Below, in pieces: positions 1-64,000 of a stretch of DNA of 64,000 nucleotides (position 1 is its first letter; each line of letters begins with the position of its first letter). Origin of the DNA: Rhodobacter sp. SGA-6-6. GTDB lineage: Bacteria; Pseudomonadota; Alphaproteobacteria; Rhodobacterales; Rhodobacteraceae. The translations under genes and the position numbers were made by a program. The stretch is from the NCBI RefSeq assembly GCF_011043545.1, contig NZ_JAAKGP010000002.1, positions 310,001 through 374,000 on the forward strand. Reading direction: 5' to 3'. The notes under the pieces are model-generated. The model did no database searches. It was not told where the DNA came from and saw only the letters and a list, made by a program, of their open reading frames with translations.

Positions 1-12
1 GCCCGTTCCTGC

Positions 13-1932
13 TTATTTCAACGCGCCCTTTGCCTTCAGCGCGTCGGCTTTTTCGGGGTTGTACCACCAGAAGGCCAATTCGCCCAGAGCATAGGGCGGC
101 AGCGTCTCGGGGTGCTCGTAGATGTCGAAATAGGCCACGGTATGAATCTTCTTGAAATAGCGCGGCACCACGACGTGCTGCGACCGGAGCACGCGGTCCA
201 GCGCCCGGATCGCGGCGCGCAGCTCCTCGCGCGAGGTCGCGGCCTCTGCCACCTCCAGCAGCCGGTCCACCGCCGGATCGGCATAGCCCATGCGGTTGCG
301 GCTGGAATTGTCCTTTGCCACCGAGGACCAGGCCTGTTTCAGCACGCCGCCCGGTTCCAGCCCGCCGTTCACCACGGTCGTCGGCAGCGCGTCGAAATCG
401 AAATTCGGCGGGCTGGCGCGTTGCTGCAACTGCGGATCGTCGATGATGTCGAAGCTGGCGTCCACGCCCAAAGCGCGCAGGTTTTGGACAAAGGCGTTGC
501 AGACCGGCAAAAGGTCGGTGCGGGAATGGACCATCGCCATGCGCAGGGTTTCGCCCTTGGCATTGCGGCGCATCCCGTCATCGCCCACCGTCCAGCCCGC
601 CTCGTCCAGCAGGGCCGAGGCCTTGCGCAGGTTCCTGCGGTCCAGCGCGTTGTCCTTGGACGACACCGGGGCCATCGGAACTTCGTCGGTCAGGATGCCG
701 GCGGGCAGCAGCCCCTCGTCGACCAGGGGCTGCAGGATCGCCACTTCGTCCGGCCCGGCCACGCCCGTCGCGGCGAGGTCCGAGTTTTCCCAGATCGAAT
801 TGATGCGCGAGAAGATGCCGTAGAACAGCGTCTCGTTCGACCATTCGAAGTTGAACATCAGCCCGATCGCCTCGCGGACCCGCGGGTCCTGGAACTGCTC
901 GCGCCGCAGGTTGAAGATGAAGGCCTGGCCGCCGGCGATATCGCCCGAGGGCAGCTCGGCCTTGATCACGTCGCGTGCCGCGACCGCCGGGAAGCCGTAG
1001 CCCGTCGCCCATTGCTTGGCCGAGCTTTCGTTGCGGAAGGTGTAGACGCCCGCCTTGAACGCCTCCATCGCCGCATTGTCATCGGCAAAGTATTCGATCC
1101 GGATGCGGTCGAAATTGTTCTGCCCGACGTTCAGCGGATGGGTCTCGCCCCAGTAGTCCTCGTCCCGCTTGTAGATGATCTGCTGGCCCGGCCTGTAGCT
1201 TTCCAGCACATAGGGGCCGGTGCCGAGGAAGGGCTCGAAACTCGATTTTTCAAGATCGCGGTTGTTGGCCTCGTAATGCGCCTTCGAGAAAATGACCGTG
1301 CCGCCCGCGTTCACCGGCATGTCGCGGAACGGCGTGCCGGGGGTGAAGGTGAACTTGATCCGGTAGGGGTCCAGCACCTCGACCGACTGGTATTTCCCGT
1401 TCGACACGCTGCGGAATTCGGGAATGCCCTTGTCCCGGAACAGCTCGTAGCTGAACAGCACGTCTTCGGCGGTAAAGGGACTGCCGTCGGAAAAGGTCAC
1501 GTCCTTGCGCAGGTTGAAGATCACCCAGGATCGGTCTTCGGGATATTCCATCGTCTCGCACAGCAGGCAGTAGGCGGCGCTGACATCATCCGCCGTGCCG
1601 GACAGGATGGATTCGTAAAGGATCGACGACAGCGCCCCGGCATTGCCCGCGATCGCATAGGGGTTGAACGAATCGAAGCTGCCGGGCGCCCACTGGCTGA
1701 TCTCGCCGCCTTTCGGCGCGTCGGGGTTGACATAGGGAAGGTGGGTGAAGTCGGCCGGCAGCTTGAGGTCGCCGAAGGTCGAGATGCCGTGCGAGGTGAT
1801 CACCTTCTCCTCGGCCCGCGCGGCGGTGGCCAGCGCAAGCCCGCAGATCATCGCCCCCACCGCAAGGGCCGTGGCGCGAAGCCCCTGCCCTGCCGTCCTC
1901 TCCGCCGCCCGCGTGACTGCCCGTTCTGCCAT
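13..1932 (-). CDS. family 5 extracellular solute-binding protein (YejA-like peptide ABC transporter)
   Basis: A 639-residue protein with a long N-terminal signal region ending at ARAEEK near residue 42, so it should be exported to the periplasm. The body has the SBP_bac_5 fold signature: the NPDAPKGG stretch near the mature N-terminus is characteristic of the YejA branch, which binds oligopeptides or microcin C-like peptides. The usual partners (two permeases and a double ATPase) would lie downstream, off the left edge of the window; this is inference. A purine-rich GGAAGGACGGAAG precedes the chosen ATG. The substrate is not predictable. Confidence 0.88.
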   Translation of the reverse strand: MAERAVTRAAERTAGQGLRATALAVGAMICGLALATAARAEEKVITSHGISTFGDLKLPADFTHLPYVNPDAPKGGEISQWAPGSFDSFNPYAIAGNAGALSSILYESILSGTADDVSAAYCLLCETMEYPEDRSWVIFNLRKDVTFSDGSPFTAEDVLFSYELFRDKGIPEFRSVSNGKYQSVEVLDPYRIKFTFTPGTPFRDMPVNAGGTVIFSKAHYEANNRDLEKSSFEPFLGTGPYVLESYRPGQQIIYKRDEDYWGETHPLNVGQNNFDRIRIEYFADDNAAMEAFKAGVYTFRNESSAKQWATGYGFPAVAARDVIKAELPSGDIAGGQAFIFNLRREQFQDPRVREAIGLMFNFEWSNETLFYGIFSRINSIWENSDLAATGVAGPDEVAILQPLVDEGLLPAGILTDEVPMAPVSSKDNALDRRNLRKASALLDEAGWTVGDDGMRRNAKGETLRMAMVHSRTDLLPVCNAFVQNLRALGVDASFDIIDDPQLQQRASPPNFDFDALPTTVVNGGLEPGGVLKQAWSSVAKDNSSRNRMGYADPAVDRLLEVAEAATSREELRAAIRALDRVLRSQHVVVPRYFKKIHTVAYFDIYEHPETLPPYALGELAFWWYNPEKADALKAKGALK

Positions 1933-2116
1933 TCTTCCGTCCTTCCGTCCCGGTTCCCGCCATTGACCATGCTAAGCCCGGCTTTGCCAAGCGCAAAGGC
2001 CCGGAAATCCCCCCGCGCGAGACTGTGATCGGGGGTCGGGCAGCAACAGTCGGTTGTTCCCCGGCCCGGGCTTTCCGGCGAAGGCCATCGCCCTCGCCAT
2101 ACGATCCCGGCCAAAG

Positions 2117-2146
2117 GAAAAGGGCCGCCCCTTGCGGAGCGGCCCC
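2117..2146 (-). terminator. intrinsic terminator of cycM
   Basis: Read on the minus strand, GGGCCGC and GCGGCCC (arms 2139-2145 and 2122-2128) form a 7-bp GC stem, followed directly by TTTTCC. It lies 24 bases beyond the cycM stop codon and is a textbook Rho-independent terminator. Confidence 0.75.
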
Positions 2147-2169
2147 GGAGATCCGGTGGTCCGGCGCCG

Positions 2170-2706
2170 TCAGTGGGCGGCCAGATAGGCGATCAGGTTG
2201 GCGCGGTCCTCGGGCTTGGGCAGGCCGGCGAAGGCCATCTTGGTGCCCGGGGCATAGCCCTTGGGGCTTTCGAGGAAGGCGAACAGGTTTTCCGGGGTCC
2301 AGGCGTCGGCCGCCATGGCCTTCAGCGCCTCGGAATAGCTGAAGCCCTCGACCGAGGCCTTGGCGCGGTTGACCACGCCGTCCAGATGCGGGCCGGTGCC
2401 GTTGGTGCCGTCCATCTTGTGGCAGGCCTTGCACTTGCCGAAGACCTTCTCGCCCGCGGCGGCATCGCCCGCGGCCAGAAGCGCCGCCACATCCACCGTG
2501 GCCTCTTCGCCGCCCGCGGATTCGCCGGCGGCGCCGGTGTCGATCGAATAGGCCTGGGTCAGCTCGCCCTCTTCGCCGTGGCCGCCGCCATGGCCGCCTC
2601 CGCCCATCGCATAAAGCTCGGTGGCCACCCAGTTGCCCAGCAGAAACACCAGCAGCGCGCCACAGACGCCCGCCACCGCCTTGGTCATCGTCATCGTGTC
2701 GAACAT
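2170..2706 (-). CDS. cycM: membrane-anchored cytochrome c (CycM / c552 type)
   Basis: 178 residues. An uncleaved N-terminal transmembrane anchor (about residues 9-30) is followed by a Gly/His/Glu-rich linker and one class I cytochrome c domain. The haem attachment motif CKACH is at residues 92-96 and the likely axial Met is in GTKMAFAG (Met157). Length, anchor and the MFDTMT start match the CycM/c552 family of Paracoccus and Rhodobacter, which carries electrons from the bc1 complex to cytochrome oxidase at the periplasmic face. The frame stays open further upstream, but ATG 2706 gives the conserved N-terminus. It is transcribed divergently from pheA. Confidence 0.93.
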
Positions 2707-2830
2707 GTCGCGCGCATCCCTTGGTCGTCGGTTGGGCCGGTTTCTAACCGCTTCCCCCGGGGGGACGCAAGGTGTAGGAGCGCGACCGATTGCCCCTTTT
2801 CGGGGGAAGTGTCGCCGAAGGAGCCCGGAC

Positions 2831-3661
2831 ATGGCAGGACGCATCGCATTCCAGGGGGAGCTGGGGGCCTATTCCCACCAGGCCTGCGCCCAGGCCCGCC
2901 CGGATTTCGAGCCGGTGCCCTGCCAGACCTTCGAGGACGTGGTGGAGATGACCCGCGCGGGCGACGTCGACCTCGGTATGCTGGCGGTGGAGAATTCCAC
3001 CTACGGCCGGGTGGCCGACGTGCATTCGCTGCTGCCCAAGGCCGGACTGCACATCGTGGACGAGGCCTTCGTGCGGGTCCATGTCAACCTCCTGGGAGTG
3101 AAGGGCGCCCGGCTGGAGCAGGTGCGCGAGGCGCATGGCCATGTGGTGATCCTGCCGCAATGCGCGGGCTTCCTGAAAACCCACGGCATCAAGGGCGTGG
3201 TCAGCAGCGACAACGCCCGCGCCGCCCGTGAGGTGGCCGGGGCGGGCGACCCGTCCCGCGCCGCGCTGGCCAGCGAGCTGGCGGCGCGGATCTACGGGCT
3301 GGAGGTGCTGGTGCCGCAGATCGAGGACCAGAAGAACAACACCACCCGCTTCCTGGTGATGTCGCGCGAGGCCGATCCCAGCCGCCGCGCCGAGCACATG
3401 ATCACCACCTTCACCTTCCGGGTGCGCAACATCCCGGCCGCGCTCTACAAGGCGCTCGGCGGCTTCGCCACCAACGGGGTGAACATGACCAAGCTGGAAA
3501 GCTACATGGTCGGCGGCAGCTTCACAGCGACCGAGTTCTACGCCGACATCGAGGGCCACCCCGAGGACCCGCCCGTCGCCCGCGCGCTGGAGGAACTGGG
3601 CTTCTTCACCACCCATGTGACGCTGCTCGGGGTCTATCCGGCCGACCGCCGGCGCGGGTGA
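2831..3661 (+). CDS. pheA: prephenate dehydratase
   Basis: 276 residues. It converts prephenate to phenylpyruvate in phenylalanine biosynthesis. The N-terminal half is the PDT domain, starting [14 protein letters not shown] and containing the catalytic NNTTRFLV motif. The C-terminal ACT domain (from about residue 195) contains [12 protein letters not shown], matching the Phe-binding feedback region (ESRP in other members). It is monofunctional, with no chorismate mutase domain, as is usual in alphaproteobacteria. ATG 2831 follows GAAGGAGCC; an upstream in-frame extension lacks family similarity. The shared gap with cycM is 124 bp. Confidence 0.95.
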
Positions 3662-3703
3662 GAGGGCGGGGCGATCCCCGCCTTAAGAGCCGTGCGGCCG
3701 TGG

Positions 3704-3940
3704 GGCGGGGTTCACCCCGCCTCCCCCGGGCGGGAGAAGGCGAGGCACTGCCTCGCCCCCGCCCGTGCGGGACATATCACCCAGAAACACTGGCAGCCCT
3801 GAACCCCGAGAGGCCAGCGCCTGACCCGGCGGGCGAGAAGCGCCCGCCGAGGGCGGGGCGGGCGCTGGCCGGGCCTTGAGGGCCCGGCCGGGACAAGGGG
3901 AAGCGTTGCATGATGGCGAAGGCACACGCCTTCGCCAAGG
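3704..3940 (+). repeat. dispersed intergenic repeat family A, copy 1
   Basis: This fills most of the 366-bp gap between the convergent pheA and SRPBCC genes. In order it has the palindrome GGCGGGGTTCACCCCGCC (3704-3721), hairpin GGCGAGGC/GCCTCGCC (3739-3757), an outer stem GGCCAGCGCC...GGCGCTGGCC enclosing GGCGGGCG/CGCCCGCC, then GGCCGGGCC/GGCCCGGCC, and a terminal hairpin GGCGAAGGC/GCCTTCGCC (3915-3936). The same order is seen at 7802, 48096 and 52758. No convincing coding frame is present. Confidence 0.85.
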
Positions 3941-4027
3941 AAACAACGGAGGGGGGAGCGGGTGACGGAGTGCGCCCGGGCCGATAGACCCCGCCTGCGC
4001 GGAAATGACAGGATCGCAGCGCCGCCG

Positions 4028-4501
4028 CTACGCCCGCGCCGCCCCCCGCGCCTGTTCCTCGATCATGTTGGCCAGCTGGCCGCTGGCCACATCCAGCTTG
4101 CGCTGCACCCGGCCCTTGGCCAGCCGCGCCGACTGCACCAGCAGCCGCGCCGCCAGCGTCTTCGGCTTCACCTCCGACACCACCGTCATCCGCGTCCGGC
4201 GCGGCGACAGCGAGACCAGCTCGACCTGCGCGGTGCCCGCCAGCGAGGGGCTGTCGAAGGCCCAGGCGAGATGCGCCCCCGGCTCGGCATCGGCGAAGCG
4301 CACCTGCACCGTGCGCGGGCGGCCGCGGAAGGCGAAGCGGATGCGCCAGGCCATGCCGACGCCCGGGCTGCGCAGGCGGTCGGTCCGCTCCACCTCGGCC
4401 CCGCGGCGCATCGCCATCCGCTCGAAATGGTCGAAATCGGTCAGCTGCGCATAGACGAAATCCAGCGGCGCCTCGATGTCCTGTCGGGTGGTCAGCTTCA
4501 T
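4028..4501 (-). CDS. SRPBCC-family (START-like) protein
   Basis: 157 residues, soluble, no signal peptide. The opening MKLTTRQDIEAPLDFVYAQL and the alternating strand pattern through SLSPRRTRMTVVSEVKPKTL fit the SRPBCC/polyketide-cyclase helix-grip fold, which binds hydrophobic ligands in a deep cavity. The ligand and role are unknown. It lies 39 bp downstream of nudC on the same strand and may be co-transcribed. The C-terminal helix is Arg-rich (EEQARGAARA). Confidence 0.8.
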   Translation of the reverse strand: MKLTTRQDIEAPLDFVYAQLTDFDHFERMAMRRGAEVERTDRLRSPGVGMAWRIRFAFRGRPRTVQVRFADAEPGAHLAWAFDSPSLAGTAQVELVSLSPRRTRMTVVSEVKPKTLAARLLVQSARLAKGRVQRKLDVASGQLANMIEEQARGAARA

Positions 4502-4540
4502 CTCTTCTCCGGCCCCTCGCCCGTTTCCGTCAATGTCGTC

Positions 4541-5491
4541 TCAATCGAGACGATCGGCAAGCCATGCGTTCAGGATAAATTGCGCGATGCTGCCGCGCCG
4601 CGCGGGGCTGATCTGGGGCAAGCCGCCGGCGAAGGCAAGCGCCAGGTCCTCGCGCGACAGCCACAGCGCATCCTCCAGCTCCACCGGGTCCAGCGTGATG
4701 CGGTCGTCCAGCGCCTCGGCCCGGCAGCCGATCATCAGGCTGGCCGGGAAGGGCCAAGGCTGGCAGGAAAGGTAGGAGACCGCGCCGAGAGGAATGCCCG
4801 TCTCCTCCAGCACCTCGCGGCGACAGGCGGCCTCGATGGTCTCGCCCGGCTCCATGAAGCCGGCCAGCAGCGAATACATCCCCTCGGGCCAGCCGGGGCT
4901 GCGGCCCAGCAGCACCCGGTTGCCGCGGGTGACCAGGACGATGATCACCGGATCGGTGCGCGGGAAATGCGGCGCGGCGCAGGCGGGGCAGGTCCTTTGC
5001 CAGCCGCCCGTCGCCATGGCGCTGCGCGTCCCGCAGGCGGCGCAGAAGCCATGGCTCCGGTGCCATTCGATCAGCGCCTTGCCCATGATCGCCAGTTCCG
5101 CCTGCCGCGGCGAAAGCCCGGCCATGATGCCGCGCAGGTCGGCGAAGCCCTGGTTGGGCGGCAGGGCGGGATGCGGCTGGCGGCCGGAGTCGAAGGGGCC
5201 TCCAATAGGCAGCGCCTCCGGCAGGCTGGCCGAGACATCGACGGCGAAGCGGAAGTGCCCCTCGTCCTCGCCCAGCAGAACCGGCTCGGCCGCATCGGCG
5301 ACCAGCGGGTGGGAGGAGGGCAGCCAGGCCGGGGCGGCCACCTCCTCGCCCGAGACCAGCGGGCGGCCGCGCCAGTAGGGCAGCACCAGCGCCCGCGCCC
5401 AGGCCGCGGCCAGCGACTGCGGATCGCCGCGCAGCTGCTGCCTGCGGTCCAGCCCCGAGCCGCCGAATGTCACCTGTTCCGCCTGCTGCAT
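4541..5491 (-). CDS. nudC: NAD(+) diphosphatase / NADH pyrophosphatase
   Basis: 316 residues. It hydrolyses NADH or NAD to NMN(H) and AMP; the family also removes NAD caps from RNA. It has the NudC layout: a variable N-terminal domain, a zinc ribbon with two CxxC pairs (CAACG and CPACA), then a Nudix box (GFMEPGETIEAAC followed by REVLEETGI). The SQPWPFP signature that defines NADH pyrophosphatases is present as SCQPWPFPASLM. The ATG at 5491 yields a standard-length product. An AT-rich palindrome lies in the upstream region shared with the divergent phosphoesterase gene. Confidence 0.94.
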   Translation of the reverse strand: MQQAEQVTFGGSGLDRRQQLRGDPQSLAAAWARALVLPYWRGRPLVSGEEVAAPAWLPSSHPLVADAAEPVLLGEDEGHFRFAVDVSASLPEALPIGGPFDSGRQPHPALPPNQGFADLRGIMAGLSPRQAELAIMGKALIEWHRSHGFCAACGTRSAMATGGWQRTCPACAAPHFPRTDPVIIVLVTRGNRVLLGRSPGWPEGMYSLLAGFMEPGETIEAACRREVLEETGIPLGAVSYLSCQPWPFPASLMIGCRAEALDDRITLDPVELEDALWLSREDLALAFAGGLPQISPARRGSIAQFILNAWLADRLD

Positions 5492-5645
5492 CGCCCGCTT
5501 CCCCTGCCCCGCCCGGCAGGCTGTAGCACCCCGGCCACAGCCCCTTTGGCGCGCAAGTCATGCCATGCCGCGCGAAGAGGCGCAAATGGCCCGGTGCCGG
5601 CGCAGGAACAGGGCCTCCGCCCCACATCATCGAACAATTATGCGT

Positions 5646-5657
5646 TGAAATATTTCA
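5646..5657. promoter_or_regulatory. AT-rich palindrome between nudC and the phosphoesterase gene
   Basis: TGAAATATTTCA is a perfect 12-bp palindrome in an AT-rich patch (about 5630-5675) within the 291-bp divergent gap. It could be an operator for either gene; no regulator can be assigned. The rest of the gap holds no recognisable gene. Confidence 0.3.
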
Positions 5658-5782
5658 CTGACATTCAAACTTTGCTTGTCCCGCCCGCCTTCTTCATGAC
5701 ACGATCCGAAGCGTGATTTCCTCTCACCGGGTCAGCGTCACGTGCTGCGTCAAGCCTTGGGTCCGAAAGAACTTTTCCGGGG

Positions 5783-7771
5783 GTGCAGGTGAGACCTGCG
5801 CGCCATGGCGCCACCCTCCTGAAACTGGCCGCGGGCCTGGCGGAGCGCGAGCCCGAACCCCTGACGCAGCCTGCGGAAACGGCCCCCCTGCCGGAACCGG
5901 CAGCCGACCGGCAGGACGAGGTTCTGCTGCGGGTGCTGGCCACCACCGACCTGCACGCCAACATCCTGTCCTACGACTATGCCGCCAACCGCCCGCTGCA
6001 CGGGCAGGGGCTGGCGCAGATGGCCGGCCTGATCGCCGCGGCCCGGGCCGGGGCGCCGGGGGCGCTCTTGCTGGACAACGGCGATTTCCTGCAGGGCTCG
6101 GCGCTGGCCGACCTGGCCGCGCAGGGCGGCCGCCGCCGTGTCCATCCGGTGATCGGCGCGATGAACGCGCTGGCCTATGACGCGGCGACGCTGGGCAACC
6201 ACGAATTCAACTACGGGCTGCCGGTGCTGGACCGGGCGCTGGCGGAGGCGCGCTTCCCGGTGGTCTCGGCCAATGTCCTGCGCCGCCGCGGCGAAGGCGG
6301 GCCGCTGGAGGACGACACCCTGGCCCCGCCCTATGCGATCCTCGACCGGGTGCTGGCCGACGGCAGCGGCCGGCCGCATCGGCTGCGCATCGGCATCCTC
6401 GGCCTGACCCCGCCCGAGATCCTGCGGTGGGACCAGGCCCATCTCTCCGGCCGCCTCGACGCCCGGCCGATGGTCGAGGCCGCCCGCGCCCGGCTGCCCG
6501 AGCTGCGGCGGGCCGGGGCCGACCTGGTGATCTGCCTCGCCCATACCGGGCTGGCCGGACCCGGCGGCCGCGAGGGCATCGGCATCGAACTGGCCGAACT
6601 GCCGGGGATCGACGCGCTGGTGCTCGGCCACAGCCATCTGGTTTTTCCCCACCGCGGGCTGCACCCGGATGCCCGCGTCGACGCCGCCGCCGGCCGGGTG
6701 GCGGGCAAGCCGGTGGTGCAGCCGGGGCATTCCGGCTCGCACCTCGGCATCATGGACCTGCGGCTGCGCCGCGGGGCCGGCAGCTGGACCGTCGCCGGGG
6801 CCGAGGTGCGGGCGGAAAGCGTGTCCGAAGTGGCGGCGGGCCTGCCGGCGGCGGCGATCCGCCGCCATGCCGAGGAGCTGCGCCGGGCCGTCGGTCCCGA
6901 CCACCGCGCCGCGCTGGCCTGGACCCGGCGGGAACTGGGACGGACCGAAGTGGCGCTCTCCACCGCCTTCGCCCAGGTGGCGGATGTGGCGGCGCTGCGG
7001 CTGCTGGGACTGGCGAAGATCGACCATGCCCGCCGGGCGCTGGCCGGGACGGCATGGGAGGGGCTGCCGGTGCTGGCCACCGCCACCCCCTACCGCGCCG
7101 GCGGCCGCGGCGGGCCGCTGAACTACACCCGCATCGCGCCGGGGCCGCTGTCGGTGCGCCATGTCTTCGACCTCTATCCCTTTCCCAACACCGTGGTGGG
7201 CGTGCTGGTCACCGGCGCGGAGCTGGCCGAGGAGCTGGAACGCGCCGCCGCGCTTTATGCGCAGGTGGTGCCGGGGCGGGCGGAGCAGCGGCTGATCGAC
7301 CCGGCCTTCCCCGCCCATGCCTTCACCACCGTGATCGGCATCAGCTACCGGATCGATCCCAGCCTTCCTGCCCGCTACGACCCGCGCGGCGCACTGGTCC
7401 GGCCGCAGGCGCGGCGGGTGCTGGAGCTGCGGCGGGGCGGCGTGCCAGTGCGGCCCGACGACCGCTTCGTGCTGGTCACCAACAGCTTCCGCGCCAGCGG
7501 CGCGCTCGGCGGCGGGCCGTTCGAGGTGGTGCTGGACCGGCACGAGCTGTGCACCGCCATCCTGCGCGACCACATCCTGCGGCAGGGCCGGATCGGCCCC
7601 GACACGCTGGCGCCGGCCGAGGGCTGGTCGCTGCGCCCGCTGCCCGGCACCAGCGTGGTTTACGACTCCGGGCCGGAGGCGATGGAGCACCGCTCCGAGG
7701 CCGCGCACCTGCGCCCCGAGGGGGCGGGGCTGACGGCGGAGGGCTTCCAGCGGCTGCGGCTGTATCTGTAG
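5783..7771 (+). CDS. 5'-nucleotidase / 2',3'-cyclic phosphodiesterase family protein
   Basis: 662 residues. The N-terminal calcineurin-like metallophosphatase domain (about 45-330) shows the metal-binding motifs TTDLHA, NGDFLQG, LGNHEFNYG and GHSHLVFP. The C-terminal 5'-nucleotidase domain (about 370-590) contains a substrate-loop motif LVTNSFRASG. This architecture is CpdB-like, releasing nucleosides and phosphate from cyclic or mono-nucleotides. The GTG at 5783 is the only plausible start: the frame is closed by TGA at 5714-5716. Unusually, no signal peptide or Tat motif is visible, whereas CpdB is normally periplasmic. It could be cytoplasmic, or the N-terminus may have been lost. Confidence 0.85.
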   Translation: MQVRPARHGATLLKLAAGLAEREPEPLTQPAETAPLPEPAADRQDEVLLRVLATTDLHANILSYDYAANRPLHGQGLAQMAGLIAAARAGAPGALLLDNGDFLQGSALADLAAQGGRRRVHPVIGAMNALAYDAATLGNHEFNYGLPVLDRALAEARFPVVSANVLRRRGEGGPLEDDTLAPPYAILDRVLADGSGRPHRLRIGILGLTPPEILRWDQAHLSGRLDARPMVEAARARLPELRRAGADLVICLAHTGLAGPGGREGIGIELAELPGIDALVLGHSHLVFPHRGLHPDARVDAAAGRVAGKPVVQPGHSGSHLGIMDLRLRRGAGSWTVAGAEVRAESVSEVAAGLPAAAIRRHAEELRRAVGPDHRAALAWTRRELGRTEVALSTAFAQVADVAALRLLGLAKIDHARRALAGTAWEGLPVLATATPYRAGGRGGPLNYTRIAPGPLSVRHVFDLYPFPNTVVGVLVTGAELAEELERAAALYAQVVPGRAEQRLIDPAFPAHAFTTVIGISYRIDPSLPARYDPRGALVRPQARRVLELRRGGVPVRPDDRFVLVTNSFRASGALGGGPFEVVLDRHELCTAILRDHILRQGRIGPDTLAPAEGWSLRPLPGTSVVYDSGPEAMEHRSEAAHLRPEGAGLTAEGFQRLRLYL

Positions 7772-7801
7772 GCGGGACGGCGCCCTGATCGGGCGGGATC
7801 A

Positions 7802-8038
7802 GGCGAGGCGCTGCCTCGCCCCCGCCCGTGCGGGACGGTTCACCCGGAGACGGTGGCAGCACGAGACCCCGAGAGGCCAGCGCCCGCCCGGGCGGGCGAG
7901 AAGCGCCCGCCGAGGGGCGGGCGGGCGCTGGCCGGGCCATTGAGGCCCGGCCGGACAAGGGGAAGCGTTGCGCTGTGGCGAAGGCACACGCCTTCGCCAA
8001 GGAAGCAAAAAGGGGCGGCGGGGTGAACCCCGCCCTAC
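7802..8038 (+). repeat. dispersed intergenic repeat family A, copy 2
   Basis: Occupies the 398-bp gap between the phosphoesterase and HAD genes. It runs in the same orientation as copy 1: GGCGAGGC/GCCTCGCC hairpin, nested GGCCAGCGCCCG...GGCGCTGGCC stem, GGCCCGGCC hairpin, and GGCGAAGGC/GCCTTCGCC hairpin. The palindrome GGCGGGGTGAACCCCGCC is at its right end (8017-8034), whereas copy 1 has it at the left. A partial second tail (ACGCGCCTTCGCCAAGG) follows at about 8053-8069. The remaining bases to 8169 show no feature. Confidence 0.85.
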
Positions 8039-8169
8039 ATCATCGGCCGAACGCACGCGCCTTCGCCAAGGGCAAGGCGGGATCGGATGTCCCGCCCCCC
8101 TTCCCCCCGCCGCCCCTCCATGGCAAGGAAGGACCCGACCCCATTTCCCCCGGCCGGATACCCCCTCGC

Positions 8170-8796
8170 ATGTATGACGCGCTTTTCTTCGACCTCGACG
8201 GCACACTGGTGGACACCGAATCCATCGCCATCGCCACCGGCATCGCCGCCTTCGCCGCCCATGGCCATCCGGTGGACGAGCCCTTCATGCATGGGCTGAT
8301 TGGCAAGGACGAACCCACCACCGCCGCCATCCTCCGCGCCGCCCTGCCGCAGGCAAACCTCGACGCGGTGAACCGCGACTGGCGCGCCAGCTTCGACGCC
8401 CGGGTGGAAGAGGGCCTGCCGCTGAAGCCCGGCGCGATGGAGCTGCTGGCCGGGCCGGAACTGCCGCGGGTCCTCGTCACCTCCACCGGCCATCACTGGG
8501 CGCACCGCAAGCTGCGGATCGCCGGGATCGCGCAGTCCTTCGCCCATGTCGTCACCCTGAACGACGTGGAGGCGCCGAAGCCCGCCCCGGCCCCCTATCT
8601 GCTGGCCGCGCGCCTCCTGGGGGTGGAGCCCGCCCGCTGCCTGGTGTTCGAGGACAGCGAGACCGGCGCCGAGGCCGCCTTCCGCGCCGGCTGCGTGGTG
8701 GTGCAGGTGCCGGACATCGCCCCGTCGCAGGGCCGGTGGGCGCATCATCTGGCGCCCGACCTGCTGACCGGCGCCCGCATGGCCGGGCTGATCTGA
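8170..8796 (+). CDS. HAD-superfamily hydrolase (phosphoglycolate phosphatase-like)
   Basis: 208 residues. It starts MYDALFFDLDGTLVDTES, giving HAD motif I (DLDGT), with a helical cap domain after it. Motif II is VTSTGH, motif III Lys is in EAPKPAP and motif IV is VFEDSETGAEAA. This is subfamily IA, as in phosphoglycolate phosphatase and beta-phosphoglucomutase. The substrate is unknown. The ATG at 8170 sits at motif I; longer in-frame starts run into repeat family A. Confidence 0.88.
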   Translation: MYDALFFDLDGTLVDTESIAIATGIAAFAAHGHPVDEPFMHGLIGKDEPTTAAILRAALPQANLDAVNRDWRASFDARVEEGLPLKPGAMELLAGPELPRVLVTSTGHHWAHRKLRIAGIAQSFAHVVTLNDVEAPKPAPAPYLLAARLLGVEPARCLVFEDSETGAEAAFRAGCVVVQVPDIAPSQGRWAHHLAPDLLTGARMAGLI

Positions 8797-8801
8797 CGGC
8801 C

Positions 8802-8822
8802 CCGATTTTCGCCGAAAATCGG
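8802..8822. repeat. short palindromic repeat family C, single unit
   Basis: Perfect inverted repeat with 10-bp arms CCGATTTTCG and CGAAAATCGG separated by one base, 5 bases after the HAD stop codon. Same design as units at 22631, 22654, 40337, 40362, 57112 and 57137. It may end transcription or be a REP-like element. Confidence 0.7.
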
Positions 8823-8883
8823 CCCCCGCTCCGCCGCCCGTCCTTGCGCTTGCGAATCCGACGCCCGCCCCCTATATCCGGCG

Positions 8884-8982
8884 GCGAGAGGTTGGCGCGG
8901 GCGAGCGCCTCGCCAACCCGGTCAGGTCCGGAAGGAAGCAGCCGTAACGAGCCCCGCTTGGGTCGTTGTCCAGCCTCTCACC
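8884..8982 (+). ncRNA. ffs: bacterial signal recognition particle RNA (4.5S RNA)
   Basis: The universally conserved SRP core is present: GGTCAGGTCCGGAAGG, AGCAGCCGTAACGAG and GGGTCGTTGTCCAGCC. The flanks GCGAGAGGTTGG and CCAGCCTCTC pair to close the long hairpin. With protein Ffh this RNA targets membrane and exported proteins co-translationally. End points are set by the closing stem and may be off by a few bases. Confidence 0.96.
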
Positions 8983-9006
8983 CCTCCCCATTCCATCGGC
9001 GCAAGG

Positions 9007-10203
9007 TCAGCCCCCGCCCGGGGTCAGCCGGATCAGCTGGCCGCCCTCGCCGTCGGTCAGCACCATCACCGATCCGTCGCGGGCTACCGCCACGTCGCGG
9101 ATGCGGGCGAAGCCCTGCAGGTAGCGCGCCTCGCCGGTGACGCGGCCGTCCGCGATCTCCAGCCGCACCAGCGCCTGCCCGGCCAGCCCGCCGATCAGCG
9201 CGCTGCCCTCCCAGCCCGGGAACAGCCCGCCCTCGTAGAAGGCCAGCCCGCTGGGGGCGATCACCGGGTCCCAGTAATAGATGGGCTGCTCCATCCCCTC
9301 GGCCTGGGTCAGCCCCTCGCCGACCGGGGTGCCGTCGTATTCCAGACCGTAGACGATCGCCGGCCAGCCGTAGTTCTTGCCCGCCTCCGGCCGGTTCAAC
9401 TCGTCCCCGCCGCGCGGCCCGTGCTCCACGGTCCAGAGCGCGCCGTCCGGGCCGATGGCGGCGGATTGCAGGTTGCGGTGGCCGTAAGACCAGATCTCGG
9501 GCTGCCCGCCGGGAATCTCCGGGTTGCCCTCGGCCGGGCCGCCCTCGGGGTCGATCCGCAGCACCTTGCCCAGATGGGTGGACACGTCCTGCGCCAGCGG
9601 CCGCGCCTCGATCACCGAGCGTTCGCCGGTGGTGACGAACAGCGCCCCGTCCGGCGCGAAGACCAGCCGCGAGCCGAAATGCAGCTTGGAGGCCCAGCCC
9701 GGCTCCTGCCGGAAGATCACCTTCACCCCGGTCATCTCGCGCCCGTCGGGCGACAGCGTGCCGGTGGCGACGGCGGTGCCGTTCAGCCCGCCCTCGCGGG
9801 GTTCGGCATAGCTCCACCACACCCGGCGGGTCTCGGCGAAATCGTCGCGGATCGCCACGTCGAGCAGCCCGCCCTGGCCTTCGGCGAAGACCTCCGGCAG
9901 GCCGGACACCGGCTCCGAGATACTGCCGTCCGGGCCGACGATCCGCATCCGGCCGGGCCTTTCCGTCACCAGCCAGCTGCCGTCCGGCAGTTCCTCCATG
10001 CCCCAGGGGTTGTCCAGCCCGGAGGCGACCACGCTGCGCTCCGGCTCGGCATCGGCGATCACCGGGGCGCGGGTCTGGCCCTCGAAGGCGGGGCGGTAGT
10101 CCGGCGCGTTCGGCGGCTCGGCGTTAAAATCCTGCGCCAGGGCCGCGGCGGGGGCGAGGGCCAGCAGGGAGACAAAGGTTCGCGAGAGAGGGGCAAGGGT
10201 CAT
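9007..10203 (-). CDS. PQQ-dependent sugar dehydrogenase (soluble glucose/sorbosone dehydrogenase family)
   Basis: 398 residues with a cleavable signal peptide ending ALAQDF near residue 24, so periplasmic. The six-bladed beta-propeller motifs are clear: LDNPWGMEELPDGSWLVTER, YGHRNLQSAAIGPDGALW and EHGPRGGDELNRPEAGKNYGWP, the last being characteristic of the GDH/YliI (Asd) group. It oxidises aldose-type sugars with a PQQ cofactor; the actual sugar is unknown. It ends close to ffs on the opposite strand and appears monocistronic. Confidence 0.92.
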   Translation of the reverse strand: MTLAPLSRTFVSLLALAPAAALAQDFNAEPPNAPDYRPAFEGQTRAPVIADAEPERSVVASGLDNPWGMEELPDGSWLVTERPGRMRIVGPDGSISEPVSGLPEVFAEGQGGLLDVAIRDDFAETRRVWWSYAEPREGGLNGTAVATGTLSPDGREMTGVKVIFRQEPGWASKLHFGSRLVFAPDGALFVTTGERSVIEARPLAQDVSTHLGKVLRIDPEGGPAEGNPEIPGGQPEIWSYGHRNLQSAAIGPDGALWTVEHGPRGGDELNRPEAGKNYGWPAIVYGLEYDGTPVGEGLTQAEGMEQPIYYWDPVIAPSGLAFYEGGLFPGWEGSALIGGLAGQALVRLEIADGRVTGEARYLQGFARIRDVAVARDGSVMVLTDGEGGQLIRLTPGGG

Positions 10204-10417
10204 CGGGGCCTCGAAATTCCGGGGCGGCGCGTTGCGGTCGCATCATGCCGCAGGGGAGATGGGAGGCAAGTATGCAGGCCCGGCCCCGCAGCGGAGCAGC
10301 AACAATCATGTGAGCCGCGGGGCGGCCCCGGCGCATGAGCGGAAACCTGCGGAGAAAAATCCGTCGGGATGGCGGGAGCCCGCCCGGCACCGCGGCGGGC
10401 GGCGGCGGGCGGCCCGG

Positions 10418-11026
10418 TCAGTCGGCGACGGTGAGGTCGGGGACCACGGCGCCGATGTTGTAACCCTCCAGCTGCGCGGCGGCGAAGTCGCCCGGCGGGA
10501 AGCTGAGGAGGGTGCCGGTGCCCGGGGTGACCGGGATCACCCGCGACGGCGGGATCTGCAAAAAGGCGTCCAGCGCCGCCCGGATCACCCCGCCGTGGAC
10601 CACCGCCAGCAGGTCCCCCTCGCCGGCCGCCAGCCAGTGGCGCAGGCCGGCGGCAACGCGGTCGCGGAACACCTCCCAGGGCTCGCAGCCCTCGGGGGTG
10701 TAAGTGCCGGCGCGCCAGGCGTGGTAGAGATCGGCATGGGCGGCGATCAGCTCGGGCTTGGTGCGGCCGGTCCAGCTGCCCATGTCCCATTCGCGCAGCC
10801 GCGGGTCCGAGGGACAGGTGCCATGGCCGATCAGCTCGGCGGTCTGCCGGGTGCGCCCGAGGTCCGAGGACACCACCCGCGCCGGCCTCAGCGCCCGCAC
10901 GAAGGCGCGGAAGCCGCGGGCCTGCTGGATGCCGCGCTCGGACAGGTGGGAATTGTCCTGCCCCTGCAGCCGCGATTCCGCGTTCCAGGTGGTTTCGCCG
11001 TGGCGCATCAGGATTAGGCGCATCAT
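10418..11026 (-). CDS. histidine phosphatase (phosphoglycerate mutase-like) family protein
   Basis: 202 residues, cytoplasmic. The catalytic RHG motif is in LILMRHGETTWN, and the second catalytic His is in VVHGGVIRA. These define the branch-1 histidine phosphatase fold (PhoE/GpmB/CobC-like). Its start overlaps the stop of the upstream ABC ATPase gene by four bases, so it is the last gene of the RpiR-ABC operon. An operon-encoded cytoplasmic phosphatase suggests that the transporter imports a phosphorylated compound that is then dephosphorylated; that role is inference. Confidence 0.9.
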   Translation of the reverse strand: MMRLILMRHGETTWNAESRLQGQDNSHLSERGIQQARGFRAFVRALRPARVVSSDLGRTRQTAELIGHGTCPSDPRLREWDMGSWTGRTKPELIAAHADLYHAWRAGTYTPEGCEPWEVFRDRVAAGLRHWLAAGEGDLLAVVHGGVIRAALDAFLQIPPSRVIPVTPGTGTLLSFPPGDFAAAQLEGYNIGAVVPDLTVAD

Positions 11027-12120
11027 TCGATCCTTTCGCCGGACAGGGCAAAGACGGCATCCGGCGTGCCGCAGAGGGTGAGGTCGATCCCGTCGCCCGG
11101 GTGGGCGTCGGGCATGTCTTCGGTGATGGCGGAAAGGCGGATCGGGCCGAGCAGCGCCGTCACCATCACCCGCCCGGCCATCGGCGCGGCCTCGGAGAAC
11201 TCGGCCCGGATCGCCGGGCGGCCGGCGGCCTTGGCGGTGGAAATCTGCTCGGCGCGGTAGAACAGCAGCACCTCGTCGCGGCCCTGCGCCAGCGCGGCGG
11301 GGGCCAGCGGGATGCCGGCATGGACCAGCATGTCCCCCTGCCGCCGCGCGGGCAGCAGGTTGCCGGGCGGCGTGCCCAGGAAGGTGGCGACGAAGGTGGT
11401 GGCCGGCCGCTTCAGCAGCGCGGCCGGCGGGCCGAACTGCTCCACGCGGCCCTGGTTCATCACCGCGACATGGGTGGCCATGGTCATCGCCTCCACCTGG
11501 TCATGGGTGACATAGACCGAGGTGGCGCCGGTGGCGCGGTGGATGCGCATCAATTCGCTGCGCATCTCGATCCGCAGCTTGGCGTCGAGGTTCGACAGCG
11601 GCTCGTCGAACAGCAGGATCGCGGGCTTCGGCGCCAGCGTGCGGGCAATGGCGACGCGCTGCTGCTGGCCGCCCGAGATTTCCGCCGGATAGCGGTCGCG
11701 CAGGGCGGAGATGCCCAGAAGCGCCAGCACCTCGCCGATCCGCGCCTCGCGGGCGGCCTTGTCCCAGCCGGCCACCTTCAGCGGCCAGCCGATGTTGCCG
11801 GCGACCGTCATGTGCGGCCACAGCGCATAGGACTGGAACACCAGCCCGGCGTTGCGCTTCCGCGGGTCGGCGACCACCCCGCCGGCACCGGAGGAGACCA
11901 CCTGCCCCATGAAGGCGATCTCGCCCGCCGAAGGCTCGTCCAGCCCGGCCAGCATCCGCAGGAGCGTGGACTTGCCGCAGCCGGAGGGGCCGACCAGCAC
12001 CAGGAAGGACCCGGGCGGCACGGCGAGCGAAAGGTCGGGGATGGCGGTGAAGTCGCCGAAGCGCTTGGCAAGGCCGGTGATGCGGATGGCATCCTGCGGC
12101 TCGGTCCGGACGGCGGGCAT
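11023..12120 (-). CDS. ABC transporter ATP-binding protein (AfuC/FbpC/PotA type)
   Basis: 365 residues. Walker A GPSGCGKST, signature SGGQQQRVAIARTL, Walker B ILLFDEPLSNLD and H-loop VTHDQVEAM are all present. The C-terminal 130 residues form a TOBE-like regulatory domain typical of CUT1/iron/phosphonate importers. ATG 12120 starts MPAVRTEPQ, 5 bp after the permease gene. It energises the fused permease upstream in the operon. By sequence the class covers ferric iron, 2-aminoethylphosphonate and sugar-phosphate importers; the neighbours favour a phosphorylated substrate. Confidence 0.93.
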   Translation of the reverse strand: MPAVRTEPQDAIRITGLAKRFGDFTAIPDLSLAVPPGSFLVLVGPSGCGKSTLLRMLAGLDEPSAGEIAFMGQVVSSGAGGVVADPRKRNAGLVFQSYALWPHMTVAGNIGWPLKVAGWDKAAREARIGEVLALLGISALRDRYPAEISGGQQQRVAIARTLAPKPAILLFDEPLSNLDAKLRIEMRSELMRIHRATGATSVYVTHDQVEAMTMATHVAVMNQGRVEQFGPPAALLKRPATTFVATFLGTPPGNLLPARRQGDMLVHAGIPLAPAALAQGRDEVLLFYRAEQISTAKAAGRPAIRAEFSEAAPMAGRVMVTALLGPIRLSAITEDMPDAHPGDGIDLTLCGTPDAVFALSGERIE

Positions 12121-12125
12121 GGCGG

Positions 12126-13868
12126 TCAGTCCTTCCATTTCTGCACCCGTGCCTGCAGCGCCTGCGCGACCAGCGAGGCGGCAAGGCAGATCGCAAGGAT
12201 CAGCACGGTGATGGCATTGGCGAATTGCATGAAGCCCTCGGCGGCGTAGCGGTAGGCCACCATCGACAGCACCGGCGAGGTGGCGCTGAACAGAAGGACG
12301 ACCAGCGACAGGTCGCGGACCATCTTGACGAAGACCAGGATCGCGCCGGCCAGCAGGCCGCGGATCGCCAGCGGGAAGACGATGGCCCACATCCGCCGCA
12401 GCGGCCCGGCCCCGGTCAGGCGGGCGCTTTCCTCCAGGTCGGTGGAGATCTGCCCGAGGACCGAGCGCCCGGCCTGCACCGCATAGGGCAGGTTGTGGGC
12501 GGCGGCGGCGATCACCAGCAGGGTGAAGGTGCCGTAGAGCGAGGGCAGCGGGCCGAGCGGCGCGCCGAAGAGCGCGATATAGGCGGCGGCGAAAGCGATC
12601 GAGGGGATGAGGAGCGGCAGAAAGGCCAGTTGCGACAGGACATTGGCCAGCACCGTGCCCTTGTTCCGGGTGATGGTATGGGCCAGCGCCAGCCCCAGCA
12701 CCATCGAGATCAGCGCCACCACCACGCCCAGCTTCAGCGTGTTGACCAAGGCCCCGATCAGCACCGGGTTGCGGAAGATGCCAGCGGTCCCTTGCGCGAT
12801 CTGCCCGCCGCCCTCGCCCAGCCAGAAATGCAGCGTCCAGTTCGAGAACAAAGCCCCGGTCTGCGGCGCCAGGCTGGAGGCCACCAGCACCACCACCGGC
12901 ACCACCGTGGTCAGCATCGCCAGCCCGAACCCCGCGGCGAACAGCGGCCAGCGCCAGCGGCCGAGGGGGAAGCGCCGGGTGCGGCCACCCTTGCCGGTGA
13001 CGGTGACGAAGGCGCGCCGGCCAGAGACCAGCCGGTCCGACAGGAACAGGAACACGCCCGAGACCGCGATCAGCAGCAGCGCCAGCACGAAGCCGCGCTC
13101 GGCCTGACCGATCTCGATCATGCCGAAGAGGCGGGTGGAAAGGGTCTGCATCCTGACCGGCAGCCCCAGCAGCGCGGGCGCGGCGAAATTCGCCACCGCC
13201 CCCGCCAGCGTCAGCGAGGCGGCCGAGACCAGCGCGGGCGTCACCACCGGCAGCACGATGCCGAAGAAGATGCGCGGCCGCCGCGCGCCGGTCATCTGCG
13301 CGGCTTCCACCAGATCGGCGCCGACCGAGGACAGCGCGGCGGCGATGATGGTGTAGGCCAGCGAATAGTAATGCGCGATCAGCACGATCAGCACCGGCAC
13401 GAGGCCCCAGGCCAGCCAGTCGGGGATTATGAAGCCGTTGGCCTCGAAGAAGCCCGACGACCCGCCCATGCGGCTGTTGCGGAACAGCGTGCCCCAGGCC
13501 AGCGCGGCGGCGAAGCTGGGGATCATGAAGGGCAGCGTGTGCATCACGCCCAGCAGGCGGCGGCCCGGCACGTCGGTCATCACCACCAGCCAGGCGGTGA
13601 AGCCGCCGAGCAGCAGGCAGCCGGCCGAGACCCCGAGGCCGAGGACCAGCGTGTTCATCAGCGGCCGCCACCACAGATTCGGCGACATCGGGCTTGCCAG
13701 CACGGCCCCCCAGGCCTCCAGCCCCGCCGGTGTCAGCGTGGCGAGACCGATGCGCAGCAGCGGTGCCAGCACCAGCACGCCGACGATCAGGATCATCAAC
13801 AGCGGCACCAGCCGGCGCGAGGTCAGCAGCCGGCGCCGGGGCGGCGGGGCGGTGGCTTGCAGGGACAT
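12126..13868 (-). CDS. ABC transporter permease, two fused MetI domains (AfuB/FbpB-like)
   Basis: 580 residues with about twelve membrane segments arranged as two homologous halves. Each half carries an EAA cytoplasmic loop that docks the ATPase: EAAQMTGARRPRIFFGIVLP in the first and ESARLTGAGPLRRMWAIVFP in the second. Fused permeases of this kind occur in ferric-iron and hexose-phosphate (AfuABC) importers. It lies between the solute-binding protein (52 bp gap) and the ATPase (5 bp gap). Confidence 0.92.
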   Translation of the reverse strand: MSLQATAPPPRRRLLTSRRLVPLLMILIVGVLVLAPLLRIGLATLTPAGLEAWGAVLASPMSPNLWWRPLMNTLVLGLGVSAGCLLLGGFTAWLVVMTDVPGRRLLGVMHTLPFMIPSFAAALAWGTLFRNSRMGGSSGFFEANGFIIPDWLAWGLVPVLIVLIAHYYSLAYTIIAAALSSVGADLVEAAQMTGARRPRIFFGIVLPVVTPALVSAASLTLAGAVANFAAPALLGLPVRMQTLSTRLFGMIEIGQAERGFVLALLLIAVSGVFLFLSDRLVSGRRAFVTVTGKGGRTRRFPLGRWRWPLFAAGFGLAMLTTVVPVVVLVASSLAPQTGALFSNWTLHFWLGEGGGQIAQGTAGIFRNPVLIGALVNTLKLGVVVALISMVLGLALAHTITRNKGTVLANVLSQLAFLPLLIPSIAFAAAYIALFGAPLGPLPSLYGTFTLLVIAAAAHNLPYAVQAGRSVLGQISTDLEESARLTGAGPLRRMWAIVFPLAIRGLLAGAILVFVKMVRDLSLVVLLFSATSPVLSMVAYRYAAEGFMQFANAITVLILAICLAASLVAQALQARVQKWKD

Positions 13869-13920
13869 GGGAAATCTCCGCCGGTGAGAGACGCGGCCAT
13901 CGGGCCGCGTCCCGCCTGCC

Positions 13921-15039
13921 TCATTGCAGGGTGATGATCAGGTCGGCGATCCGGGCGCGGTTCTCGGCCACCGCCTCGGTGTTGATGGTCCAGGCGTTCA
14001 GTTCCTCCAGCGGCACCGAATCCGGGTCGTCGGCGATGGTCGTGCGGGTGGCATAGTCGCCCGGCACGTTGAAGGGCGCGAAGGCGGGGCCGCCGTCGGC
14101 GCTGTCGTCGCCGAACATGAAGTCGATCAGCAGCCGCGCCGCCGCCGGGTTCGGGGCCTTGTCCGCCACCGCCAGCACCGCCGGGAACAGGATGCCGTTC
14201 GCCGGCTCCACATCGTTGGCGACCTGCAGGGCCCAGCCTTCCTCTTCATTGTCGCGGCGGTCGGAATAGGTGCCGAAGCCGACCGGCGGGTCGGTGGCGT
14301 CCTTGGTCCCCACCGCCTTGCTGAGGTCGTCGCTGTTCGACACCAGCACCAGGTCGTTCAGGAACAGGTTGCGGATGAACTGCTCTCCGGCGCCGGTCAG
14401 GTCGCCGTCCACCTCGATGTCGGTGCCGAACTGCGCCTTCCAGGCGGCGGCCATCTCGTCGGGATGCAGCGCGATCTCGGTCAGCAGGTCGAGCAATTCG
14501 CCCCGCTGGGTGGGATCGACCATCATCACCTTGCCCCGCCATTCCGGCAGGGTCAGCTGCCAGAGGTTGGTGATCGGGCTGCCGTCCGGGTAGGCGGCCT
14601 CGTTATACATCAGCACCTTGGTGGACAGGCGGTGCACCAGCAGCGGGGCCTTGAACTGCGCGTCCAGCTGGTCGGCCACCCGCGGCGGCACATAGGTGTG
14701 GATGCGGCCAGGGGCCAAGAGGTCGCGCAGCACCACCGGCGCATCGGCCATGTAAAGCACGTCCACCGCATGGACCCCGGCCTCCTGCTCGGCCACCACC
14801 CGGGCGATCTGCTTGGCCGAACTGAGGTCCAGCCCGATCAGGTCGATGCCGGGATAGGCTTCCTCGAAGGCCTTCTCCACCCGGGCGATGCGGCTGGAGA
14901 GCGAGAAGACGGTCACCGTCCCCTCCTCCTTCGCCAGCGCATAAAGCTCATCGCTGGACATCCGGTCCAGATCCTGCGCCGCGGCCAGGCCGGGGACGCA
15001 GGCCGCCGCCAGAAGCGCGGCCTTCAAGGTCTTGAACAT
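13921..15039 (-). CDS. ABC transporter substrate-binding protein (Fe(3+)/sugar-phosphate class)
   Basis: 372 residues. The signal peptide ends GLAAAQDLD near residue 22. The mature part has the two-lobed SBP fold typical of the iron/AfuA cluster: EEGTVTVFSLSSRIARVEKA, then EAYPGIDLIGLD and TNLWQLTLPEWRGKVMMVDP. No run of iron-liganding Tyr pairs is obvious, so iron is not assured. It is the second gene of the operon, 24 bp after the RpiR regulator. A phosphorylated sugar or organophosphate is the favoured ligand from context, not from sequence. Confidence 0.88.
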   Translation of the reverse strand: MFKTLKAALLAAACVPGLAAAQDLDRMSSDELYALAKEEGTVTVFSLSSRIARVEKAFEEAYPGIDLIGLDLSSAKQIARVVAEQEAGVHAVDVLYMADAPVVLRDLLAPGRIHTYVPPRVADQLDAQFKAPLLVHRLSTKVLMYNEAAYPDGSPITNLWQLTLPEWRGKVMMVDPTQRGELLDLLTEIALHPDEMAAAWKAQFGTDIEVDGDLTGAGEQFIRNLFLNDLVLVSNSDDLSKAVGTKDATDPPVGFGTYSDRRDNEEEGWALQVANDVEPANGILFPAVLAVADKAPNPAAARLLIDFMFGDDSADGGPAFAPFNVPGDYATRTTIADDPDSVPLEELNAWTINTEAVAENRARIADLIITLQ

Positions 15040-15063
15040 GGTCTCTCCTCCCAGAGATGGTTG

Positions 15064-15900
15064 TCATCCGAAGCGGTCGAACAGGCCCGCCAGCTCCTCC
15101 AGCTTGGCGACGACCTGGGTCTCGTGCCGGCCGGCGATGGTCAGCAAGATGGCGTTGACGATGGTCAGGGGAACGATCGGGGTCTGGAACTCGGTGCCCG
15201 ACCTTCCGCGGGGGGCGGCCAGCAGATGCCCGGCCGGCGGGGTCATGGTCGGCCCCGCCAGGTCCGAGATCAGCAGCGTGGGCGCGCCCACCTGCGCGGC
15301 ATGGCCCATCAGCGCCGCATAGTCGGCAGGCTGCTTGCGGAAGGCCAGCACCAGCACCAGGTCCTCCGGCCCGAGGCCGGTCAGCCGCTCGGCGATGTCG
15401 CGGCCGCGGCCGGTCAGCATCACCGTGGCCATGCCGAAGCGGTCCAGCCGCCGTTGCAGGAAGGCCGCCACCGCGGTGGCATGGCCCTGCGCGAAGATGA
15501 ACACCCGCCGCGCCGCGACGATCATGTCCGAGGCGATGTCCACGTCCGACTGGGCGACGCTGCGGGCCAGCTGCTCCAGCGCCGCCAGCTCGCTTTGCAC
15601 CAGATCGGCCAGATAGCTGCCGTCCGCCACCTTGGCGACCGAGCGGCGCATCCGCGCCGCGGCGTCCTGGCCCGCCATCATCTCCTTCTGCAACTGCGCC
15701 CGCAGCTCGGGATAGCCGCTGAAGCCCAGCTTCTGCGCCAGCCGGGTAGCGGTGGTCTCGTGCACCTGCGCCCGTTCCGCCAGCTGCGCGGCCGACAGGA
15801 ACACCGCCTCGCCCTGCTGGCCCAGCAGGACCTCGATGATGCGGCGGTCCGAGGCGGTCAGCCGTTCGGAACTGTCCTGGATGCGGGTGAGCAGGGTCAT
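15064..15900 (-). CDS. MurR/RpiR-family transcriptional regulator
   Basis: 278 residues. The N-terminal HTH_6 domain (about 1-75; AAQLAERAQVHETTATRLAQ) binds DNA. The C-terminal SIS domain (about 120-260; VFIFAQGHATAVAAFL and LVLVLAFRKQPADY) binds phosphosugars in this family. ATG 15900 is preferred because AAGGAAGG lies ten bases upstream; an ATG at 15933 adds 11 residues without a clear ribosome site. It is the first gene of the five-gene operon and is divergent from the alkaline phosphatase. It probably controls both sides through the inverted repeats at 15937-15984. Confidence 0.92.
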   Translation of the reverse strand: MTLLTRIQDSSERLTASDRRIIEVLLGQQGEAVFLSAAQLAERAQVHETTATRLAQKLGFSGYPELRAQLQKEMMAGQDAAARMRRSVAKVADGSYLADLVQSELAALEQLARSVAQSDVDIASDMIVAARRVFIFAQGHATAVAAFLQRRLDRFGMATVMLTGRGRDIAERLTGLGPEDLVLVLAFRKQPADYAALMGHAAQVGAPTLLISDLAGPTMTPPAGHLLAAPRGRSGTEFQTPIVPLTIVNAILLTIAGRHETQVVAKLEELAGLFDRFG

Positions 15901-15936
15901 GGGGTCGCAGCCTTCCTTGCGTCGGTTCAGCATTAT

Positions 15937-15984
15937 GCAGGAAAACCTGCGAGTCAGCGGATTCCTGCAGGATTTCCATCCTGC
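15937..15984. promoter_or_regulatory. pair of related inverted repeats, candidate RpiR operator
   Basis: GCAGGAAAACCTGC (15937-15950) and GCAGGATTTCCATCCTGC (15967-15984) share GCAGGA half-sites. Their centres are 32 bp apart, about three helical turns, so a dimer or tetramer could bind both on one face. They lie 37-84 bases upstream of the rpiR start in the divergent gap. Assignment to the adjacent RpiR protein is inference from position. Confidence 0.55.
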
Positions 15985-16017
15985 GGGAGGCCCAAGCAGC
16001 CCGCGGGCTTCATCCTA

Positions 16018-16046
16018 CTGTCATCCGCCTGCGCCCTTGCTGTCAC
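16018..16046 (+). promoter_or_regulatory. Pho box upstream of alkaline phosphatase
   Basis: CTGTCAT at 16018 and CTGTCAC at 16040 match the PhoB half-site and are exactly 22 bp apart, two 11-bp periods. Weaker half-sites lie in phase at 16029 (CTGCGCC) and 16007 (GCTTCAT). A possible -10 TAGAGC starts 10 bases after the last half-site (16057), the spacing expected for PhoB-activated promoters that lack a -35 element. It is 55 bp from the phosphatase ATG. Confidence 0.75.
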
Positions 16047-16101
16047 GGAAGGCGGCTAGAGCGGCTGCGGGACCATTTGCACGAACCCCGAAGAGGTATC
16101 C

Positions 16102-17856
16102 ATGCGCATCACCCTTGCCGCCCTTGCGGCCAGCACCATCCTTGCGGGCGCCGTCCAGGCCGCCGAGATCTATCCGCTCGACCGGGCGACGATCCTTGCC
16201 GGGTCGCCCTTCGACTTCAAGGTCGAGCTGGACGCCGTCCATGCCGAGGCCGACATCGCCGTCACCGTGAACGGCAAGCCCTATGCCGAGGTCTTCGGCA
16301 AGCCGGCCGAATTCGTGGCCGAGGAGAAGGGCGAGGACGATACCGTCCTCGGCTCCGCCCTGATCCTGCGCGACCTGGCGCTGGCCGAGCCGGGCAGCTA
16401 CGCCGTCGAGGTCAAGGCGGGCGACGAGGCCAAGGCGGTCACCTGGGAGGTCTACGGCACCGCCGGGGTGCCCAAGGCGAAGAACATCATCTTCATCATC
16501 GGCGACGGCCTGTCGGTCGCGCACCGCACCTCGGCCCGGATCATGGCCAAGGGCATGACCGGGGGCAAGGCGAACGGCCGGCTGGCGATGGACGACCTGG
16601 AGTTCATGGCCTTCATCGGCACCTCCTCGACCCATTCCATCGCCACCGATTCGGCCAACACCGCCTCGGCCTACATGACCGGGCACAAGAGCAGGGTGAA
16701 CGCGCTCGGCGTCTATGCCGACCGCACGCCGGACAGCTTCGACGACCCGAAGGTGGAGACCATCGCCGAGGCGCTGCGCCGCACCACGAAGAAATCCATC
16801 GGCATCGTCTCGACCGCCGAGATCGAGGACGCCACCCCGGCCGCCGTGGTCGCCCACACCCGCAAGCGCGGCGACAAGGCCGAGATCGTCGGCATGTTCC
16901 ACGACCTGCTGCCCGAGGTGGTCCTGGGCGGCGGCTCGGCCTATTTCCTCAAGGCCGACGTGCCGGGCTCGAAGCGCAAGGACGACAAGGACTACATCCA
17001 GCTGTTCCGCGACGCCGGCTATTCCATCGCCACGACGAAGGAAGAGCTGGCGGCGGCTTCGGGCAGCAACACCGGCCGCGTGCTGGGGCTGTTCCATACC
17101 GGCAACATGGACACCTGGCTGGACCGCGAGCAGCTGAAGAAGGGCACCGTGGACAAGTTCCCCGACCAGCCGGGGCTGGTGGACATGACCACCGCCGCGC
17201 TGGAGCAGCTGTCGAAGAACCCCGACGGCTTCTTCCTGATGGTCGAAGGCGCCTTGATCGACAAGATGTCCCACCCGATGGACTGGGAACGCTCGGTGCT
17301 GGAGACCATCGAGCTTGACCATGTCGTCGCGGTGGCGCGCGACTTCGCGGCGAAGAACCCCGACACGCTGGTGGTGGTGACGGGCGACCATACCCACGGC
17401 GTCTCGCTGATCGGCACCATCGACACCGAGAAGCCGGGCGACGAGATGCGCGAGAAGGTCGGCGTCTACGACGACGCGGGCTTCCCCGATTATGTCGATG
17501 CCGACGGCGACGGCTATCCCGACAGCGTGGACGTGAAGCGGCCGCTGGCGATCTTCGCCTCGAACTTCCCGGACTACTACGAGACCTGGGGCGCCAAGCT
17601 GGACGGCCCCTTCGTCCCGGCGATCCAGGATGCCGAGGGCAACTACGTCGCCAACGAGGCCTACAAGGACTGGCCCGGCGCGGTGCTGCGCGAGGGCAAC
17701 CTGCCGCGCGCGAACGACACCGCGGTCCATTCCGTGGACGACATGGTGCTGCAGGCTTCCGGCCCCGGCGCCGAGGCGTTCAAGGGCTACATGGAGCAGT
17801 CGGACGTCTACCGGGTGCTGGCCGATGTCTTCGCCCTCGGCGCGGCGCAGAAGTAA
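16102..17856 (+). CDS. alkaline phosphatase (PhoA superfamily)
   Basis: 584 residues. The signal peptide is cleaved around VQAAEI (residue 21), so periplasmic. It hydrolyses phosphomonoesters to release phosphate. The catalytic stretch TDSANTASAYMTGHK holds the nucleophile Ser184. Metal ligands are suggested by IIGDGLS, EGALIDKMSH and VTGDHTHG. An N-terminal beta-rich region (about 22-120) precedes the catalytic domain. Residues 466-477 (DADGDGYPDSVD) form a DxDxDG calcium-binding-like loop, unusual for this enzyme. It heads a four-gene operon and has a Pho box upstream, consistent with phosphate-starvation control. Confidence 0.93.
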   Translation: MRITLAALAASTILAGAVQAAEIYPLDRATILAGSPFDFKVELDAVHAEADIAVTVNGKPYAEVFGKPAEFVAEEKGEDDTVLGSALILRDLALAEPGSYAVEVKAGDEAKAVTWEVYGTAGVPKAKNIIFIIGDGLSVAHRTSARIMAKGMTGGKANGRLAMDDLEFMAFIGTSSTHSIATDSANTASAYMTGHKSRVNALGVYADRTPDSFDDPKVETIAEALRRTTKKSIGIVSTAEIEDATPAAVVAHTRKRGDKAEIVGMFHDLLPEVVLGGGSAYFLKADVPGSKRKDDKDYIQLFRDAGYSIATTKEELAAASGSNTGRVLGLFHTGNMDTWLDREQLKKGTVDKFPDQPGLVDMTTAALEQLSKNPDGFFLMVEGALIDKMSHPMDWERSVLETIELDHVVAVARDFAAKNPDTLVVVTGDHTHGVSLIGTIDTEKPGDEMREKVGVYDDAGFPDYVDADGDGYPDSVDVKRPLAIFASNFPDYYETWGAKLDGPFVPAIQDAEGNYVANEAYKDWPGAVLREGNLPRANDTAVHSVDDMVLQASGPGAEAFKGYMEQSDVYRVLADVFALGAAQK

Positions 17857-17866
17857 GGATCGAGAC

Positions 17867-17897
17867 GCGGCCGCCCGGATTTCTCCCGGGCGGCCGC
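17867..17897 (+). terminator. intercistronic hairpin after alkaline phosphatase
   Basis: Perfect 12-bp inverted repeat with arms 17867-17878 (GCGGCCGCCCGG) and 17886-17897 around a 7-base loop, 10 bases after the stop codon. No T-run follows, so it is more likely a partial terminator or a 3' RNA-stabilising stem that lowers expression of the downstream genes relative to the phosphatase. Confidence 0.5.
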
Positions 17898-17914
17898 ATC
17901 CATCGGAGGACAGG

Positions 17915-18370
17915 ATGACCGACGCCCTTCTCACCCGCAGGTCCTGGCTGGCCGCGATGGCCGCCGGGCTTTCGCTCCCGGCGCTGCGCCCGGCCTGGGC
18001 GGCGGCGCAGCTGTCCTTCGACGAGCTTTACGCCTCCTTCGGCCCGCTGGGGCTGGAGTTCTCCGACAAGGTGAAGGACCTGACCGGGCAGGAGGTGACC
18101 ATCCAGGGCTTCATGGCCCCGCCGCTGAAGGCCGAGGCGGATTTCTTCGTGCTGACGGAAATCCCGATGGCGCTCTGCCCCTTCTGCTCCACCGATGCCG
18201 ACTGGCCGGACAACATCCTGGTGGTCTACCTGCGCGCGAAGCAGACCTTCACCGATCCGAACCAGCGGATCGAGGCGCGGGGCGTTCTGGAGCGCGGGTC
18301 CTGGATGGACCCGGACACCGGCTTCCTCAGCCAGCTGCGCCTGCGCGACGCGCGGTTCGAGACGGTCTGA
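17915..18370 (+). CDS. DUF3299 periplasmic protein
   Basis: 151 residues. The N-terminus has a twin-arginine-like signal (TRRSWLAAMAAG) cleaved near AWAAAQ, so exported. The mature domain contains VTIQGFMAPP and a CPFC pair (Cys88, Cys91), matching DUF3299 proteins found beside MacB-like ABC pairs; in Pseudomonas such operons (PA4063-PA4066) respond to zinc limitation. GGAGGA is well placed before ATG 17915. It may bind or hand over a metal; the cysteines are candidate ligands. It is 3 bp upstream of the ABC ATPase gene. Confidence 0.8.
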   Translation: MTDALLTRRSWLAAMAAGLSLPALRPAWAAAQLSFDELYASFGPLGLEFSDKVKDLTGQEVTIQGFMAPPLKAEADFFVLTEIPMALCPFCSTDADWPDNILVVYLRAKQTFTDPNQRIEARGVLERGSWMDPDTGFLSQLRLRDARFETV

Positions 18371-18373
18371 GCC

Positions 18374-19054
18374 ATGCCCGACCTGCATCTTTCCGGCATC
18401 CAGGTGCTGTTCCCCGGCCTAGACGCCCCCGCCCTGCACATCCCCGAGCTGACGCTGCCTGCGGGCGGCAGGCTGGCCGTCGCCGGCCCCTCCGGCTCGG
18501 GCAAGTCGACGCTGGTCAACGTGATCGCCGGGCTGGAGCGCCCCAGCCGCGGCCGGGTGCTGTGGGGCGGCACCGACATCGCCGCGCTGTCGGAAAGCGC
18601 GCGCGACCGCTGGCGAGGGGCGAACATCGGGCTGGTGATGCAGGATTTCCACCTGTTTCCCGGGCTGTCGGCGCTGGAGAACGTGCTGCTGCCCGCCCGT
18701 CTGGCGCGCGTCGCCGACCGGGCGATGGCGGACCGGGCGGGCGAGTTGCTGGCCGAGGTCGGCCTGACCCGCCCCGGCCAGAAGGTCGAAACCCTTTCGC
18801 GCGGCGAGATGCAGCGCGTCGCCGTCGCGCGTGCCCTGCTGCGCCAACCGGGGGTGATCGTGGCGGACGAGCCGACCGCCAGCCTTGACCCGGCCAACGC
18901 CGCCGCCCTCGGCGCGCTGCTGGACGGGCTGGCGCAGCGGACCGGGGCGACGCTGATCGTGGTCTCGCACGATCCCGGCCTGATCGCCCGCCTGCCCCGC
19001 CGCATCGCGCTGGCCGGCGGACTGATCCGCGACGACACCGAAAGGGCCGCCTGA
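18374..19054 (+). CDS. ABC transporter ATP-binding protein, LolD/MacB type
   Basis: 226 residues, single nucleotide-binding domain. Walker A is GPSGSGKST, Q-loop VMQDFHLFPG, Walker B VIVADEPTASLDP and H-loop VVSHD. The signature is LSRGEMQRVAVARAL, with Arg in place of the usual first Gly of LSGGQ. The family drives mechanotransmission rather than substrate translocation. Start and stop are tightly coupled to its neighbours: 3 bp after the DUF3299 gene, and a TGATG overlap with the permease. Confidence 0.92.
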   Translation: MPDLHLSGIQVLFPGLDAPALHIPELTLPAGGRLAVAGPSGSGKSTLVNVIAGLERPSRGRVLWGGTDIAALSESARDRWRGANIGLVMQDFHLFPGLSALENVLLPARLARVADRAMADRAGELLAEVGLTRPGQKVETLSRGEMQRVAVARALLRQPGVIVADEPTASLDPANAAALGALLDGLAQRTGATLIVVSHDPGLIARLPRRIALAGGLIRDDTERAA

Positions 19055-20307
19055 TGCTGCGCTTCATCCTTGCCGATCTCGGCCGGCTCAAGGCCGGGTC
19101 CTTCGTCGTCGTGCTGCTGATCGCGCTGGCGGTGGCGCTCGGCACCGGCGTCACCTTGCAGGAGCGGGCGCTGCGGCTGGGCAGCGCCCGGGCCGCCGAC
19201 AGGTTCGACCTGGTGATCGGCGCGCCGGGCAGCGAGACGCAGCTGGTGCTCTCCACCGTCTTCCTGCAACCCGCCGCGCTGCCGCTGGTGCCGGGCGAGG
19301 TGCTGGCCGGGTTGCAGGACGATCCCCGCGTGGCCTGGGCGGCGCCGGTGGGCTTCGGCGATTTCCACCGCGGCCATCCGGTGGTCGGCACCACCACCCG
19401 GCTGATCGCCGAAACCGCGCCCGGCTTCGCCGGAGGGCGGATGTTCGCTGCCGAGGGCGAGGCGGTGATCGGCGCGCGGGTCGATCTGGCGCTTGGGGAC
19501 GGGATCACCCCGACCCATGGCGAGATCGGCCATGACCACGACGAGGTGCGTTATCGCGTGGTGGGCCGGCTGGAGCCGACCGGCACCCCCTGGGACCGCG
19601 CCATCCTGGTGCCGATCCAGGCGGTCTGGCATGTGCACGGGATGGAAGCGGGGCATGGGGAGGAAGCGCACGACCATGCGGAAGAGGATCACGACCATGA
19701 CCACGGCCACGCCGGCTTCGACCCCGATGCGCCGCTGGCCGAGGATTGGCACGATGGCGAAACCCCCGACGTTCCGGCCATTCTGGTGAAGCCCGCCAGC
19801 ATCGCCGATGCCTACCGGCTGCGGCAGGACTATCGGGTAGAGGAGGGCACCCTGGCGATCTTCCCGGCCGAGGTGCTGACCAATCTTTACGGCACTTTGG
19901 GCGATGCGCGGCAGGTGCTGGCCGCCGTGGCCGCGGCGGCGCAGGGGCTGGTGGCGGCGGCGCTGCTGCTGGTGACGATCACCCATGTCGGCCAGCGCCG
20001 GCGGCAGATCGGCGCGCTGCGGGCGCTCGGCGCGCCGCGGGGGGCGATCTTCGCGCTGGTCTGGAGCGAGCTTTTTGCCCTGATCGCCTGCGGCGTCGCA
20101 CTCGGCCTCGTCCTCGGCTGGCTGGCCGCGCGGCTGCTGTCCCGCATGATCGCCGACCGGCAGGGCTTCGACCTGCCGGTGGAATTGGCCGCGGCCGATT
20201 TCGCCGGGCTGGGGCTGCTGCTGGCCGCTGCGGCGCTGCTGGCGGCGCTGCCGGCCTGGATGGCCTACCGGCAATCCCCGGTCGCCAGCCTGCGCGGACA
20301 GGCCTAG
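19054..20307 (+). CDS. FtsX/MacB-family ABC permease with histidine-rich periplasmic loop
   Basis: 417 residues with four membrane segments: one near residues 15-35 and three in the C-terminal 150 residues, separated by a large periplasmic domain. That is the MacB/FtsX topology. Residues 193-219 of the periplasmic domain are strongly enriched in His, Asp and Glu (about ten His), a likely Zn or other divalent-metal binding patch. With the ATPase it forms a complete type VII-like ABC unit. Co-operonic DUF3299 and a zinc-dependent alkaline phosphatase suggest metal supply or loading in the periplasm; this is inference. Confidence 0.88.
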   Translation: MLRFILADLGRLKAGSFVVVLLIALAVALGTGVTLQERALRLGSARAADRFDLVIGAPGSETQLVLSTVFLQPAALPLVPGEVLAGLQDDPRVAWAAPVGFGDFHRGHPVVGTTTRLIAETAPGFAGGRMFAAEGEAVIGARVDLALGDGITPTHGEIGHDHDEVRYRVVGRLEPTGTPWDRAILVPIQAVWHVHGMEAGHGEEAHDHAEEDHDHDHGHAGFDPDAPLAEDWHDGETPDVPAILVKPASIADAYRLRQDYRVEEGTLAIFPAEVLTNLYGTLGDARQVLAAVAAAAQGLVAAALLLVTITHVGQRRRQIGALRALGAPRGAIFALVWSELFALIACGVALGLVLGWLAARLLSRMIADRQGFDLPVELAAADFAGLGLLLAAAALLAALPAWMAYRQSPVASLRGQA

Positions 20308-20308
20308 C

Positions 20309-20788
20309 CTACCCGGCCGAGGCCCAGAGGAACTGCGCCTCGGTCTCCACCGCGCAGGGGCGGACGGCGCGCAGGCGGGCCAACGCGGACTGCGGCGCCT
20401 CGCCGGTCTCGACCAGCAGCCGCAGCACCGCCATGCCCGACCGGCCGCAGCCGCCCAGGCAATGCACCAGCACCCGGCCGCCGCCCGCCAGCACCGCCCT
20501 CGCCTCAGCGGCAACCGCCGGCCAGGCCGAAGCGACCGCCGCCTCCGGCAGGCCGAAGTCCGCCACCGGTAGGTGCCGCCAGCGGATGCCATGGGCGGCA
20601 AGGTCCTCCGCCAGATCCCCCGCACCCTTCGCCGCCAGTTCCTCCGCCGTCGCCATGGTCAGCACCAGTCCCGGCCCCCAGGCCAGCACCTCGCGCAGGT
20701 CGGCGCCATAGGCTCCGCCCCGCCCCGGCATCGGGCAGAGCGCCAGTTCCCCGCCGCCCGCCGGCAGGCTCGCGATCATCAGCGCCAT
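20309..20788 (-). CDS. dual-specificity / tyrosine phosphatase-like protein
   Basis: 159 residues, cytoplasmic. The P-loop VHCLGGCGRSGMA matches Cx5R (Cys110, Arg116), and ADFGLPE holds a likely general acid Asp77. It is a compact PTP/DSP-like phosphatase; similar proteins act on phosphoproteins or small phosphates, and the substrate is unknown. It ends 1 bp from the end of the FtsX-like gene (convergent) and starts 78 bp from dnaX (divergent). Confidence 0.82.
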   Translation of the reverse strand: MALMIASLPAGGGELALCPMPGRGGAYGADLREVLAWGPGLVLTMATAEELAAKGAGDLAEDLAAHGIRWRHLPVADFGLPEAAVASAWPAVAAEARAVLAGGGRVLVHCLGGCGRSGMAVLRLLVETGEAPQSALARLRAVRPCAVETEAQFLWASAG

Positions 20789-20866
20789 CCGCCCTCCTTC
20801 CCGGTGGACCTTGCCCGGCCCGCGCCCTAGTCTGGCGCGCGCAAACCCGAAGGTCCCGAGTCCCCG

Positions 20867-22615
20867 ATGTCCGACGCCCCCGAGAAAGCCTATCAGGTCC
20901 TGGCCCGCAAGTATCGGCCCGAGACCTTCGCCGATCTGGTCGGCCAGGATGCCATGGTGCGCACCCTGCGCAATGCCTTCGCCGCCGACCGCATCGCCCA
21001 GGCCTTCGTGATGACCGGCATCCGCGGCACCGGCAAGACCACCACCGCGCGGATCATCGCCAAGGGGCTGAACTGCATCGGCCCCGACGGCAGCGGCGGC
21101 CCGACCACGGAACCCTGCGGCAAATGCGAGCATTGCGTGGCGATCATGGAGGGCCGCCATGTCGACGTGATGGAGATGGACGCGGCCTCGCACACCGGGG
21201 TCGGCGACATCCGCGAGATCATCGACTCGGTCCACTACCGGGCGGCAAGCGCGCGCTACAAGATCTACATCATCGACGAAGTGCACATGCTGTCGACTTC
21301 GGCCTTCAACGCGCTGCTGAAGACGCTGGAGGAGCCGCCGGCGCATGTGAAGTTCATCTTCGCCACCACCGAAATCCGCAAGGTGCCGGTGACGGTCCTT
21401 TCCCGCTGCCAGCGCTTCGACCTGAAGCGGATCGAGCCGGAGGTGATGATCGCGCTCCTGCGCAAGATCGCCACCGCCGAGGGCGCGCAGATCAGCGACG
21501 ACGCGCTGGCGCTGATCACCCGGGCGGCCGAGGGGTCGGCGCGGGATGCGACCTCGATCCTCGACCAGGCGATCAGCCATGGCGCCGGGGAGACCACGGT
21601 GGACCAGGTCCGCGCCATGCTGGGGCTGGCGGACCGCGGCCGGGTGCTGGACCTGTTCGACATGGTGATGCGCGGCGACGCGGCGGCGGCGCTGTCGGAA
21701 CTGGCGGCGCAATATGCCGATGGCGCCGACCCGATGGCGGTGCTGCGCGACCTGGCCGAGGTGTCGCACTGGATCTCGGTGATCAAGATCACGCCCGAGG
21801 CGGCGGAGGACCCGACCGTGCCGCCGGACGAGCGGTCCCGGGGGCTGGAGATGGCGGGGCGGCTGTCGATGCGCAGCCTTGGCCGGATGTGGCAGATGCT
21901 GCTGAAGGCGATGGAGGAGGTGGGCCTTGCGCCCAATGCGATGATGGCGGCCGAGATGGCGGTGATCCGGCTGACCCATGTCGCCGAACTGCCGGACCCG
22001 GAGACGCTGGTGAAGCGGCTGACCGATGGGCCGCGGCCTTCGGGCGGCGCGCCCGGGGGCGCTCCGGCCGGGGGCGGCCCGGTGCATGGCGCGATGATGC
22101 GCGCGCCCGCCGCGCCGATGCGCGGGCCGGTGATGGCGGCCGCGGCGCCGGCGCTGGCCGAGGGGCAGTTGCAGGTCTACGCCAGCTTCGATGCGGTGAT
22201 CGACCTGATCCGGGACAAGCGCGACATGTTGCTGCTGAAGGAGGTGGAGGATTGCGTCCGCCTGGTGCGCTACTCCCCCGGCCGGATCGAGTTCGAGCCG
22301 GTGCCGGAGGCGAAGCCCGACCTTGCCGCAAGGCTGGGCCAGCGGCTGCAGGGCTGGACCGGGGCGCGGTGGGGGGTGTCGGTGACGGGCTCCGGCGGCG
22401 CGCCGACCATCGCCGAGGCGCGGGAGGCGCAGGACAGGGCACTGAAGTCGGAAGCCGAGGACAACCCGCTGGTGCAGGCCGTCCTCACCGCCTTCCCCGG
22501 CGCGAAGATCACCGCTGTCCGCCGGCCCGAGGACCTTGCCGCCCAGGCCGCGGCCGAGGCCCTGCCGGAGGCGGAGCCGGAAGTGGATGACGACTGGGAC
22601 CCGTTCGAGGAGTGA
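20867..22615 (+). CDS. dnaX: DNA polymerase III subunit gamma/tau
   Basis: 582 residues. The clamp-loader AAA+ domain (about 1-370) begins YQVLARKYRPETFADLVGQD. It has Walker A GIRGTGKTT, a zinc-binding Cys cluster (CGKCEHC), Walker B IIDEVHM, and sensor 1 FATTE. A Gly/Pro/Ala-rich linker (about 380-425) leads to the tau C-terminal region. It loads the sliding clamp at the replication fork. It is followed by ybaB and recR, the usual alphaproteobacterial order. No obvious slippery A-run for a programmed frameshift was noticed. Confidence 0.97.
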   Translation: MSDAPEKAYQVLARKYRPETFADLVGQDAMVRTLRNAFAADRIAQAFVMTGIRGTGKTTTARIIAKGLNCIGPDGSGGPTTEPCGKCEHCVAIMEGRHVDVMEMDAASHTGVGDIREIIDSVHYRAASARYKIYIIDEVHMLSTSAFNALLKTLEEPPAHVKFIFATTEIRKVPVTVLSRCQRFDLKRIEPEVMIALLRKIATAEGAQISDDALALITRAAEGSARDATSILDQAISHGAGETTVDQVRAMLGLADRGRVLDLFDMVMRGDAAAALSELAAQYADGADPMAVLRDLAEVSHWISVIKITPEAAEDPTVPPDERSRGLEMAGRLSMRSLGRMWQMLLKAMEEVGLAPNAMMAAEMAVIRLTHVAELPDPETLVKRLTDGPRPSGGAPGGAPAGGGPVHGAMMRAPAAPMRGPVMAAAAPALAEGQLQVYASFDAVIDLIRDKRDMLLLKEVEDCVRLVRYSPGRIEFEPVPEAKPDLAARLGQRLQGWTGARWGVSVTGSGGAPTIAEAREAQDRALKSEAEDNPLVQAVLTAFPGAKITAVRRPEDLAAQAAAEALPEAEPEVDDDWDPFEE

Positions 22616-22630
22616 CCGGCCCGCCGCACA

Positions 22631-22675
22631 CCGGAATTCGCGCGAATTCCGGTCCGATTTCCGCGCGGAAATCGG
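22631..22675. repeat. short palindromic repeat family C, paired units
   Basis: Two perfect palindromes back to back, 16 bases after the dnaX stop. Unit one has arms CCGGAATTCG/CGAATTCCGG (22631-22652); unit two has arms CCGATTTCCG/CGGAAATCGG (22654-22675). Each has a 2-base centre. Same architecture as the other family C sites. Confidence 0.7.
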
Positions 22676-22749
22676 GACCCCGCTGTGGCGGCAACCTTGC
22701 ACCGATGCCGCTGTCCCCGTATCTGGGGAAGGAACAAAAGGAGATTGCG

Positions 22750-23103
22750 ATGTTCAAGGGTCTCGGGGGCCTGGGCGGCCTGGGCGACATGGCGGGCATG
22801 ATGAAGAAGGCCCAGGAGATGCAGGCCAGGCTGGCCGAGATGCAGGAGCAGATGGCCCGCACCGTGGTGACCGGCGAGGCCGGGGCCGGCCTCGTCAAGG
22901 CCCGGGTGACGGTGAAGGGCGAGGTGACGGGGCTGGACATCGACCCCTCGATCCTGGTGCCGACGGAGAAGGAAGTGATCGAGGACCTGATCCTCGCCGC
23001 GATCAAGGACGCGCAAGGCAAGGGCGCCGCCCGCCAGGCGGAGGAAATGCGCCGGATGACCGAGGCGCTCGGCCTGCCGGCCGACATGAAGCTGCCGTTC
23101 TGA
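22750..23103 (+). CDS. ybaB: YbaB/EbfC family nucleoid-associated protein
   Basis: 117 residues. It opens MFKGLGGLGGLGDMAGMMKK, with the helical hairpin MQARLAEMQEQM and the VTVKGEVTGLDIDPS core of YbaB. It binds DNA as a tweezer-like dimer and sits between dnaX and recR as in most bacteria. AAGGAGATTGCG precedes the ATG; the in-frame extension upstream is ruled out by this ribosome site. It is 3 bp from recR. Confidence 0.95.
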   Translation: MFKGLGGLGGLGDMAGMMKKAQEMQARLAEMQEQMARTVVTGEAGAGLVKARVTVKGEVTGLDIDPSILVPTEKEVIEDLILAAIKDAQGKGAARQAEEMRRMTEALGLPADMKLPF

Positions 23104-23106
23104 ACC

Positions 23107-23709
23107 ATGGCCGGGGCCGACGATCCGGGCATCGAGGCGTTGATCGAGCTGATGGCCCGGCTGCCCGGCCTCGGCCCGCGCTCGGCCCGGCGGGCGGTGC
23201 TGGCGCTCCTGGGGAAGCGGGGGCAGCTGATGGCGCCGCTGGCGCAGGCGATGGCGCATGTGGCGCTGACGGCCAAGGACTGCCGGGTCTGCGGCAACAT
23301 CTCGACCGAGGAGCTATGCCCGATCTGCGCCGACCCGGCCCGGGCGACTGGCGAGGTCTGCGTGGTCGAGGATGTCGCCGACCTCTGGGCGATGGAACGG
23401 GCGCAGGTGTTCCGCGGCCGCTACCATGTGCTCGGCGGCACGCTCTCGGCGCTGGACGGGGTGGGGCCCGACGAACTCGGCATCCCGCGGCTGGTGCGGC
23501 GGGTGGGCGAGGAAGGGCTGACCGAGGTGATCCTGGCCTTGGCCGCCACGGTGGACGGCCAGACCACCGCGCATTACCTGGCCGAGGCGCTGGCCGCGAC
23601 GCCCGCGCAGGTCACGACGCTGGCGCAGGGCGTGCCGGTGGGCGGCGAGCTCGACTACCTCGACGACGGCACCATCGGCGCGGCGCTGCGGGCACGGCGG
23701 CGGCTGTGA
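23107..23709 (+). CDS. recR: recombination mediator RecR
   Basis: 200 residues. The N-terminal HhH region ([17 protein letters not shown]) is followed by the four-Cys zinc motif CRVCGNIS...CPICADPAR. The Toprim domain has [12 protein letters not shown] and the C-terminal Walker-like region follows. RecR works with RecF/RecO to load RecA on gapped DNA. It is the third gene of the dnaX-ybaB-recR cluster, 3 bp after ybaB. Confidence 0.97.
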
Positions 23710-23795
23710 TCGCGTGAGGGGGGCGACCGGCCGGACGTGCTGGTTGAAGCTGGCATCCGACCCGTTCCCGACACCGCAAATGCCCCCGGCCCTGC

Positions 23796-23823
23796 GCAGC
23801 ATATCAGGTGCAGCATATCAGGT
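23796..23823 (+). repeat. 14-bp direct tandem duplication in recR downstream region
   Basis: GCAGCATATCAGGT occurs twice head to tail (23796-23809 and 23810-23823). It lies in the 230-bp gap between recR and the unknown membrane protein gene, which is visibly lower in GC than its neighbours. No other gene or RNA is recognised in this gap. Confidence 0.6.
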
Positions 23824-23939
23824 ATTCCCCCAGGCGCGATGTCGGTTTGAGCCCGTTGCTGACGGTCATGTGGCGTAAGAGACCACGAGGAAAAAGTATG
23901 CGCCGTCGCAACCGAAAGCCGACCTGAGGGCTTGCTTTC

Positions 23940-24611
23940 CTACTGGAAATGGCTGGTAAACGGCTCCCATTCGAGCAAGTTGACCCTTATCATACGGAAC
24001 GTGACGAAGGCCAGAATCCACCCGAACATGAAGTAAACCGGCACACGCAATAGTCCGCGACCGCGCGCAAAGAGCCCGCTCAGCCCGATGAGCACTGATA
24101 CCAATGCGAAGCTAAACGCGACGAGGATGCTGCCAGATGAAAAGGCATGTGCCTGTTCTGTTTCGATGACCCGCGCGGCTGCCGCCACGGCAAGGCCAAG
24201 GCATGAGATCACGCCGAATGCAAAGCCCATAAGTGAAAAAAGCACCTGTGCGGCCTTCGATGGCTTCCTGACGGGACATGAGTGGCCCACCTGATGTTCC
24301 GCCACGGCAGCGGACGCAACAAAGGTTTTGAAGCAGGCGCGTATGATCAGCACGATCCCAGTCAGGCCAATCACCATGCCGACAAGGGCGGTTCCAGCAA
24401 CTGCCGCCAAGCCATGGCTGTCGCGGATCGCTTCATAGTTCTCATTGGCGAGTTTCACGATCTGCAGGCCAAGCACCATAGCAGCCCCAGCCATGCCGAT
24501 GCGACCAATCCCCACCTTGCCGGGACGACCTTGCCCGCTGCCCTGCACCATTGGCTGCGGTGTAGTGGCGCTGATGCGTTGCAAACGCTCCTGAAAACTT
24601 GTGTTGGACAA
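23940..24611 (-). CDS. hypothetical multi-pass membrane protein
   Basis: 223 residues from TTG 24611, which has GGAG six bases upstream; ATG 24551 (203 residues) is the alternative. Not recognised. About five hydrophobic segments are visible: roughly residues 34-55, 68-92, 115-142, 155-178 and 188-208, with a short Cys-containing loop (GHSCPVRKPSKAA) between the second and third. Base composition is less GC-rich than the surroundings and it uses more AT-ending codons, suggesting later acquisition. It stands alone between recR and accD. Confidence 0.65.
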   Translation of the reverse strand: MSNTSFQERLQRISATTPQPMVQGSGQGRPGKVGIGRIGMAGAAMVLGLQIVKLANENYEAIRDSHGLAAVAGTALVGMVIGLTGIVLIIRACFKTFVASAAVAEHQVGHSCPVRKPSKAAQVLFSLMGFAFGVISCLGLAVAAAARVIETEQAHAFSSGSILVAFSFALVSVLIGLSGLFARGRGLLRVPVYFMFGWILAFVTFRMIRVNLLEWEPFTSHFQ

Positions 24612-24905
24612 AGGTTGCTCCGAGTGCCCGGAAGTAATCTTCCGGGGTCTTATGTTGCAGAAGAGCGGCAAAAATTTGTCGATGACTAGAGGCCGGCCTA
24701 CGTCCCCCCCAAAAAAGCGCTCACTTAGCTCTCGATGCCACGGGTGGCTCAATCTTGATCGGAAGGAAACCGACCGTCGCCCCGCCCCGCAAGGCAGACC
24801 CCCCGCCACTTCCCGCCGGACCGCCCCCGCCCCCTGCCGATTGCATTTGCCCCCCCGCCGGACTATCTCGAAGACGACCGCCGCGACCGGAAGGGCCTGC
24901 AAGGC

Positions 24906-25820
24906 ATGAACTGGATCACCAACTACGTCCGCCCCAAGATCAACTCGCTGTTCTCCCGCCGCGAGGTGCCCGAGAACCTGTGGACCAAATGCCCCGAATG
25001 CGGGACCATGCTGTTCCACCGCGAGTTGGCGGCGAACCAGAACGTCTGCTCGAACTGCGACCACCACATGGCGATCTCCCCCCGCGACCGCTTCAAGGCG
25101 CTGTTCGACGGCGGCATCTTCACCGAGGTGAAGGTGCCCGAGCCGGTGGCGGACCCGCTGGGCTTCCGCGACCAGAAGAAATACCCCGACCGGATCAAGG
25201 CCGCGCAGAAGGCCAGCGGCGAGAAGGACGCCATGCTGGTGGCCGAGGGCGAGATCGGCCGCACCGGCGTGATCGCCGCGGCGCAGGACTTCGGCTTCAT
25301 GGCCGGGTCGATGGGGATGTATGTCGGCAATGCCATCATCGCCGCGGCCGAGCGGGCGGTGAAGGTGAAGAAGCCGCTGGTGCTGTTCTCCGCCTCGGGC
25401 GGGGCGCGGATGCAGGAGGGGATGCTGTCGCTGATGCAGATGCCGCGCACCACCGTCGCCGTGCAGATGCTGAAGGAGGCCGGGCTGCCCTATGTCGTGG
25501 TGCTGACCCACCCGACCACCGGCGGGGTGACCGCCAGCTATGCCATGCTGGGCGACGTGCAGATCGCCGAGCCGAACGCCCAGATCGGCTTTGCCGGCGC
25601 CCGGGTGATCGAGCAGACCATCCGCGAGAAGCTGCCCGAGGGCTTCCAGCGCGCCGAATATCTGCTGGACCACGGGATGCTGGACCGGGTGGTGCACCGC
25701 AAGGACATGCGCGACGAGCTGGTGACGATCCTGCGGATGCTGACCGGCCAGCCCCCGGCGGTGAAGGGCGACCTCGCCCCGCCCGCGCCCGAGCCGGTGG
25801 CCGAGGAGGCCAAGGCGTGA
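24906..25820 (+). CDS. accD: acetyl-CoA carboxylase carboxyltransferase subunit beta
   Basis: 304 residues. The N-terminal zinc ribbon is CPECG...CSNCDHH (residues about 29-52). The crotonase-fold carboxyltransferase core has [21 protein letters not shown] and [16 protein letters not shown]. With AccA it transfers CO2 from carboxybiotin to acetyl-CoA, the first step of fatty-acid synthesis. The stop overlaps the folC GTG start. The Pro/Ala-rich tail is short. The 294 bases upstream hold no recognised gene. Confidence 0.97.
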
Positions 25821-27106
25821 CCAAGACCATCGGATCGCCCGCCGGCTCCGACCTGATTCTCGAGCGGATGATGACCTTCCACCCCAAGGTCATCGACCTG
25901 ACGCTTACCCGTGTGCATCGCCTGCTGGCCGCGCTCGGCCATCCCGAGACCCGGCTGCCGCCGGTGATCCATCTCGCCGGGACCAACGGCAAGGGTTCGA
26001 CCCAGGCGATGATCCGGGCGGGGCTGGAGGCGGGCGGGGCCAGGGTCCACGCCTATACCTCGCCGCATCTGGCGCGGTTCCACGAACGCATCCGGCTGGC
26101 CGGAGACCTGATCGCGGAGCCTGCGCTGGCGGCGCTCCTGGACGAATGCGTGGCGGCGAACGGCGGCGAGGAGATCACCTTCTTCGAGATCACCACCTGC
26201 GCCGCGCTTCTGGCCTTCTCCCGCATCCCGGCGGATTTCACCCTGCTGGAAGTGGGCCTCGGCGGGCGGCTGGACGCCACCAACGTGGTGGAGAAGCCGC
26301 GGCTGACCATCATCACCCCGGTCTCCATCGACCACCAGCAATACCTGGGCGAAACCCTGGCCGAGATCGCCGGCGAGAAGGCCGGGATTATCAAGCGCGG
26401 CGTCCCCTGCGTGGTCGGCCCGCAGGAGCCCGAGGGGCTGGCGGTGATCGAGGCCAAGGCGGCCCGGCTGGGCGCGCCGCTCTGGGTGCATGGCCAGCAC
26501 TGGAGCGTTTCGGAAGAACGCGGCCGGCTGGTCTATCAGGACGAGAACGGCCTGCTCGACCTGCCGCTGCCGAACCTGCCGGGCCCCCACCAGATCCAGA
26601 ACGCCGGGGCGGCGATTGCCGCGCTGCGCCTGCTCGGCCGTGACGAGGCGGCGGCCGAGGCGGCCGTCACCCGGGCGGTCTGGCCGGCAAGGATGCAGCG
26701 GCTGCGCCGGGGCCCGCTGGCGGACAGCGCGCCGGGGGCGGAACTCTGGCTCGACGGCGGCCACAACCCGGCGGGGGGCGAGGCGGTGGCGGCGACGCTG
26801 GCAAGGATGCCCGCCCGCGAGACCCATCTGATCTGCGGGATGCTGAACACCAAGGACGTGAAGGGCTACATGCGGCCCCTCGCTGCCCATGCCGCGAAAC
26901 TCTGGGCGGTGCCGATCCCCGGCGAGCCGAACACCCTTCCCGCCGAGACCACCCGCGACGCGGCGCGCGCGGCCGGGCTGCAGGCCGAGGCCGCCGGATC
27001 GGTCGCCGAGGCGCTGGCCCGGATCGTGGCGATCACCCCGCAGGCCAGGGTGCTGATCTGCGGCTCGCTCTATCTGGCGGGACAGGTGCTGAAGGAGAAC
27101 GGGTAG
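25817..27106 (+). CDS. folC: bifunctional folylpolyglutamate synthase/dihydrofolate synthase
   Basis: 429 residues starting at GTG 25817 within the accD stop (GTGA). The Mur-ligase-like P-loop [14 protein letters not shown] and the folC motif [12 protein letters not shown] are present, with [14 protein letters not shown] for metal binding and [14 protein letters not shown] in the C-terminal domain. It adds glutamate to dihydropteroate and folates. The accD-folC pairing is conserved in many bacteria and implies translational coupling. Confidence 0.96.
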
Positions 27107-27143
27107 GGAAGACCTGAGGGCGCGCGCCCGGCCCTGCGGCCCG

Positions 27144-27566
27144 TCAGACCGGATACACCGGCCAGTGCCGGGCCAGATCGGCAAGCCCCGCCCGGACCAG
27201 ATCCTCCAGCGCGGCCATGTCCACCCGGTCCAGCCGCCGCAGGTAGAGGCAGGACTTGCCTACCCGGTGCGGCCCCAGCCGCGCAAGGATCGCGCCGTGG
27301 TCGGCATAACCCGGCAGGATGTAGACCGACCATTCCATCTTGCGGGCGGCGAAGCCGGTGGCAAGCGGTTCCCCGGCATGGCCGCTGGCGTAGCGATAGG
27401 CATAACGGCCGAAGCCCACCATCGAGCCGCCCCAGAGCCGCGGCTCCCAGCCCGTCGCGCGCGAGAACAGCGCCAGCAGCGCCGCCGCCTCGGCGCGCAG
27501 CGCGGGCTCCAGCCCCGCCTCCCATGCGGCGCGGTCGAACGGGGCGCTCTGCGTCTTCTGGGCCAT
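27144..27566 (-). CDS. DUF1801 domain protein
   Basis: 140 residues from ATG 27566, directly preceded by GGGAGGAGG; upstream in-frame starts would place this ribosome site inside the gene. The sequence MVGFGRYAYRYASG and KMEWSVYILPGY, ending with RVGKSCLYLRRLDRVD, matches DUF1801 (YdhG-like), a small alpha/beta fold related to iron chaperone frataxin. Function unproven. It is convergent with folC and divergent from the metallopeptidase gene. Confidence 0.8.
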   Translation of the reverse strand: MAQKTQSAPFDRAAWEAGLEPALRAEAAALLALFSRATGWEPRLWGGSMVGFGRYAYRYASGHAGEPLATGFAARKMEWSVYILPGYADHGAILARLGPHRVGKSCLYLRRLDRVDMAALEDLVRAGLADLARHWPVYPV

Positions 27567-27637
27567 CGCCCCTCCTCCCGCCATCTTGACACGGCATGAG
27601 CCTTCCGTCACCCCGGCTTTGCCGCTAGCCTGCCGCC

Positions 27638-28048
27638 ATGACCAATCCCACGCCCGACACCATCGCCCCCTCGCTTGCCCTGATCGAACAGCTGGCGCAC
27701 GAGGCCGTCTCCACCCTGCCCGAGCCTTGGCGCACCCCCGCCACCCAGGTGGTGCTGCGGATCGAGGACTTCCCCGCCGACGAGGTGCTGGAGGCGATGG
27801 ACCTGAACGACGCCTTCGAGCTGACCGGGCTTTACGAGGGCATCCCGCTGACCGAGAAGTCCAGCGCCGACCAGCCGCAGCATCCCGACCTGATCTGGCT
27901 GTTCCGCCGCCCGATCCTGGACGAATGGGCCGAGCGCGGCGATGTCTCGATCGGCGAGTTGGTCACCCATGTGGTGGTCCACGAACTGGCGCATCACTTC
28001 GGCTGGTCCGATGCCGAGATCGCCGAGATCGACCGCTGGTGGGAATGA
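27638..28048 (+). CDS. zincin-like metallopeptidase family protein
   Basis: 136 residues. The C-terminal HELAHHFGWSD contains the HExxH zinc motif (His115, Glu116, His119). The N-terminal RIEDFPADEVLEAM fits the DUF1025/minimal metallopeptidase family. No signal peptide, so cytoplasmic. Whether it cuts peptides is unknown; the family is small and poorly studied. Monocistronic by spacing. Confidence 0.88.
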   Translation: MTNPTPDTIAPSLALIEQLAHEAVSTLPEPWRTPATQVVLRIEDFPADEVLEAMDLNDAFELTGLYEGIPLTEKSSADQPQHPDLIWLFRRPILDEWAERGDVSIGELVTHVVVHELAHHFGWSDAEIAEIDRWWE

Positions 28049-28150
28049 TGCACATCCGGTTGTGCGCTGATGCACGCCAGATGACGGCGCTGTGAAGGGC
28101 CGCGGGCCGGGATCGGCCTATCCTTTCGGGATCAACCGAAGGAGGATCGC

Positions 28151-29083
28151 ATGACCGGACTGTCCCGCCGACAGGCGCTGATCGCCGCCGCCGCCCTTCC
28201 GCTGGCCCCCGTCCTGGGGGCAGGCCCCGCCCTCGCCCGGGCCGAGATGCAGGGCGGCAGCCAGCCGCTGTTCCACCGCTTCCCCCTCGGCGCCTTCGAG
28301 GTCACCGCGCTGCTGGCCGGCACCCGCACCACCGACAAGCCGCAGGAGACCTTCGGGCTGAACGCCAGCCCCGAGGATTTCGCCGCGCTGGCCGAGGCGA
28401 ATTTCCTGCCCGCCGACCGGACGCAGAACTTCTTCACCCCGGTGCTGGTGAACACCGGCGCCGAGCTGGTGCTGTTCGACACCGGGCTTTCGGCCGAGGG
28501 CACCGGCGCGGCGCTGGCCGCCGCCGGGATCGGGCCGGAGCAGGTGGACATCGTGGTGCTGACCCATATGCACGGCGACCATATCGGCGGGCTGATGGCG
28601 GCGGACGGGGCGACGCCCTTCTATCCCAACGCCCGCTATGTCACCGGAACGGCGGAATACGACCATTGGGCCGCCGCGGGGAACGAGGGCTTCGACAAGA
28701 ACGTCAAGCCGCTGGCGGAGAAGACGACCTTCCTCGACGACGGCGGCAGCCCCGTCTCCGGCCTCACCGCGCTGCTGGCGCCCGGCCATACCCCCGGACA
28801 CATGGCCTGGATGGTGGAATCCGACGGCCAGAGGCTGGCGCTGACCGCCGACACCGCCAACCACTACGTCTTCTCGTTGCAGCGGCCGGACTGGGAGGTG
28901 CGCTTCGACGCCGACAAGGCGATGGGGGCGGAGACGCGGAAGAAGGTCTTCGGCATGATCGCCGCCGACCGCATCCCCTTCATCGGCTACCACATGCCCT
29001 TCCCGGCCGTGGGCTATGCCGAGGCATCTGGAGACGGCTTCCGCTTCGTGCCGCAGAGCTACCAGCACCTGCTGGCGGGGTGA
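28151..29083 (+). CDS. MBL-fold metallo-hydrolase, Tat-exported
   Basis: 310 residues. A twin-arginine signal (LSRRQALIAAAA) leads to cleavage near ALARAE (residue 29), so folded export to the periplasm. The metallo-beta-lactamase motif is THMHGDHIGG (His139, His141, Asp143, His144), with downstream PGHTPGHMAW and LTADTANHY. AHL-lactonase and organophosphorus hydrolases share this group, but the substrate cannot be assigned. AAGGAGG lies before the ATG. Family B repeat copy 1 follows. Confidence 0.87.
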   Translation: MTGLSRRQALIAAAALPLAPVLGAGPALARAEMQGGSQPLFHRFPLGAFEVTALLAGTRTTDKPQETFGLNASPEDFAALAEANFLPADRTQNFFTPVLVNTGAELVLFDTGLSAEGTGAALAAAGIGPEQVDIVVLTHMHGDHIGGLMAADGATPFYPNARYVTGTAEYDHWAAAGNEGFDKNVKPLAEKTTFLDDGGSPVSGLTALLAPGHTPGHMAWMVESDGQRLALTADTANHYVFSLQRPDWEVRFDADKAMGAETRKKVFGMIAADRIPFIGYHMPFPAVGYAEASGDGFRFVPQSYQHLLAG

Positions 29084-29091
29084 GGACGGCG

Positions 29092-29315
29092 GCCGTCGCT
29101 GCAAGGAGCGGCTTCGCCGCAAGCCTTTCGTCTCGCCTCTGCGCGTTCCGCGCAACCGGCTCGGGCTTGCCTCCGGCGGGGATATTTAAGGGCAGGTGAA
29201 AGGCAGAAGGGTTCTTCTTCAAATTCACCTGCCACAAATATCCTCAGGGGTATGCCAGCGGTTTCGCCATCGGTTCGAGAAACCGATGGCATGGGGGGCA
29301 GAATGCCCCCAACGG
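29092..29315 (+). repeat. dispersed intergenic repeat family B, copy 1
   Basis: Fills the gap between the convergent MBL and wrbA genes. It has a GC-rich flank (AAGCCTTTCGTCTCGCC, then CCGGCTCGGGCTTGCCTCC). Next is a long hairpin, 29180-29243, with outer arms GGATATTT/AAATATCC and inner arms GGCAGGTGAA/TTCACCTGCC. Beyond it is a small GGGGGCAGAATGCCCCC hairpin. The hairpins probably stop transcription from both sides. Confidence 0.85.
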
Positions 29316-29317
29316 CC

Positions 29318-29914
29318 TCAGCCCTGCAGCTTCGCCGCGATCTCGACCAGGCGCCTGGCCTGGTGGCCGATGGCGGCCTTGGCCTTGTCGTCGAAGGGCG
29401 CGCCCTGGGTGTGGCTGTAGCCATAGGGGTTGCCCCCCGCCGCGCCCACGGCCGCGTCGGTGTAGCCCGGCGCCGCGATCAGGCTGCCCCAGTGGATGAA
29501 GCTGGTGTAGAGGCCGAGGATCGTCGCCTCCTGCCCGCCGTGCGGGTTGCCGGCGCTGGTCATGGCGCTGACCGGCTTGTTCGCCAGCGCGCCCTGCTGC
29601 CAGACCGGGCCCAAAGTGTCGATGAAGGCGCGCATCTGGCTGGCGGCCTGGCCGTAGCGGGTGGGCGAGGAGAACAGGAAGGCGTCGGCCCAGACCAGGT
29701 CCTCGGGCGTGGCGACCTTGATGTCCTTCTGCTTTTCGGCGGCGGCCTTCCAGCCCTCCTGCCCGTTCACCACCTCCTGCGGCGCGGTCTCGGCCACGCG
29801 CAAGAGCCGCACTTCGGCGCCGGCGGCGCGGGCGGCCTCGGCGGCGATCTCGGCCATGGTGTGGCCGGTGCCGTAGGTGGAGTAATAGACGATGGCGAGT
29901 TTCACGGCAGGCAT
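29318..29914 (-). CDS. wrbA: NAD(P)H:quinone oxidoreductase, WrbA type
   Basis: 198 residues. The flavodoxin-like FMN motif is [18 protein letters not shown], with the WrbA signatures [16 protein letters not shown] and [16 protein letters not shown]. It reduces quinones by two electrons, avoiding semiquinone radicals. ATG 29914 is chosen because GGAGAG lies five bases upstream; the longer reading adds 13 non-conserved residues. Cytoplasmic. Confidence 0.95.
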
Positions 29915-30086
29915 CTGCGCTCTCCGGTTGTTCGGGGTTCCATTGGCCAACATCTACGGCCCGCCCCGGGTTCCGGCTATTCCCCAGGTCCGCGCAGCAA
30001 GGGTGCGCCGGTGCAGAGCCGCGGCAGGGTGTTTCCACCGCCGCCGCCCGGGGGTATGATAGCGGTAACAGAACCCGAGGTCCCCG

Positions 30087-31037
30087 ATGCCCGAGCAGAG
30101 CCCGATCCTGACGCTGACGCTGAACCCCGCGCTGGACATGGCGACGGAGGTGCCGGAGATCCTGCCCGGCCAGAAGCTGCGCTGCACCGATCCGCTGCTG
30201 GATCCGGGCGGCGGCGGGCTGAACGTCAGTCGCGCGATCCGGGCGCTCGGCGGCGACAGCCTGGCGCTGGTCGCCATCGGCGGGCTGACCGGCGACCGGC
30301 TGGCCGGGCTGATCCGGGCGGCGGGAGTGACCTTCCTGTCGATCCTCGGCCCCGGCGAGACCCGGCAGTCGCTGACGGTGACCGAGGGGACGACCGGAAA
30401 GCAGTTCCGCTTCATGCTGCCGGGGCCGGTCTGGGGCGAGGCCGAGCGGGCGCGGGTCTTCACCCTGCTGCGCGCCACGGCGCGGCCGGGCGGCCTGTCG
30501 GTGATCTCCGGCAGCCAGCCGCCGGGGGTGCCGGCGGATTTCCCGGCGCAACTGGCCGAATCGATGCCGGGCAGCCGGGTGGTGCTGGACACCTCGGGCA
30601 AGCCGCTGAACGAGGCGGTGCGCAATCCGATCCCGGGGCTGGAAGTGCTGCGGATGGACGCGGAAGAGGCCGAGAGCCTGACCGGGGGAAAGCTGGAAAG
30701 CCGCAGGGACACCGCCGATTTCGCGCAGGGGCTGGCGCGGGCCGGGGTGGCGCGGCAGGTGGTGGTGGCGCGCGGATCGGACGGCAACGTGCTGGCGACG
30801 GTGGAGCGGCGGCTGTTCTCGCCGGCACCGAAGGTGAAGGTGAAGTCCACCGTCGGCGCCGGCGACAGCTTCGTCGCGGCGCTGGTGCTGGCCAAGGCCC
30901 GCGGCCAGGACGAGGCCGAGGCGCTGGCCATGGGCGCCGCGGCCGCGGCGGCGGCGGTGATGACCGACGCCACCCAGCTCTGCCGCCCCGAGGACGTGAT
31001 GCGGCTGCGGCCGGAGACGACGGCGGTGGAGGTCTGA
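30087..31037 (+). CDS. PfkB-family hexose/phosphohexose kinase
   Basis: 316 residues. The PfkB signatures are LTLTLNPALDM at the start, DPGGGGLNVSRAIRALGG, and STVGAGDSFVAALVLA near the C-terminus (catalytic Asp in GAGDS). This is the 1-phosphofructokinase/6-phosphofructokinase II branch, phosphorylating a sugar phosphate with ATP; the exact substrate is not certain. No fructose PTS genes are nearby. It is convergent with ynfA across family B copy 2. Confidence 0.9.
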   Translation: MPEQSPILTLTLNPALDMATEVPEILPGQKLRCTDPLLDPGGGGLNVSRAIRALGGDSLALVAIGGLTGDRLAGLIRAAGVTFLSILGPGETRQSLTVTEGTTGKQFRFMLPGPVWGEAERARVFTLLRATARPGGLSVISGSQPPGVPADFPAQLAESMPGSRVVLDTSGKPLNEAVRNPIPGLEVLRMDAEEAESLTGGKLESRRDTADFAQGLARAGVARQVVVARGSDGNVLATVERRLFSPAPKVKVKSTVGAGDSFVAALVLAKARGQDEAEALAMGAAAAAAAVMTDATQLCRPEDVMRLRPETTAVEV

Positions 31038-31052
31038 CGGCTGCCGCGCCAT

Positions 31053-31230
31053 TGGGGGCATTCTGCCCCCAAACCCCCTGAGGATATTTATGGACAGATG
31101 AAATCAGGAAGACCTCTGCATCATTTCACCTGTCCGATAAATATCCCCGCCGGAGGCACCTCCGAGCCGGTTGCGCGCTTGCGCGCAGAGGCGAGACGAA
31201 AGGCTTGCGCGAGCCAAGGCGCGCAATCTC
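31053..31230 (-). repeat. dispersed intergenic repeat family B, copy 2
   Basis: Inverted relative to copy 1. It starts with GGGGGCATTCTGCCCCC, then a hairpin 31082-31146 with outer arms GGATATTT and AAATATCC, then CCGCCGGAGGC, CCGAGCCGGTTGCGCGC and GAGGCGAGACGAAAGGCTT. It lies between the convergent PfkB and ynfA genes and touches the ynfA stop codon. Confidence 0.85.
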
Positions 31231-31551
31231 CTACCCCCGGGCGCCCCAGAGGATGACGCCCGCCCCGGCCAGCGCCAGCGCGGCGCCGAGGCTGTCGGTG
31301 GGACGGGGCAGCTGCCCCTCGACCAGCCAGAGCCAGAGCAGCGAGGCGAGGATGTAGATCCCGCCATAGGCGGCGTAGCTGCGGCCGGCGGCATCGGCCG
31401 GGGTCAGCGCCAGCAGCCAGGCGAAGGCCACCAGCGAGGCCAGGCCGGGCAGCAGCCACCAGGCCGAGGCGCCCTGTTTCCACCAGGCCCAGACCGCGAA
31501 GCAGCCGGCGATCTCGGCCAGCGCGGCGGCGGTGTAGAGCGCGAGGCTCAT
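31231..31551 (-). CDS. ynfA: YnfA-family small membrane protein
   Basis: 106 residues with four hydrophobic segments, the normal size for YnfA. Diagnostic pieces are [12 protein letters not shown] and [24 protein letters not shown]. It belongs to the drug/metabolite superfamily (UPF0060); an efflux role is reported for some members, but the substrate here is unknown. Its ATG overlaps the nadE stop by four bases, so it is translated from the nadE message. Confidence 0.93.
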
Positions 31552-33206
31552 GTCCCGTCGCGCCAGCGGCTGGCGATGGGATAGCGGCGGTCGAGCCAGA
31601 ACGCCTTCTGCGTCAGCCGCACCCCGGGGGCGGACTGGAAGCGCTTGTATTCGGCGATGTAAAGCAGGTGCTCCACCCGTTTCACCGTGGCCGCGTCGAA
31701 GCCCTGCGCCACGATCTCGGCGACCGAGAGGTCCTTCTCCACCAGCCCCTCCAGGATCGCGTCCAGCACCTCGTAGGGCGGCAGGCTGTCCTGGTCGGTC
31801 TGGTTCGCCCGCAGCTCGGCCGAGGGCGGCTTGGTGATGATCCGCTCCGGGATCACCTCGCCCGCCGGGCCCTCCATCCAGGGCCGGTGGTTCTCGTTCC
31901 GCCATTTCGCCGTCAGGAACATGCGCGTCTTATACATGTCCTTCACCGGGTTGTAGCCGCCGTTCATGTCGCCGTAGATGGTGCAATAGCCGACCGCCAT
32001 TTCCGACTTGTTGCCGGTGGTCAGCAGCATCTCGCCGAACTTGTTCGACAGCGCCATCAGGAGAAGCCCGCGCAGGCGGGACTGGATGTTCTCCTCGGTG
32101 ATGCCCGGCTCCGTGCCCTCGAACAGCGGCGCCAGCGCCTGCCCCACCGCCGCTTGCGTGCCCGAGATCGGCACGGTGTCCAGCCGGCAGCCGAGGGCGC
32201 GGGCCGCGGCCGTGGCGTCCTCCAGCGAATGGGCCGAGGTGAACTCGGACGGCAGCATGACGCAGCGGACGTTCTCCGGCCCGAGCGCATCGCAGGCGAT
32301 GGCGGCGACGATGGCGCTGTCGATGCCGCCGGAGAGGCCGAGGAGGGCCTTCGAGAAGCCGGTCTTGCGCATGTAGTCGCCAAGGCCGACGACGCAGGCG
32401 CGGTAATCCGCCTCGCCGATGGGCGGGATCGGCGCTTTCGTGCCCTCGTCGGCCCGCCAGCCCTCCGGCCCGCGGCGGAAGGTGACGATCTCCGTGGCCT
32501 CGTCGAACTGCGGCATCTGCACCGCCAGATGGCCGCCGGGGTTCAGCACCATCGAGGAGCCGTCGAAGACCTGATCGTCCTGCCCGCCCACCATGTTGAG
32601 ATAGCAGAGCGGCAGCCCGGTCTCGACCACGCGCTGCACCATCAGGTTCAGCCGCAGATTGGGCTTGCCGCGATGGTAGGGGCTGCCGTTCGGCACCAGC
32701 AGAATCTCGGCCCCGGTCTCCTGCAGGGTCTCGGCCACGTCGGGGTGCCAGGCGTCCTCGCAGATCGGCGTGCCGATGCGGACCCCGTTCACCACATAGG
32801 GCCCGGCGACATCGGCCGAGGCGAAGACCCGCTTCTCGTCGAAGACCGCATCGTTGGGCAGGTGATGCTTCAGCACCATGGCGGTGGCCCGGCCGCCCTG
32901 CAGCACCCACCAGGCGTTGAACAGCCGGCCGTCGCGGACCGCCGGCCCGCCGATCCCCAGCGCCGGGCCATCGGCGCAATCCCGCGCAAGCGCCTCGACG
33001 GCGTCCAGCGCCGCGCGCTGGAAGGCCGGCTTCAGGATCAGGTCCTGGGTCTGGTAGCCGGTGACGAACATCTCGGTCAGCGCCACCATGTCGACGCCCG
33101 CCGCGCGGCCTTTCGCCCAGTATTCCCGCGCCTTCGCCGCATTCCCGGCGATGTCGCCGACCGTGGGATCGGCCTGCGCCAGCATAAGGCGGAAGGTATC
33201 GGTCAT
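31548..33206 (-). CDS. nadE: glutamine-dependent NAD(+) synthetase
   Basis: 552 residues with two domains. The N-terminal nitrilase-type amidotransferase (about 1-260) has [11 protein letters not shown] (Glu), [14 protein letters not shown] (Lys) and [10 protein letters not shown] (nucleophile Cys). The C-terminal synthetase has the PP-loop [14 protein letters not shown] and [12 protein letters not shown]. It converts deamido-NAD, ATP and glutamine to NAD. ATG 33206 gives the expected N-terminus [18 protein letters not shown]. Confidence 0.96.
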
Positions 33207-33321
33207 CGCGCGTCTCCAGGTCCGGGGCCCAATCGTTCCCGGCGGTTGTAGCGGCCCGGCTTGCCAGCGCCAAGGGCGGCGTCTTACCCTTCCCCCCGGA
33301 TTCGCCCGGATGGAGACACCG

Positions 33322-34794
33322 ATGCGCAAGGTAACGGCCCTTCTTCTGCTGACGGCGCTGGCGGCAGGCCCCGCCCTGGCCCAGTCCGAGGGCGAGGTGG
33401 TCACCAAGACCTACGACGACGGCTCGGTCTACGAGGGCACCTTCTGGAACGGCAGGCAGGACGGCACCGGCACCTATACCCTGCCCAACGGCTACAGCTA
33501 TTCCGGCGACTGGGTGGCCGGCGAGATCAAGGGCCAGGGCGTGGCGAAATACCCCAACGGCTCGGTCTACGAGGGGGCCTTCGACAAGGGCCAGCCGCAG
33601 GGCAAGGGCAAGATCACCTTCGCCGACGGCGGCACCTACGAGGGCGACTGGGTGGCCGGCAAGATGACCGGCGAGGGCAAGGCCAGCTATGCCAACGGCG
33701 CGGTCTACACCGGCGCCTTCGAGAACGGCCAGCACCACGGCAAGGGCACGATCGAGAACCCCGGCGGCTACCGCTACGAGGGCGACTGGGTGGCTGGGGT
33801 GAAAGAGGGCCAGGGCAGGATCACCTACCCGGACGGCACCGTCTACGAGGGCGGGCTGGTCAAGGGCGAACGCGCGGGCAAGGGCACGCTGGTGATGCCG
33901 AACGGTCTGACCTACACCGGCGACTGGTCGGGGGGGCAGATCAACGGCACCGGCAAGCTGACCCAGCCCAACGGCGATGTCTACGAGGGCCCCTTCGTCA
34001 ACGGCCAGCGCGAGGGCAGGGGCAAGGTCACCCATGCCTCGGGCGATGTCTACGAGGGCGAGTTCAAGGCCGACCGCCGCCACGGCCAGGGGCTGTTCAC
34101 GGCGAAGGACGGTTTCCGCTACGAAGGCTCCTGGGTCGAGGGGCGGATGGAGGGCACCGGCTCGGTGACCTATCCGGACGGTTCGGTCTATGTCGGCGCG
34201 ATGGCGGCCGACCAGGCGCAGGGCCAGGGCGCGATCACCTATCCGGACGGGTCCACCTATACCGGGCAATGGGAGAAGGGGGTGATCCAGGGCAAGGGCA
34301 AGGCCACCTATGCCAACGGCCTGGTCTACGAGGGCGATTTCGTCGCCGCCCGGCCCGAGGGGACCGGGGTGATGACCTACCCGGACGGCTACCGCTACGA
34401 GGGCGACTGGAAGGCCGGCTCGCGCGAGGGCGTCGGCACGGCGACCTACCCGGACGGCACCACCTACACCGGCAGCTTCAGGGCCGGCCTGCGCGAGGGC
34501 CAGGGCGAGATCCGGATGCCGGACGGCTTCACCTATGTGGGCGAGTGGAAGGCCGGCGAGATCGACGGGACGGGCAAGGCGACCTATCCCTCGGGCGACA
34601 TCTACGAGGGCAGCTTCAAGGCGGGCAAGCGCAGCGGGCCGGGCAGGATGACCTACAAGACCGGCCAGGTGGCGGAAGGCATCTGGCAGGATGGCATCCT
34701 GACCGCCGCCCCGGAAGGCACCCCCGAGGCCCCCGCCGACGGCGCGGCTCCCGCGGAAGGCGCGACGCCCGAGGAGCCCGCGGCCAATCCGTGA
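33322..34794 (+). CDS. secreted MORN-repeat protein
   Basis: 490 residues. The signal peptide is cleaved near ALAQSE (residue 21). Residues about 34-448 are 18 contiguous 23-residue MORN repeats plus a degenerate nineteenth, each of the form YEGxWxxGxxxGxGxxxYPDG. The tail is Pro/Ala/Glu-rich. MORN arrays form elongated beta-sheets that bind proteins, lipids or the cell surface; here the signal peptide places it in the periplasm or outside. No partner gene is adjacent. At DNA level the repeats are 69 bp and well diverged, so the array is old rather than recently expanded. Confidence 0.9.
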   Translation: MRKVTALLLLTALAAGPALAQSEGEVVTKTYDDGSVYEGTFWNGRQDGTGTYTLPNGYSYSGDWVAGEIKGQGVAKYPNGSVYEGAFDKGQPQGKGKITFADGGTYEGDWVAGKMTGEGKASYANGAVYTGAFENGQHHGKGTIENPGGYRYEGDWVAGVKEGQGRITYPDGTVYEGGLVKGERAGKGTLVMPNGLTYTGDWSGGQINGTGKLTQPNGDVYEGPFVNGQREGRGKVTHASGDVYEGEFKADRRHGQGLFTAKDGFRYEGSWVEGRMEGTGSVTYPDGSVYVGAMAADQAQGQGAITYPDGSTYTGQWEKGVIQGKGKATYANGLVYEGDFVAARPEGTGVMTYPDGYRYEGDWKAGSREGVGTATYPDGTTYTGSFRAGLREGQGEIRMPDGFTYVGEWKAGEIDGTGKATYPSGDIYEGSFKAGKRSGPGRMTYKTGQVAEGIWQDGILTAAPEGTPEAPADGAAPAEGATPEEPAANP

Positions 34795-34865
34795 CCCGAA
34801 GGAGCGGCTGCCGCCGCATTCCTTTAGTTGTGGCCAGCAGAGTTGCCTGGGGCTGCTGTCGACTG

Positions 34866-35034
34866 ATGGGGGCATTCTGCCCCCAAACCCCCTGAGGATA
34901 TTTGGGGCAGGTGAATTTGAAGAAGACCTCTTCTCCGTTCACCTGCCCCTAAATATCCGGAGGCACGTCCGAGCCGGTTGCGCCTGAAAGGCGCAGAGGC
35001 GAGACAAAAGGCTTGCGGCGAAGCCGCGCAATCG
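34866..35034 (-). repeat. dispersed intergenic repeat family B, copy 3
   Basis: Same orientation as copy 2: GGGGGCATTCTGCCCCC, then hairpin 34896-34958 with arms GGATATTT/AAATATCC and inner GGGGCAGGTGAA/TTCACCTGCCCC, then CCGAGCCGGTTGCGCC and GCGAGACAAAAGGCTTGC. It lies between the MORN gene and the leu leader in a 476-bp gap. The remaining part of that gap holds the leuL promoter, leader and attenuator. Confidence 0.85.
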
Positions 35035-35100
35035 GAAAACCGCCGGCCGCCCCGAGAACCCCCCTTTTCTTCGCCGGATTCCTCCGTATAGTCCCGCGCC

Positions 35101-35187
35101 ATGACCAAGGGATCGCATATCCGTTGCCGGACGCCGGGCTTTTGCCCGCAGGTCTCCCTTGGCCTGCTCCTTCTTAGCCGCCTCTGA
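35101..35187 (+). CDS. leuL: leucine-rich leader peptide of leuA
   Basis: 28 codons starting ATGACCAAGG and ending with SLGLLLLSRL: six Leu in the last ten residues, three coded by CTT, uncommon in this genome. A -10 element TATAGT (35087-35092) places the transcript start at about 35099-35101, so the mRNA would be leaderless or nearly so; the -35 is weak. Exclusive hairpins follow immediately. Ribosome stalling at Leu codons when leucine is scarce would therefore control leuA. Confidence 0.75.
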   Translation: MTKGSHIRCRTPGFCPQVSLGLLLLSRL

Positions 35188-35228
35188 GCGTGCCCTCGGG
35201 CGCGACCGCTCGGAGGTGACCAGCGCCC
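35186..35228 (+). promoter_or_regulatory. candidate leuA attenuator (mutually exclusive hairpins)
   Basis: Hairpin I nests GAGCG/CGCTC (35186-35190 with 35207-35211) around GCCC/GGGC (35192-35195 with 35198-35201). Hairpin II pairs GGGCGC (35198-35203) with GCGCCC (35223-35228). The two cannot form together because 35198-35201 is shared. No U-run follows either, so control may be through Rho or translation rather than a classic intrinsic terminator. Confidence 0.5.
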
Positions 35229-35270
35229 GTTGACCGCGACCACAGGCTAAGACCCGAAGGAATACCAGAT

Positions 35271-36845
35271 ATGGCCGACACCACCACGCAACCCCGCGTC
35301 CTGATCTTCGACACCACGCTGCGCGACGGCGAGCAGAGCCCCGGCGCCACCATGACCCACGAGGAGAAGCTGGAGATCGCCGGCCTCCTGGACGAGATGG
35401 GGGTGGACATCATCGAGGCGGGCTTCCCCATCGCCAGCGAGGGCGACTTCGCCGCGGTGTCCGAGATCGCCCGGCGCGCGAAGAACAGCACCATCTGCGG
35501 CCTGGCCCGCGCCAACCCCAAGGACATCGACCGCTGCTGGGAGGCGGTGAAGCACGCCCGCAGCCCCCGCATCCACACCTTCATCGGCACCTCGCCCTTG
35601 CACCGCGCCATCCCCAACCTGGACATGGACCAGATGGCCGAGCGCATCCACGACACCGTGACCCATGCGCGCAACCTCTGCGACAACGTGCAATGGTCGC
35701 CGATGGACGCGACGCGGACCGAGGCCGACTACCTGTGCCGGGTGGTGGAGATCGCGATCAAGGCCGGCGCCACCACCATCAACATCCCCGACACCGTCGG
35801 CTACACCTACCCGATGGAATCGGCCAAGATCATCCGGATGCTGCTGGAGCGGGTGCCCGGCGCCGACACCATCACCTTCGCCACCCATTGCCACAACGAC
35901 CTCGGCATGGCGACCGCCAATGCCCTGGCGGCGGTGGAAGCGGGCGCCCGGCAGATCGAATGCACGATCAACGGGCTCGGCGAGCGCGCCGGCAACACCG
36001 CGCTGGAAGAGGTGGTGATGGCGCTGCGGGTCAGGAACGACATCCTGCCCTACCGCACCGGCATCGACACCACCAAGATCATGCACCTCAGCCGCCGGGT
36101 CTCCACCGTCTCGGGCTTCGTGGTGCAGCCGAACAAGGCCATCGTCGGCAAGAACGCCTTCGTCCACGAATCCGGCATCCACCAGGACGGCGTGCTGAAG
36201 AACGTCGAGACCTTCGAGATCATGAAGCCCGAGCATATCGGGCTGACGGTCAAGAACATCGCCATGGGCAAGCATTCCGGCCGCGCCGCGCTGCGGGCCA
36301 AGCTGAAGGAACTGGGGGTCGACCTGGCCGACAACCAGTTGAACGATGTCTTCGTGCGGTTCAAGGCTTTGGCCGACCGCAAGAAGGAGGTCTACGACGA
36401 GGACCTGATCGCCTTGGTCTCGGACGAGCAGACCAACGATGCCCACGAATACCTGCAGCTGAAGAAGCTGCGGGTGGTCTGCGGCACCGAGGGCCCGCAG
36501 GAGGCCGACATGGTGCTGTCGATCGACGGGGTGGACCATCACATCGACGCCACCGGCGACGGCCCGGTCGACGCAGCCTTCATGTGCGTGAAGATGCTGT
36601 TCCCGCACAAGGCCAACCTGCAGGTCTATCAGGTCCATGCGGTGACCGAGGGGACGGACGCGCAGGCCACGGTCTCGGTGCGGCTGGAGGAGGACGGGCG
36701 GATCGTCACCGGATCCTCGGCCGACACCGACACCATCGTCGCCTCGACCCGCGCCTATATCAACGCGCTGAACCGGCTGATCGTCCGCCGGCAGAAGACC
36801 GCGCCGGGCGAGGACGTGAAGACCGTCACCTATCACGGGGAATGA
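35271..36845 (+). CDS. leuA: 2-isopropylmalate synthase
   Basis: 524 residues. It condenses acetyl-CoA with 2-oxoisovalerate, the committed step to leucine. The HMGL-like catalytic domain opens with IFDTTLRDGEQSPGATM and includes the metal-binding HCHNDLGMATAN. The C-terminal allosteric LeuA dimer domain (about residues 390-510) includes AQATVSVRLEEDGRIVTG, so leucine feedback is expected. GAAGGAATACCAG precedes the ATG. Expression is probably attenuated by the leader upstream. leuB/C/D are not adjacent. Confidence 0.97.
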   Translation: MADTTTQPRVLIFDTTLRDGEQSPGATMTHEEKLEIAGLLDEMGVDIIEAGFPIASEGDFAAVSEIARRAKNSTICGLARANPKDIDRCWEAVKHARSPRIHTFIGTSPLHRAIPNLDMDQMAERIHDTVTHARNLCDNVQWSPMDATRTEADYLCRVVEIAIKAGATTINIPDTVGYTYPMESAKIIRMLLERVPGADTITFATHCHNDLGMATANALAAVEAGARQIECTINGLGERAGNTALEEVVMALRVRNDILPYRTGIDTTKIMHLSRRVSTVSGFVVQPNKAIVGKNAFVHESGIHQDGVLKNVETFEIMKPEHIGLTVKNIAMGKHSGRAALRAKLKELGVDLADNQLNDVFVRFKALADRKKEVYDEDLIALVSDEQTNDAHEYLQLKKLRVVCGTEGPQEADMVLSIDGVDHHIDATGDGPVDAAFMCVKMLFPHKANLQVYQVHAVTEGTDAQATVSVRLEEDGRIVTGSSADTDTIVASTRAYINALNRLIVRRQKTAPGEDVKTVTYHGE

Positions 36846-36851
36846 AAGGCA

Positions 36852-36880
36852 CGGCAGGATGGGCCGCGCCCATCCTGCCG
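36852..36880 (+). terminator. intrinsic terminator of leuA
   Basis: Perfect 12-bp stem with arms CGGCAGGATGGG (36852-36863) and CCCATCCTGCCG (36869-36880) and a 5-base loop, 6 bases after the leuA stop, followed by GTTGTCTCTC. Confidence 0.75.
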
Positions 36881-36919
36881 GTTGTCTCTCAGGAGCAGAG
36901 CTACCAGCCTTGCATGGTG

Positions 36920-37570
36920 TCAAGCCGGATAGGCGTAGTCCCAAATGAGAACCTGCACCGGCGGAAACAGACGGGGCAGGTTCCGCGGTTCAAACGGCAA
37001 CCCGCTTGCCACCGCCTCATCTACCGGTTCTTGAAGGCAGTCGTTGCGTTGGGCGTAGAAGTAGCAGAGCTTCAGATAGCGTCGCAGTATTCCCAGGCTC
37101 GGAAAGGTTGCGTTGCTTCGGTGCCATCCCATCAGGTCGCCGTTACCGCGGCTGGTGTTGCAGCGCGGACAGGATCTCACTTGGTTCAAGGGTATGTAGT
37201 CGCCGGACAACCGGCTTCTCGGAATCAGATGATCCATATGATAGCGCGGCGCGATACAGCCGAAATGTGCGCATACATGGCTTCCGTTCTGGGCGAGAGC
37301 GTCATCCCGATCAAGACTTGTGATGTTCTTTCTGCCATCCTGGTATTTCGACATCAGGATATTGGCGGCTTTGGTGCGACCTCCGGGGAAGGGGTTCGTC
37401 TCACCCCCCTGCATCCGTTGCATCGCCTCTCGGGATACGCTGAGCATCGAATAGGACCAGAGCAGGTGATCTTCGACGGTGAGCAGCCTCCTCATCCGCT
37501 TTGGCTCATGCCATGCCCAGTGGAGCCTTGCCGGCATTCGGAAATCCCTGTTTCCCCGATCCAGTCCCAT
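36920..37570 (-). CDS. HNH endonuclease domain protein
   Basis: 216 residues as the longest frame; starts at ATG 37534 or 37489 are also possible. The core HMDHLIPRSRLSGD, then LNQVRSCPRCNTSRGN, is an HNH motif with a zinc-binding Cys set (CAHFGC and CPRC). Such free-standing HNH proteins occur in mobile or defence settings, but no partner gene, intron or phage gene is present. The gene and flanks to about 37700 are less GC-rich than the neighbourhood, suggesting acquisition. No strong ribosome site was found. Confidence 0.72.
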   Translation of the reverse strand: MGLDRGNRDFRMPARLHWAWHEPKRMRRLLTVEDHLLWSYSMLSVSREAMQRMQGGETNPFPGGRTKAANILMSKYQDGRKNITSLDRDDALAQNGSHVCAHFGCIAPRYHMDHLIPRSRLSGDYIPLNQVRSCPRCNTSRGNGDLMGWHRSNATFPSLGILRRYLKLCYFYAQRNDCLQEPVDEAVASGLPFEPRNLPRLFPPVQVLIWDYAYPA

Positions 37571-37740
37571 TCATCACCGGGCGATTGCGAGGTCAACCCT
37601 GGGACATGCCAGGTTGGATGAACGGATTGCAGTTTCCAAGGCTGCGGCCGACTCCACCACATCTCCAAACCCGCCACGCCATGGCCTCTCTCCCTGCAGA
37701 TCGGAGCTTTGACCGCCTCCGAACTGTGGGCCGCCTGCGC

Positions 37741-37768
37741 TTGACCGCCCCCCTGCCCCGGCTTATGG
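37741..37768 (+). promoter_or_regulatory. candidate promoter of trmB
   Basis: TTGACC (37741-37746) and TTATGG (37763-37768) are separated by 16 bp and lie just upstream of trmB ATG 37776. This would give a very short or leaderless transcript. Confidence 0.4.
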
Positions 37769-37775
37769 CGCGCGC

Positions 37776-38471
37776 ATGTCAGACAGCCCTACCCCTCCCC
37801 GCCGCAATTTCTATGGCCGCACCCATGGCAAGACGCTGCGGGCCAGCCAGAAGGACTATCTGGCCCAGGACCTCGGGCCACTGACGCTGAGGGGGGTGAC
37901 CGAGGCGGAGAACCCGTCCCGCGCGCCGCTGGACCTGTCCTTCGCCGGCGGCAAGCCCTTGTGGCTGGAGGTCGGCTTCGGCGGCGGCGAGCATCTGGTG
38001 CACATGGCGGCGCGGAACCCGCAGGTGCATATCATCGGCGCCGAGCCCTTCGTGAACGGCATCGCCATGCTGCTGGGAAAGATCCGGGCCGAGGGGGTGA
38101 CCAACCTGTCGCTGCATCCCCGCGACGTGCGCGAGGTCTTCGACGTTCTGCCCGACGCCTGCCTGTCGAAGGTCTTCCTCAATTACCCCGATCCCTGGCC
38201 CAAGGCCCGCCACCACCGCCGCCGCTTCGTGACGCCGGACTACCTGCTGCCGCTGGCCCGCGTCACCGCGCCGGGGGCCGAGTTCCGGGTGGCGACCGAC
38301 ATCCCCGATTACGTCCGCCAGACGCTGGAAGAAGTGCCCCCCGCCGGCTTCGCGCTGGTCCGCCAGGGCGGCGCGGGCGAGGAATGGGAGGACTGGCTCT
38401 CCACCCGCTACGAGCAGAAGGCGCTGCGCGAGGGGCGCAGTCCCCATTACCTGACCTTCCGCAGGCTGTAA
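37776..38471 (+). CDS. trmB: tRNA (guanine(46)-N7)-methyltransferase
   Basis: 231 residues. The SAM-binding motif [17 protein letters not shown], the signature [16 protein letters not shown] and the start [13 protein letters not shown] are diagnostic for TrmB. It methylates G46 in the tRNA variable loop. Monocistronic by spacing; followed by family B copy 5. Confidence 0.95.
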
Positions 38472-38570
38472 CCGCAGGAGCCTCCGGCGGGAGTATTTGG
38501 GATCGAAAGGAAGGCCATGCCGCTTCCTCTTGACCATAAATACTCCCCGCGGAGCGTCCCCGGCTTCCGC
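38472..38570 (+). repeat. dispersed intergenic repeat family B, copy 5 (AGTATTT variant)
   Basis: A shortened version: CCTCCGGCGGGAGTATTTGG, then an imperfect inner stem (AAAGGAAG with CTTCCTCTT), then AAATACTCC, spanning a hairpin of about 38490-38546. Outer arms are GAGTATTT/AAATACTC instead of GATATTT. It lies between trmB and aroA. The remaining bases to 38637 show no feature. Confidence 0.7.
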
Positions 38571-38637
38571 CCCGCGCCGCCGCTGGACCGTTGTCGCCGC
38601 TTGCGCTATCAGCGGGCCGAACCGCAAGGAGAAGCGC

Positions 38638-39984
38638 ATGTCCGGCCATGGTGAAGCCCAACCGATGATCTCTGCCAAGGCGGGGGCGCTGAGCGGGACC
38701 GCGCTGATCCCGGGCGACAAGTCGATCAGCCACCGGGCGCTGATCTTCGGGGCGATGGCGGTGGGCGAAACCCGGATCACCGGGCTGCTGGAAGGGCAGG
38801 ACGTGCTGGACACGGCATCGGCGATGCGGGCCTTCGGCGCCACCGTCACCCGGCAGGGCGAGGGCGCCTGGTCGGTGCACGGCGTCGGCGTCGGCGGGTT
38901 CCGCGAGCCGGAGGACGTGATCGACTGCGGCAACTCCGGCACCGGCGTGCGGCTGATCATGGGGACGATGGCGACGACGCCGATCACCGCCACCTTCACC
39001 GGCGACGCCTCCTTGCGGAAGCGGCCGATGGGGCGGGTCACCGATCCGCTGTCGCTGTTCGGCACCCAGGCCTGGGGCCGCAAGGGCGGACGGCTGCCGA
39101 TGACGGTGATCGGCGCGGCGGACCCGGTTCCGGTGCGCTACGCGCTGCCGGTGGCCAGCGCCCAGGTGAAATCCGCCGTGCTGCTGGCCGGGCTGAACGC
39201 CCCCGGCGAGACGGTGGTGATCGAGCGCGAGCCGACACGGGACCATTCGGAACGGATGCTGGTCGGCTTCGGCGCCGAACTGTCGGTGGAGAAGGGGCCG
39301 GAGGGCCATGTCATCACCCTTGTGGGCCGGCCGGAACTGCGGCCGCAGACGGTGGCGGTGCCGCGCGATCCCTCCTCCGCCGCCTTCCCGACCTGCGCGG
39401 CGCTGATCGTCGAGGGCTCGGACATCCGCGTTCCCGGCGTCAGCCAGAACCTGACCCGCAACGGCCTCTACCTGACGCTGGTCGAGATGGGCGCCCTGAT
39501 CGACTTCGAGAACCCGCGGGAAGAGGGTGGCGAGCCGGTGGCCGACCTGCGCGTCCGCTTCTCTCCCGGGATGAAGGGCATCGAGGTGCCGGAGGAGCGC
39601 GCGCCCAGCATGATCGACGAATACCCGATCCTCTCGGTCGTCGCCGCCTTCGCCGAGGGGCGGACGGTGATGCGGGGCGTCAAGGAACTGCGGGTCAAAG
39701 AAAGCGACCGCATCGACGCCATGGCCCGCGGGCTGGAGGCTTGCGGGGTGCGGGTCGAGGAGGAAGAGGACGTGCTGGTCGTCCATGGCATGGGCCCGGG
39801 CGGGATGCCGGGTGGGGCCACCTGCCGCACCCACCTGGACCACCGCATCGCCATGAGCTTCCTCGTCGCCGGCATGGCGGCGAAGCGGGAAATCGCGGTG
39901 GACGACGGCAGCCCCATCGTCACCTCCTTCCCGGTGTTCGAGGGGCTGATGAACGGCCTCGGCGCGGCGATCCGGCGGGGGTGA
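38638..39984 (+). CDS. aroA: 3-phosphoshikimate 1-carboxyvinyltransferase (EPSP synthase, class II)
   Basis: 448 residues. It makes EPSP from shikimate-3-phosphate and PEP in the shikimate pathway. The start [15 protein letters not shown] and the motifs RDHSE, SAQVK and NLTR fit the class II (CP4-like) group rather than the E. coli class I group. Residues 98-103 read GNSGTG, with Gly101 where CP4 has the Ala that hinders glyphosate. [14 protein letters not shown] closes the active site. It heads the aroA-DUF2200-cmk cluster; AAGGAG precedes the ATG. Confidence 0.96.
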
Positions 39985-39989
39985 GGGGA

Positions 39990-40340
39990 ATGGCGCAGCA
40001 TCGGATCTTCGCCACCGCCTTCGCCAAGGTCTATCCGATGCTGGTCGCCAAGGCCGAGAAGAAGGGCCGCAGCCGCGCGGAGGTGGATCAGGTTATCTTC
40101 TGGCTGACCGGCTACGACGCGGCGGGACTGGCCGGGGCGCTGGAGCAGGGTTTGGACATCCAGACCTTCTTCGCCCGCGCCCCGGCGATGAACCCGAAGC
40201 GCAGCCTGATCACCGGCACGGTCTGCGGGGTGCGGGTGGAACAGGTCGCGGAGCCGCTGATGCGGGAAATCCGCTATCTCGACAAGCTGGTGGACGAACT
40301 GGCCAGGGGTCGGCCGATGGAAAAGATCCTGCGGACCTGA
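39990..40340 (+). CDS. DUF2200 family protein
   Basis: 116 residues. It starts [19 protein letters not shown] and contains [13 protein letters not shown], a pattern characteristic of DUF2200, a small soluble alpha-helical family without known function. The gap to aroA is 5 bp, with GAGGGG as ribosome site. Its stop codon is inside a family C palindrome. Proximity to aroA and cmk suggests co-transcription only. Confidence 0.85.
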
Positions 40341-40382
40341 TTTTCGTCGAAAATCAGATTACGAGTTTTCTGCGAAAACTCG
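40337..40382. repeat. short palindromic repeat family C, paired units
   Basis: Unit one (40337-40357) has arms CTGATTTTCG/CGAAAATCAG with one central base, and contains the TGA stop codon of the DUF2200 gene. Unit two (40362-40382) has arms CGAGTTTTC/GAAAACTCG with a 3-base centre. They occupy the gap before cmk. Confidence 0.7.
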
Positions 40383-40399
40383 GGGTTGGGGGACGGGCG

Positions 40400-40996
40400 A
40401 TGATCTTCACGGTGGCGATCGACGGGCCGGCGGCAGCGGGCAAGGGCACCATCAGCCGCGCGGTGGCCGAGCGCTTCGGGCTGGCGCATCTGGACACCGG
40501 GCTCCTCTACCGCGCCGTCGGCGCGATCGGCGGCGACCCCGTCGCGGCGGCCCGCGCCCTGCGGCCCGAGGACCTGTCCCGCGACGGCTTGCGCAGCCTG
40601 GAGGCCGGGCAGGCCGCCAGCCGGGTGGCGGCGATCTCCGAGGTGCGGGCGGCGCTGGTCGAGTTCCAGCGCCGCTTCGCCCGGCGGGAAGGCGGCGCGG
40701 TGCTGGACGGCCGCGACATCGGCACGGTGATCTGCCCCGAGGCCGAGGTGAAGCTCTACGTCACCGCCAGCCCCGAGGTGCGGGCGCACCGCCGCTGGCT
40801 GGAGGTCGGCGGCGACGAGACGCGCGTGCTGGCCGAGGTGAAGGAACGCGACGCCCGCGACATGGGCCGCGCCGATGCCCCCCTGCGGCCGGCCGAAGAC
40901 GCGGTGCTGATCGACACCACCGGCATGGAGATCGGCGCGGCGGTGGCGGCCGCCTGCGCCGCGGTCTCGGCCCGGATCGGCGAAGGCCGGGGCTGA
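40400..40996 (+). CDS. cmk: (d)CMP kinase
   Basis: 198 residues. The P-loop [30 protein letters not shown] and [21 protein letters not shown] are typical of cytidylate kinase, which phosphorylates CMP and dCMP. The family is usually 210-230 residues, so this is a slightly short member with a reduced NMP-binding insert. It lies between aroA and rpsA, an order conserved in the family. Confidence 0.95.
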
Positions 40997-41010
40997 TCCC
41001 GCCTTCTTCC

Positions 41011-41039
41011 TTGCCCTTCGGGCCCCGAGTCGTTATAGG
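41011..41039 (+). promoter_or_regulatory. candidate promoter of rpsA
   Basis: TTGCCC (41011-41016) and TATAGG (41034-41039) are separated by 17 bp, about 130 bases upstream of the rpsA start. The resulting 5' leader of about 120 nt is long enough for the autogenous control known for S1 mRNAs. Confidence 0.5.
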
Positions 41040-41167
41040 CCGCCCATCCTGAAAGGACTCGTGCCCCTTCCGGTTTCCCCGGGGGTGTCCGGCTTTTTCC
41101 AGGGCCAGCAAAGACCGGCGGAGCCAACCGCATGGCCAGACACAACCGTTAAAGGATGAAAACCCGC

Positions 41168-42847
41168 ATGTGCGCCAAGAACGCAATGGAAGAATTTGAA
41201 GCCCTCCTGAAGGAGAGCTTCGAGATCGACACCCCGGAAGAGGGCACTGTCGTCAAGGGCAAGGTCATCGCCATCGAGGCAGGCCAGGCCATCATCGATG
41301 TCGGCTACAAGATGGAAGGCCGCATCGACCTGAAGGAATTCGCAAACCCCGGCGAGGCCCCGTCGATCAACGTGGGCGATACCGTCGAGGTCTATCTGGA
41401 CCGGGTGGAGAACGCCCGCGGCGAAGCGCAGATCAGCCGCGAGAAGGCCCGCCGCGAGGAAGCCTGGGACCGGCTGGAAAAAGCCTATGCCGCCGAGCAG
41501 CGCGTCGACGGCGCGATCTTCGGCCGCGTCAAGGGCGGCTTCACCGTCGACCTGGGCGGCGCCGTCGCCTTCCTGCCGGGCTCGCAAGTCGATGTCCGCC
41601 CGGTGCGTGACGCCGGCCCGCTGATGGGCATGAAGCAGCCGTTCCAGATCCTGAAGATGGACCGCCGCCGCGGCAACATCGTGGTGTCGCGCCGCGCCAT
41701 CCTGGAAGAATCGCGCGCCGAACAGCGTGCGGAAGTGATCGGCAACCTGTCCGAAGGCCAGGTCGTGGACGGCGTGGTGAAGAACATCACCGAATACGGC
41801 GCCTTCGTCGACCTGGGCGGCGTGGACGGCCTGCTGCACGTCACCGACATGGCCTGGCGCCGCGTCAACCACCCGTCCGAGATCCTGTCGATCGGCGAGA
41901 CCATCAAGGTCCAGGTCATCAAGATCAACAAGGAAACCCACCGCATCAGCCTGGGCATGAAGCAGCTCCAGTCCGACCCGTGGGATGCCGTGGAAAAAGC
42001 CTATCCCATCGGCTCGGTCCACAAGGGCCGCGTGACCAACATCACCGACTACGGTGCCTTCGTGGAGCTGGAAGCCGGCGTCGAGGGCCTGGTCCACGTC
42101 TCGGAAATGAGCTGGACCAAGAAGAACGTCCACCCCGGCAAGATCGTCTCCACCTCGCAGGAAGTGGACGTCATGGTGCTGGAGATCGACTCGGCCAAGC
42201 GCCGGGTGTCGCTGGGCCTGAAGCAGACCATGCGCAACCCGTGGGAAGTCTTCGTCGAGAAGTATCCGGTGGGCTCGGTCATCGAGGGCGAGGTCAAGAA
42301 CATCACCGAGTTCGGTCTGTTCGTCGGCCTCGACGGCGACATCGACGGCATGGTCCACCTGTCCGACCTGTCGTGGGACCAGCGCGGCGAAGAGGCGATC
42401 CAGTCCTACCGCAAGGGCGACGTGGTGAAAGCCGCCGTCACCGAGGTGGATGTCGAGAAGGAACGCATCTCGCTGTCGATCAAGGCGCTCGGCGAGGACA
42501 CCTTCACCGATGCGGTGGACGGCGTGAAGCGCGGTTCGGTCATCACCGTCGCGGTCTCGGCGATCGAGGACGGCGGGATCGAGGTGGATTACAACGGCCA
42601 GAAGTCGTTCATCCGCCGTTCGGACCTGTCGCGCGACCGCAGCGACCAGCGGCCGGAGCGCTTCCAGGTCGGCGACAAGGTGGACGTGCGCGTCACCAAC
42701 ATCGACCCGAAGACCCGCAAGCTGGGCCTGTCGATCAAGGCGCGCGAGATCGCCGAAGAGAAGGAAGCCGTGGAGCAATACGGTTCCTCCGATTCGGGCG
42801 CCTCGCTGGGCGACATCCTCGGCGCCGCGCTGAAGGATCGCGGCTGA
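41168..42847 (+). CDS. rpsA: 30S ribosomal protein S1
   Basis: 559 residues from ATG 41168. Six S1/OB-fold RNA-binding repeats run from about residue 30 to 535, with recurring ITEYGAFVDLGG, ITDYGAFVELEAG and ITEFGLFVGLDGD. S1 unwinds mRNA at initiation. ATG 41156 would leave no space for a ribosome site; AAAGGA is 11 bases before ATG 41168, giving MCAKNAMEEFEALL. It is followed by a clear terminator and ihfB. Confidence 0.97.
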   Translation: MCAKNAMEEFEALLKESFEIDTPEEGTVVKGKVIAIEAGQAIIDVGYKMEGRIDLKEFANPGEAPSINVGDTVEVYLDRVENARGEAQISREKARREEAWDRLEKAYAAEQRVDGAIFGRVKGGFTVDLGGAVAFLPGSQVDVRPVRDAGPLMGMKQPFQILKMDRRRGNIVVSRRAILEESRAEQRAEVIGNLSEGQVVDGVVKNITEYGAFVDLGGVDGLLHVTDMAWRRVNHPSEILSIGETIKVQVIKINKETHRISLGMKQLQSDPWDAVEKAYPIGSVHKGRVTNITDYGAFVELEAGVEGLVHVSEMSWTKKNVHPGKIVSTSQEVDVMVLEIDSAKRRVSLGLKQTMRNPWEVFVEKYPVGSVIEGEVKNITEFGLFVGLDGDIDGMVHLSDLSWDQRGEEAIQSYRKGDVVKAAVTEVDVEKERISLSIKALGEDTFTDAVDGVKRGSVITVAVSAIEDGGIEVDYNGQKSFIRRSDLSRDRSDQRPERFQVGDKVDVRVTNIDPKTRKLGLSIKAREIAEEKEAVEQYGSSDSGASLGDILGAALKDRG

Positions 42848-42876
42848 TCCGCTTCCGCGCAGCCGAAAAACACCGG

Positions 42877-42903
42877 AAGGCCCCGCCGTCGCGCGGGGCC
42901 TTT
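42877..42903 (+). terminator. intrinsic terminator of rpsA
   Basis: GGCCCCGC and GCGGGGCC (42879-42886 and 42893-42900) form an 8-bp stem flanked by AA and TTTCGCTTT, 30 bases after the rpsA stop. Confidence 0.8.
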
Positions 42904-42951
42904 CGCTTTGGCGAAGGGCGGCGCGGCCCGCGGCCAAGTCCCCGTTTTCGT

Positions 42952-42980
42952 TTGTCAGGCGGGGAAAGATGCCCTTATAG
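42952..42980 (+). promoter_or_regulatory. promoter of ihfB
   Basis: TTGTCA (42952-42957) and TTATAG (42975-42980) with 17-bp spacing, 60 bp before the ihfB start and after the rpsA terminator. A good match to the vegetative sigma consensus. Confidence 0.65.
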
Positions 42981-43040
42981 TCGGCCCGGATAACAACGTG
43001 GCGGCCGCTGCCCGAAGGTCCGGCCACAGGGGGGACCAGG

Positions 43041-43322
43041 ATGATCAGGTCTGAACTGATCCAGAAGATCGCGGACGAGAACCCGCACCTGACGCAGCGC
43101 CATGTCGAGCGCATCGTCAACACGGTGTTCGAGGAAATCATCGAGGCGCTGGCCAAGGGCGACCGGGTGGAACTGCGCGGCTTCGGCGCCTTCTCGGTCA
43201 AGGCGCGGGACGCACGGATGGGCCGCAACCCCCGCACCGGCGAGGCGGTGAAGGTCGAGGACAAGAAGGTGCCCTTCTTCAAGACCGGCAAGCTGTTGCG
43301 CGACCGGCTGAACGGCAAGTGA
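43041..43322 (+). CDS. ihfB: integration host factor subunit beta
   Basis: 93 residues. The DNABII fold is clear: [37 protein letters not shown] and [24 protein letters not shown] bends DNA by over 160 degrees. The beta subunit is indicated by [15 protein letters not shown] and by position after rpsA. GGGACCAGG precedes the ATG. Confidence 0.96.
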
Positions 43323-43400
43323 CCATCCGCCGCCGGGCGCGCCCTTGCAGGCCGCCCCGGGACGGCCGATAAGGGGGCATGTCCGCAAGGGGGGCTGCCG

Positions 43401-43757
43401 ATGCTGCGCTATATGAGGCTTCTGTTCATCGCCGTCACCGGGCTGGCGCTTCTGGTGCTGGCGCTGGCCAACCGCGCCTCGGTCCCGGTGCGGCTCTTGC
43501 CCGAGGACATGGGTGCGCTGCTGGGGCTGGACCATGTCTGGCAGCTGCCGCTGTTCCTGGTGATCCTGGGCTCGGTGGCGCTCGGGGTGCTGATCGGCTT
43601 CGTCTGGGAATGGTTCCGCGAGATGCGCATCCGCTCCACCGCCCGCGGCAAGGCGCGCGAGGTGACGCGGCTGGAACGCGAACTCGCCGTGCTGCGCGAC
43701 CAGAAGGAAGGACCGAAGGACGAGGTGCTGGCGCTTCTGGAGAACGGGCGCGGGTGA
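43401..43757 (+). CDS. LapA-domain (DUF1049) membrane protein
   Basis: 118 residues. Two transmembrane segments (about residues 6-24 and 49-71) are followed by a cytoplasmic coiled-coil ([15 protein letters not shown]). This is the LapA/YciS layout, which in E. coli helps regulate LPS synthesis with LapB and FtsH. Its stop overlaps the trpF start (TGATG). No lapB is beside it. Confidence 0.88.
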
Positions 43758-44419
43758 TGGCCGATGTCCGGGTGAAGATCTGCGGCATCCGCCGGGCCGA
43801 GGACCTTGCCGCGGCGGTGGCGGCGCGGGCGGCCTATGTCGGGCTGAACTTCTTCCCGAAATCGCCGCGCTTCGTGACGCTGGCCGAGGCCCGCGCGCTG
43901 GCGCTGGCCGCGCCGGAGGGGCTGTGCAAGGTGGCGCTGGTGGTCGATGCCGAGGACGCCGCGCTGGACGCGATCATCGAGGCGATGCCACTGGACATGC
44001 TGCAACTGCATGGGAAGGAGAGCCCCGACCGGGTGGCCGAGATCAAGGTCCGCTACGGCCTGCCGGTGATGAAGGCGGTCGGGGTGGCCGACGAGGGCGA
44101 CCTTGCCGCCGTGCTGGACTACTCGCTGGTGGCGGATCAGATCCTTGTCGATGCCAAGGCGCCGAAGGGCGCGGCCTTGCCGGGCGGCAACGGCCTGGCC
44201 TTCGACTGGCGGCTGGTGGCGCAGCGGCGCTGGCTGCGGCCCTGGATGCTGGCGGGCGGCCTGACGGCGGCCAACGTGGCCGAGGCGATCCGGCTGACCA
44301 ATGCCCGGCAGGTCGATGTCTCCTCCGGCGTGGAAAGCGCGCCCGGGGTGAAGGACGCCGCGAAGATCGCCGCCTTCGCCCAGGCCGCCTTCGCCCCCGC
44401 CGTTCCGGTCCTGCGCTGA
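43757..44419 (+). CDS. trpF: phosphoribosylanthranilate isomerase
   Basis: 220 residues. The TIM-barrel markers are [12 protein letters not shown] (catalytic Cys), [28 protein letters not shown] and [15 protein letters not shown] for phosphate binding. It isomerises PRA to CdRP in tryptophan synthesis. The start overlaps the lapA-like stop. trpB follows after a 237-bp gap filled by a family B repeat. Confidence 0.96.
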
Positions 44420-44429
44420 CCGAAGTAGA

Positions 44430-44600
44430 TCGCGCGGCTGCGCCGCAAGCCTTTCCTCTCGTCGTCGCGCCTGCGCGCTCCTCCTCGGGGTGCCTCCGGC
44501 GGGGATATTTTCGTCCAGAAAGAGGACAAGGGCCTTCTCCTCTTTCTGGACGAAAAATATCCCGGGGGTGAGGCCGAAGGCCGAGGGGGCAGCGCCCCCT
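44430..44600 (+). repeat. dispersed intergenic repeat family B, copy 4
   Basis: GC flank with CGCCGCAAGCCTTTCCTC and CCTCCGGCGGGGATATTTTC. Then a very long hairpin, 44502-44573, with a stem of about 25 bp (arms GGATATTTTCGTCCAGAA and TTCTGGACGAAAAATATCC). Then a GGGGGCAGCGCCCCC end hairpin. It sits between trpF and trpB, so it probably separates them transcriptionally. Confidence 0.85.
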
Positions 44601-44656
44601 TTTCTCCGCCGGCCCGGGGCGCTACACCGGCAGGACAGGCAGGGGAGTGCGGGACG

Positions 44657-45883
44657 ATGGCCGAGGACGGTGTGAACAGCTTCATGACAGGCCCCGACGA
44701 GGCGGGCCGCTTCGGCATCTTCGGCGGGCGTTTCGTCTCCGAGACGCTGATGCCGCTGATCCTCGACCTGGAAGCGCGCTACGAACACGCCAAGACCGAC
44801 CCCAGCTTCTGGGCCGAGATGGACGACCTGTGGAAGCATTACGTCGGCCGGCCGAGCCCGCTCTATTTCGCGCCGCGGCTGACCGAACATCTCGGCGGCG
44901 CCAAGGTCTACATGAAGCGCGATGAGTTGAACCACACCGGCGCGCACAAGATCAACAACGTGCTGGGGCAGATCATCCTCGCCCGCCGCATGGGCAAGAC
45001 AAGGATCATCGCCGAGACCGGGGCGGGCCAGCACGGCGTCGCCACCGCCACGGTCTGCGCCAAGTTCGGGCTGAAATGCGTGGTCTACATGGGCGCGCAT
45101 GACGTGGAGCGGCAGGCGCCAAACGTCTTCCGCATGAAGCTCTTGGGGGCCGAGGTGATCCCCGTCACCAGCGGCCGCGGCACACTGAAGGACGCGATGA
45201 ACGACGCGCTGCGCGACTGGGTGACCAATGTCCGCGACACCTTCTACTGCATCGGCACCGTCGCCGGCCCGCACCCCTACCCCGCCATGGTGCGCGACTT
45301 CCAGTCGATCATCGGCAAGGAGGTGCGCTGGCAGATGCAGGAGGCCGAGGGCCGCCTGCCCGATACGGTCGTGGCCGCCATCGGCGGCGGGTCGAACGCC
45401 ATGGGGCTGTTCTACCCCTTCCTCGACGATCCCACGGTCAACATCATCGGGGTCGAGGCCGGCGGCAAGGGCGTGGACGACCGGATGGAGCATTGCGCGT
45501 CGCTGACCGGCGGGCGGCCCGGGGTGTTGCACGGCAACCGCACCTACCTGCTGCAGGACCCGGACGGGCAGATTCTGGAAGGCTTCTCGATCTCGGCCGG
45601 GCTCGACTATCCCGGCATCGGGCCGGAGCACGCCTGGCTGCACGAGGTGGGCCGGGCGAAATACGTCTCCATCACCGATGCCGAGGCGCTGGAGGCCTTC
45701 CAGCTGTGCTGCCGGCTGGAGGGAATCATCCCGGCGCTGGAGCCCTCCCATGCGCTGGCCCATGTGACGAAGATCGCGCCGACGCTGCCGAAGGACCACC
45801 TGATCGTGATGAACATGTGCGGCCGCGGCGACAAGGACATCTTCACCGTGGCCAAGCACCTGGGCGTGACGATGAAGGTCTGA
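44657..45883 (+). CDS. trpB: tryptophan synthase beta chain
   Basis: 408 residues. PLP-binding Lys is in [23 protein letters not shown], the Gly-rich [13 protein letters not shown] and [14 protein letters not shown]-like [16 protein letters not shown] are present. It joins indole to serine. trpA is not adjacent, although trpB-trpA are often paired. A terminator follows. Confidence 0.97.
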
Positions 45884-45903
45884 CCCTTCCTGCAAATGAC
45901 GCC

Positions 45904-45932
45904 ACGAGGCCCCGTCCCCGGCGGGGCTTCGT
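45904..45932 (+). terminator. intrinsic terminator of trpB
   Basis: Arms ACGAGGCCCCG (45904-45914) and CGGGGCTTCGT (45922-45932) pair over 11 positions with one G-T wobble and a 7-base loop, 20 bases after the stop. Confidence 0.7.
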
Positions 45933-45945
45933 GCATTTCCAGGCC

Positions 45946-46003
45946 CATAAACCCCGGTTTATGCCCTTGTGCTCGAGGTTTATTGCATCCCGGCTAAACC
46001 TCG
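45946..46003. promoter_or_regulatory. two inverted repeats upstream of the PepSY genes
   Basis: CATAAACC/GGTTTATG (45946-45963, 2-base centre) and CGAGGTTTA/TAAACCTCG (45974-45982 and 45995-46003) share the core GGTTTA. They lie about 105-160 bases before the first PepSY start. Further down, GGGCACGGCT is repeated directly at about 46025 and 46058. These could bind the LuxR-type regulator encoded by the cassette; that is inference. Confidence 0.4.
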
Positions 46004-46106
46004 CGCCAATTTCCCTTGCCGCTTGGGCACGGCTGGTTCGTCTCCGTGCCGATGGGGCACGGCTCCCGGGCCCGAAGCAGGGCCCCGAACCGGAAAGGAA
46101 TCGAAG

Positions 46107-46535
46107 ATGAAACGGATCGTTCTTGCGGCAGCACTCAGCCTCGGCGGCAGCGCGGCGCTGGCGGCGGTGGACACCGAGGCGCTGGTCGCCGACCTGCAGC
46201 GCCAGGGCTACAGCTGGATCGAGGTGAAGCGCGGGCCGACCCAGATCGAGGTCGAGGCGGTGCGCGGCGAGGTCAAGATCGAGACCGTCTACGACGCAGC
46301 CACCGGCACGGTCCTGGACCACGACACCGACCGCGCCTCGCGCCGCGAACAGGGGCGCACCGGGGTGGACATCCGCGACACCGCGCGCGATTTCGAGGAC
46401 CGGGACGATGATCGCGACGACTGGGATGATGATCGCGATGACGACCGGGATGACCGTTATGATCGGGACGACCGCGACGATGATCGGGACCGCGATGATC
46501 GGGATGACCGTGACGACGACCGCGACGACGACTGA
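46107..46535 (+). CDS. PepSY-domain exported protein with Asp/Arg-rich tail (1)
   Basis: 142 residues. The signal peptide is cleaved near ALAAVDTE (residue 20). Residues about 21-85 form a PepSY-like alpha/beta domain (ALVADLQRQGYSWIEVKRG then TVYDAATGTVLDHD). The last 50 residues are almost only Asp, Arg and a few Tyr/Trp in a D-D-R periodic pattern. The tail is encoded by short GATGATCG/GACGACCG DNA repeats. It could bind cations or cell-wall polymers. GGAAAGGAATC precedes the ATG. First of a three-gene set. Confidence 0.8.
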   Translation: MKRIVLAAALSLGGSAALAAVDTEALVADLQRQGYSWIEVKRGPTQIEVEAVRGEVKIETVYDAATGTVLDHDTDRASRREQGRTGVDIRDTARDFEDRDDDRDDWDDDRDDDRDDRYDRDDRDDDRDRDDRDDRDDDRDDD

Positions 46536-46623
46536 TCCGCCCATCGGCGGAGCTGCGCCTTCCCCGGCCTTGCCCGGGGGGGCGCCTTTCGGCAAGGATG
46601 GCCCGGCACGGCGGAGGCAGGGG

Positions 46624-47040
46624 ATGAGGCGCAGGGTGTTTCTGGCCGCGCTGGTCGGCGGCATGGCGGCGGCGGGTATGGCCGAGGCCCGCGACCGCTC
46701 GGACGACATCGTGCGCGAGCTGAAGCGCAAGGGCTATCGCATCACCGAGGTCGGCCGCACCTTCCTCGGCCGGGTCCGCATCCTGGCCACCAAGGACGGC
46801 GGGCGGCGCGAGATCATCGTCAACCCGGTAACGGGCGAGATCCTGCGCGACCTCTGGATCGCCCGCGGCCAAGGCGATGCGGACGGCGACTGGGACGACT
46901 GGGACGGCGACGACGATGACCGGGACGATCAGGGCGACGGCGACGACCGGAATGACCGGGATGACGACCGCGACGACGACCGGGACGACGACGACCGCGG
47001 CGGCGGTTCGGACGGCGGGGGCGGCGACGATGACGACTGA
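46624..47040 (+). CDS. PepSY-domain exported protein with Asp/Arg-rich tail (2)
   Basis: 138 residues. A short hydrophobic signal with an Arg-rich start (MRRRVFLAALVGGMAAAG) is cleaved near AEARDR. The PepSY-like part has IVRELKRKGYRITEVGRTF and EIIVNPVTGEILRDLW. The 45-residue tail is Asp/Gly/Arg-rich, paralleling the upstream gene, so the two are tandem paralogues that have diverged. GGCAGGGG precedes the ATG. Confidence 0.8.
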   Translation: MRRRVFLAALVGGMAAAGMAEARDRSDDIVRELKRKGYRITEVGRTFLGRVRILATKDGGRREIIVNPVTGEILRDLWIARGQGDADGDWDDWDGDDDDRDDQGDGDDRNDRDDDRDDDRDDDDRGGGSDGGGGDDDD

Positions 47041-47064
47041 TCGCCCGGGCCGCGGGGGGCGGGC

Positions 47065-47610
47065 ATGAGACGGCCCTGGCTCCTTGCCCTCGTCTTCCTG
47101 GTGCAGCTGGCCTGCGCCCTGTTCTTCGTGTCGGACATCTTGGCCTCGGTCCTGGGCCTGCCCTTCGGGCCGATGCCCTGGGAACTGCGGGAGCTGCTGG
47201 AAGTCGGCGCCGCCGCCGGCCTGCTGATCGGCCTCGGCCTCGGCGGGCTGGCGCTGCGGCGGGCGCTGCGCGACCGGGCACGCGCCGAGGAAAGCCTGCG
47301 CCGCGCCTCGGGCGCCTTCCACGGCCTGCTGGAGGAGCGTTTCGCCGAATGGGCGCTGACCGCGGCCGAACGCGACGTGGCGCTCTTCGCCATCAAGGGC
47401 CTCAGCACCGCCGAGATCGCCGCGGTGCGCCAGACCAGCGAGGGCACGGTGAAGGCGCAGACCAATGCGATCTACCGCAAGGCCGGGGTCTCGGGGCGGC
47501 CGCAGCTTCTCAGCCTGTTCATCGACGACCTGATGCGGGACGAGGGCGCGATCCGCCCGCCGCTGGCGCTGCCCGCCCCCGCGAAGCAGCCGGCCCTATC
47601 GGCGAAATAA
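47065..47610 (+). CDS. membrane-tethered LuxR/FixJ-type transcriptional regulator
   Basis: 181 residues. Two transmembrane segments (about 5-27 and 45-65) leave a short coiled linker and a C-terminal HTH_LuxR domain (about 95-155: LTAAERDVALFAIKGLSTAE then TVKAQTNAIYRKAGVSGRPQ) in the cytoplasm. There is no receiver or ligand domain, so signalling presumably comes through the membrane, perhaps from the two exported PepSY proteins. It starts 25 bp after the second PepSY gene and is likely co-transcribed. Confidence 0.85.
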   Translation: MRRPWLLALVFLVQLACALFFVSDILASVLGLPFGPMPWELRELLEVGAAAGLLIGLGLGGLALRRALRDRARAEESLRRASGAFHGLLEERFAEWALTAAERDVALFAIKGLSTAEIAAVRQTSEGTVKAQTNAIYRKAGVSGRPQLLSLFIDDLMRDEGAIRPPLALPAPAKQPALSAK

Positions 47611-47612
47611 CC

Positions 47613-48011
47613 TCAGCGAAGTGAGGGCGGCTGGTCGCGCGGGCCGCTGTCCAGCAGCCCGTAGCGCAAGGCGGAACCGATCCGATGCGCCAGCGCCGAC
47701 CAGGCGGCGGCGGTCTCGGGCGGCAGCTGCCGCTCCAGCACCGAATCGAAGAGGCCCAGCCAGGGACCGAACATGCCGGGCCGGACATCGCCCGCCTGCA
47801 GGTGCGCGGCCATCGGATTGCCGTCGTAGACCCGCTGGAACAGGATGGCGTTCTTCCAGAACCGGGCGATCTTGGCCTCGTGCTCGGGCCAGTCGGCGAC
47901 ATGGTTGGCGAAGACCGGGCCGAGCGCGGGGTGCTGGCGGATCAGGCCGTAGAACTCGGCCACGACAGACTCGATCTGCTGTTCGGTGATGGGAAAGCGC
48001 GGCGGGATCAT
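47613..48011 (-). CDS. group III truncated haemoglobin
   Basis: 132 residues. FYGLIRQHPALGPVF, FWKNAILFQRVYDGNPMAAH and FGPWLGLFDSVLE are typical of TrHb3 globins. His70 is the likely proximal haem ligand and Trp52 lies in the conserved FW pair. The family binds O2 or NO, often in microaerobic or nitrosative stress; the role here is unknown. It is convergent with the LuxR-type gene, 2 bp apart. Confidence 0.9.
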   Translation of the reverse strand: MIPPRFPITEQQIESVVAEFYGLIRQHPALGPVFANHVADWPEHEAKIARFWKNAILFQRVYDGNPMAAHLQAGDVRPGMFGPWLGLFDSVLERQLPPETAAAWSALAHRIGSALRYGLLDSGPRDQPPSLR

Positions 48012-48095
48012 GGGGCCGTTGTCCCTCTGCCGGGGCGGAGGTGCAAGGGGATGGGGTGTCGCAGGCCATTGCGCGGACGGCCCCGGGCGGGATGA

Positions 48096-48327
48096 GGCGA
48101 GGCACTGCCTCGCCCCCGCCCGTGCGGATGGGTTCAGCGGGAGACGGTGCGGCACACAACCCGAGAGGCCAGCGCCCGACCCGGCGGGCGAGAAGCGCCC
48201 GCCGAGGGCGGGGCGGGCGCTGGCCGGGCCTTTGAGGCCCGGCCGGACAAGGGGAAGCGTGGCGCGGTGGCGAAGGCGATGGCCTTCGCCATGGCATCGG
48301 TGGATCGGTAGGGTGAACCCCGCCCTA
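48096..48327 (+). repeat. dispersed intergenic repeat family A, copy 3
   Basis: Fills the 313-bp gap between the globin and DUF2237 genes. Elements in order: GGCGAGGC/GCCTCGCC, nested GGCCAGCGCCCG stem, GGCCCGGCC hairpin, GGCGAAGGC/GGCCTTCGCC hairpin, then GGGTGAACCCCGCCCTAC. The right end overlaps the DUF2237 stop codon: the minus-strand TAG is the repeat's own GTAGGGCGGGG end. Confidence 0.85.
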
Positions 48328-48708
48328 CGGCGCGTCCACGGCGCAGGATTGCAGGATCTCCAGCGGCACCACATGCAGGGTGTTGATATGGGTCGCGGCC
48401 AGCCGGACCTGCGGCGCCGCCCCCTCCTCATGCGCCTGCAGGAAGCGGGCGGCGCAGAGGCACCAGCGGTCGCCGGGCTTCAGCCCCGGGAAGCCATATT
48501 CCGGCCGCGGCGTCGACAGGTCGTTGCCCAGGTATTTCGACAGCGCCAGGAACTCGGCCGTCATCAGGGCGCAGACGGTGTGCAGCCCGCGGTCCTGCGG
48601 GCCGGTGTTGCAGCAGCCGTCGCGGAAGAAGCCGGTCATCGGCGCGGTGGAGCAGGCCTCCAGCGGACCGCCCAGGACGTTGAGCGAGGGTTCCTTCATG
48701 GCGCTCAT
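48325..48708 (-). CDS. DUF2237 family protein
   Basis: 127 residues. NVLGGPLEACSTAPMTGFFR, DGCCNTGPQDRGLHTVCALM and PGLKPGDRWCLCAARFLQA are diagnostic of DUF2237, a cysteine-rich soluble family of unknown function. ATG 48708 overlaps the upstream gene's TGA by four bases (ATGA), deciding the start over ATG 48699. Five or more conserved Cys suggest metal binding or redox activity. Confidence 0.85.
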   Translation of the reverse strand: MSAMKEPSLNVLGGPLEACSTAPMTGFFRDGCCNTGPQDRGLHTVCALMTAEFLALSKYLGNDLSTPRPEYGFPGLKPGDRWCLCAARFLQAHEEGAAPQVRLAATHINTLHVVPLEILQSCAVDAP

Positions 48709-49565
48709 TCTGCCGCGGAAGGCAGGTCGAGTCCATTGCCCGCCGGCAGCTGCCCGCCGCATTGGACGGAATGGCCGACCACGGCGGGCAGGCCGTAGTC
48801 GTCGCTCGGCTCTCCGGCGGTGACGACCGACAATCCGCCCGCCGGCCCCCGGTAGACATAGGAGCAGAAGCCGAAGCCGGTGCCGGCGCAGTCCTCCACC
48901 TCGGTCACCCCGGCGGCGGCGATCGCCTGCGCCAGGCCGGAGACGGCGGCGGGTTGCGGCACCGGCTGCCAGCCATACTCCGCCAGCAGGCCACGGGCCA
49001 TGTCGATGGGCAGGCCGTGGAGATAGGGCACGGTCGCGCTGCCGCAGACCGGCTCCTCCGGCGCGGGAGGGGTGACGGCCACATCCGTGCCGATCAGCCG
49101 CAGGTCGGCGACCGGGCCGGGCAGGACCGAGCCGTCGAAGATCCGCAGGCCGGAGGGGCCGAAGGCGGTGGCATGGCCGATCAGCTGGTCCTCCGGGTCG
49201 GCGGAATAGACCAGCCCGACCAGTTGCGCGCCGGAGAACAGGCCGATGTTGCCCTCGGTCAGGTCGCAGGTGCCCGAGGTGGAAGGGAGCCAGCCGCCGA
49301 CGAAGCTGACCGCGGTCCAGGGGCCGAGGGGGACCTCGCCCGTCACCTCCCAGCCCTTGTCGCGGACGGCGCGGCCCGCGGCGTTTTGCGGGTCGGCGAA
49401 GAGATGGCTGCAATACTGGCGCTCCTCCTTCGTGCCCGGGGCGGCGGGCAGGTCCGTCAGCGGCAGCACCGCGAGCCCCGGCACCTGCGAGGCAAGGCGC
49501 GGCCCTTCTGCCCCGGCCGCCCCCGCGGCCAGCGCCAGAACCGCGGCGATGGTGATCCGTTCCAT
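48705..49565 (-). CDS. secreted protein of unknown function with PASTA-like segment
   Basis: 286 residues. The signal peptide is cleaved near AGAEGP (residue 20); AAGGAGG lies before ATG 49565. Six or so Cys are spread through the mature protein, probably as disulphides. Residues about 190-215 (VPYLHGLPIDMARGLLAEYG) resemble a PASTA unit, which binds peptidoglycan or beta-lactams. No family was recognised for the rest. It is translationally coupled to the DUF2237 gene. Confidence 0.75.
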   Translation of the reverse strand: MERITIAAVLALAAGAAGAEGPRLASQVPGLAVLPLTDLPAAPGTKEERQYCSHLFADPQNAAGRAVRDKGWEVTGEVPLGPWTAVSFVGGWLPSTSGTCDLTEGNIGLFSGAQLVGLVYSADPEDQLIGHATAFGPSGLRIFDGSVLPGPVADLRLIGTDVAVTPPAPEEPVCGSATVPYLHGLPIDMARGLLAEYGWQPVPQPAAVSGLAQAIAAAGVTEVEDCAGTGFGFCSYVYRGPAGGLSVVTAGEPSDDYGLPAVVGHSVQCGGQLPAGNGLDLPSAAE

Positions 49566-49793
49566 GGCAAATCCTCCTTGCACCGAAGGGAGACCCATCC
49601 CCGCCGCGCTGTCCAGTGGGGAAAGCCGCTGCCGCCGGCCGCTCTGGACCGCGCCGGGCGCAGCGCCTATAAGGCGCGCCATGCGATGCGGCCGGTTCCC
49701 CTTGCGAATTACCGGCCCGGCGGCCTGATCCGGCCGCCGGGGCAAATTCCGTCCGACTCTCCGACCGAACATCCTCCGCAAGGAATTTCCCGA

Positions 49794-52715
49794 ATGTGCG
49801 CCGACACGCCCGAGACCTCTGCCCCCGACTACCGCGACACCGTCTTCCTGCCCGAAACCGAGTTTCCCATGCGCGCCGGCCTGCCGCAGCGCGAGCCCGA
49901 CTGGCTGGCCCGGTGGGAACGGATCGGCATCTACGACCGGCTGCGCGAGAAGCAGGGCCGCCCCTCCTTCGTGCTGCATGACGGGCCTCCCTACGCCAAC
50001 GGCCACCTGCACATCGGCCATGCGCTGAACAAGGTGCTGAAGGACATGGTGGTCCGCAGCCAGCAGATGATGGGCAAGGACAGCCGCTACGTCCCCGGCT
50101 GGGACTGCCACGGCCTGCCGATCGAATGGAAGATCGAGGAGCAATACCGCGCCAAGGGCCTGAACAAGGACGAGGTGGACGTGGTGGCCTTCCGCCAGGA
50201 ATGCCGCAAGTTCGCCGAGGGCTGGATCGGCATCCAGCGCGAGGAGTTCAAGCGGCTGGGGGTGACCGGCGCCTGGGACCGGCCCTACCTGACCATGGAC
50301 TACCACGCCGAGGCGGTGATCGCGGCCGAGTTCATGAAGCTCTTGATGAACGGCACGCTCTATCAGGGGTCCAAGCCGGTGATGTGGTCGCCGGTCGAGA
50401 AGACCGCCCTGGCCGAGGCGGAGGTGGAATATCACGACCACACCTCGCATACGATCTGGGTGGGCTTCCCGGTGGTCTCGGCCGCGGCGGACAGCGGGCT
50501 GCACGGCGCGCGGGTGGTGATCTGGACCACCACCCCCTGGACCATCCCGCAGAACCGGGCGGTGGCCTACAACCCGGACATCGCCTACGGGCTTTACGAG
50601 GTGACCGGGGCGCCCGAGGGATCGAACGCGGTTCCGGGCGGGCTGTATCTGATGGCCGACAAGCTGGCCGAAAGCGTCTTCACCGCGGCGAAGCTGGCCG
50701 AGGGGATGTATCGGCGGGTCCGCGGCGTCTCCGCCGAGGAACTGCGCGGGCTGGTTCTGGCGCATCCCTTCCGCGGCATCGAAGGGGCCAATGGCGAGTG
50801 GGACTACGATGTCCCTATGCTCCCCGGCGATCACGTCACCGAGGATGCGGGCACCGGCTTCGTCCATACCGCGCCCAGCCATGGCGAGGACGACTATGCC
50901 TTGGGCCAGAAGTTCGGCCTGCCGATGACCTGGAACGTCGAGCCCGACGGCTCCTACCGCGCCGACCTGCCGGTGTTCGGCGGGCAGGCGATCCTGACGC
51001 CCGAGGGTAAGGAAGGCCCGGCCAACGTCAGCGTGATCAAGCAGTTGGCCTGGGCGGGCGCGCTGCTGGCGAAGGGCAAGTTGAAGCATTCCTACCCGCA
51101 TTCCTGGCGGTCGAAGGCGCCCTTGATCTTCCGCAACACTCCGCAATGGTTCGCCGCCATCGACCGCCGGATCGAGGACGGCCAGTCCAACTACGGCAAC
51201 ACCATCCGCGAACGCGCGCTGACCTCGATCCGCGATCTGGTCACCTTCACGCCCGAGACCGGCAAGAACCGGCTGCATTCGATGATCGAGGCGCGGCCGG
51301 ACTGGGTGCTGAGCCGCCAGCGCGCCTGGGGCGTGCCGCTGACCTGCTTCGTGAAGAGGGGGGCGAAGCCGACCGACCCGGACTTCCTGCTGCGCGACCC
51401 GGAAGTGAACGCCCGCATCGTGGCCGCCTTCGAGGCCGAGGGCGCCGATGTCTGGTATGTGCAAGGATTCAAGGAGAAGATGCTGCAAGGCATCGTTGAT
51501 CCGTCCGATTACGACCAGGTGATGGATGTGCTGGACGTCTGGTTCGACTCCGGCTCCACCCATGCCTTCGTGCTGCGCGACCGGCCGGACGGCACCGAGG
51601 ACGGCATCGCCAATCTTTACCTGGAAGGCACCGACCAGCACCGCGGCTGGTTCCACTCCTCGCTCCTGCAAGCCTGCGGCACCAAGGGCCGGGCGCCCTA
51701 CAAGGGCGTGCTGACCCATGGCTTCACGCTGGACGAGAAGGGCATGAAGATGTCCAAATCGCTCGGCAATACCGTCGCCCCGCAGGAGGTGATCGGCGAA
51801 TACGGCGCCGACATCCTGCGGCTCTGGGTGGCGCTGTCCGACTACACGGTGGACCTGCGGATCGGGAAGGAAATCCTGAAGGGGGTGGCCGACAGCTACC
51901 GCCGGCTGCGCAACACGCTGCGCTTCCTGCTGGGCAACCTCGCCGGCTTCACCGAGGCCGAGAAGGTCGCGCCGGAGGAGATGCCGGAGCTGGAGCAATG
52001 GGTGCTGCACCGGCTGGCGGAACTGGATGAAGAGGTGCGGGCGGGCTATGCCGCCTACGACTTCCAGGGCGTGTTCCAGAAGCTGTTCGCCTTCTGCACC
52101 ACCGACCTGTCGGCGGTCTATTTCGACATCCGCAAGGACGCGCTCTACTGCGACGCGCCGACGTCGCTGCGCCGCCGGGCCTGCCGCACCGTGCTGGACC
52201 TGCTGTTCCAGCGCCTGACGGTCTGGACCGCGCCGATTCTGGTCTTCACCATGGAGGAGGTCTGGCTGTGCCGGCACCCGGGCGAGGGCTCGTCCGTCCA
52301 CCTGCAGGACTTCCCCGACACCCCGGCCAGCTGGCGCAACGACGCGCTGGCGGCAAAATGGGAAGGCATCCGCGCCGCCCGCCGGGTGGTCACCGGCGCG
52401 CTGGAGGTGCAGCGCACCGCCAAGGTGATCGGCGCCAGCCTGGAGGCGGCGCCGGTGGTGCATGTGGCGGATACCGCGATCCTTGCGGCGCTGAAATCGG
52501 TGGATTTCGCCAACCTCTGTATCACCAGCGGCATCCAGCTGACCGCCGACCCCGAGCCCGCCGAAGCCTTCCGCCTGCCGGAAGTGCCGGGCATCGGCGT
52601 GGTTTTCGAGCCGGCGCCGGGCGAGAAATGCCAGCGCTGCTGGCAGATCCTGCCGGATGTCGGTAGCCACAGGCACCCCGGCACCTGCAAGCGCTGCAAC
52701 GAAGCGCTCGGCTGA
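49794..52715 (+). CDS. ileS: isoleucyl-tRNA synthetase
   Basis: 973 residues. Class I motifs HIGH (in GHLHIGHALN) and KMSKS (in GMKMSKSLGN) are present. The CP1 editing domain contains WTTTPWTIPQNRA. The anticodon domain is followed by a zinc finger CQRCW...CKRCNEAL, typical of the bacterial type 1 enzyme. It charges tRNA-Ile and edits valine. GCAAGGAATTTCC precedes the ATG. Other in-frame codons upstream are not conserved. Confidence 0.97.
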   Translation: MCADTPETSAPDYRDTVFLPETEFPMRAGLPQREPDWLARWERIGIYDRLREKQGRPSFVLHDGPPYANGHLHIGHALNKVLKDMVVRSQQMMGKDSRYVPGWDCHGLPIEWKIEEQYRAKGLNKDEVDVVAFRQECRKFAEGWIGIQREEFKRLGVTGAWDRPYLTMDYHAEAVIAAEFMKLLMNGTLYQGSKPVMWSPVEKTALAEAEVEYHDHTSHTIWVGFPVVSAAADSGLHGARVVIWTTTPWTIPQNRAVAYNPDIAYGLYEVTGAPEGSNAVPGGLYLMADKLAESVFTAAKLAEGMYRRVRGVSAEELRGLVLAHPFRGIEGANGEWDYDVPMLPGDHVTEDAGTGFVHTAPSHGEDDYALGQKFGLPMTWNVEPDGSYRADLPVFGGQAILTPEGKEGPANVSVIKQLAWAGALLAKGKLKHSYPHSWRSKAPLIFRNTPQWFAAIDRRIEDGQSNYGNTIRERALTSIRDLVTFTPETGKNRLHSMIEARPDWVLSRQRAWGVPLTCFVKRGAKPTDPDFLLRDPEVNARIVAAFEAEGADVWYVQGFKEKMLQGIVDPSDYDQVMDVLDVWFDSGSTHAFVLRDRPDGTEDGIANLYLEGTDQHRGWFHSSLLQACGTKGRAPYKGVLTHGFTLDEKGMKMSKSLGNTVAPQEVIGEYGADILRLWVALSDYTVDLRIGKEILKGVADSYRRLRNTLRFLLGNLAGFTEAEKVAPEEMPELEQWVLHRLAELDEEVRAGYAAYDFQGVFQKLFAFCTTDLSAVYFDIRKDALYCDAPTSLRRRACRTVLDLLFQRLTVWTAPILVFTMEEVWLCRHPGEGSSVHLQDFPDTPASWRNDALAAKWEGIRAARRVVTGALEVQRTAKVIGASLEAAPVVHVADTAILAALKSVDFANLCITSGIQLTADPEPAEAFRLPEVPGIGVVFEPAPGEKCQRCWQILPDVGSHRHPGTCKRCNEALG

Positions 52716-52757
52716 CGCGGATCGCGTTCGGCACACGGCTCCGGCCGGGCGGGAGAA

Positions 52758-52959
52758 GGCGAGGCACTGCCTCGCCCCCGCCCGTGCGAGACGGTTGCAC
52801 CCGGAAACGGCAGCGGTTCCAAACCCCGGGAGGCCAGCGCCCGACCCGGCGGGCGAGAAGCGCCCGCCGAGGGCGGGGCGGGCGCTGGCCGGGCCTTTGG
52901 GGCCCGGCCGGTCTGGTTGAGATGGTGCATGGTGGCGAAGGCGATGGCCTTCGCCATGG
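52758..52959 (+). repeat. dispersed intergenic repeat family A, copy 4
   Basis: In the 350-bp gap after ileS. Same order: GGCGAGGC/GCCTCGCC (52758-52776), nested GGCCAGCGCCCG stem, GGCCGGGCC/GGCCCGGCC, then GGCGAAGGC/GGCCTTCGCC. It lacks the GGCGGGGTTCACCCCGCC end palindrome. The rest of the gap holds the DUF1127 terminator. Confidence 0.85.
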
Positions 52960-53011
52960 AACCCGGACACCACAACGCAAATCCCCGCCGGAGCGGGCGG
53001 GGAAAACTGTG

Positions 53012-53056
53012 CGGGAAAGAAAGGCGCGGGGGGATGCGGGCGCATCGCCCCCGCGC
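53012..53056 (-). terminator. intrinsic terminator of the DUF1127 gene
   Basis: On the minus strand GCGCGGGGG and CCCCCGCGC (53048-53056 with 53024-53032) enclose a second small stem (GATGCG/CGCATC), and the stem is followed by CTTTCTTTCCC. It begins 10 bases after the stop codon. Confidence 0.8.
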
Positions 53057-53065
53057 AAGCCTCCG

Positions 53066-53266
53066 TCAGACCGCGACAGGGAGTGCCTTGCCCAACGGGT
53101 ATGCATTGGCGCGGGCCACCCGGTCGAGGGCGGAGATGCCCATATGCATCTCCATCAGCTCCGCGCGCGACAGGCCGATGTCGTCCAGCAGCCGGTCATC
53201 GACCCGCGCCAGCAGGAACGCGGTCGAGCGGCGCAGCTGCAGCAGGGTGACAAGACGGGTGAACAT
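53066..53266 (-). CDS. DUF1127 small protein
   Basis: 66 residues. LARVDDRLLDDIGLSRAELMEM is the DUF1127 core. AGGAGG precedes the ATG. Small DUF1127 proteins are stress-induced and RNA-related in Rhodobacter (CcaF1), and LysR-controlled in Brucella and Agrobacterium. The CCUCCUCCC motif that marks CcaF1-associated sRNAs was not seen in the bases downstream. It is divergent from a LysR gene. Confidence 0.9.
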   Translation of the reverse strand: MFTRLVTLLQLRRSTAFLLARVDDRLLDDIGLSRAELMEMHMGISALDRVARANAYPLGKALPVAV

Positions 53267-53308
53267 GGTGGCCTCCTATTGATCTGCCCGCCAGATATGG
53301 GCCCGGCT

Positions 53309-53337
53309 TTGACATTTCACAAACGAATAGGTTTAAT
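53309..53337 (+). promoter_or_regulatory. sigma-70-type promoter of the lysR gene
   Basis: TTGACA (53309-53314), 17-bp spacer, TTTAAT (53332-53337). The best promoter match in the window. Overlapping it, TTCAC (53315 region) and GTGA (about 53340) form an interrupted inverted repeat that could be the LysR binding site controlling the divergent DUF1127 gene. Confidence 0.7.
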
Positions 53338-53368
53338 AGGTGACATGAACTTGACTCATGGGTAGCCG

Positions 53369-54256
53369 ATGCACAATCCGCTCGACAGCGACCTGATGCG
53401 CAGCTTCCTGGCGGTGGCCGATACCGGCTCGGTCACCCATGCCGCGGCGCGGCTGTTCCGCACCCAATCCGCGGTTTCCCTGCAGATCAAGCGGCTGGAA
53501 CAGAACCTCGGCCAGCCGCTGTTCCTCCGCCAGGCGCGCGGGGTGGAACTGACGCCGCGGGGCGAGCAATTGCTGCCCTATGCCCGCCGGGTGGTGGAGA
53601 CGCTGGACGAGGCCGTCCTCGCGCTGCGGGAAAAGCCGCTGGTCGGGCCGGTGCGGGTGGGCATCCCCGACGAATATTCCGGCACCGTGCTGCCGCGCGC
53701 CCTCGCCGCCTTCGACGAACGGCACGAGGGGGTGCAGGTCTCGGTCCGGGTCGATCATTCCTCGGCGCTGCTGCAGGCGATGGAGGACGACCTGATCGAC
53801 ATCGCCGTGATCTACGACTGGGCCTATGTGCAGGAGGGCGAGGTCCTCTGCGTCGATCCCACGGTCTGGGTCACTTCGCTGCACCATGAACAGCACCTGC
53901 GCCGGCCGGTGCCGGTGGCGGTCTACTTCAAGTCCGACTGGAGCCGGGACTATGCCGAACTGTCGCTGAACCGGCAGGGGATCGACTGGCGCCCGGCTTG
54001 GACCTGCGACATGGCGGGCGGCTTCCGGCTGGCGGCGATGAACGGCATGGCCATCGCGCCGCTGTCGCGCAGCACCATCCCGGCCGGCTGCCGCGAGCTG
54101 ACGGTGGCCGACGGCTATTCCAACGTGGACAGCGCCCGGGTGCTGCTGCGGCGGAACCCGCGCGGCACCTCGCCGGCGCTGGAGGGGATGGCGGCGCTGC
54201 TGCGCGAGGCCTTCGCGCCGCTCGGCATCGCCGCGCCGGGGGCTGCGGCGGGCTGA
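53369..54256 (+). CDS. LysR-family transcriptional regulator
   Basis: 295 residues. The N-terminal winged HTH is LMRSFLAVADTGSVTHAAAR, then RTQSAVSLQIKRLEQNLGQP. The C-terminal periplasmic-binding-like effector domain starts near residue 90 (GPVRVGIPDEYSGTVLP). It is divergent from the DUF1127 gene, an arrangement like VtlR-type regulators that activate DUF1127 genes and sRNAs; the parallel is suggestive only. It may also control itself through the shared 102-bp gap. Confidence 0.93.
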   Translation: MHNPLDSDLMRSFLAVADTGSVTHAAARLFRTQSAVSLQIKRLEQNLGQPLFLRQARGVELTPRGEQLLPYARRVVETLDEAVLALREKPLVGPVRVGIPDEYSGTVLPRALAAFDERHEGVQVSVRVDHSSALLQAMEDDLIDIAVIYDWAYVQEGEVLCVDPTVWVTSLHHEQHLRRPVPVAVYFKSDWSRDYAELSLNRQGIDWRPAWTCDMAGGFRLAAMNGMAIAPLSRSTIPAGCRELTVADGYSNVDSARVLLRRNPRGTSPALEGMAALLREAFAPLGIAAPGAAAG

Positions 54257-54311
54257 TCCGGCTTGGAACCCGCGGCGGGGCATGGCAGCATGGCCGGCGG
54301 AGGAGATCCTG

Positions 54312-54911
54312 ATGCTGCGCCCCGCCCTGCCCTGCCTGCTGGCCGTCCTGGCCCCCGCCGCCCTGGCCGACCCGCTGCCCGACTCCCTGAACGACCGCGC
54401 CGTCGCCGCCTTTTCCGCCGCCTTCGCGGACAGCTGCATGGCCGCCTTCGCCGAGGACGGCAGCCTGATCGAGCCGCCCCGTCGCTTCGACGTGACCATG
54501 CCCTGGTCGGTGACCGAGCCGGAGCAGGTCACGCTCTGGCAATTCCGCTGCAACATCGGCGCCTACAACCTGACCGATGTTTTCCTGCTGCGGACCGAGT
54601 TCGACGGCATCGTGCCGCTGGCGCTGGCGCAGCCCGCGGTGGCGCCGGTGAACGAGGACCCCGAGGATTTCGAAAGCCCCGTCCGCGAAATCACCGTCAC
54701 CGGCTGGACCGCCCGCAGCTTCGTGGTCAACGGCAGCTTCGACCCGGCCACCGGCCTGCTGTCCGCCACCGGCTACTGGCGCGGCATCGGCGATGCCTAT
54801 GATGCCGGCGCCTGGGTTCTGCGCGACGGCGGCTTCCAGCTGCGGCATTACGAGGTGGACGCCTCCTACGACGGCGAGGCCAGGCCGCAACTGGTGATGG
54901 ACTTCCCGTGA
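54312..54911 (+). CDS. DUF1176 family exported protein
   Basis: 199 residues from ATG 54312, preceded by GGAGGAG; an ATG at 54282 adds residues before the signal. The signal peptide ends AALADPL (about residue 19). TLWQFRCNIGAYNLTDVFLL and TGYWRGIGDAYDAGAWVLRDG match DUF1176, periplasmic proteins of unknown role. Two Cys (SCM and FRC) may pair. The stop overlaps the ogt GTG start. Confidence 0.83.
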   Translation: MLRPALPCLLAVLAPAALADPLPDSLNDRAVAAFSAAFADSCMAAFAEDGSLIEPPRRFDVTMPWSVTEPEQVTLWQFRCNIGAYNLTDVFLLRTEFDGIVPLALAQPAVAPVNEDPEDFESPVREITVTGWTARSFVVNGSFDPATGLLSATGYWRGIGDAYDAGAWVLRDGGFQLRHYEVDASYDGEARPQLVMDFP

Positions 54912-55354
54912 CCGGCACCCTGGACACTCCCTTCGGTCCGGTCTCGCTGCGCGAAAGCGCGGGGCGGATCGTGGCGCTGGACTGGCGGGCGGCCGAAACG
55001 GAGCCGACGGCGCTGGAGGCCGAGGGGCTGCGCCAGCTGGCCGAGTATTTCGCCGGCGCGCGGCAGGCCTTCGACCTGCCGCTGGACTGGGGCGAGGGGC
55101 TGAACGCCGCCGTCCGCCGCGCCATGGCCGCGATCCCCTTCGGCGAGACCCGGACCTATGGCGAGATTTCCGCCCTGGTCGGCGCGCCCGCGCAGGCGGT
55201 GGGGCAGGCCTGCGGCGCGAACCCGATCCCGATCATCATCCCCTGCCACCGCATCCTCGGCGCGAAGACGCTCGGCGGCTTCTCCGCCCCCGGCGGGGTG
55301 GAGACCAAGGTGGCGCTGCTGCGCCACGAAGGGGCGGCGGGGCTGCTGATCTGA
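54908..55354 (+). CDS. ogt: methylated-DNA-protein-cysteine methyltransferase
   Basis: 148 residues from GTG 54908. The active-site motif PCHRI (Cys113) and RTYGEISALVGAPAQAVGQA with NPIPIIIPCHR identify an O6-alkylguanine transferase. Cys113 accepts the alkyl group in a suicide reaction. It lacks the Ada sensor domain. Translationally coupled to the DUF1176 gene. Confidence 0.95.
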   Translation: MTGTLDTPFGPVSLRESAGRIVALDWRAAETEPTALEAEGLRQLAEYFAGARQAFDLPLDWGEGLNAAVRRAMAAIPFGETRTYGEISALVGAPAQAVGQACGANPIPIIIPCHRILGAKTLGGFSAPGGVETKVALLRHEGAAGLLI

Positions 55355-55423
55355 ACCCGGCTTGCGGCGGCCGCAAAGGCCCTGTAGCCCTGCGCATGAC
55401 AGTTTCATCACAGGCGCGCGACC

Positions 55424-56275
55424 GTGAGCCTTGGCGTCTTCCTGGCCGTTCTGGGCGCGGCCTTCCTCCATGCGGCCTGGAACGGGCTGATCCGCACCGG
55501 CAACCCCGGCGGGTCGCGGTTGCAGAACCTGCTGGTGATGGCGCTGGTGCAGGGGGCCATCGGGCTGGCGATGCTGGCCTTCGCCCCCTTCCCGCCGGCG
55601 CGGGTCTGGCCCTGGCTCATCGCCGCCGCCGCGCTGCACACCGCCTACAAGCTGTGCCTCTCCGCCGCCTACGACCACGGCGACCTGTCCCGGGTCTACC
55701 CCTTGGCTCGCGGCTCGGCGCCGCTGATGGTGCTGGCGGCCTCGGCGCTGGTCGGGGCGGACCATCTGACGGCCGGTGAGGTGGCGGCGGTGCTGGTGCT
55801 GGTCGCCGGCATCATGGCGATGGCGGGCGGCGCGATCCGGGCCGGCGAGAACCGGCGGCTGATCCCCTGGGCGCTGGCGACGGCAGTGATGACCACCGGC
55901 TATACGCTGGTCGACGGCCTCGGCGCGCGGGCGGCGGGGCATCTGACGATGTTCCTCGGCTGGACCTTCGCGCTGGACGGGCTGTTCTTCGGGCTGGCCG
56001 TCGCCGCGCTGCGGGGCACCGCACCGTTCCGGGTATCGCCCGCGGGCTGGGGCCGGGGCGCGCTGGCCGCCGCGGCCTCGCTGGGCGCCTATGGCGTGGT
56101 GGTCTGGGCGATGACCCAGGCCCCCATCGCCCTGGTCGGCGCGCTGCGGGAATGTTCCATCCTCTTCGCCATGCTGATCGGCTGGCGGCTGTTCCACGAG
56201 CCCATGGGCCGCGACAAGGCGGTGGCGGGCGGATTGATCCTGGCGGGAGTGGCCCTGATGCGGGTGGCGGCATGA
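55424..56275 (+). CDS. EamA/DMT-family transporter (1)
   Basis: 283 residues with ten predicted membrane helices in two EamA repeats. Typical pieces: FLHAAWNGLIRTG, YDHGDLSRVYPLARGSAPLM and the second-half ECSILFAMLIGWRLFHEP. Exporters of this superfamily move metabolites or drugs; substrate unknown. GTG 55424 has a weak ribosome site. Its stop overlaps the next gene (ATGA), which is a paralogue. Confidence 0.88.
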   Translation: MSLGVFLAVLGAAFLHAAWNGLIRTGNPGGSRLQNLLVMALVQGAIGLAMLAFAPFPPARVWPWLIAAAALHTAYKLCLSAAYDHGDLSRVYPLARGSAPLMVLAASALVGADHLTAGEVAAVLVLVAGIMAMAGGAIRAGENRRLIPWALATAVMTTGYTLVDGLGARAAGHLTMFLGWTFALDGLFFGLAVAALRGTAPFRVSPAGWGRGALAAAASLGAYGVVVWAMTQAPIALVGALRECSILFAMLIGWRLFHEPMGRDKAVAGGLILAGVALMRVAA

Positions 56276-57108
56276 GCTTCGCGGTCTTCCTGGCGGTGAT
56301 GGCCGCGGCCTTCCTGCATGCCATGTGGAACGCACTGATCAAGCTGGGCACCTCCAAGGTGGGGGGGATGGTGATCCTTTCCATCGTCGAGGTTCCCATC
56401 GGCCTGGCCGTGATCGCCGTCTCGCCCCCCATCGCGCTGGAGGCGGTGCCCTGGGTGATCGGCGCCGGCTGCACCCATTTCGCCTACAAGTTCTTCCTGT
56501 CCTACGCCTACGACCGCGGCGACCTGTCCCGGGTCTATCCCATCGCCCGCGGCGCCGCGCCGATGATCGTGGCGCTGGTCGGGGCCTTCGTCCTGGCCGA
56601 CGCGGTCACCGGCCGGCAATACATGGCCATCGCGGTGCTGGCGGCAGGCATCCTCTTGATGGCCCGCGGCGTCTTCACCAGCGGCGAGGACCGGCGGCTC
56701 TTGCCCTTCGCGCTCGGCTCGGCGCTGGCGACGGCCAGCTACACGATGATCGACGGCATGGGCGCGCGGATTTCCGGGGTGCCGGCGGCCTATGTCGCCT
56801 GGGTCTTCGTCGCCGACGGGCTGTTCTTCACCTGCGGGATGCTGGCGCTGCGCGGGCTGCGGGTGATCCCGCGCGACGCCCGGGCCTGGGGCATGGGGGC
56901 GGTGGCCTCGGCGGCCAGCTACGGCGCCTATGCGGTCTCGGTCTGGGCGATGACCTTCGCTCCCATCGCACTGGTGGCGGCGCTGCGCGAGACCTCGATC
57001 CTGTTCGCGGTGCTGATCGGCTGGCTGGGGTTCAACGAGCGGATGACACGGGAGAAGGCGCTGGCCGCGGCGGTGATCGTCGCGGGCGTGGTGCTGTCGC
57101 GGTTGTAA
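56272..57108 (+). CDS. EamA/DMT-family transporter (2)
   Basis: 278 residues, ten helices. It shares FLHAMWNALIKLG, YDRGDLSRVYPIARGAAPM and ETSILFAVLIGWLGFNER with the upstream gene, a clear tandem duplication. The two may act together or on related substrates. It is followed at once by paired family C palindromes and is convergent with pcs. Confidence 0.88.
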   Translation: MSFAVFLAVMAAAFLHAMWNALIKLGTSKVGGMVILSIVEVPIGLAVIAVSPPIALEAVPWVIGAGCTHFAYKFFLSYAYDRGDLSRVYPIARGAAPMIVALVGAFVLADAVTGRQYMAIAVLAAGILLMARGVFTSGEDRRLLPFALGSALATASYTMIDGMGARISGVPAAYVAWVFVADGLFFTCGMLALRGLRVIPRDARAWGMGAVASAASYGAYAVSVWAMTFAPIALVAALRETSILFAVLIGWLGFNERMTREKALAAAVIVAGVVLSRL

Positions 57109-57111
57109 GAA

Positions 57112-57159
57112 CGGGTTTTCGCCGAAAACCCGAAAAACGATCCTTCGCCGAAGGATCGT
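57112..57159. repeat. short palindromic repeat family C, paired units
   Basis: Unit one (57112-57132) has arms CGGGTTTTCG/CGAAAACCCG, and unit two (57137-57159) has arms ACGATCCTTCG/CGAAGGATCGT, each with one central base. The pair separates the convergent EamA and pcs genes and reaches the pcs stop codon. Confidence 0.75.
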
Positions 57160-57863
57160 CAGCGCACCCGCCGGATGCCTTCGGGAATGACCTGCTGCGC
57201 GATCCCGGCCAGCGCAAGGTAGAGCGAGGTCACGATCAATCCCCAATGCGCCAGGCTGCCTTCGGCGAAATCCACCCAGGCCGCCCAGGTGGCGAAGGCA
57301 ATCCACAGCACGCACATCGCCAGCGACAGTTCGCGCCAGCGTTTCGTCCGCACCGGGTGGATGAACTTCAGGTTGGTGAACATCGTCACCGTCAGCCCGA
57401 CCACCACGATCAGGATCACGCTCTGCGACGGCGCCACCGCGAACAGCACCAGCACCACCATGTTCCAGCAGGCGGGGAAGCCGGCAAAGCTCTTGTCCTT
57501 GGTCTTCATCCGGGTGTCGGCGAAATAGACCACCGAGCCGTAGCAGATCACGATGATCGCCAGCCAGCCGGTCCAGCCCGACAGCAGGCCGGACTTGAAC
57601 AGGGCGAAGGCGGGGATGAAGACATAGGTCAGGTAATCGACGATCAGGTCCATCAGGACGCCGTCATAGGTGGGCCAGTTCTTCTGGGTGTCGTATCTGC
57701 GGGCCAGCGGACCGTCGATCCCGTCAACGATCAGCGCGACGACCAGCCAGAGGAACATCAGGCTCCACTTGCCCTCCACCGCGGCGAGCATGGCGAACAT
57801 CGACAGCACCGCGCCGGTGGCAGTCAGCAGGTGGACGGACAGGGCCTTGAGACGGTCTGACAT
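57159..57863 (-). CDS. pcs: phosphatidylcholine synthase
   Basis: 234 residues with about seven membrane segments. The CDP-alcohol phosphatidyltransferase motif is DGPLARRYDTQKNW followed by YDGVLMDLIVDY, with the longer spacer of the Pcs family. It condenses choline with CDP-diacylglycerol. ATG 57863 is used; TTG 57881 would add six residues. The enzyme is characteristic of bacteria with phosphatidylcholine in their membranes. Confidence 0.93.
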   Translation of the reverse strand: MSDRLKALSVHLLTATGAVLSMFAMLAAVEGKWSLMFLWLVVALIVDGIDGPLARRYDTQKNWPTYDGVLMDLIVDYLTYVFIPAFALFKSGLLSGWTGWLAIIVICYGSVVYFADTRMKTKDKSFAGFPACWNMVVLVLFAVAPSQSVILIVVVGLTVTMFTNLKFIHPVRTKRWRELSLAMCVLWIAFATWAAWVDFAEGSLAHWGLIVTSLYLALAGIAQQVIPEGIRRVR

Positions 57864-57918
57864 ATTCTTTTGATGAACCAATTCCGTGCCGGGCGCAATG
57901 CGGCTGCGCGTCGGGAAT

Positions 57919-58848
57919 TCATGATGCCCGCGGGTGGGCGCGCTCGTAGACCTCCATCAGCCGGCCGGCATCCACCGCGGTATAGGCCTGGGTGGTGGAC
58001 AGCGAGGCATGGCCGAGCAGTTCCTGGATCGCCCGCAGGTCGCCGCCGGCGGACAGCAGGTGGGTGGCGAAGCTGTGGCGCAGCGCGTGCGGCGTCGCGG
58101 TGGCGGGCAGGCCCAGCTGGGCGCGGGCCTTCTCCATCGCCAGCTGGATCGGGCGCGGGGACAGCGGGCCGCCGCGGGCGCCGCGGAACAGCGGCTGGTC
58201 CCCGGCCAGGTCCCAGGGGCAGAGCCGGACATAATCCGCCACCGCCTGCGCCGCTGCGGGCAGGGTCGGCACCAGCCGGGTCTTGGCCCCCTTGCCGGTG
58301 ATGCGCAGCACCTGCGGCAGCGGATGCTGCGCGCCGGTCAGGGACAGCGCCTCGGAGATCCGCAAGCCGCAGCCGTAAAGCAGCGTCACCACCGCCACGT
58401 CGCGGGCCTGCTGCCAGTCGTCGCGGGCCTGGTGGCCGACGGTCTCCAGCATCTCCGCCGCCCCTTCCTCGGACAAGGGACGGGGCAGCTTGCGGCGGTA
58501 TTTCGGGCCGCGGGCGGACAGGACGGTGGTCGCCTCTTCCCCCAGCCGGTCGGAGGCCCAGGCGGTGAAGCCCTTCACCGAGGACAGCGCCCGCGCCAGC
58601 GAGCGGGCGCCGATCCCGCGGTTCTGCTCATGCGCCATCCAGGCCCGCAGGTCGATCCTTTCGGTCTCGACGATGCCGCGCAGGCCCATGGTGCCGCCGT
58701 GATGCCCCGCAAGGAAGGACAAGTAGCGCGCCACGTCGCGGGAATAGGCCTCGACGGTGTGGCGGCTTGCCCCCTTCAGCGCGGCGATCTGCGCCAGCCA
58801 GTCGGCCAGCGCCGCCCGGACCTCCTCCGAGATCGCCAGCCCGGTCAC
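57919..58848 (-). CDS. xerC: tyrosine recombinase XerC
   Basis: 309 residues. The N-terminal SAM-like core-binding domain has RHTVEAYSRDVARYLSF. Catalytic residues are Arg in YGCGLRISEAL, His and Arg in HALRHSFATHLL, the second His in LGHASLSTTQAY and the nucleophile Tyr in AYTAVD. With XerD it resolves chromosome dimers at dif. GTG 58848 overlaps the DUF484 stop, so the two are translationally coupled, the standard arrangement. Confidence 0.95.
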   Translation of the reverse strand: MTGLAISEEVRAALADWLAQIAALKGASRHTVEAYSRDVARYLSFLAGHHGGTMGLRGIVETERIDLRAWMAHEQNRGIGARSLARALSSVKGFTAWASDRLGEEATTVLSARGPKYRRKLPRPLSEEGAAEMLETVGHQARDDWQQARDVAVVTLLYGCGLRISEALSLTGAQHPLPQVLRITGKGAKTRLVPTLPAAAQAVADYVRLCPWDLAGDQPLFRGARGGPLSPRPIQLAMEKARAQLGLPATATPHALRHSFATHLLSAGGDLRAIQELLGHASLSTTQAYTAVDAGRLMEVYERAHPRAS

Positions 58849-59537
58849 GACAGCCAGCGGCGCATCGTCCGTTCGAACACGCCGGCGAAGAAGGCCAGAA
58901 GGTCGGTGCCATGGGTCTGCTTGAACTGATGCGGATCTTCCGCCCCGAAAACCAGCATCCCCGGCAGCCGCCCCTTGCCGAAATCCAACCTGAGCAGCGC
59001 CTCGGACCGGATATAGCCCGCCCGGTCGCCGTAAAGCGCATCGCTCTCCGGCATCACCTGCCGCAGCGTCACCGGGCGCAGCGGCACGTTGCGGCCGGCG
59101 GCGACGTAATTCGCCACGAACCCCGGCTCGGCGACATAGAGCACATCGCCCAGCCGGCGCAGCGCCGGGTCCTCGGCGTCCTGCACCGATTCCAGCACCA
59201 GCCGCACGCAATCCACCCGCAGGGTGGCGGCGACATCGCCGGTCAGCACCCGCAGGAACTCCTGGAAATCCAGCGGGTCGAGCAGTTGCAGGATCGCCCG
59301 ATGCACCTGATTGGTGCCGGCCAGGTTCTCGTAGGCCGCGGCGATGACGCCGCGGTGGGTGTCCTCCAGCCGGTCGAGCCGGGTCTCCAGCCGCTGCATG
59401 GCGATGCCGCGCAGGTCGACGATATTGGCCCCCATGGCGCGCTCGTTCGCGGCCACCAGCGCGTTCATCAGGTCGCGGTCTTCCAGAATCGTCTCGGGTT
59501 CCGCGAGGATGCGGTCGCGCAGGTCAGGTTCGATCAT
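58845..59537 (-). CDS. DUF484 family protein
   Basis: 230 residues from ATG 59537, giving MIEPDLRDRILAEPETILED. The GAF-like middle section ends with DLLAFFAGVFERTMRRWL. DUF484 proteins precede xerC in many proteobacteria but their function is unresolved. Coupled to xerC by GTGA. Confidence 0.88.
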   Translation of the reverse strand: MIEPDLRDRILAEPETILEDRDLMNALVAANERAMGANIVDLRGIAMQRLETRLDRLEDTHRGVIAAAYENLAGTNQVHRAILQLLDPLDFQEFLRVLTGDVAATLRVDCVRLVLESVQDAEDPALRRLGDVLYVAEPGFVANYVAAGRNVPLRPVTLRQVMPESDALYGDRAGYIRSEALLRLDFGKGRLPGMLVFGAEDPHQFKQTHGTDLLAFFAGVFERTMRRWLS

Positions 59538-59702
59538 CACAAGGCTCGCCCGGCTCTTCTTTTTCGATTGCCGGCGACTATAGCAGCGGCCCGCGCCAGC
59601 GCCGCATATCTTTTCCGCCCCTTGCGCGGCATTTTGCAGATGGCGTTGCAAGGCTGCACTTTCCGCTCCTCCGCGGCAGATACCGGAAAACTGCAAGCAA
59701 GG

Positions 59703-61907
59703 TCAGAAGAAGCTCTGCGGGTCGATGTCGATGGCCAGCCGCAGGTTGGCCGGCAGCCGCACCTGCGCCACCCATTGCGCCAGCGCAGGTTGCAGCGCCG
59801 CACCTTTTGGCGCCTTGACCAGAAGCCGCACCCGGTGCCGGCCGCGGATGCGGGCGATGGGGGCGGGGGCCGGCCCGAAGACCTCGGCCCCCACGGCGCG
59901 CAGGGGGGCATCGCGGCGGGCAAGGTCCCCACCCACATCGAAGACCGCGCCGAGGTCGGGACCGGAGAGGATGATCCCCGCCATCCGCCCATAGGGCGGC
60001 GCGCCCTGCATCCGGCGCTCCTCGGCCTCGGCGCGCCAGAACGCCTCCTCGTCGCCGCCGAGGATGGCGCGGATCACCGGATGCTCGGGCTGGTGGGTCT
60101 GCAGCCAGGCCTCGCCCGGCTTCTCGGCCCGCCCCGCCCGGCCCGCCACCTGCCGCATCAGCTGGAAGGTCCGCTCCGCCGCCCGCAGGTCCGACCCCTG
60201 CAGGCCGAGGTCGGCGTCGATCACGCCGACCAGCGTCAGCAGCGGGAAGTTGTGGCCCTTGGCGACGATCTGGGTGCCGATCACGATGTCGGCCCCGCCC
60301 TCGGCAATCGCCGCGATCTGCTCCTTCAGCGCCCGGGCCGAGCCGAACAGATCCGAGGACAGCACCGCCAGCCGCGCCCCCGGGAAACGCTCCGCCACTT
60401 CCTCGGCCAGCCGCTCCACCCCCGGGCCGACCGCCGCCATCCGCCCCTCGACCTTGCAGGAGGGGCAGGTGGCCGGCACCGGCTTCGTCGCGCCGCATTG
60501 GTGGCAGAACAGCCGCTTCAGGAAGCGGTGTTCCACCATGCGGGCATCGCAATGGTCGCAGCCGACCTGCGCCCCGCAGGCGCGGCAGAGCGTCACCGGC
60601 GCATAGCCGCGGCGGTTCAGGAACAACAGCGCCTGTTCCCCCCGCGCCACCCGCTCGGCCACTCCTCTCGCCAGCATGTCGGAGATCCAGCGGTTCGCCG
60701 GCAGCCGTTCCGCCCGCATGTCGATGGCCCGCATCCGCGGCATCTCCGCCGCGCCGAAGCGGGCGCCGAGGTCCAGCCGCTGGTATTTCCCCGCCTCGGC
60801 ATTGGCCCAGCTTTCCAAGGAGGGCGTGGCCGAGGACAGCACCACCGGGCAGCCCGCGATGGAGGCCCGCAGCACCGCCATGTCGCGGGCGTTATAGAGC
60901 ACGCCATCCTCCTGCTTGTAGGAAGTGTCGTGTTCCTCATCGACCACGATCAGCCCGAGGTCGCGGAAGGGCAGGAACAGCGCCGACCGCGCGCCGACGA
61001 CCAGCGAAGCCTCGCCCTGCCCCAGCATCCGCCACAGCCGCCGCCGCTCGGTCATGGTGACGCCCGAGTGCCATTCGGCCGGGCGGGCGCCGAAGCGGGC
61101 CTCGACCCGGGACAGGAAATCGGCGGTCAGGGCGATTTCCGGCAGCAGCACCAGCGCCTGCCGGCCGCGGCGCAAGGCTTCCGCCACCGCCTCCAGATAG
61201 ACCTCGGTCTTGCCCGAGCCAGTGACGCCCTTCAGCAGCACCGCCTGAAACTCCCCGGCCGCCACCGCATGGGCCAGGGCATCCCCTGCCGCCACCTGAT
61301 CGCCCTCCAGCCGCATCAGGCCGGAGGGGTCCAGCCGCGGATAGGGCAGGTCCTTCGGCGCCTCCTCCTCGGCCACCACGCCCAGCTGGACGAGGCCCTT
61401 CACCACCCCGGTGCCGCAGGCCGCCGCCTCGGCCAGTTCGCCCAGCGTCACCGCCGCCCCGCCCCAGCCACGCAGCGCCTCCACCACCCGGTGCCGGGCC
61501 TCGGTCAGCCGGTTCGGCACCGGGCCGGCCAGGCGATAGACCTTGCGCATCCCCGGCGGGTCGCCCAGTCCCGGCGCGCGGGTGGCCAGCCGCAGCATGG
61601 CGGGCAGCGGCGTCAGCGTGTAGTCGGCGGCGCGGTGCAGGAACAGCCGCAGCTCCTCGCGCATCGGCGCGGCGTCCAGCACCCGGTTCACCGGGCGGAC
61701 CTTGGCCGGGTCCCAATCCCCCTGCCCCGGCCCCCAGACCACCCCCAGCACCCGGCGCGGGCCAAGGGGAACCTCGACGAAATCTCCCGTTCCGCAGCCG
61801 CCCTCCGGCGCGCGATAGTCTAGCACGCGGCCCAGGGGTTCCGTGGTCAGGACCCCCACCGTCTCGCCCGCGATGAACTGCCGCTCGGTCACTGTTAGCG
61901 CCAACAT
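59703..61907 (-). CDS. priA: primosomal protein N' (replication restart helicase)
   Basis: 734 residues. The N-terminal DNA-binding region is followed by Walker A GVTGSGKTEVYL, DEEH box VVDEEHDTSYKQEDG and helicase motif RRGYAP. Two zinc sites lie in CRACGAQVGCDHC and CHQCG...CPSC. It restarts stalled forks by recruiting DnaB. ATG 61907 begins MLALTVTERQ. It is divergent from the transaldolase gene by 97 bp. Confidence 0.96.
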   Translation of the reverse strand: MLALTVTERQFIAGETVGVLTTEPLGRVLDYRAPEGGCGTGDFVEVPLGPRRVLGVVWGPGQGDWDPAKVRPVNRVLDAAPMREELRLFLHRAADYTLTPLPAMLRLATRAPGLGDPPGMRKVYRLAGPVPNRLTEARHRVVEALRGWGGAAVTLGELAEAAACGTGVVKGLVQLGVVAEEEAPKDLPYPRLDPSGLMRLEGDQVAAGDALAHAVAAGEFQAVLLKGVTGSGKTEVYLEAVAEALRRGRQALVLLPEIALTADFLSRVEARFGARPAEWHSGVTMTERRRLWRMLGQGEASLVVGARSALFLPFRDLGLIVVDEEHDTSYKQEDGVLYNARDMAVLRASIAGCPVVLSSATPSLESWANAEAGKYQRLDLGARFGAAEMPRMRAIDMRAERLPANRWISDMLARGVAERVARGEQALLFLNRRGYAPVTLCRACGAQVGCDHCDARMVEHRFLKRLFCHQCGATKPVPATCPSCKVEGRMAAVGPGVERLAEEVAERFPGARLAVLSSDLFGSARALKEQIAAIAEGGADIVIGTQIVAKGHNFPLLTLVGVIDADLGLQGSDLRAAERTFQLMRQVAGRAGRAEKPGEAWLQTHQPEHPVIRAILGGDEEAFWRAEAEERRMQGAPPYGRMAGIILSGPDLGAVFDVGGDLARRDAPLRAVGAEVFGPAPAPIARIRGRHRVRLLVKAPKGAALQPALAQWVAQVRLPANLRLAIDIDPQSFF

Positions 61908-62004
61908 ATCCCGGCGACGCACCCTTTCGCGCCGCCCCCGTTTGCGGTAATACCGCCGCGACCGAGACACCTCCACCCCCGCCATCCCGCAAAGGAGCCG
62001 CCCC

Positions 62005-62658
62005 ATGAGATTCTTCGTCGATACCGCCGATGTCGATGCCATCCGCGAATTGCACGATCTGGGCATGGTGGACGGCGTCACCACCAACCCCTCGCTGATC
62101 CTGAAATCCGGCCGCGACATCCTGGAAGTGACCAAGGAAATCTGCTCCTTCGTCGAAGGCCCGGTCTCGGCCGAGGTGGTGGCGCTGAAGGCCGACGAGA
62201 TGATCGCCGAGGGCCGCAAGCTGGCCGAGATCGCCCCCAACATCGCCGTCAAGGTGCCGCTGACCTGGGACGGGCTGAAGGCCTGCAAGGTGCTGTCGGG
62301 CGAAGAGAAGATGGTGAACGTGACGCTGTGCTTCAGCGTGAACCAGGCGCTGCTGGCCGCCAAGGCCGGGGCAACCTTCATCAGCCCCTTCATCGGCCGG
62401 CTGGACGACATCAACCTCGACGGGCTGGAGCTGATCGGCGACATCCGGCAGGTCTACGACAACTACGGCTTCGAGACCAACATCCTTGCCGCCTCGGTCC
62501 GCACGGTGAACCACGCCTCGCAATGCGCGCTGATCGGCGCCGACGTGATGACCGCCCCGCCCTCGGTGATCAAGGCGATGGCCAGCCATGTGCTGACCGA
62601 CAAGGGCATCGACCAGTTCATGAAGGACTGGGCGAAGACGGGGCAGAAGATCCTCTGA
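62005..62658 (+). CDS. tal: transaldolase / fructose-6-phosphate aldolase family protein
   Basis: 217 residues, the length of the small transaldolase (TalC/FSA-like) family. The Schiff-base Lys is Lys83 in [25 protein letters not shown] and [17 protein letters not shown] complete the active site. Transaldolase activity is usual in this group. AAAGGAG precedes the ATG. Confidence 0.93.
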
Positions 62659-62662
62659 TCCC

Positions 62663-62714
62663 CTTCCTCTTGGCCCAAATACTCCACGGGGGTCCGGGGG
62701 TGTGAAACCCCCGG
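62663..62714 (+). repeat. family B half copy with terminator hairpin
   Basis: CTTCCTCTTGGCCCAAATACTCC matches the right half of copy 5 without its partner arm. A stem CCGGGGGT/ACCCCCGG (62694-62701 with 62707-62714) follows. It ends the convergent tal and rodA genes. Confidence 0.6.
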
Positions 62715-62724
62715 CACTCTCCGC

Positions 62725-63864
62725 CTAGCGCGGCCGGTGGACGTGGGCGCTCTGCACCAGCCCGAAGCCGACCAAGATCACCAGCATCGCCGAGCCGCCG
62801 TAGGACAGCAGCGGCAGCGGCACCCCCACCACCGGGGCCATGCCCATCACCATCGACAGGTTGACGGCAAGGTAGAAGAAGAAGTTCCCCGCCACGCCGA
62901 TGATCAGCAAGGACGAGAAGCGGTCCTTGTTCTGCAGCGCCGAGACCAGGCAGAAGCCGATGATCAGCGCATAAAGCACCAGCAGCGAGAAGGCGCCCAC
63001 GAAGCCGAATTCCTCGGCGAGCGTGGTGAAGATGAAATCGGTGTGCTTCTCCGGCAGGAAGTTCAGCCGGCTCTGCGTGCCCTGCATGAAGCCCTTGCCG
63101 GACCATCCGCCCGACCCGAGCGCGATCTTCGCCTGCAGGATGTTGTAGCCCGCCCCCAGGGGATCGGCGGAAGGGTCCAGGAAGGTGTCGATCCGCTTGT
63201 ATTGATAGTCGTGCAGGAACTGCCAGGGCGTGCCGCGGGTCAGGAACACCCCTGCCACCGCCGCCACCGTCAGGCTGGCGACGGCGGCGAAATACCACAG
63301 GCTGACGCCGGCCGCGAACATCACCGCCGCCCCGCCCAGGATCAGCATCAAGGAGGTGCCGAGGTTCGGCTGCATCAGCACCAGCACCGTCGGCGCCAGG
63401 ATCAGCACCACCGGCAGCAGCACCCACAGCGGGCGCGAGGTCTTGCGGGTGTCCAGCCAGTCGTAATAGGCCGCCAGCAGCATCACCAGGGTGAACTTCA
63501 TCATCTCGGACGGCTGGAACTGCAGGAAGCCGAAGTCGATCCAGCGCTGCGCGCCCATGTTGGTCTCGCCCCGGAACTCCACGTAGAGCAGCAGCAGGAA
63601 CGAGACGACATAGGCCACCCCGGCCATGCTGCGCCAGAACCAGATCGGCACCATGGCGACGATCAGCATCAGCACCATGCCGGCGCCGAAGACCTGCGCC
63701 TGCCGCCGGGCCCAGATGTCGAAATCGCCGCCTGCGATGGACCAGAGCATCAGCACCCCGACCGAGGCCACCGCCGCGGTCAGAAGGATCATCGGCCAGT
63801 TCAGATACAGCACCTTGCGGATGCCGGTGGGCACGAACTTGATGCGGCTTTCCAGGAAGCTCAT
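62725..63864 (-). CDS. rodA: rod shape-determining protein RodA
   Basis: 379 residues with about ten membrane segments, a SEDS-family peptidoglycan glycosyltransferase that works with PBP2. Signatures: GAQRWIDFGFLQFQPSEMMKF, MQPNLGTSLM and the conserved C-terminal PLPLLSYGGSAMLVILVGFG. ATG 63864 overlaps the mrdA stop (TGATG); a GTG one codon earlier is also possible. Confidence 0.95.
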   Translation of the reverse strand: MSFLESRIKFVPTGIRKVLYLNWPMILLTAAVASVGVLMLWSIAGGDFDIWARRQAQVFGAGMVLMLIVAMVPIWFWRSMAGVAYVVSFLLLLYVEFRGETNMGAQRWIDFGFLQFQPSEMMKFTLVMLLAAYYDWLDTRKTSRPLWVLLPVVLILAPTVLVLMQPNLGTSLMLILGGAAVMFAAGVSLWYFAAVASLTVAAVAGVFLTRGTPWQFLHDYQYKRIDTFLDPSADPLGAGYNILQAKIALGSGGWSGKGFMQGTQSRLNFLPEKHTDFIFTTLAEEFGFVGAFSLLVLYALIIGFCLVSALQNKDRFSSLLIIGVAGNFFFYLAVNLSMVMGMAPVVGVPLPLLSYGGSAMLVILVGFGLVQSAHVHRPR

Positions 63865-64000
63865 CACGCCCTCTCGCGGTCGGGGGCGGCGCCGGTGACG
63901 GGATCGCGCAGCGGCAGTTCCTTCAGCATGGTCTCGATCCGGCCGCGCTGCGCCGCCGGATAGGCCGACAGCGGCGGCAGCCCGTCGGACAGCGCCCGCA
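63864..64000 (-). CDS. mrdA: penicillin-binding protein 2 (C-terminal fragment, cut by window edge)
   Basis: Only the last 45 codons are in the window. The readable end, PLSAYPAAQRGRIETMLKELP followed by a short tail ending DRERA, fits the C-terminus of rhodobacterial PBP2. Overlap with rodA supports the mrdA-rodA pair. The rest of the gene lies beyond the right edge. Confidence 0.75.
   Translation of the reverse strand, partial: RALSDGLPPLSAYPAAQRGRIETMLKELPLRDPVTGAAPDRERA

Follow-up and report, generated by a model that had tools for sequence, protein, structure and literature searches.

Does a divergent promoter region shared by two operons with phosphorus-related genes mark one system, or only the place where two systems meet? 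A preliminary description of the locus considered here read it as a single two-sided unit that would import an intact phosphoester while also cleaving it outside. We examined that reading in the window, the whole stretch of 64,000 nucleotides that was analysed, and in relatives of each operon.

Gene order and the accessory block

Gene and domain calls in the window bore out the nine genes, their positions and the divergent gap between them. To the left, on the minus strand, lie genes for an RpiR/MurR-type regulator (15064 to about 15900; HTH_6 and SIS domains), a solute-binding protein (13921–15039), a fused two-half importer permease (12126–13868), an importer ABC ATPase (11023 to about 12120) and a histidine phosphatase (10418–11026). 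To the right, on the plus strand, are genes for a PhoA-type alkaline phosphatase (16102–17856), a small protein with a CPFC motif (17915–18370), and, by domain and profile matches, a LolD-like ATPase (18374–19054) and an FtsX/MacB-like permease with a His-rich loop (19054–20307). With rpiR beginning at 15900 the gap measures 201 bp; we prefer this inferred start to the upstream ATG at 15933 because the latter appears to overlap a -10-like element, read by eye, that is also present in the relative L012.

Both operons, together with a GSDH-family gene, lie in an 11.3-kb accessory block (8993–20317) that starts beside an SRP RNA gene (8886–8982, plus strand; RF00169, 56.6 bits). The block is missing whole from a genome of the same genus (G006), where 18 bp of L101 separate the counterparts of window positions 8992 and 20318; this absence counts in favour of a shared history of the two operons. 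A foreign origin by composition was rejected, as the GC3 values of the block genes (0.89–0.945, against 0.93 for dnaX) gave no signal. The best exact match in a search for repeats at the block ends was 13 bp and lay away from the ends, and the 64-kb window held no tRNA gene.

The shared gap, the common accessory block and the phosphorus theme of both sides are what speak for one functional two-sided unit. The theme itself, part of the preliminary description, held up: there is a Pho box on the right, and on the left a phosphatase and, in three of eight loci, a Na/Pi cotransporter. Against a joint unit stands the behaviour of the relatives. RpiR, binding protein, fused permease and histidine phosphatase were found at 1e-6 in 0/80 right-operon loci (the best 80 of 264), and phosphatase, small protein and FtsX at the same threshold in 0/7 left-module stretches of 17–20 kb each (L012, L113, L114 and L154–L157), an eighth, on the 3.1-kb contig L013, being too short to tell. 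A lack of linkage elsewhere had been set beforehand as one half of a refuting condition, the other half being a lack of response to phosphate; among the loci examined, the two operons were linked nowhere else. Their control elements are also separate. Before rpiR in L012 and L113 the best Pho sites have six and five mismatches, respectively, and for these relatives the left module was rejected as a Pho-controlled one. The joint unit is thus unsupported and very improbable, and the right operon and left module are in all likelihood separate modules that meet in this genome. The best explanation overall, and probably the correct one, is that a single intergenic region serves two independent modules: a PhoB-controlled phosphatase operon, perhaps with its own metal supply, and an RpiR-run phosphoester importer.

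Linkage and probable phosphate control of the alkaline phosphatase operon

The four right-hand genes stay together much more consistently than chance would allow. They have one order and strand in 80/80 loci, the best 80 of 264 relatives, which are mostly Rhizobiaceae and so not independent of one another. Because the search query was the small protein, and the phosphatase was not used to find these loci, the linkage count is independent of the phosphatase. The same four-gene set and order occur in Deinococcus radiodurans and Allomeiothermus (Deinococcota), and all five phosphatase-bearing plasmid records that were opened, two of them from Deinococcota, keep the operon's order and strand. The sets of 82, 87, 91, 92 and 94 sequences used in this work include one or two duplicates (L017 and L030 are one genome, with identical upstream regions, and L124 matches L096).

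The window phosphatase matches PF00245 with 239 bits against a cut-off of 24.4. Eleven catalytic serine and metal-ligand positions, named after those of E. coli PhoA, were checked; nine were identical in 87/87 phosphatases, and the D153 and K328 equivalents in 85/87. In its Alk_phosphatase domain, conserved metal-ligand positions and upstream Pho box the enzyme resembles the PhoA-type phosphatases of Pho regulons; unlike them, it has about 120 additional residues at its N-terminus and is encoded with an ABC machine and the CPFC protein. A PhoA-type match was found in 15 of 387 genomes, and nine of the 15 had no permease match within 4 kb, so PhoA-type phosphatases work without the ABC/CPFC unit; G342 has the long form of the enzyme without that unit. 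Three CPFC proteins lack phosphatase linkage, one of them adjoining a PQQ dehydrogenase gene, and no small-protein match was seen in G073.

A Pho-box array, in which CTGTCAT and CTGTCAC are spaced by 22 bp, lies at 16018–16046 on the plus strand, 55 bp before the phosphatase start, and is the only CTGTCAY pair with an 11- or 22-bp period within the 64 kb. Upstream of the phosphatase, a Pho box with at most three mismatches was found in 61/82 regions (81 distinct), where about 1.4 would be expected from random windows; the sites in the other 21 regions have four to six mismatches. In a recount that treated ties separately rather than as plus strand, the best site was on the gene strand in 79/82 regions and tied in three. 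A phosphate response of the right operon is favoured by these boxes, and its control by PhoB is very likely. The S. meliloti gene SMc03243, given as a phosphate-induced putative phosphatase in PMC8829014, is not equated here with the right-operon gene.

The CPFC protein, its ABC unit and the question of metal supply

The small protein had been labelled DUF3299 in the preliminary description, a label that failed by sequence and survived by predicted fold. No Pfam family matched the protein, even at E 10, and the cut-off for DUF3299 (PF11736) was not reached; a profile search of the PDB did not find DUF3299, and an hhalign comparison with one canonical DUF3299 protein was not significant. Membership by sequence was rejected on these three negatives. 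The top match of the predicted fold was PA4066 (4hsp; E 3.1e-5, TM 0.52, 16% identity), and we retain a DUF3299 likeness because of the fold, the position of the motif and the ABC context. A canonical CIHxPPPP-type motif is present in the subset of DUF3299 loci in which it was read (the best 25, L126 and L128), where the window protein has CPFC, as does one weak Pfam-positive DUF3299 member in L125. The scan patterns were [IM]PMA[LI]CPF and [DT]ADWP[DR][ND]I, so that CPFC in the best 80 of 264 is partly by construction; it is also kept in 13/13 copies found by routes other than the CPF pattern. By a simple RR test on the open frame, 93/94 small-protein copies have a twin arginine (78/94 when several proteins began at the BLAST match start), against 7/28 canonical DUF3299 proteins in a similar but not identical test.

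The window ATPase and FtsX/MacB-class permease make up a split MacB-type ABC transporter. In its separate ATPase, MacB-type permease and small exported protein of DUF3299 fold, the unit is like ZrgABCDE of Vibrio and PA4063-PA4066 of P. aeruginosa, as these are described in PMC8561739, PMC9817125 and PMC11481552; the first two present DUF3299-ABC operons in Vibrio and Pseudomonas as zinc-starvation (Zur) operons. Unlike these units, the window operon has an alkaline phosphatase and a Pho box, and CPFC replaces CIHxPPPP in its small protein. By Pfam matches, none of its four proteins is a His-rich DUF2796/PA4063-type partner. At least six His in 40 residues were found in 79/87 phosphatase-linked permeases; the same density occurs without phosphatase linkage in the permeases of L120, L125 and L127, while the two Deinococcota permeases have at most two and three His in 40 residues, and the loop is also absent from the permeases of G073, G184 and others. 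Because of its presence in unlinked permeases and its absence from Deinococcota, the loop was dropped as core evidence of zinc handling.

Exported alkaline phosphatases are usually taken to acquire zinc spontaneously outside the cytoplasm. The gene set, its order, its linkage in two phyla and its Pho boxes are matters of observation, and an operon that, in two phyla, ties a phosphatase to an ABC machine like those of zinc units and to a Cys protein with a twin arginine points to a dedicated metal route. In low phosphate, PhoB would induce the exported zinc/magnesium-type alkaline phosphatase together with the CPFC protein and the MacB/Lol-type ABC machine. The CPFC protein would fold in the cytoplasm, perhaps already loaded with metal, and leave by Tat; ATPase and permease would then drive it to pass metal to phosphatase that has just been exported, and the supply of metal would rise in step with the enzyme. 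By analogy with the zinc-starvation units, loading of the phosphatase by the ABC unit and CPFC protein is the likeliest mechanism for the right side, though short of probable. The phosphatases that do without the unit, the unlinked CPFC proteins and the permeases without a His-rich loop count against it, as does the export role proposed for the Pseudomonas relative. We put forward only tentatively the fuller prediction of a dedicated ATP-driven machine for maturing an exported metalloenzyme, in which a Tat-exported chaperone, loaded in the cytoplasm, would be emptied into apo-alkaline phosphatase by the ABC machine. Phosphate starvation would induce this machine along with its enzyme, in Alphaproteobacteria and, given the same gene set, in Deinococcota. 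A role of the CPFC protein as a disulfide helper for the phosphatase is disfavoured, as 85/92 mature phosphatases have no Cys.

The ABC unit might instead export or release an envelope cargo (for instance a metal chelate, a lipid, a lipoprotein or the phosphatase itself), its link to the phosphatase being one of location or housekeeping and not of metal supply. The permease belongs to the FtsX/MacB class, and PMC11481552 models the Pseudomonas relative as MacB and assigns it to export, proposing a pyochelin-cobalt complex as cargo. A TolC-ABC-HlyD set lies just upstream of the operon in Azospirillum B510, and a gene for an outer-membrane efflux protein lies near it in Roseomonas. However, in all the annotated records that were examined the operon itself encodes neither an adaptor nor TolC, and the unit is kept in Deinococcota, whose envelope differs. 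We consider such an export role rather unlikely. The DUF3299-MacB units, so far unexplained, gain a defined enzyme partner for function assays, and the operon is present in the tractable organisms D. radiodurans, Paracoccus and Rhizobium.

A probable RpiR-controlled importer

The five left-hand genes form a second module and are likewise conserved together far beyond chance. The histidine phosphatase (His_Phos_1, PF00300, E 2e-46; the nearest NCBIfam is CobC, under the CobC cut-off) is present in 7/8 module loci, and the Na/Pi cotransporter gene of three loci lies directly downstream; both favour phosphoester import. The ATPase is UgpC/PhnT2/PotA-like, under all the cut-offs shown, and the permease, with two BPD_transp_1 (PF00528) stretches, is PhnU2-like, also under cut-off. 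The importer had been called AfuABC-like. As to a class II binding-protein fold and an ABC importer this stood: the predicted fold of the binding protein (pLDDT 86) is like MctA, FbpA, AfuA and P5PA, with 4r73 and 4r74 matched at E about 1e-13. As to ligand specificity it did not, because ferric and metal-citrate binders matched equally well or better. Since the fold neighbours are mixed (binders of metal-citrate, ferric ion, sugar phosphate and pyridoxal phosphate), an AfuA-like specificity is not singled out, and attempts to call the ligand from sequence or fold led to no choice.

The cargo of the importer might instead be ferric ion or a metal bound to a carboxylate, for example metal-citrate, the histidine phosphatase being incidental; by fold and by profile the binding protein matches best to MctA, which binds metal-citrate, and to proteins that bind iron. 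A tandem tyrosine is a hallmark of classical ferric-binding proteins, and none was found in ten homologues of the binding protein. The frequent histidine phosphatase, the Na/Pi cotransporter and the RpiR/SIS kind of regulator also argue against metal import, which we regard as improbable; the importer more probably carries a phosphoester. The system is like AfuABC (hexose phosphate) and P5PAB (pyridoxal phosphate) in its class II fold, ABC importer and likely phosphorylated solute, although identity to their binding proteins is 13–17% in fold alignments, too low for a reliable map of the sugar-phosphate ligand residues of AfuA (Ser37, Thr150, His205, Asp206 and Glu229; PMC4546632). Unlike either, it has RpiR and a histidine phosphatase in the operon and, in some relatives, the Na/Pi cotransporter.

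As a phosphoester importer under RpiR control, the module would take up an anionic, probably phosphorylated, organic solute that the histidine phosphatase would dephosphorylate in the cytoplasm; in some relatives the Na/Pi cotransporter would then handle the released phosphate. It is a compact candidate system for the uptake of intact phosphoesters. A probable RpiR operator, GCAGG-N4-CCTGC (15937–15950, minus strand), is flanked by the -35- and -10-like elements of rpiR, both read by eye; this type of repeat is common to the window and L012, not L113. A second inverted repeat lies close by, at 15967-15984.

Two operons in one accessory block

Gene and domain searches of the window bore out the nine genes around a divergent gap of 201 bp that the preliminary description had recognised. 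On the minus strand (10418-15900), the left module encodes RpiR, a binding protein, a fused importer permease, an importer ATPase and a histidine phosphatase. Four plus-strand genes (16102-20307) make up the right operon; their products are a PhoA-type alkaline phosphatase, a small protein of 151 residues whose start is signal-like, a LolD-like ATPase and an FtsX/MacB-like permease. The further claim, that the nine genes form one joint unit, was not supported: either side was conserved without the other in the loci examined. In a set of 100 relatives, 6 genomes had a match to the binding protein and 5 a match to the phosphatase; the window's own genome counts in both tallies. The closest binding-protein orthologues were in the same-genus genomes G009 (92% identity) and G011 (89%), and neither had a phosphatase match at 1e-30. 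With the small protein as query against a species-level genome collection, the best 80 of 264 relatives were retained. The order phosphatase, small protein, LolD-like ATPase, permease on one strand was found at all of these best 80 loci, and none had a match at 1e-6 to RpiR, the binding protein, the fused permease or the histidine phosphatase. Likewise, the phosphatase, small protein and FtsX had no match at 1e-6 in seven left-module stretches of 17-20 kb (L012, L113, L114, and L154-L157 from Fuscovulum, Shinella, Martelella and S. meliloti plasmids). L013, which holds another orthologue, is a contig of 3.1 kb and too short to be informative on linkage. The two sides of the locus are separate.

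In the same-genus genome G006, just 18 bp separate the matches to 8170-8992 and 20318-22613. That genome therefore lacks the entire 11.3-kb block, which holds both operons and a GSDH-family gene. In G011, matches to 8849-8982 and 20796-22618 are about 1.2 kb apart with different DNA in between, in which a GTPase gene was read by eye. The block starts 10 bp beyond the SRP RNA gene (8886-8982). No integrase or repeat was found at its ends, and its base composition gave no sign of recent arrival. Since both operons lie within one accessory block here, joint gain or loss is compatible with these data; the association of the operons was not seen in the other genomes examined. The GSDH-family (glucose/sorbosone dehydrogenase) gene (9007-10203) shares its strand with the left module. 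A small dual-specificity-type phosphatase gene (20309-20785, minus strand), whose product has PTP-SAK, CDKN3 and Y_phosphatase matches, adjoins the right operon on its dnaX side and is not part of the block.

The left module

Of eight left-module loci, seven carry the histidine phosphatase (the window, L012, L113 and L154-L157, not L114), and in three (L012, Fuscovulum and Martelella) a Na/Pi cotransporter directly follows the module. These neighbours favour import of a phosphorylated solute with release of phosphate inside. The predicted fold of the binding protein is compatible with such a solute, without being specific for it. The observation of the preliminary description was confirmed and its interpretation in part supported. 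Ahead of rpiR, the window and L012 share a GCAGG-N4-CCTGC repeat that is distinct from the Pho box and was not seen in L113; it is a probable RpiR operator. In L114, a Cas9-like protein of 1120 residues (1526-4888; RuvC_III, HNH_4) adjoins the left module.

The phosphatase-CPFC-ABC unit

The part of the locus worth following is the right operon. Its gene order was identical in all five phosphatase-bearing plasmid records opened (Paracoccus aminovorans, Azospirillum B510, Roseomonas OT10, Deinococcus radiodurans R1 and Allomeiothermus silvanus), and the unit crosses phyla. By coordinates, phosphatase and permease are also near each other in one Thermus thermophilus record and in Sinorhizobium americanum CCGM7. 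Of 387 genomes of the class, 15 had a PhoA-type match. A permease match lay within 4 kb of it in six (G000, G441, G184, G073, G098 and G240) and in none of the other nine, so the pairing is not obligatory. Among the five genomes with a long-form phosphatase, which has an extra N-terminal stretch of about 120 residues, only G342 had no permease nearby. The ATPase gene is in opposite orientation in G098, and no small-protein match was seen in G073. The distances for phosphatase, small protein and permease are correlated with one another (r 0.86-0.91, 91 loci), as expected of a unit travelling together, although shared ancestry alone suffices too. In Azospirillum B510 (L159, 932-5750), TolC, ABC and HlyD-type efflux genes lie directly upstream of the operon.

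The DUF3299 label given earlier to the small protein found no support in Pfam, which returned no match, but was upheld by predicted fold: the model (mean pLDDT 80) has as its nearest solved structure 4hsp (PA4066, DUF3299; E 3.1e-5, TM-score 0.52, 16% identity). Where canonical DUF3299 proteins have CIHxPPPP or a close form (the 25 best loci of a DUF3299 scan, plus L126 and L128), the phosphatase-linked proteins have CPFC. All 94 small proteins examined carry CPFC; 80 of them came from a scan whose pattern favours it, and 13 copies from other routes carry it as well. A weakly Pfam-positive DUF3299 protein in L125 has CPFCPPPGP, an intermediate that connects both forms. In 93 of 94 small proteins, all but that of Allomeiothermus, a twin arginine stands 60-100 residues ahead of CPFC; among canonical proteins, a similar test gave 7 of 28. 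No DUF3299 place from the scan was near a phosphatase place from the search of the 387 genomes. Three CPFC proteins (L118, L119 and L120) lack phosphatase linkage, one of them adjoining a PQQ dehydrogenase; this neighbour suggests that the CPFC-permease unit may serve other exported metalloenzymes. In L119 (6144-11983) and L117, PQQ dehydrogenase takes the place of the phosphatase next to the CPFC protein and FtsX-like permease.

Cysteine is absent from 85 of 92 phosphatases, and their metal-ligand residues are conserved. The CPFC protein would exit via Tat and would therefore leave in a folded, possibly metal-loaded state. The MacB-like machine would couple ATP use to its action outside the cytoplasm, with the phosphatase as the putative client; the main rival gives the ABC machine an export or release role instead. 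DUF3299-ABC units already described are zinc-starvation operons under Zur control (PMC9817125, PMC8561739); the Pseudomonas one has been proposed to export a pyochelin-cobalt complex (PMC11481552). A literature search covering few subscription journals found no description of the phosphatase-CPFC-ABC operon.

A Pho box before the right operon

Within the 64-kb window, the only pair of CTGTCAY words with an 11- or 22-bp period consists of CTGTCAT at 16018 and CTGTCAC at 16040; a degenerate unit separates the two. We scored 82 upstream regions (81 distinct) from the window, L017 and the 80 loci, which are related. A Pho site with at most three mismatches over 14 fixed positions was found in 61 of the 82, whereas shuffled sequence would give about 1.2 such regions and random windows drawn from these loci 1.4. 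The better site was on the gene strand in 79 regions, with three ties, and only one region had an opposite-strand site of this quality. Counting against the Pho-box reading, 21 regions had four to six mismatches, the Martelella copies L025 and L027 having six. Judged by these motifs, the right operon is under a Pho box. S. meliloti SMc03243, described in PMC8829014 as a putative alkaline phosphatase with strong phosphate induction, may be a relative. In G073 and G184 the gene next to the unit encodes a protein with a PBP_like_2 match, which from its start reads as a putative PstS.
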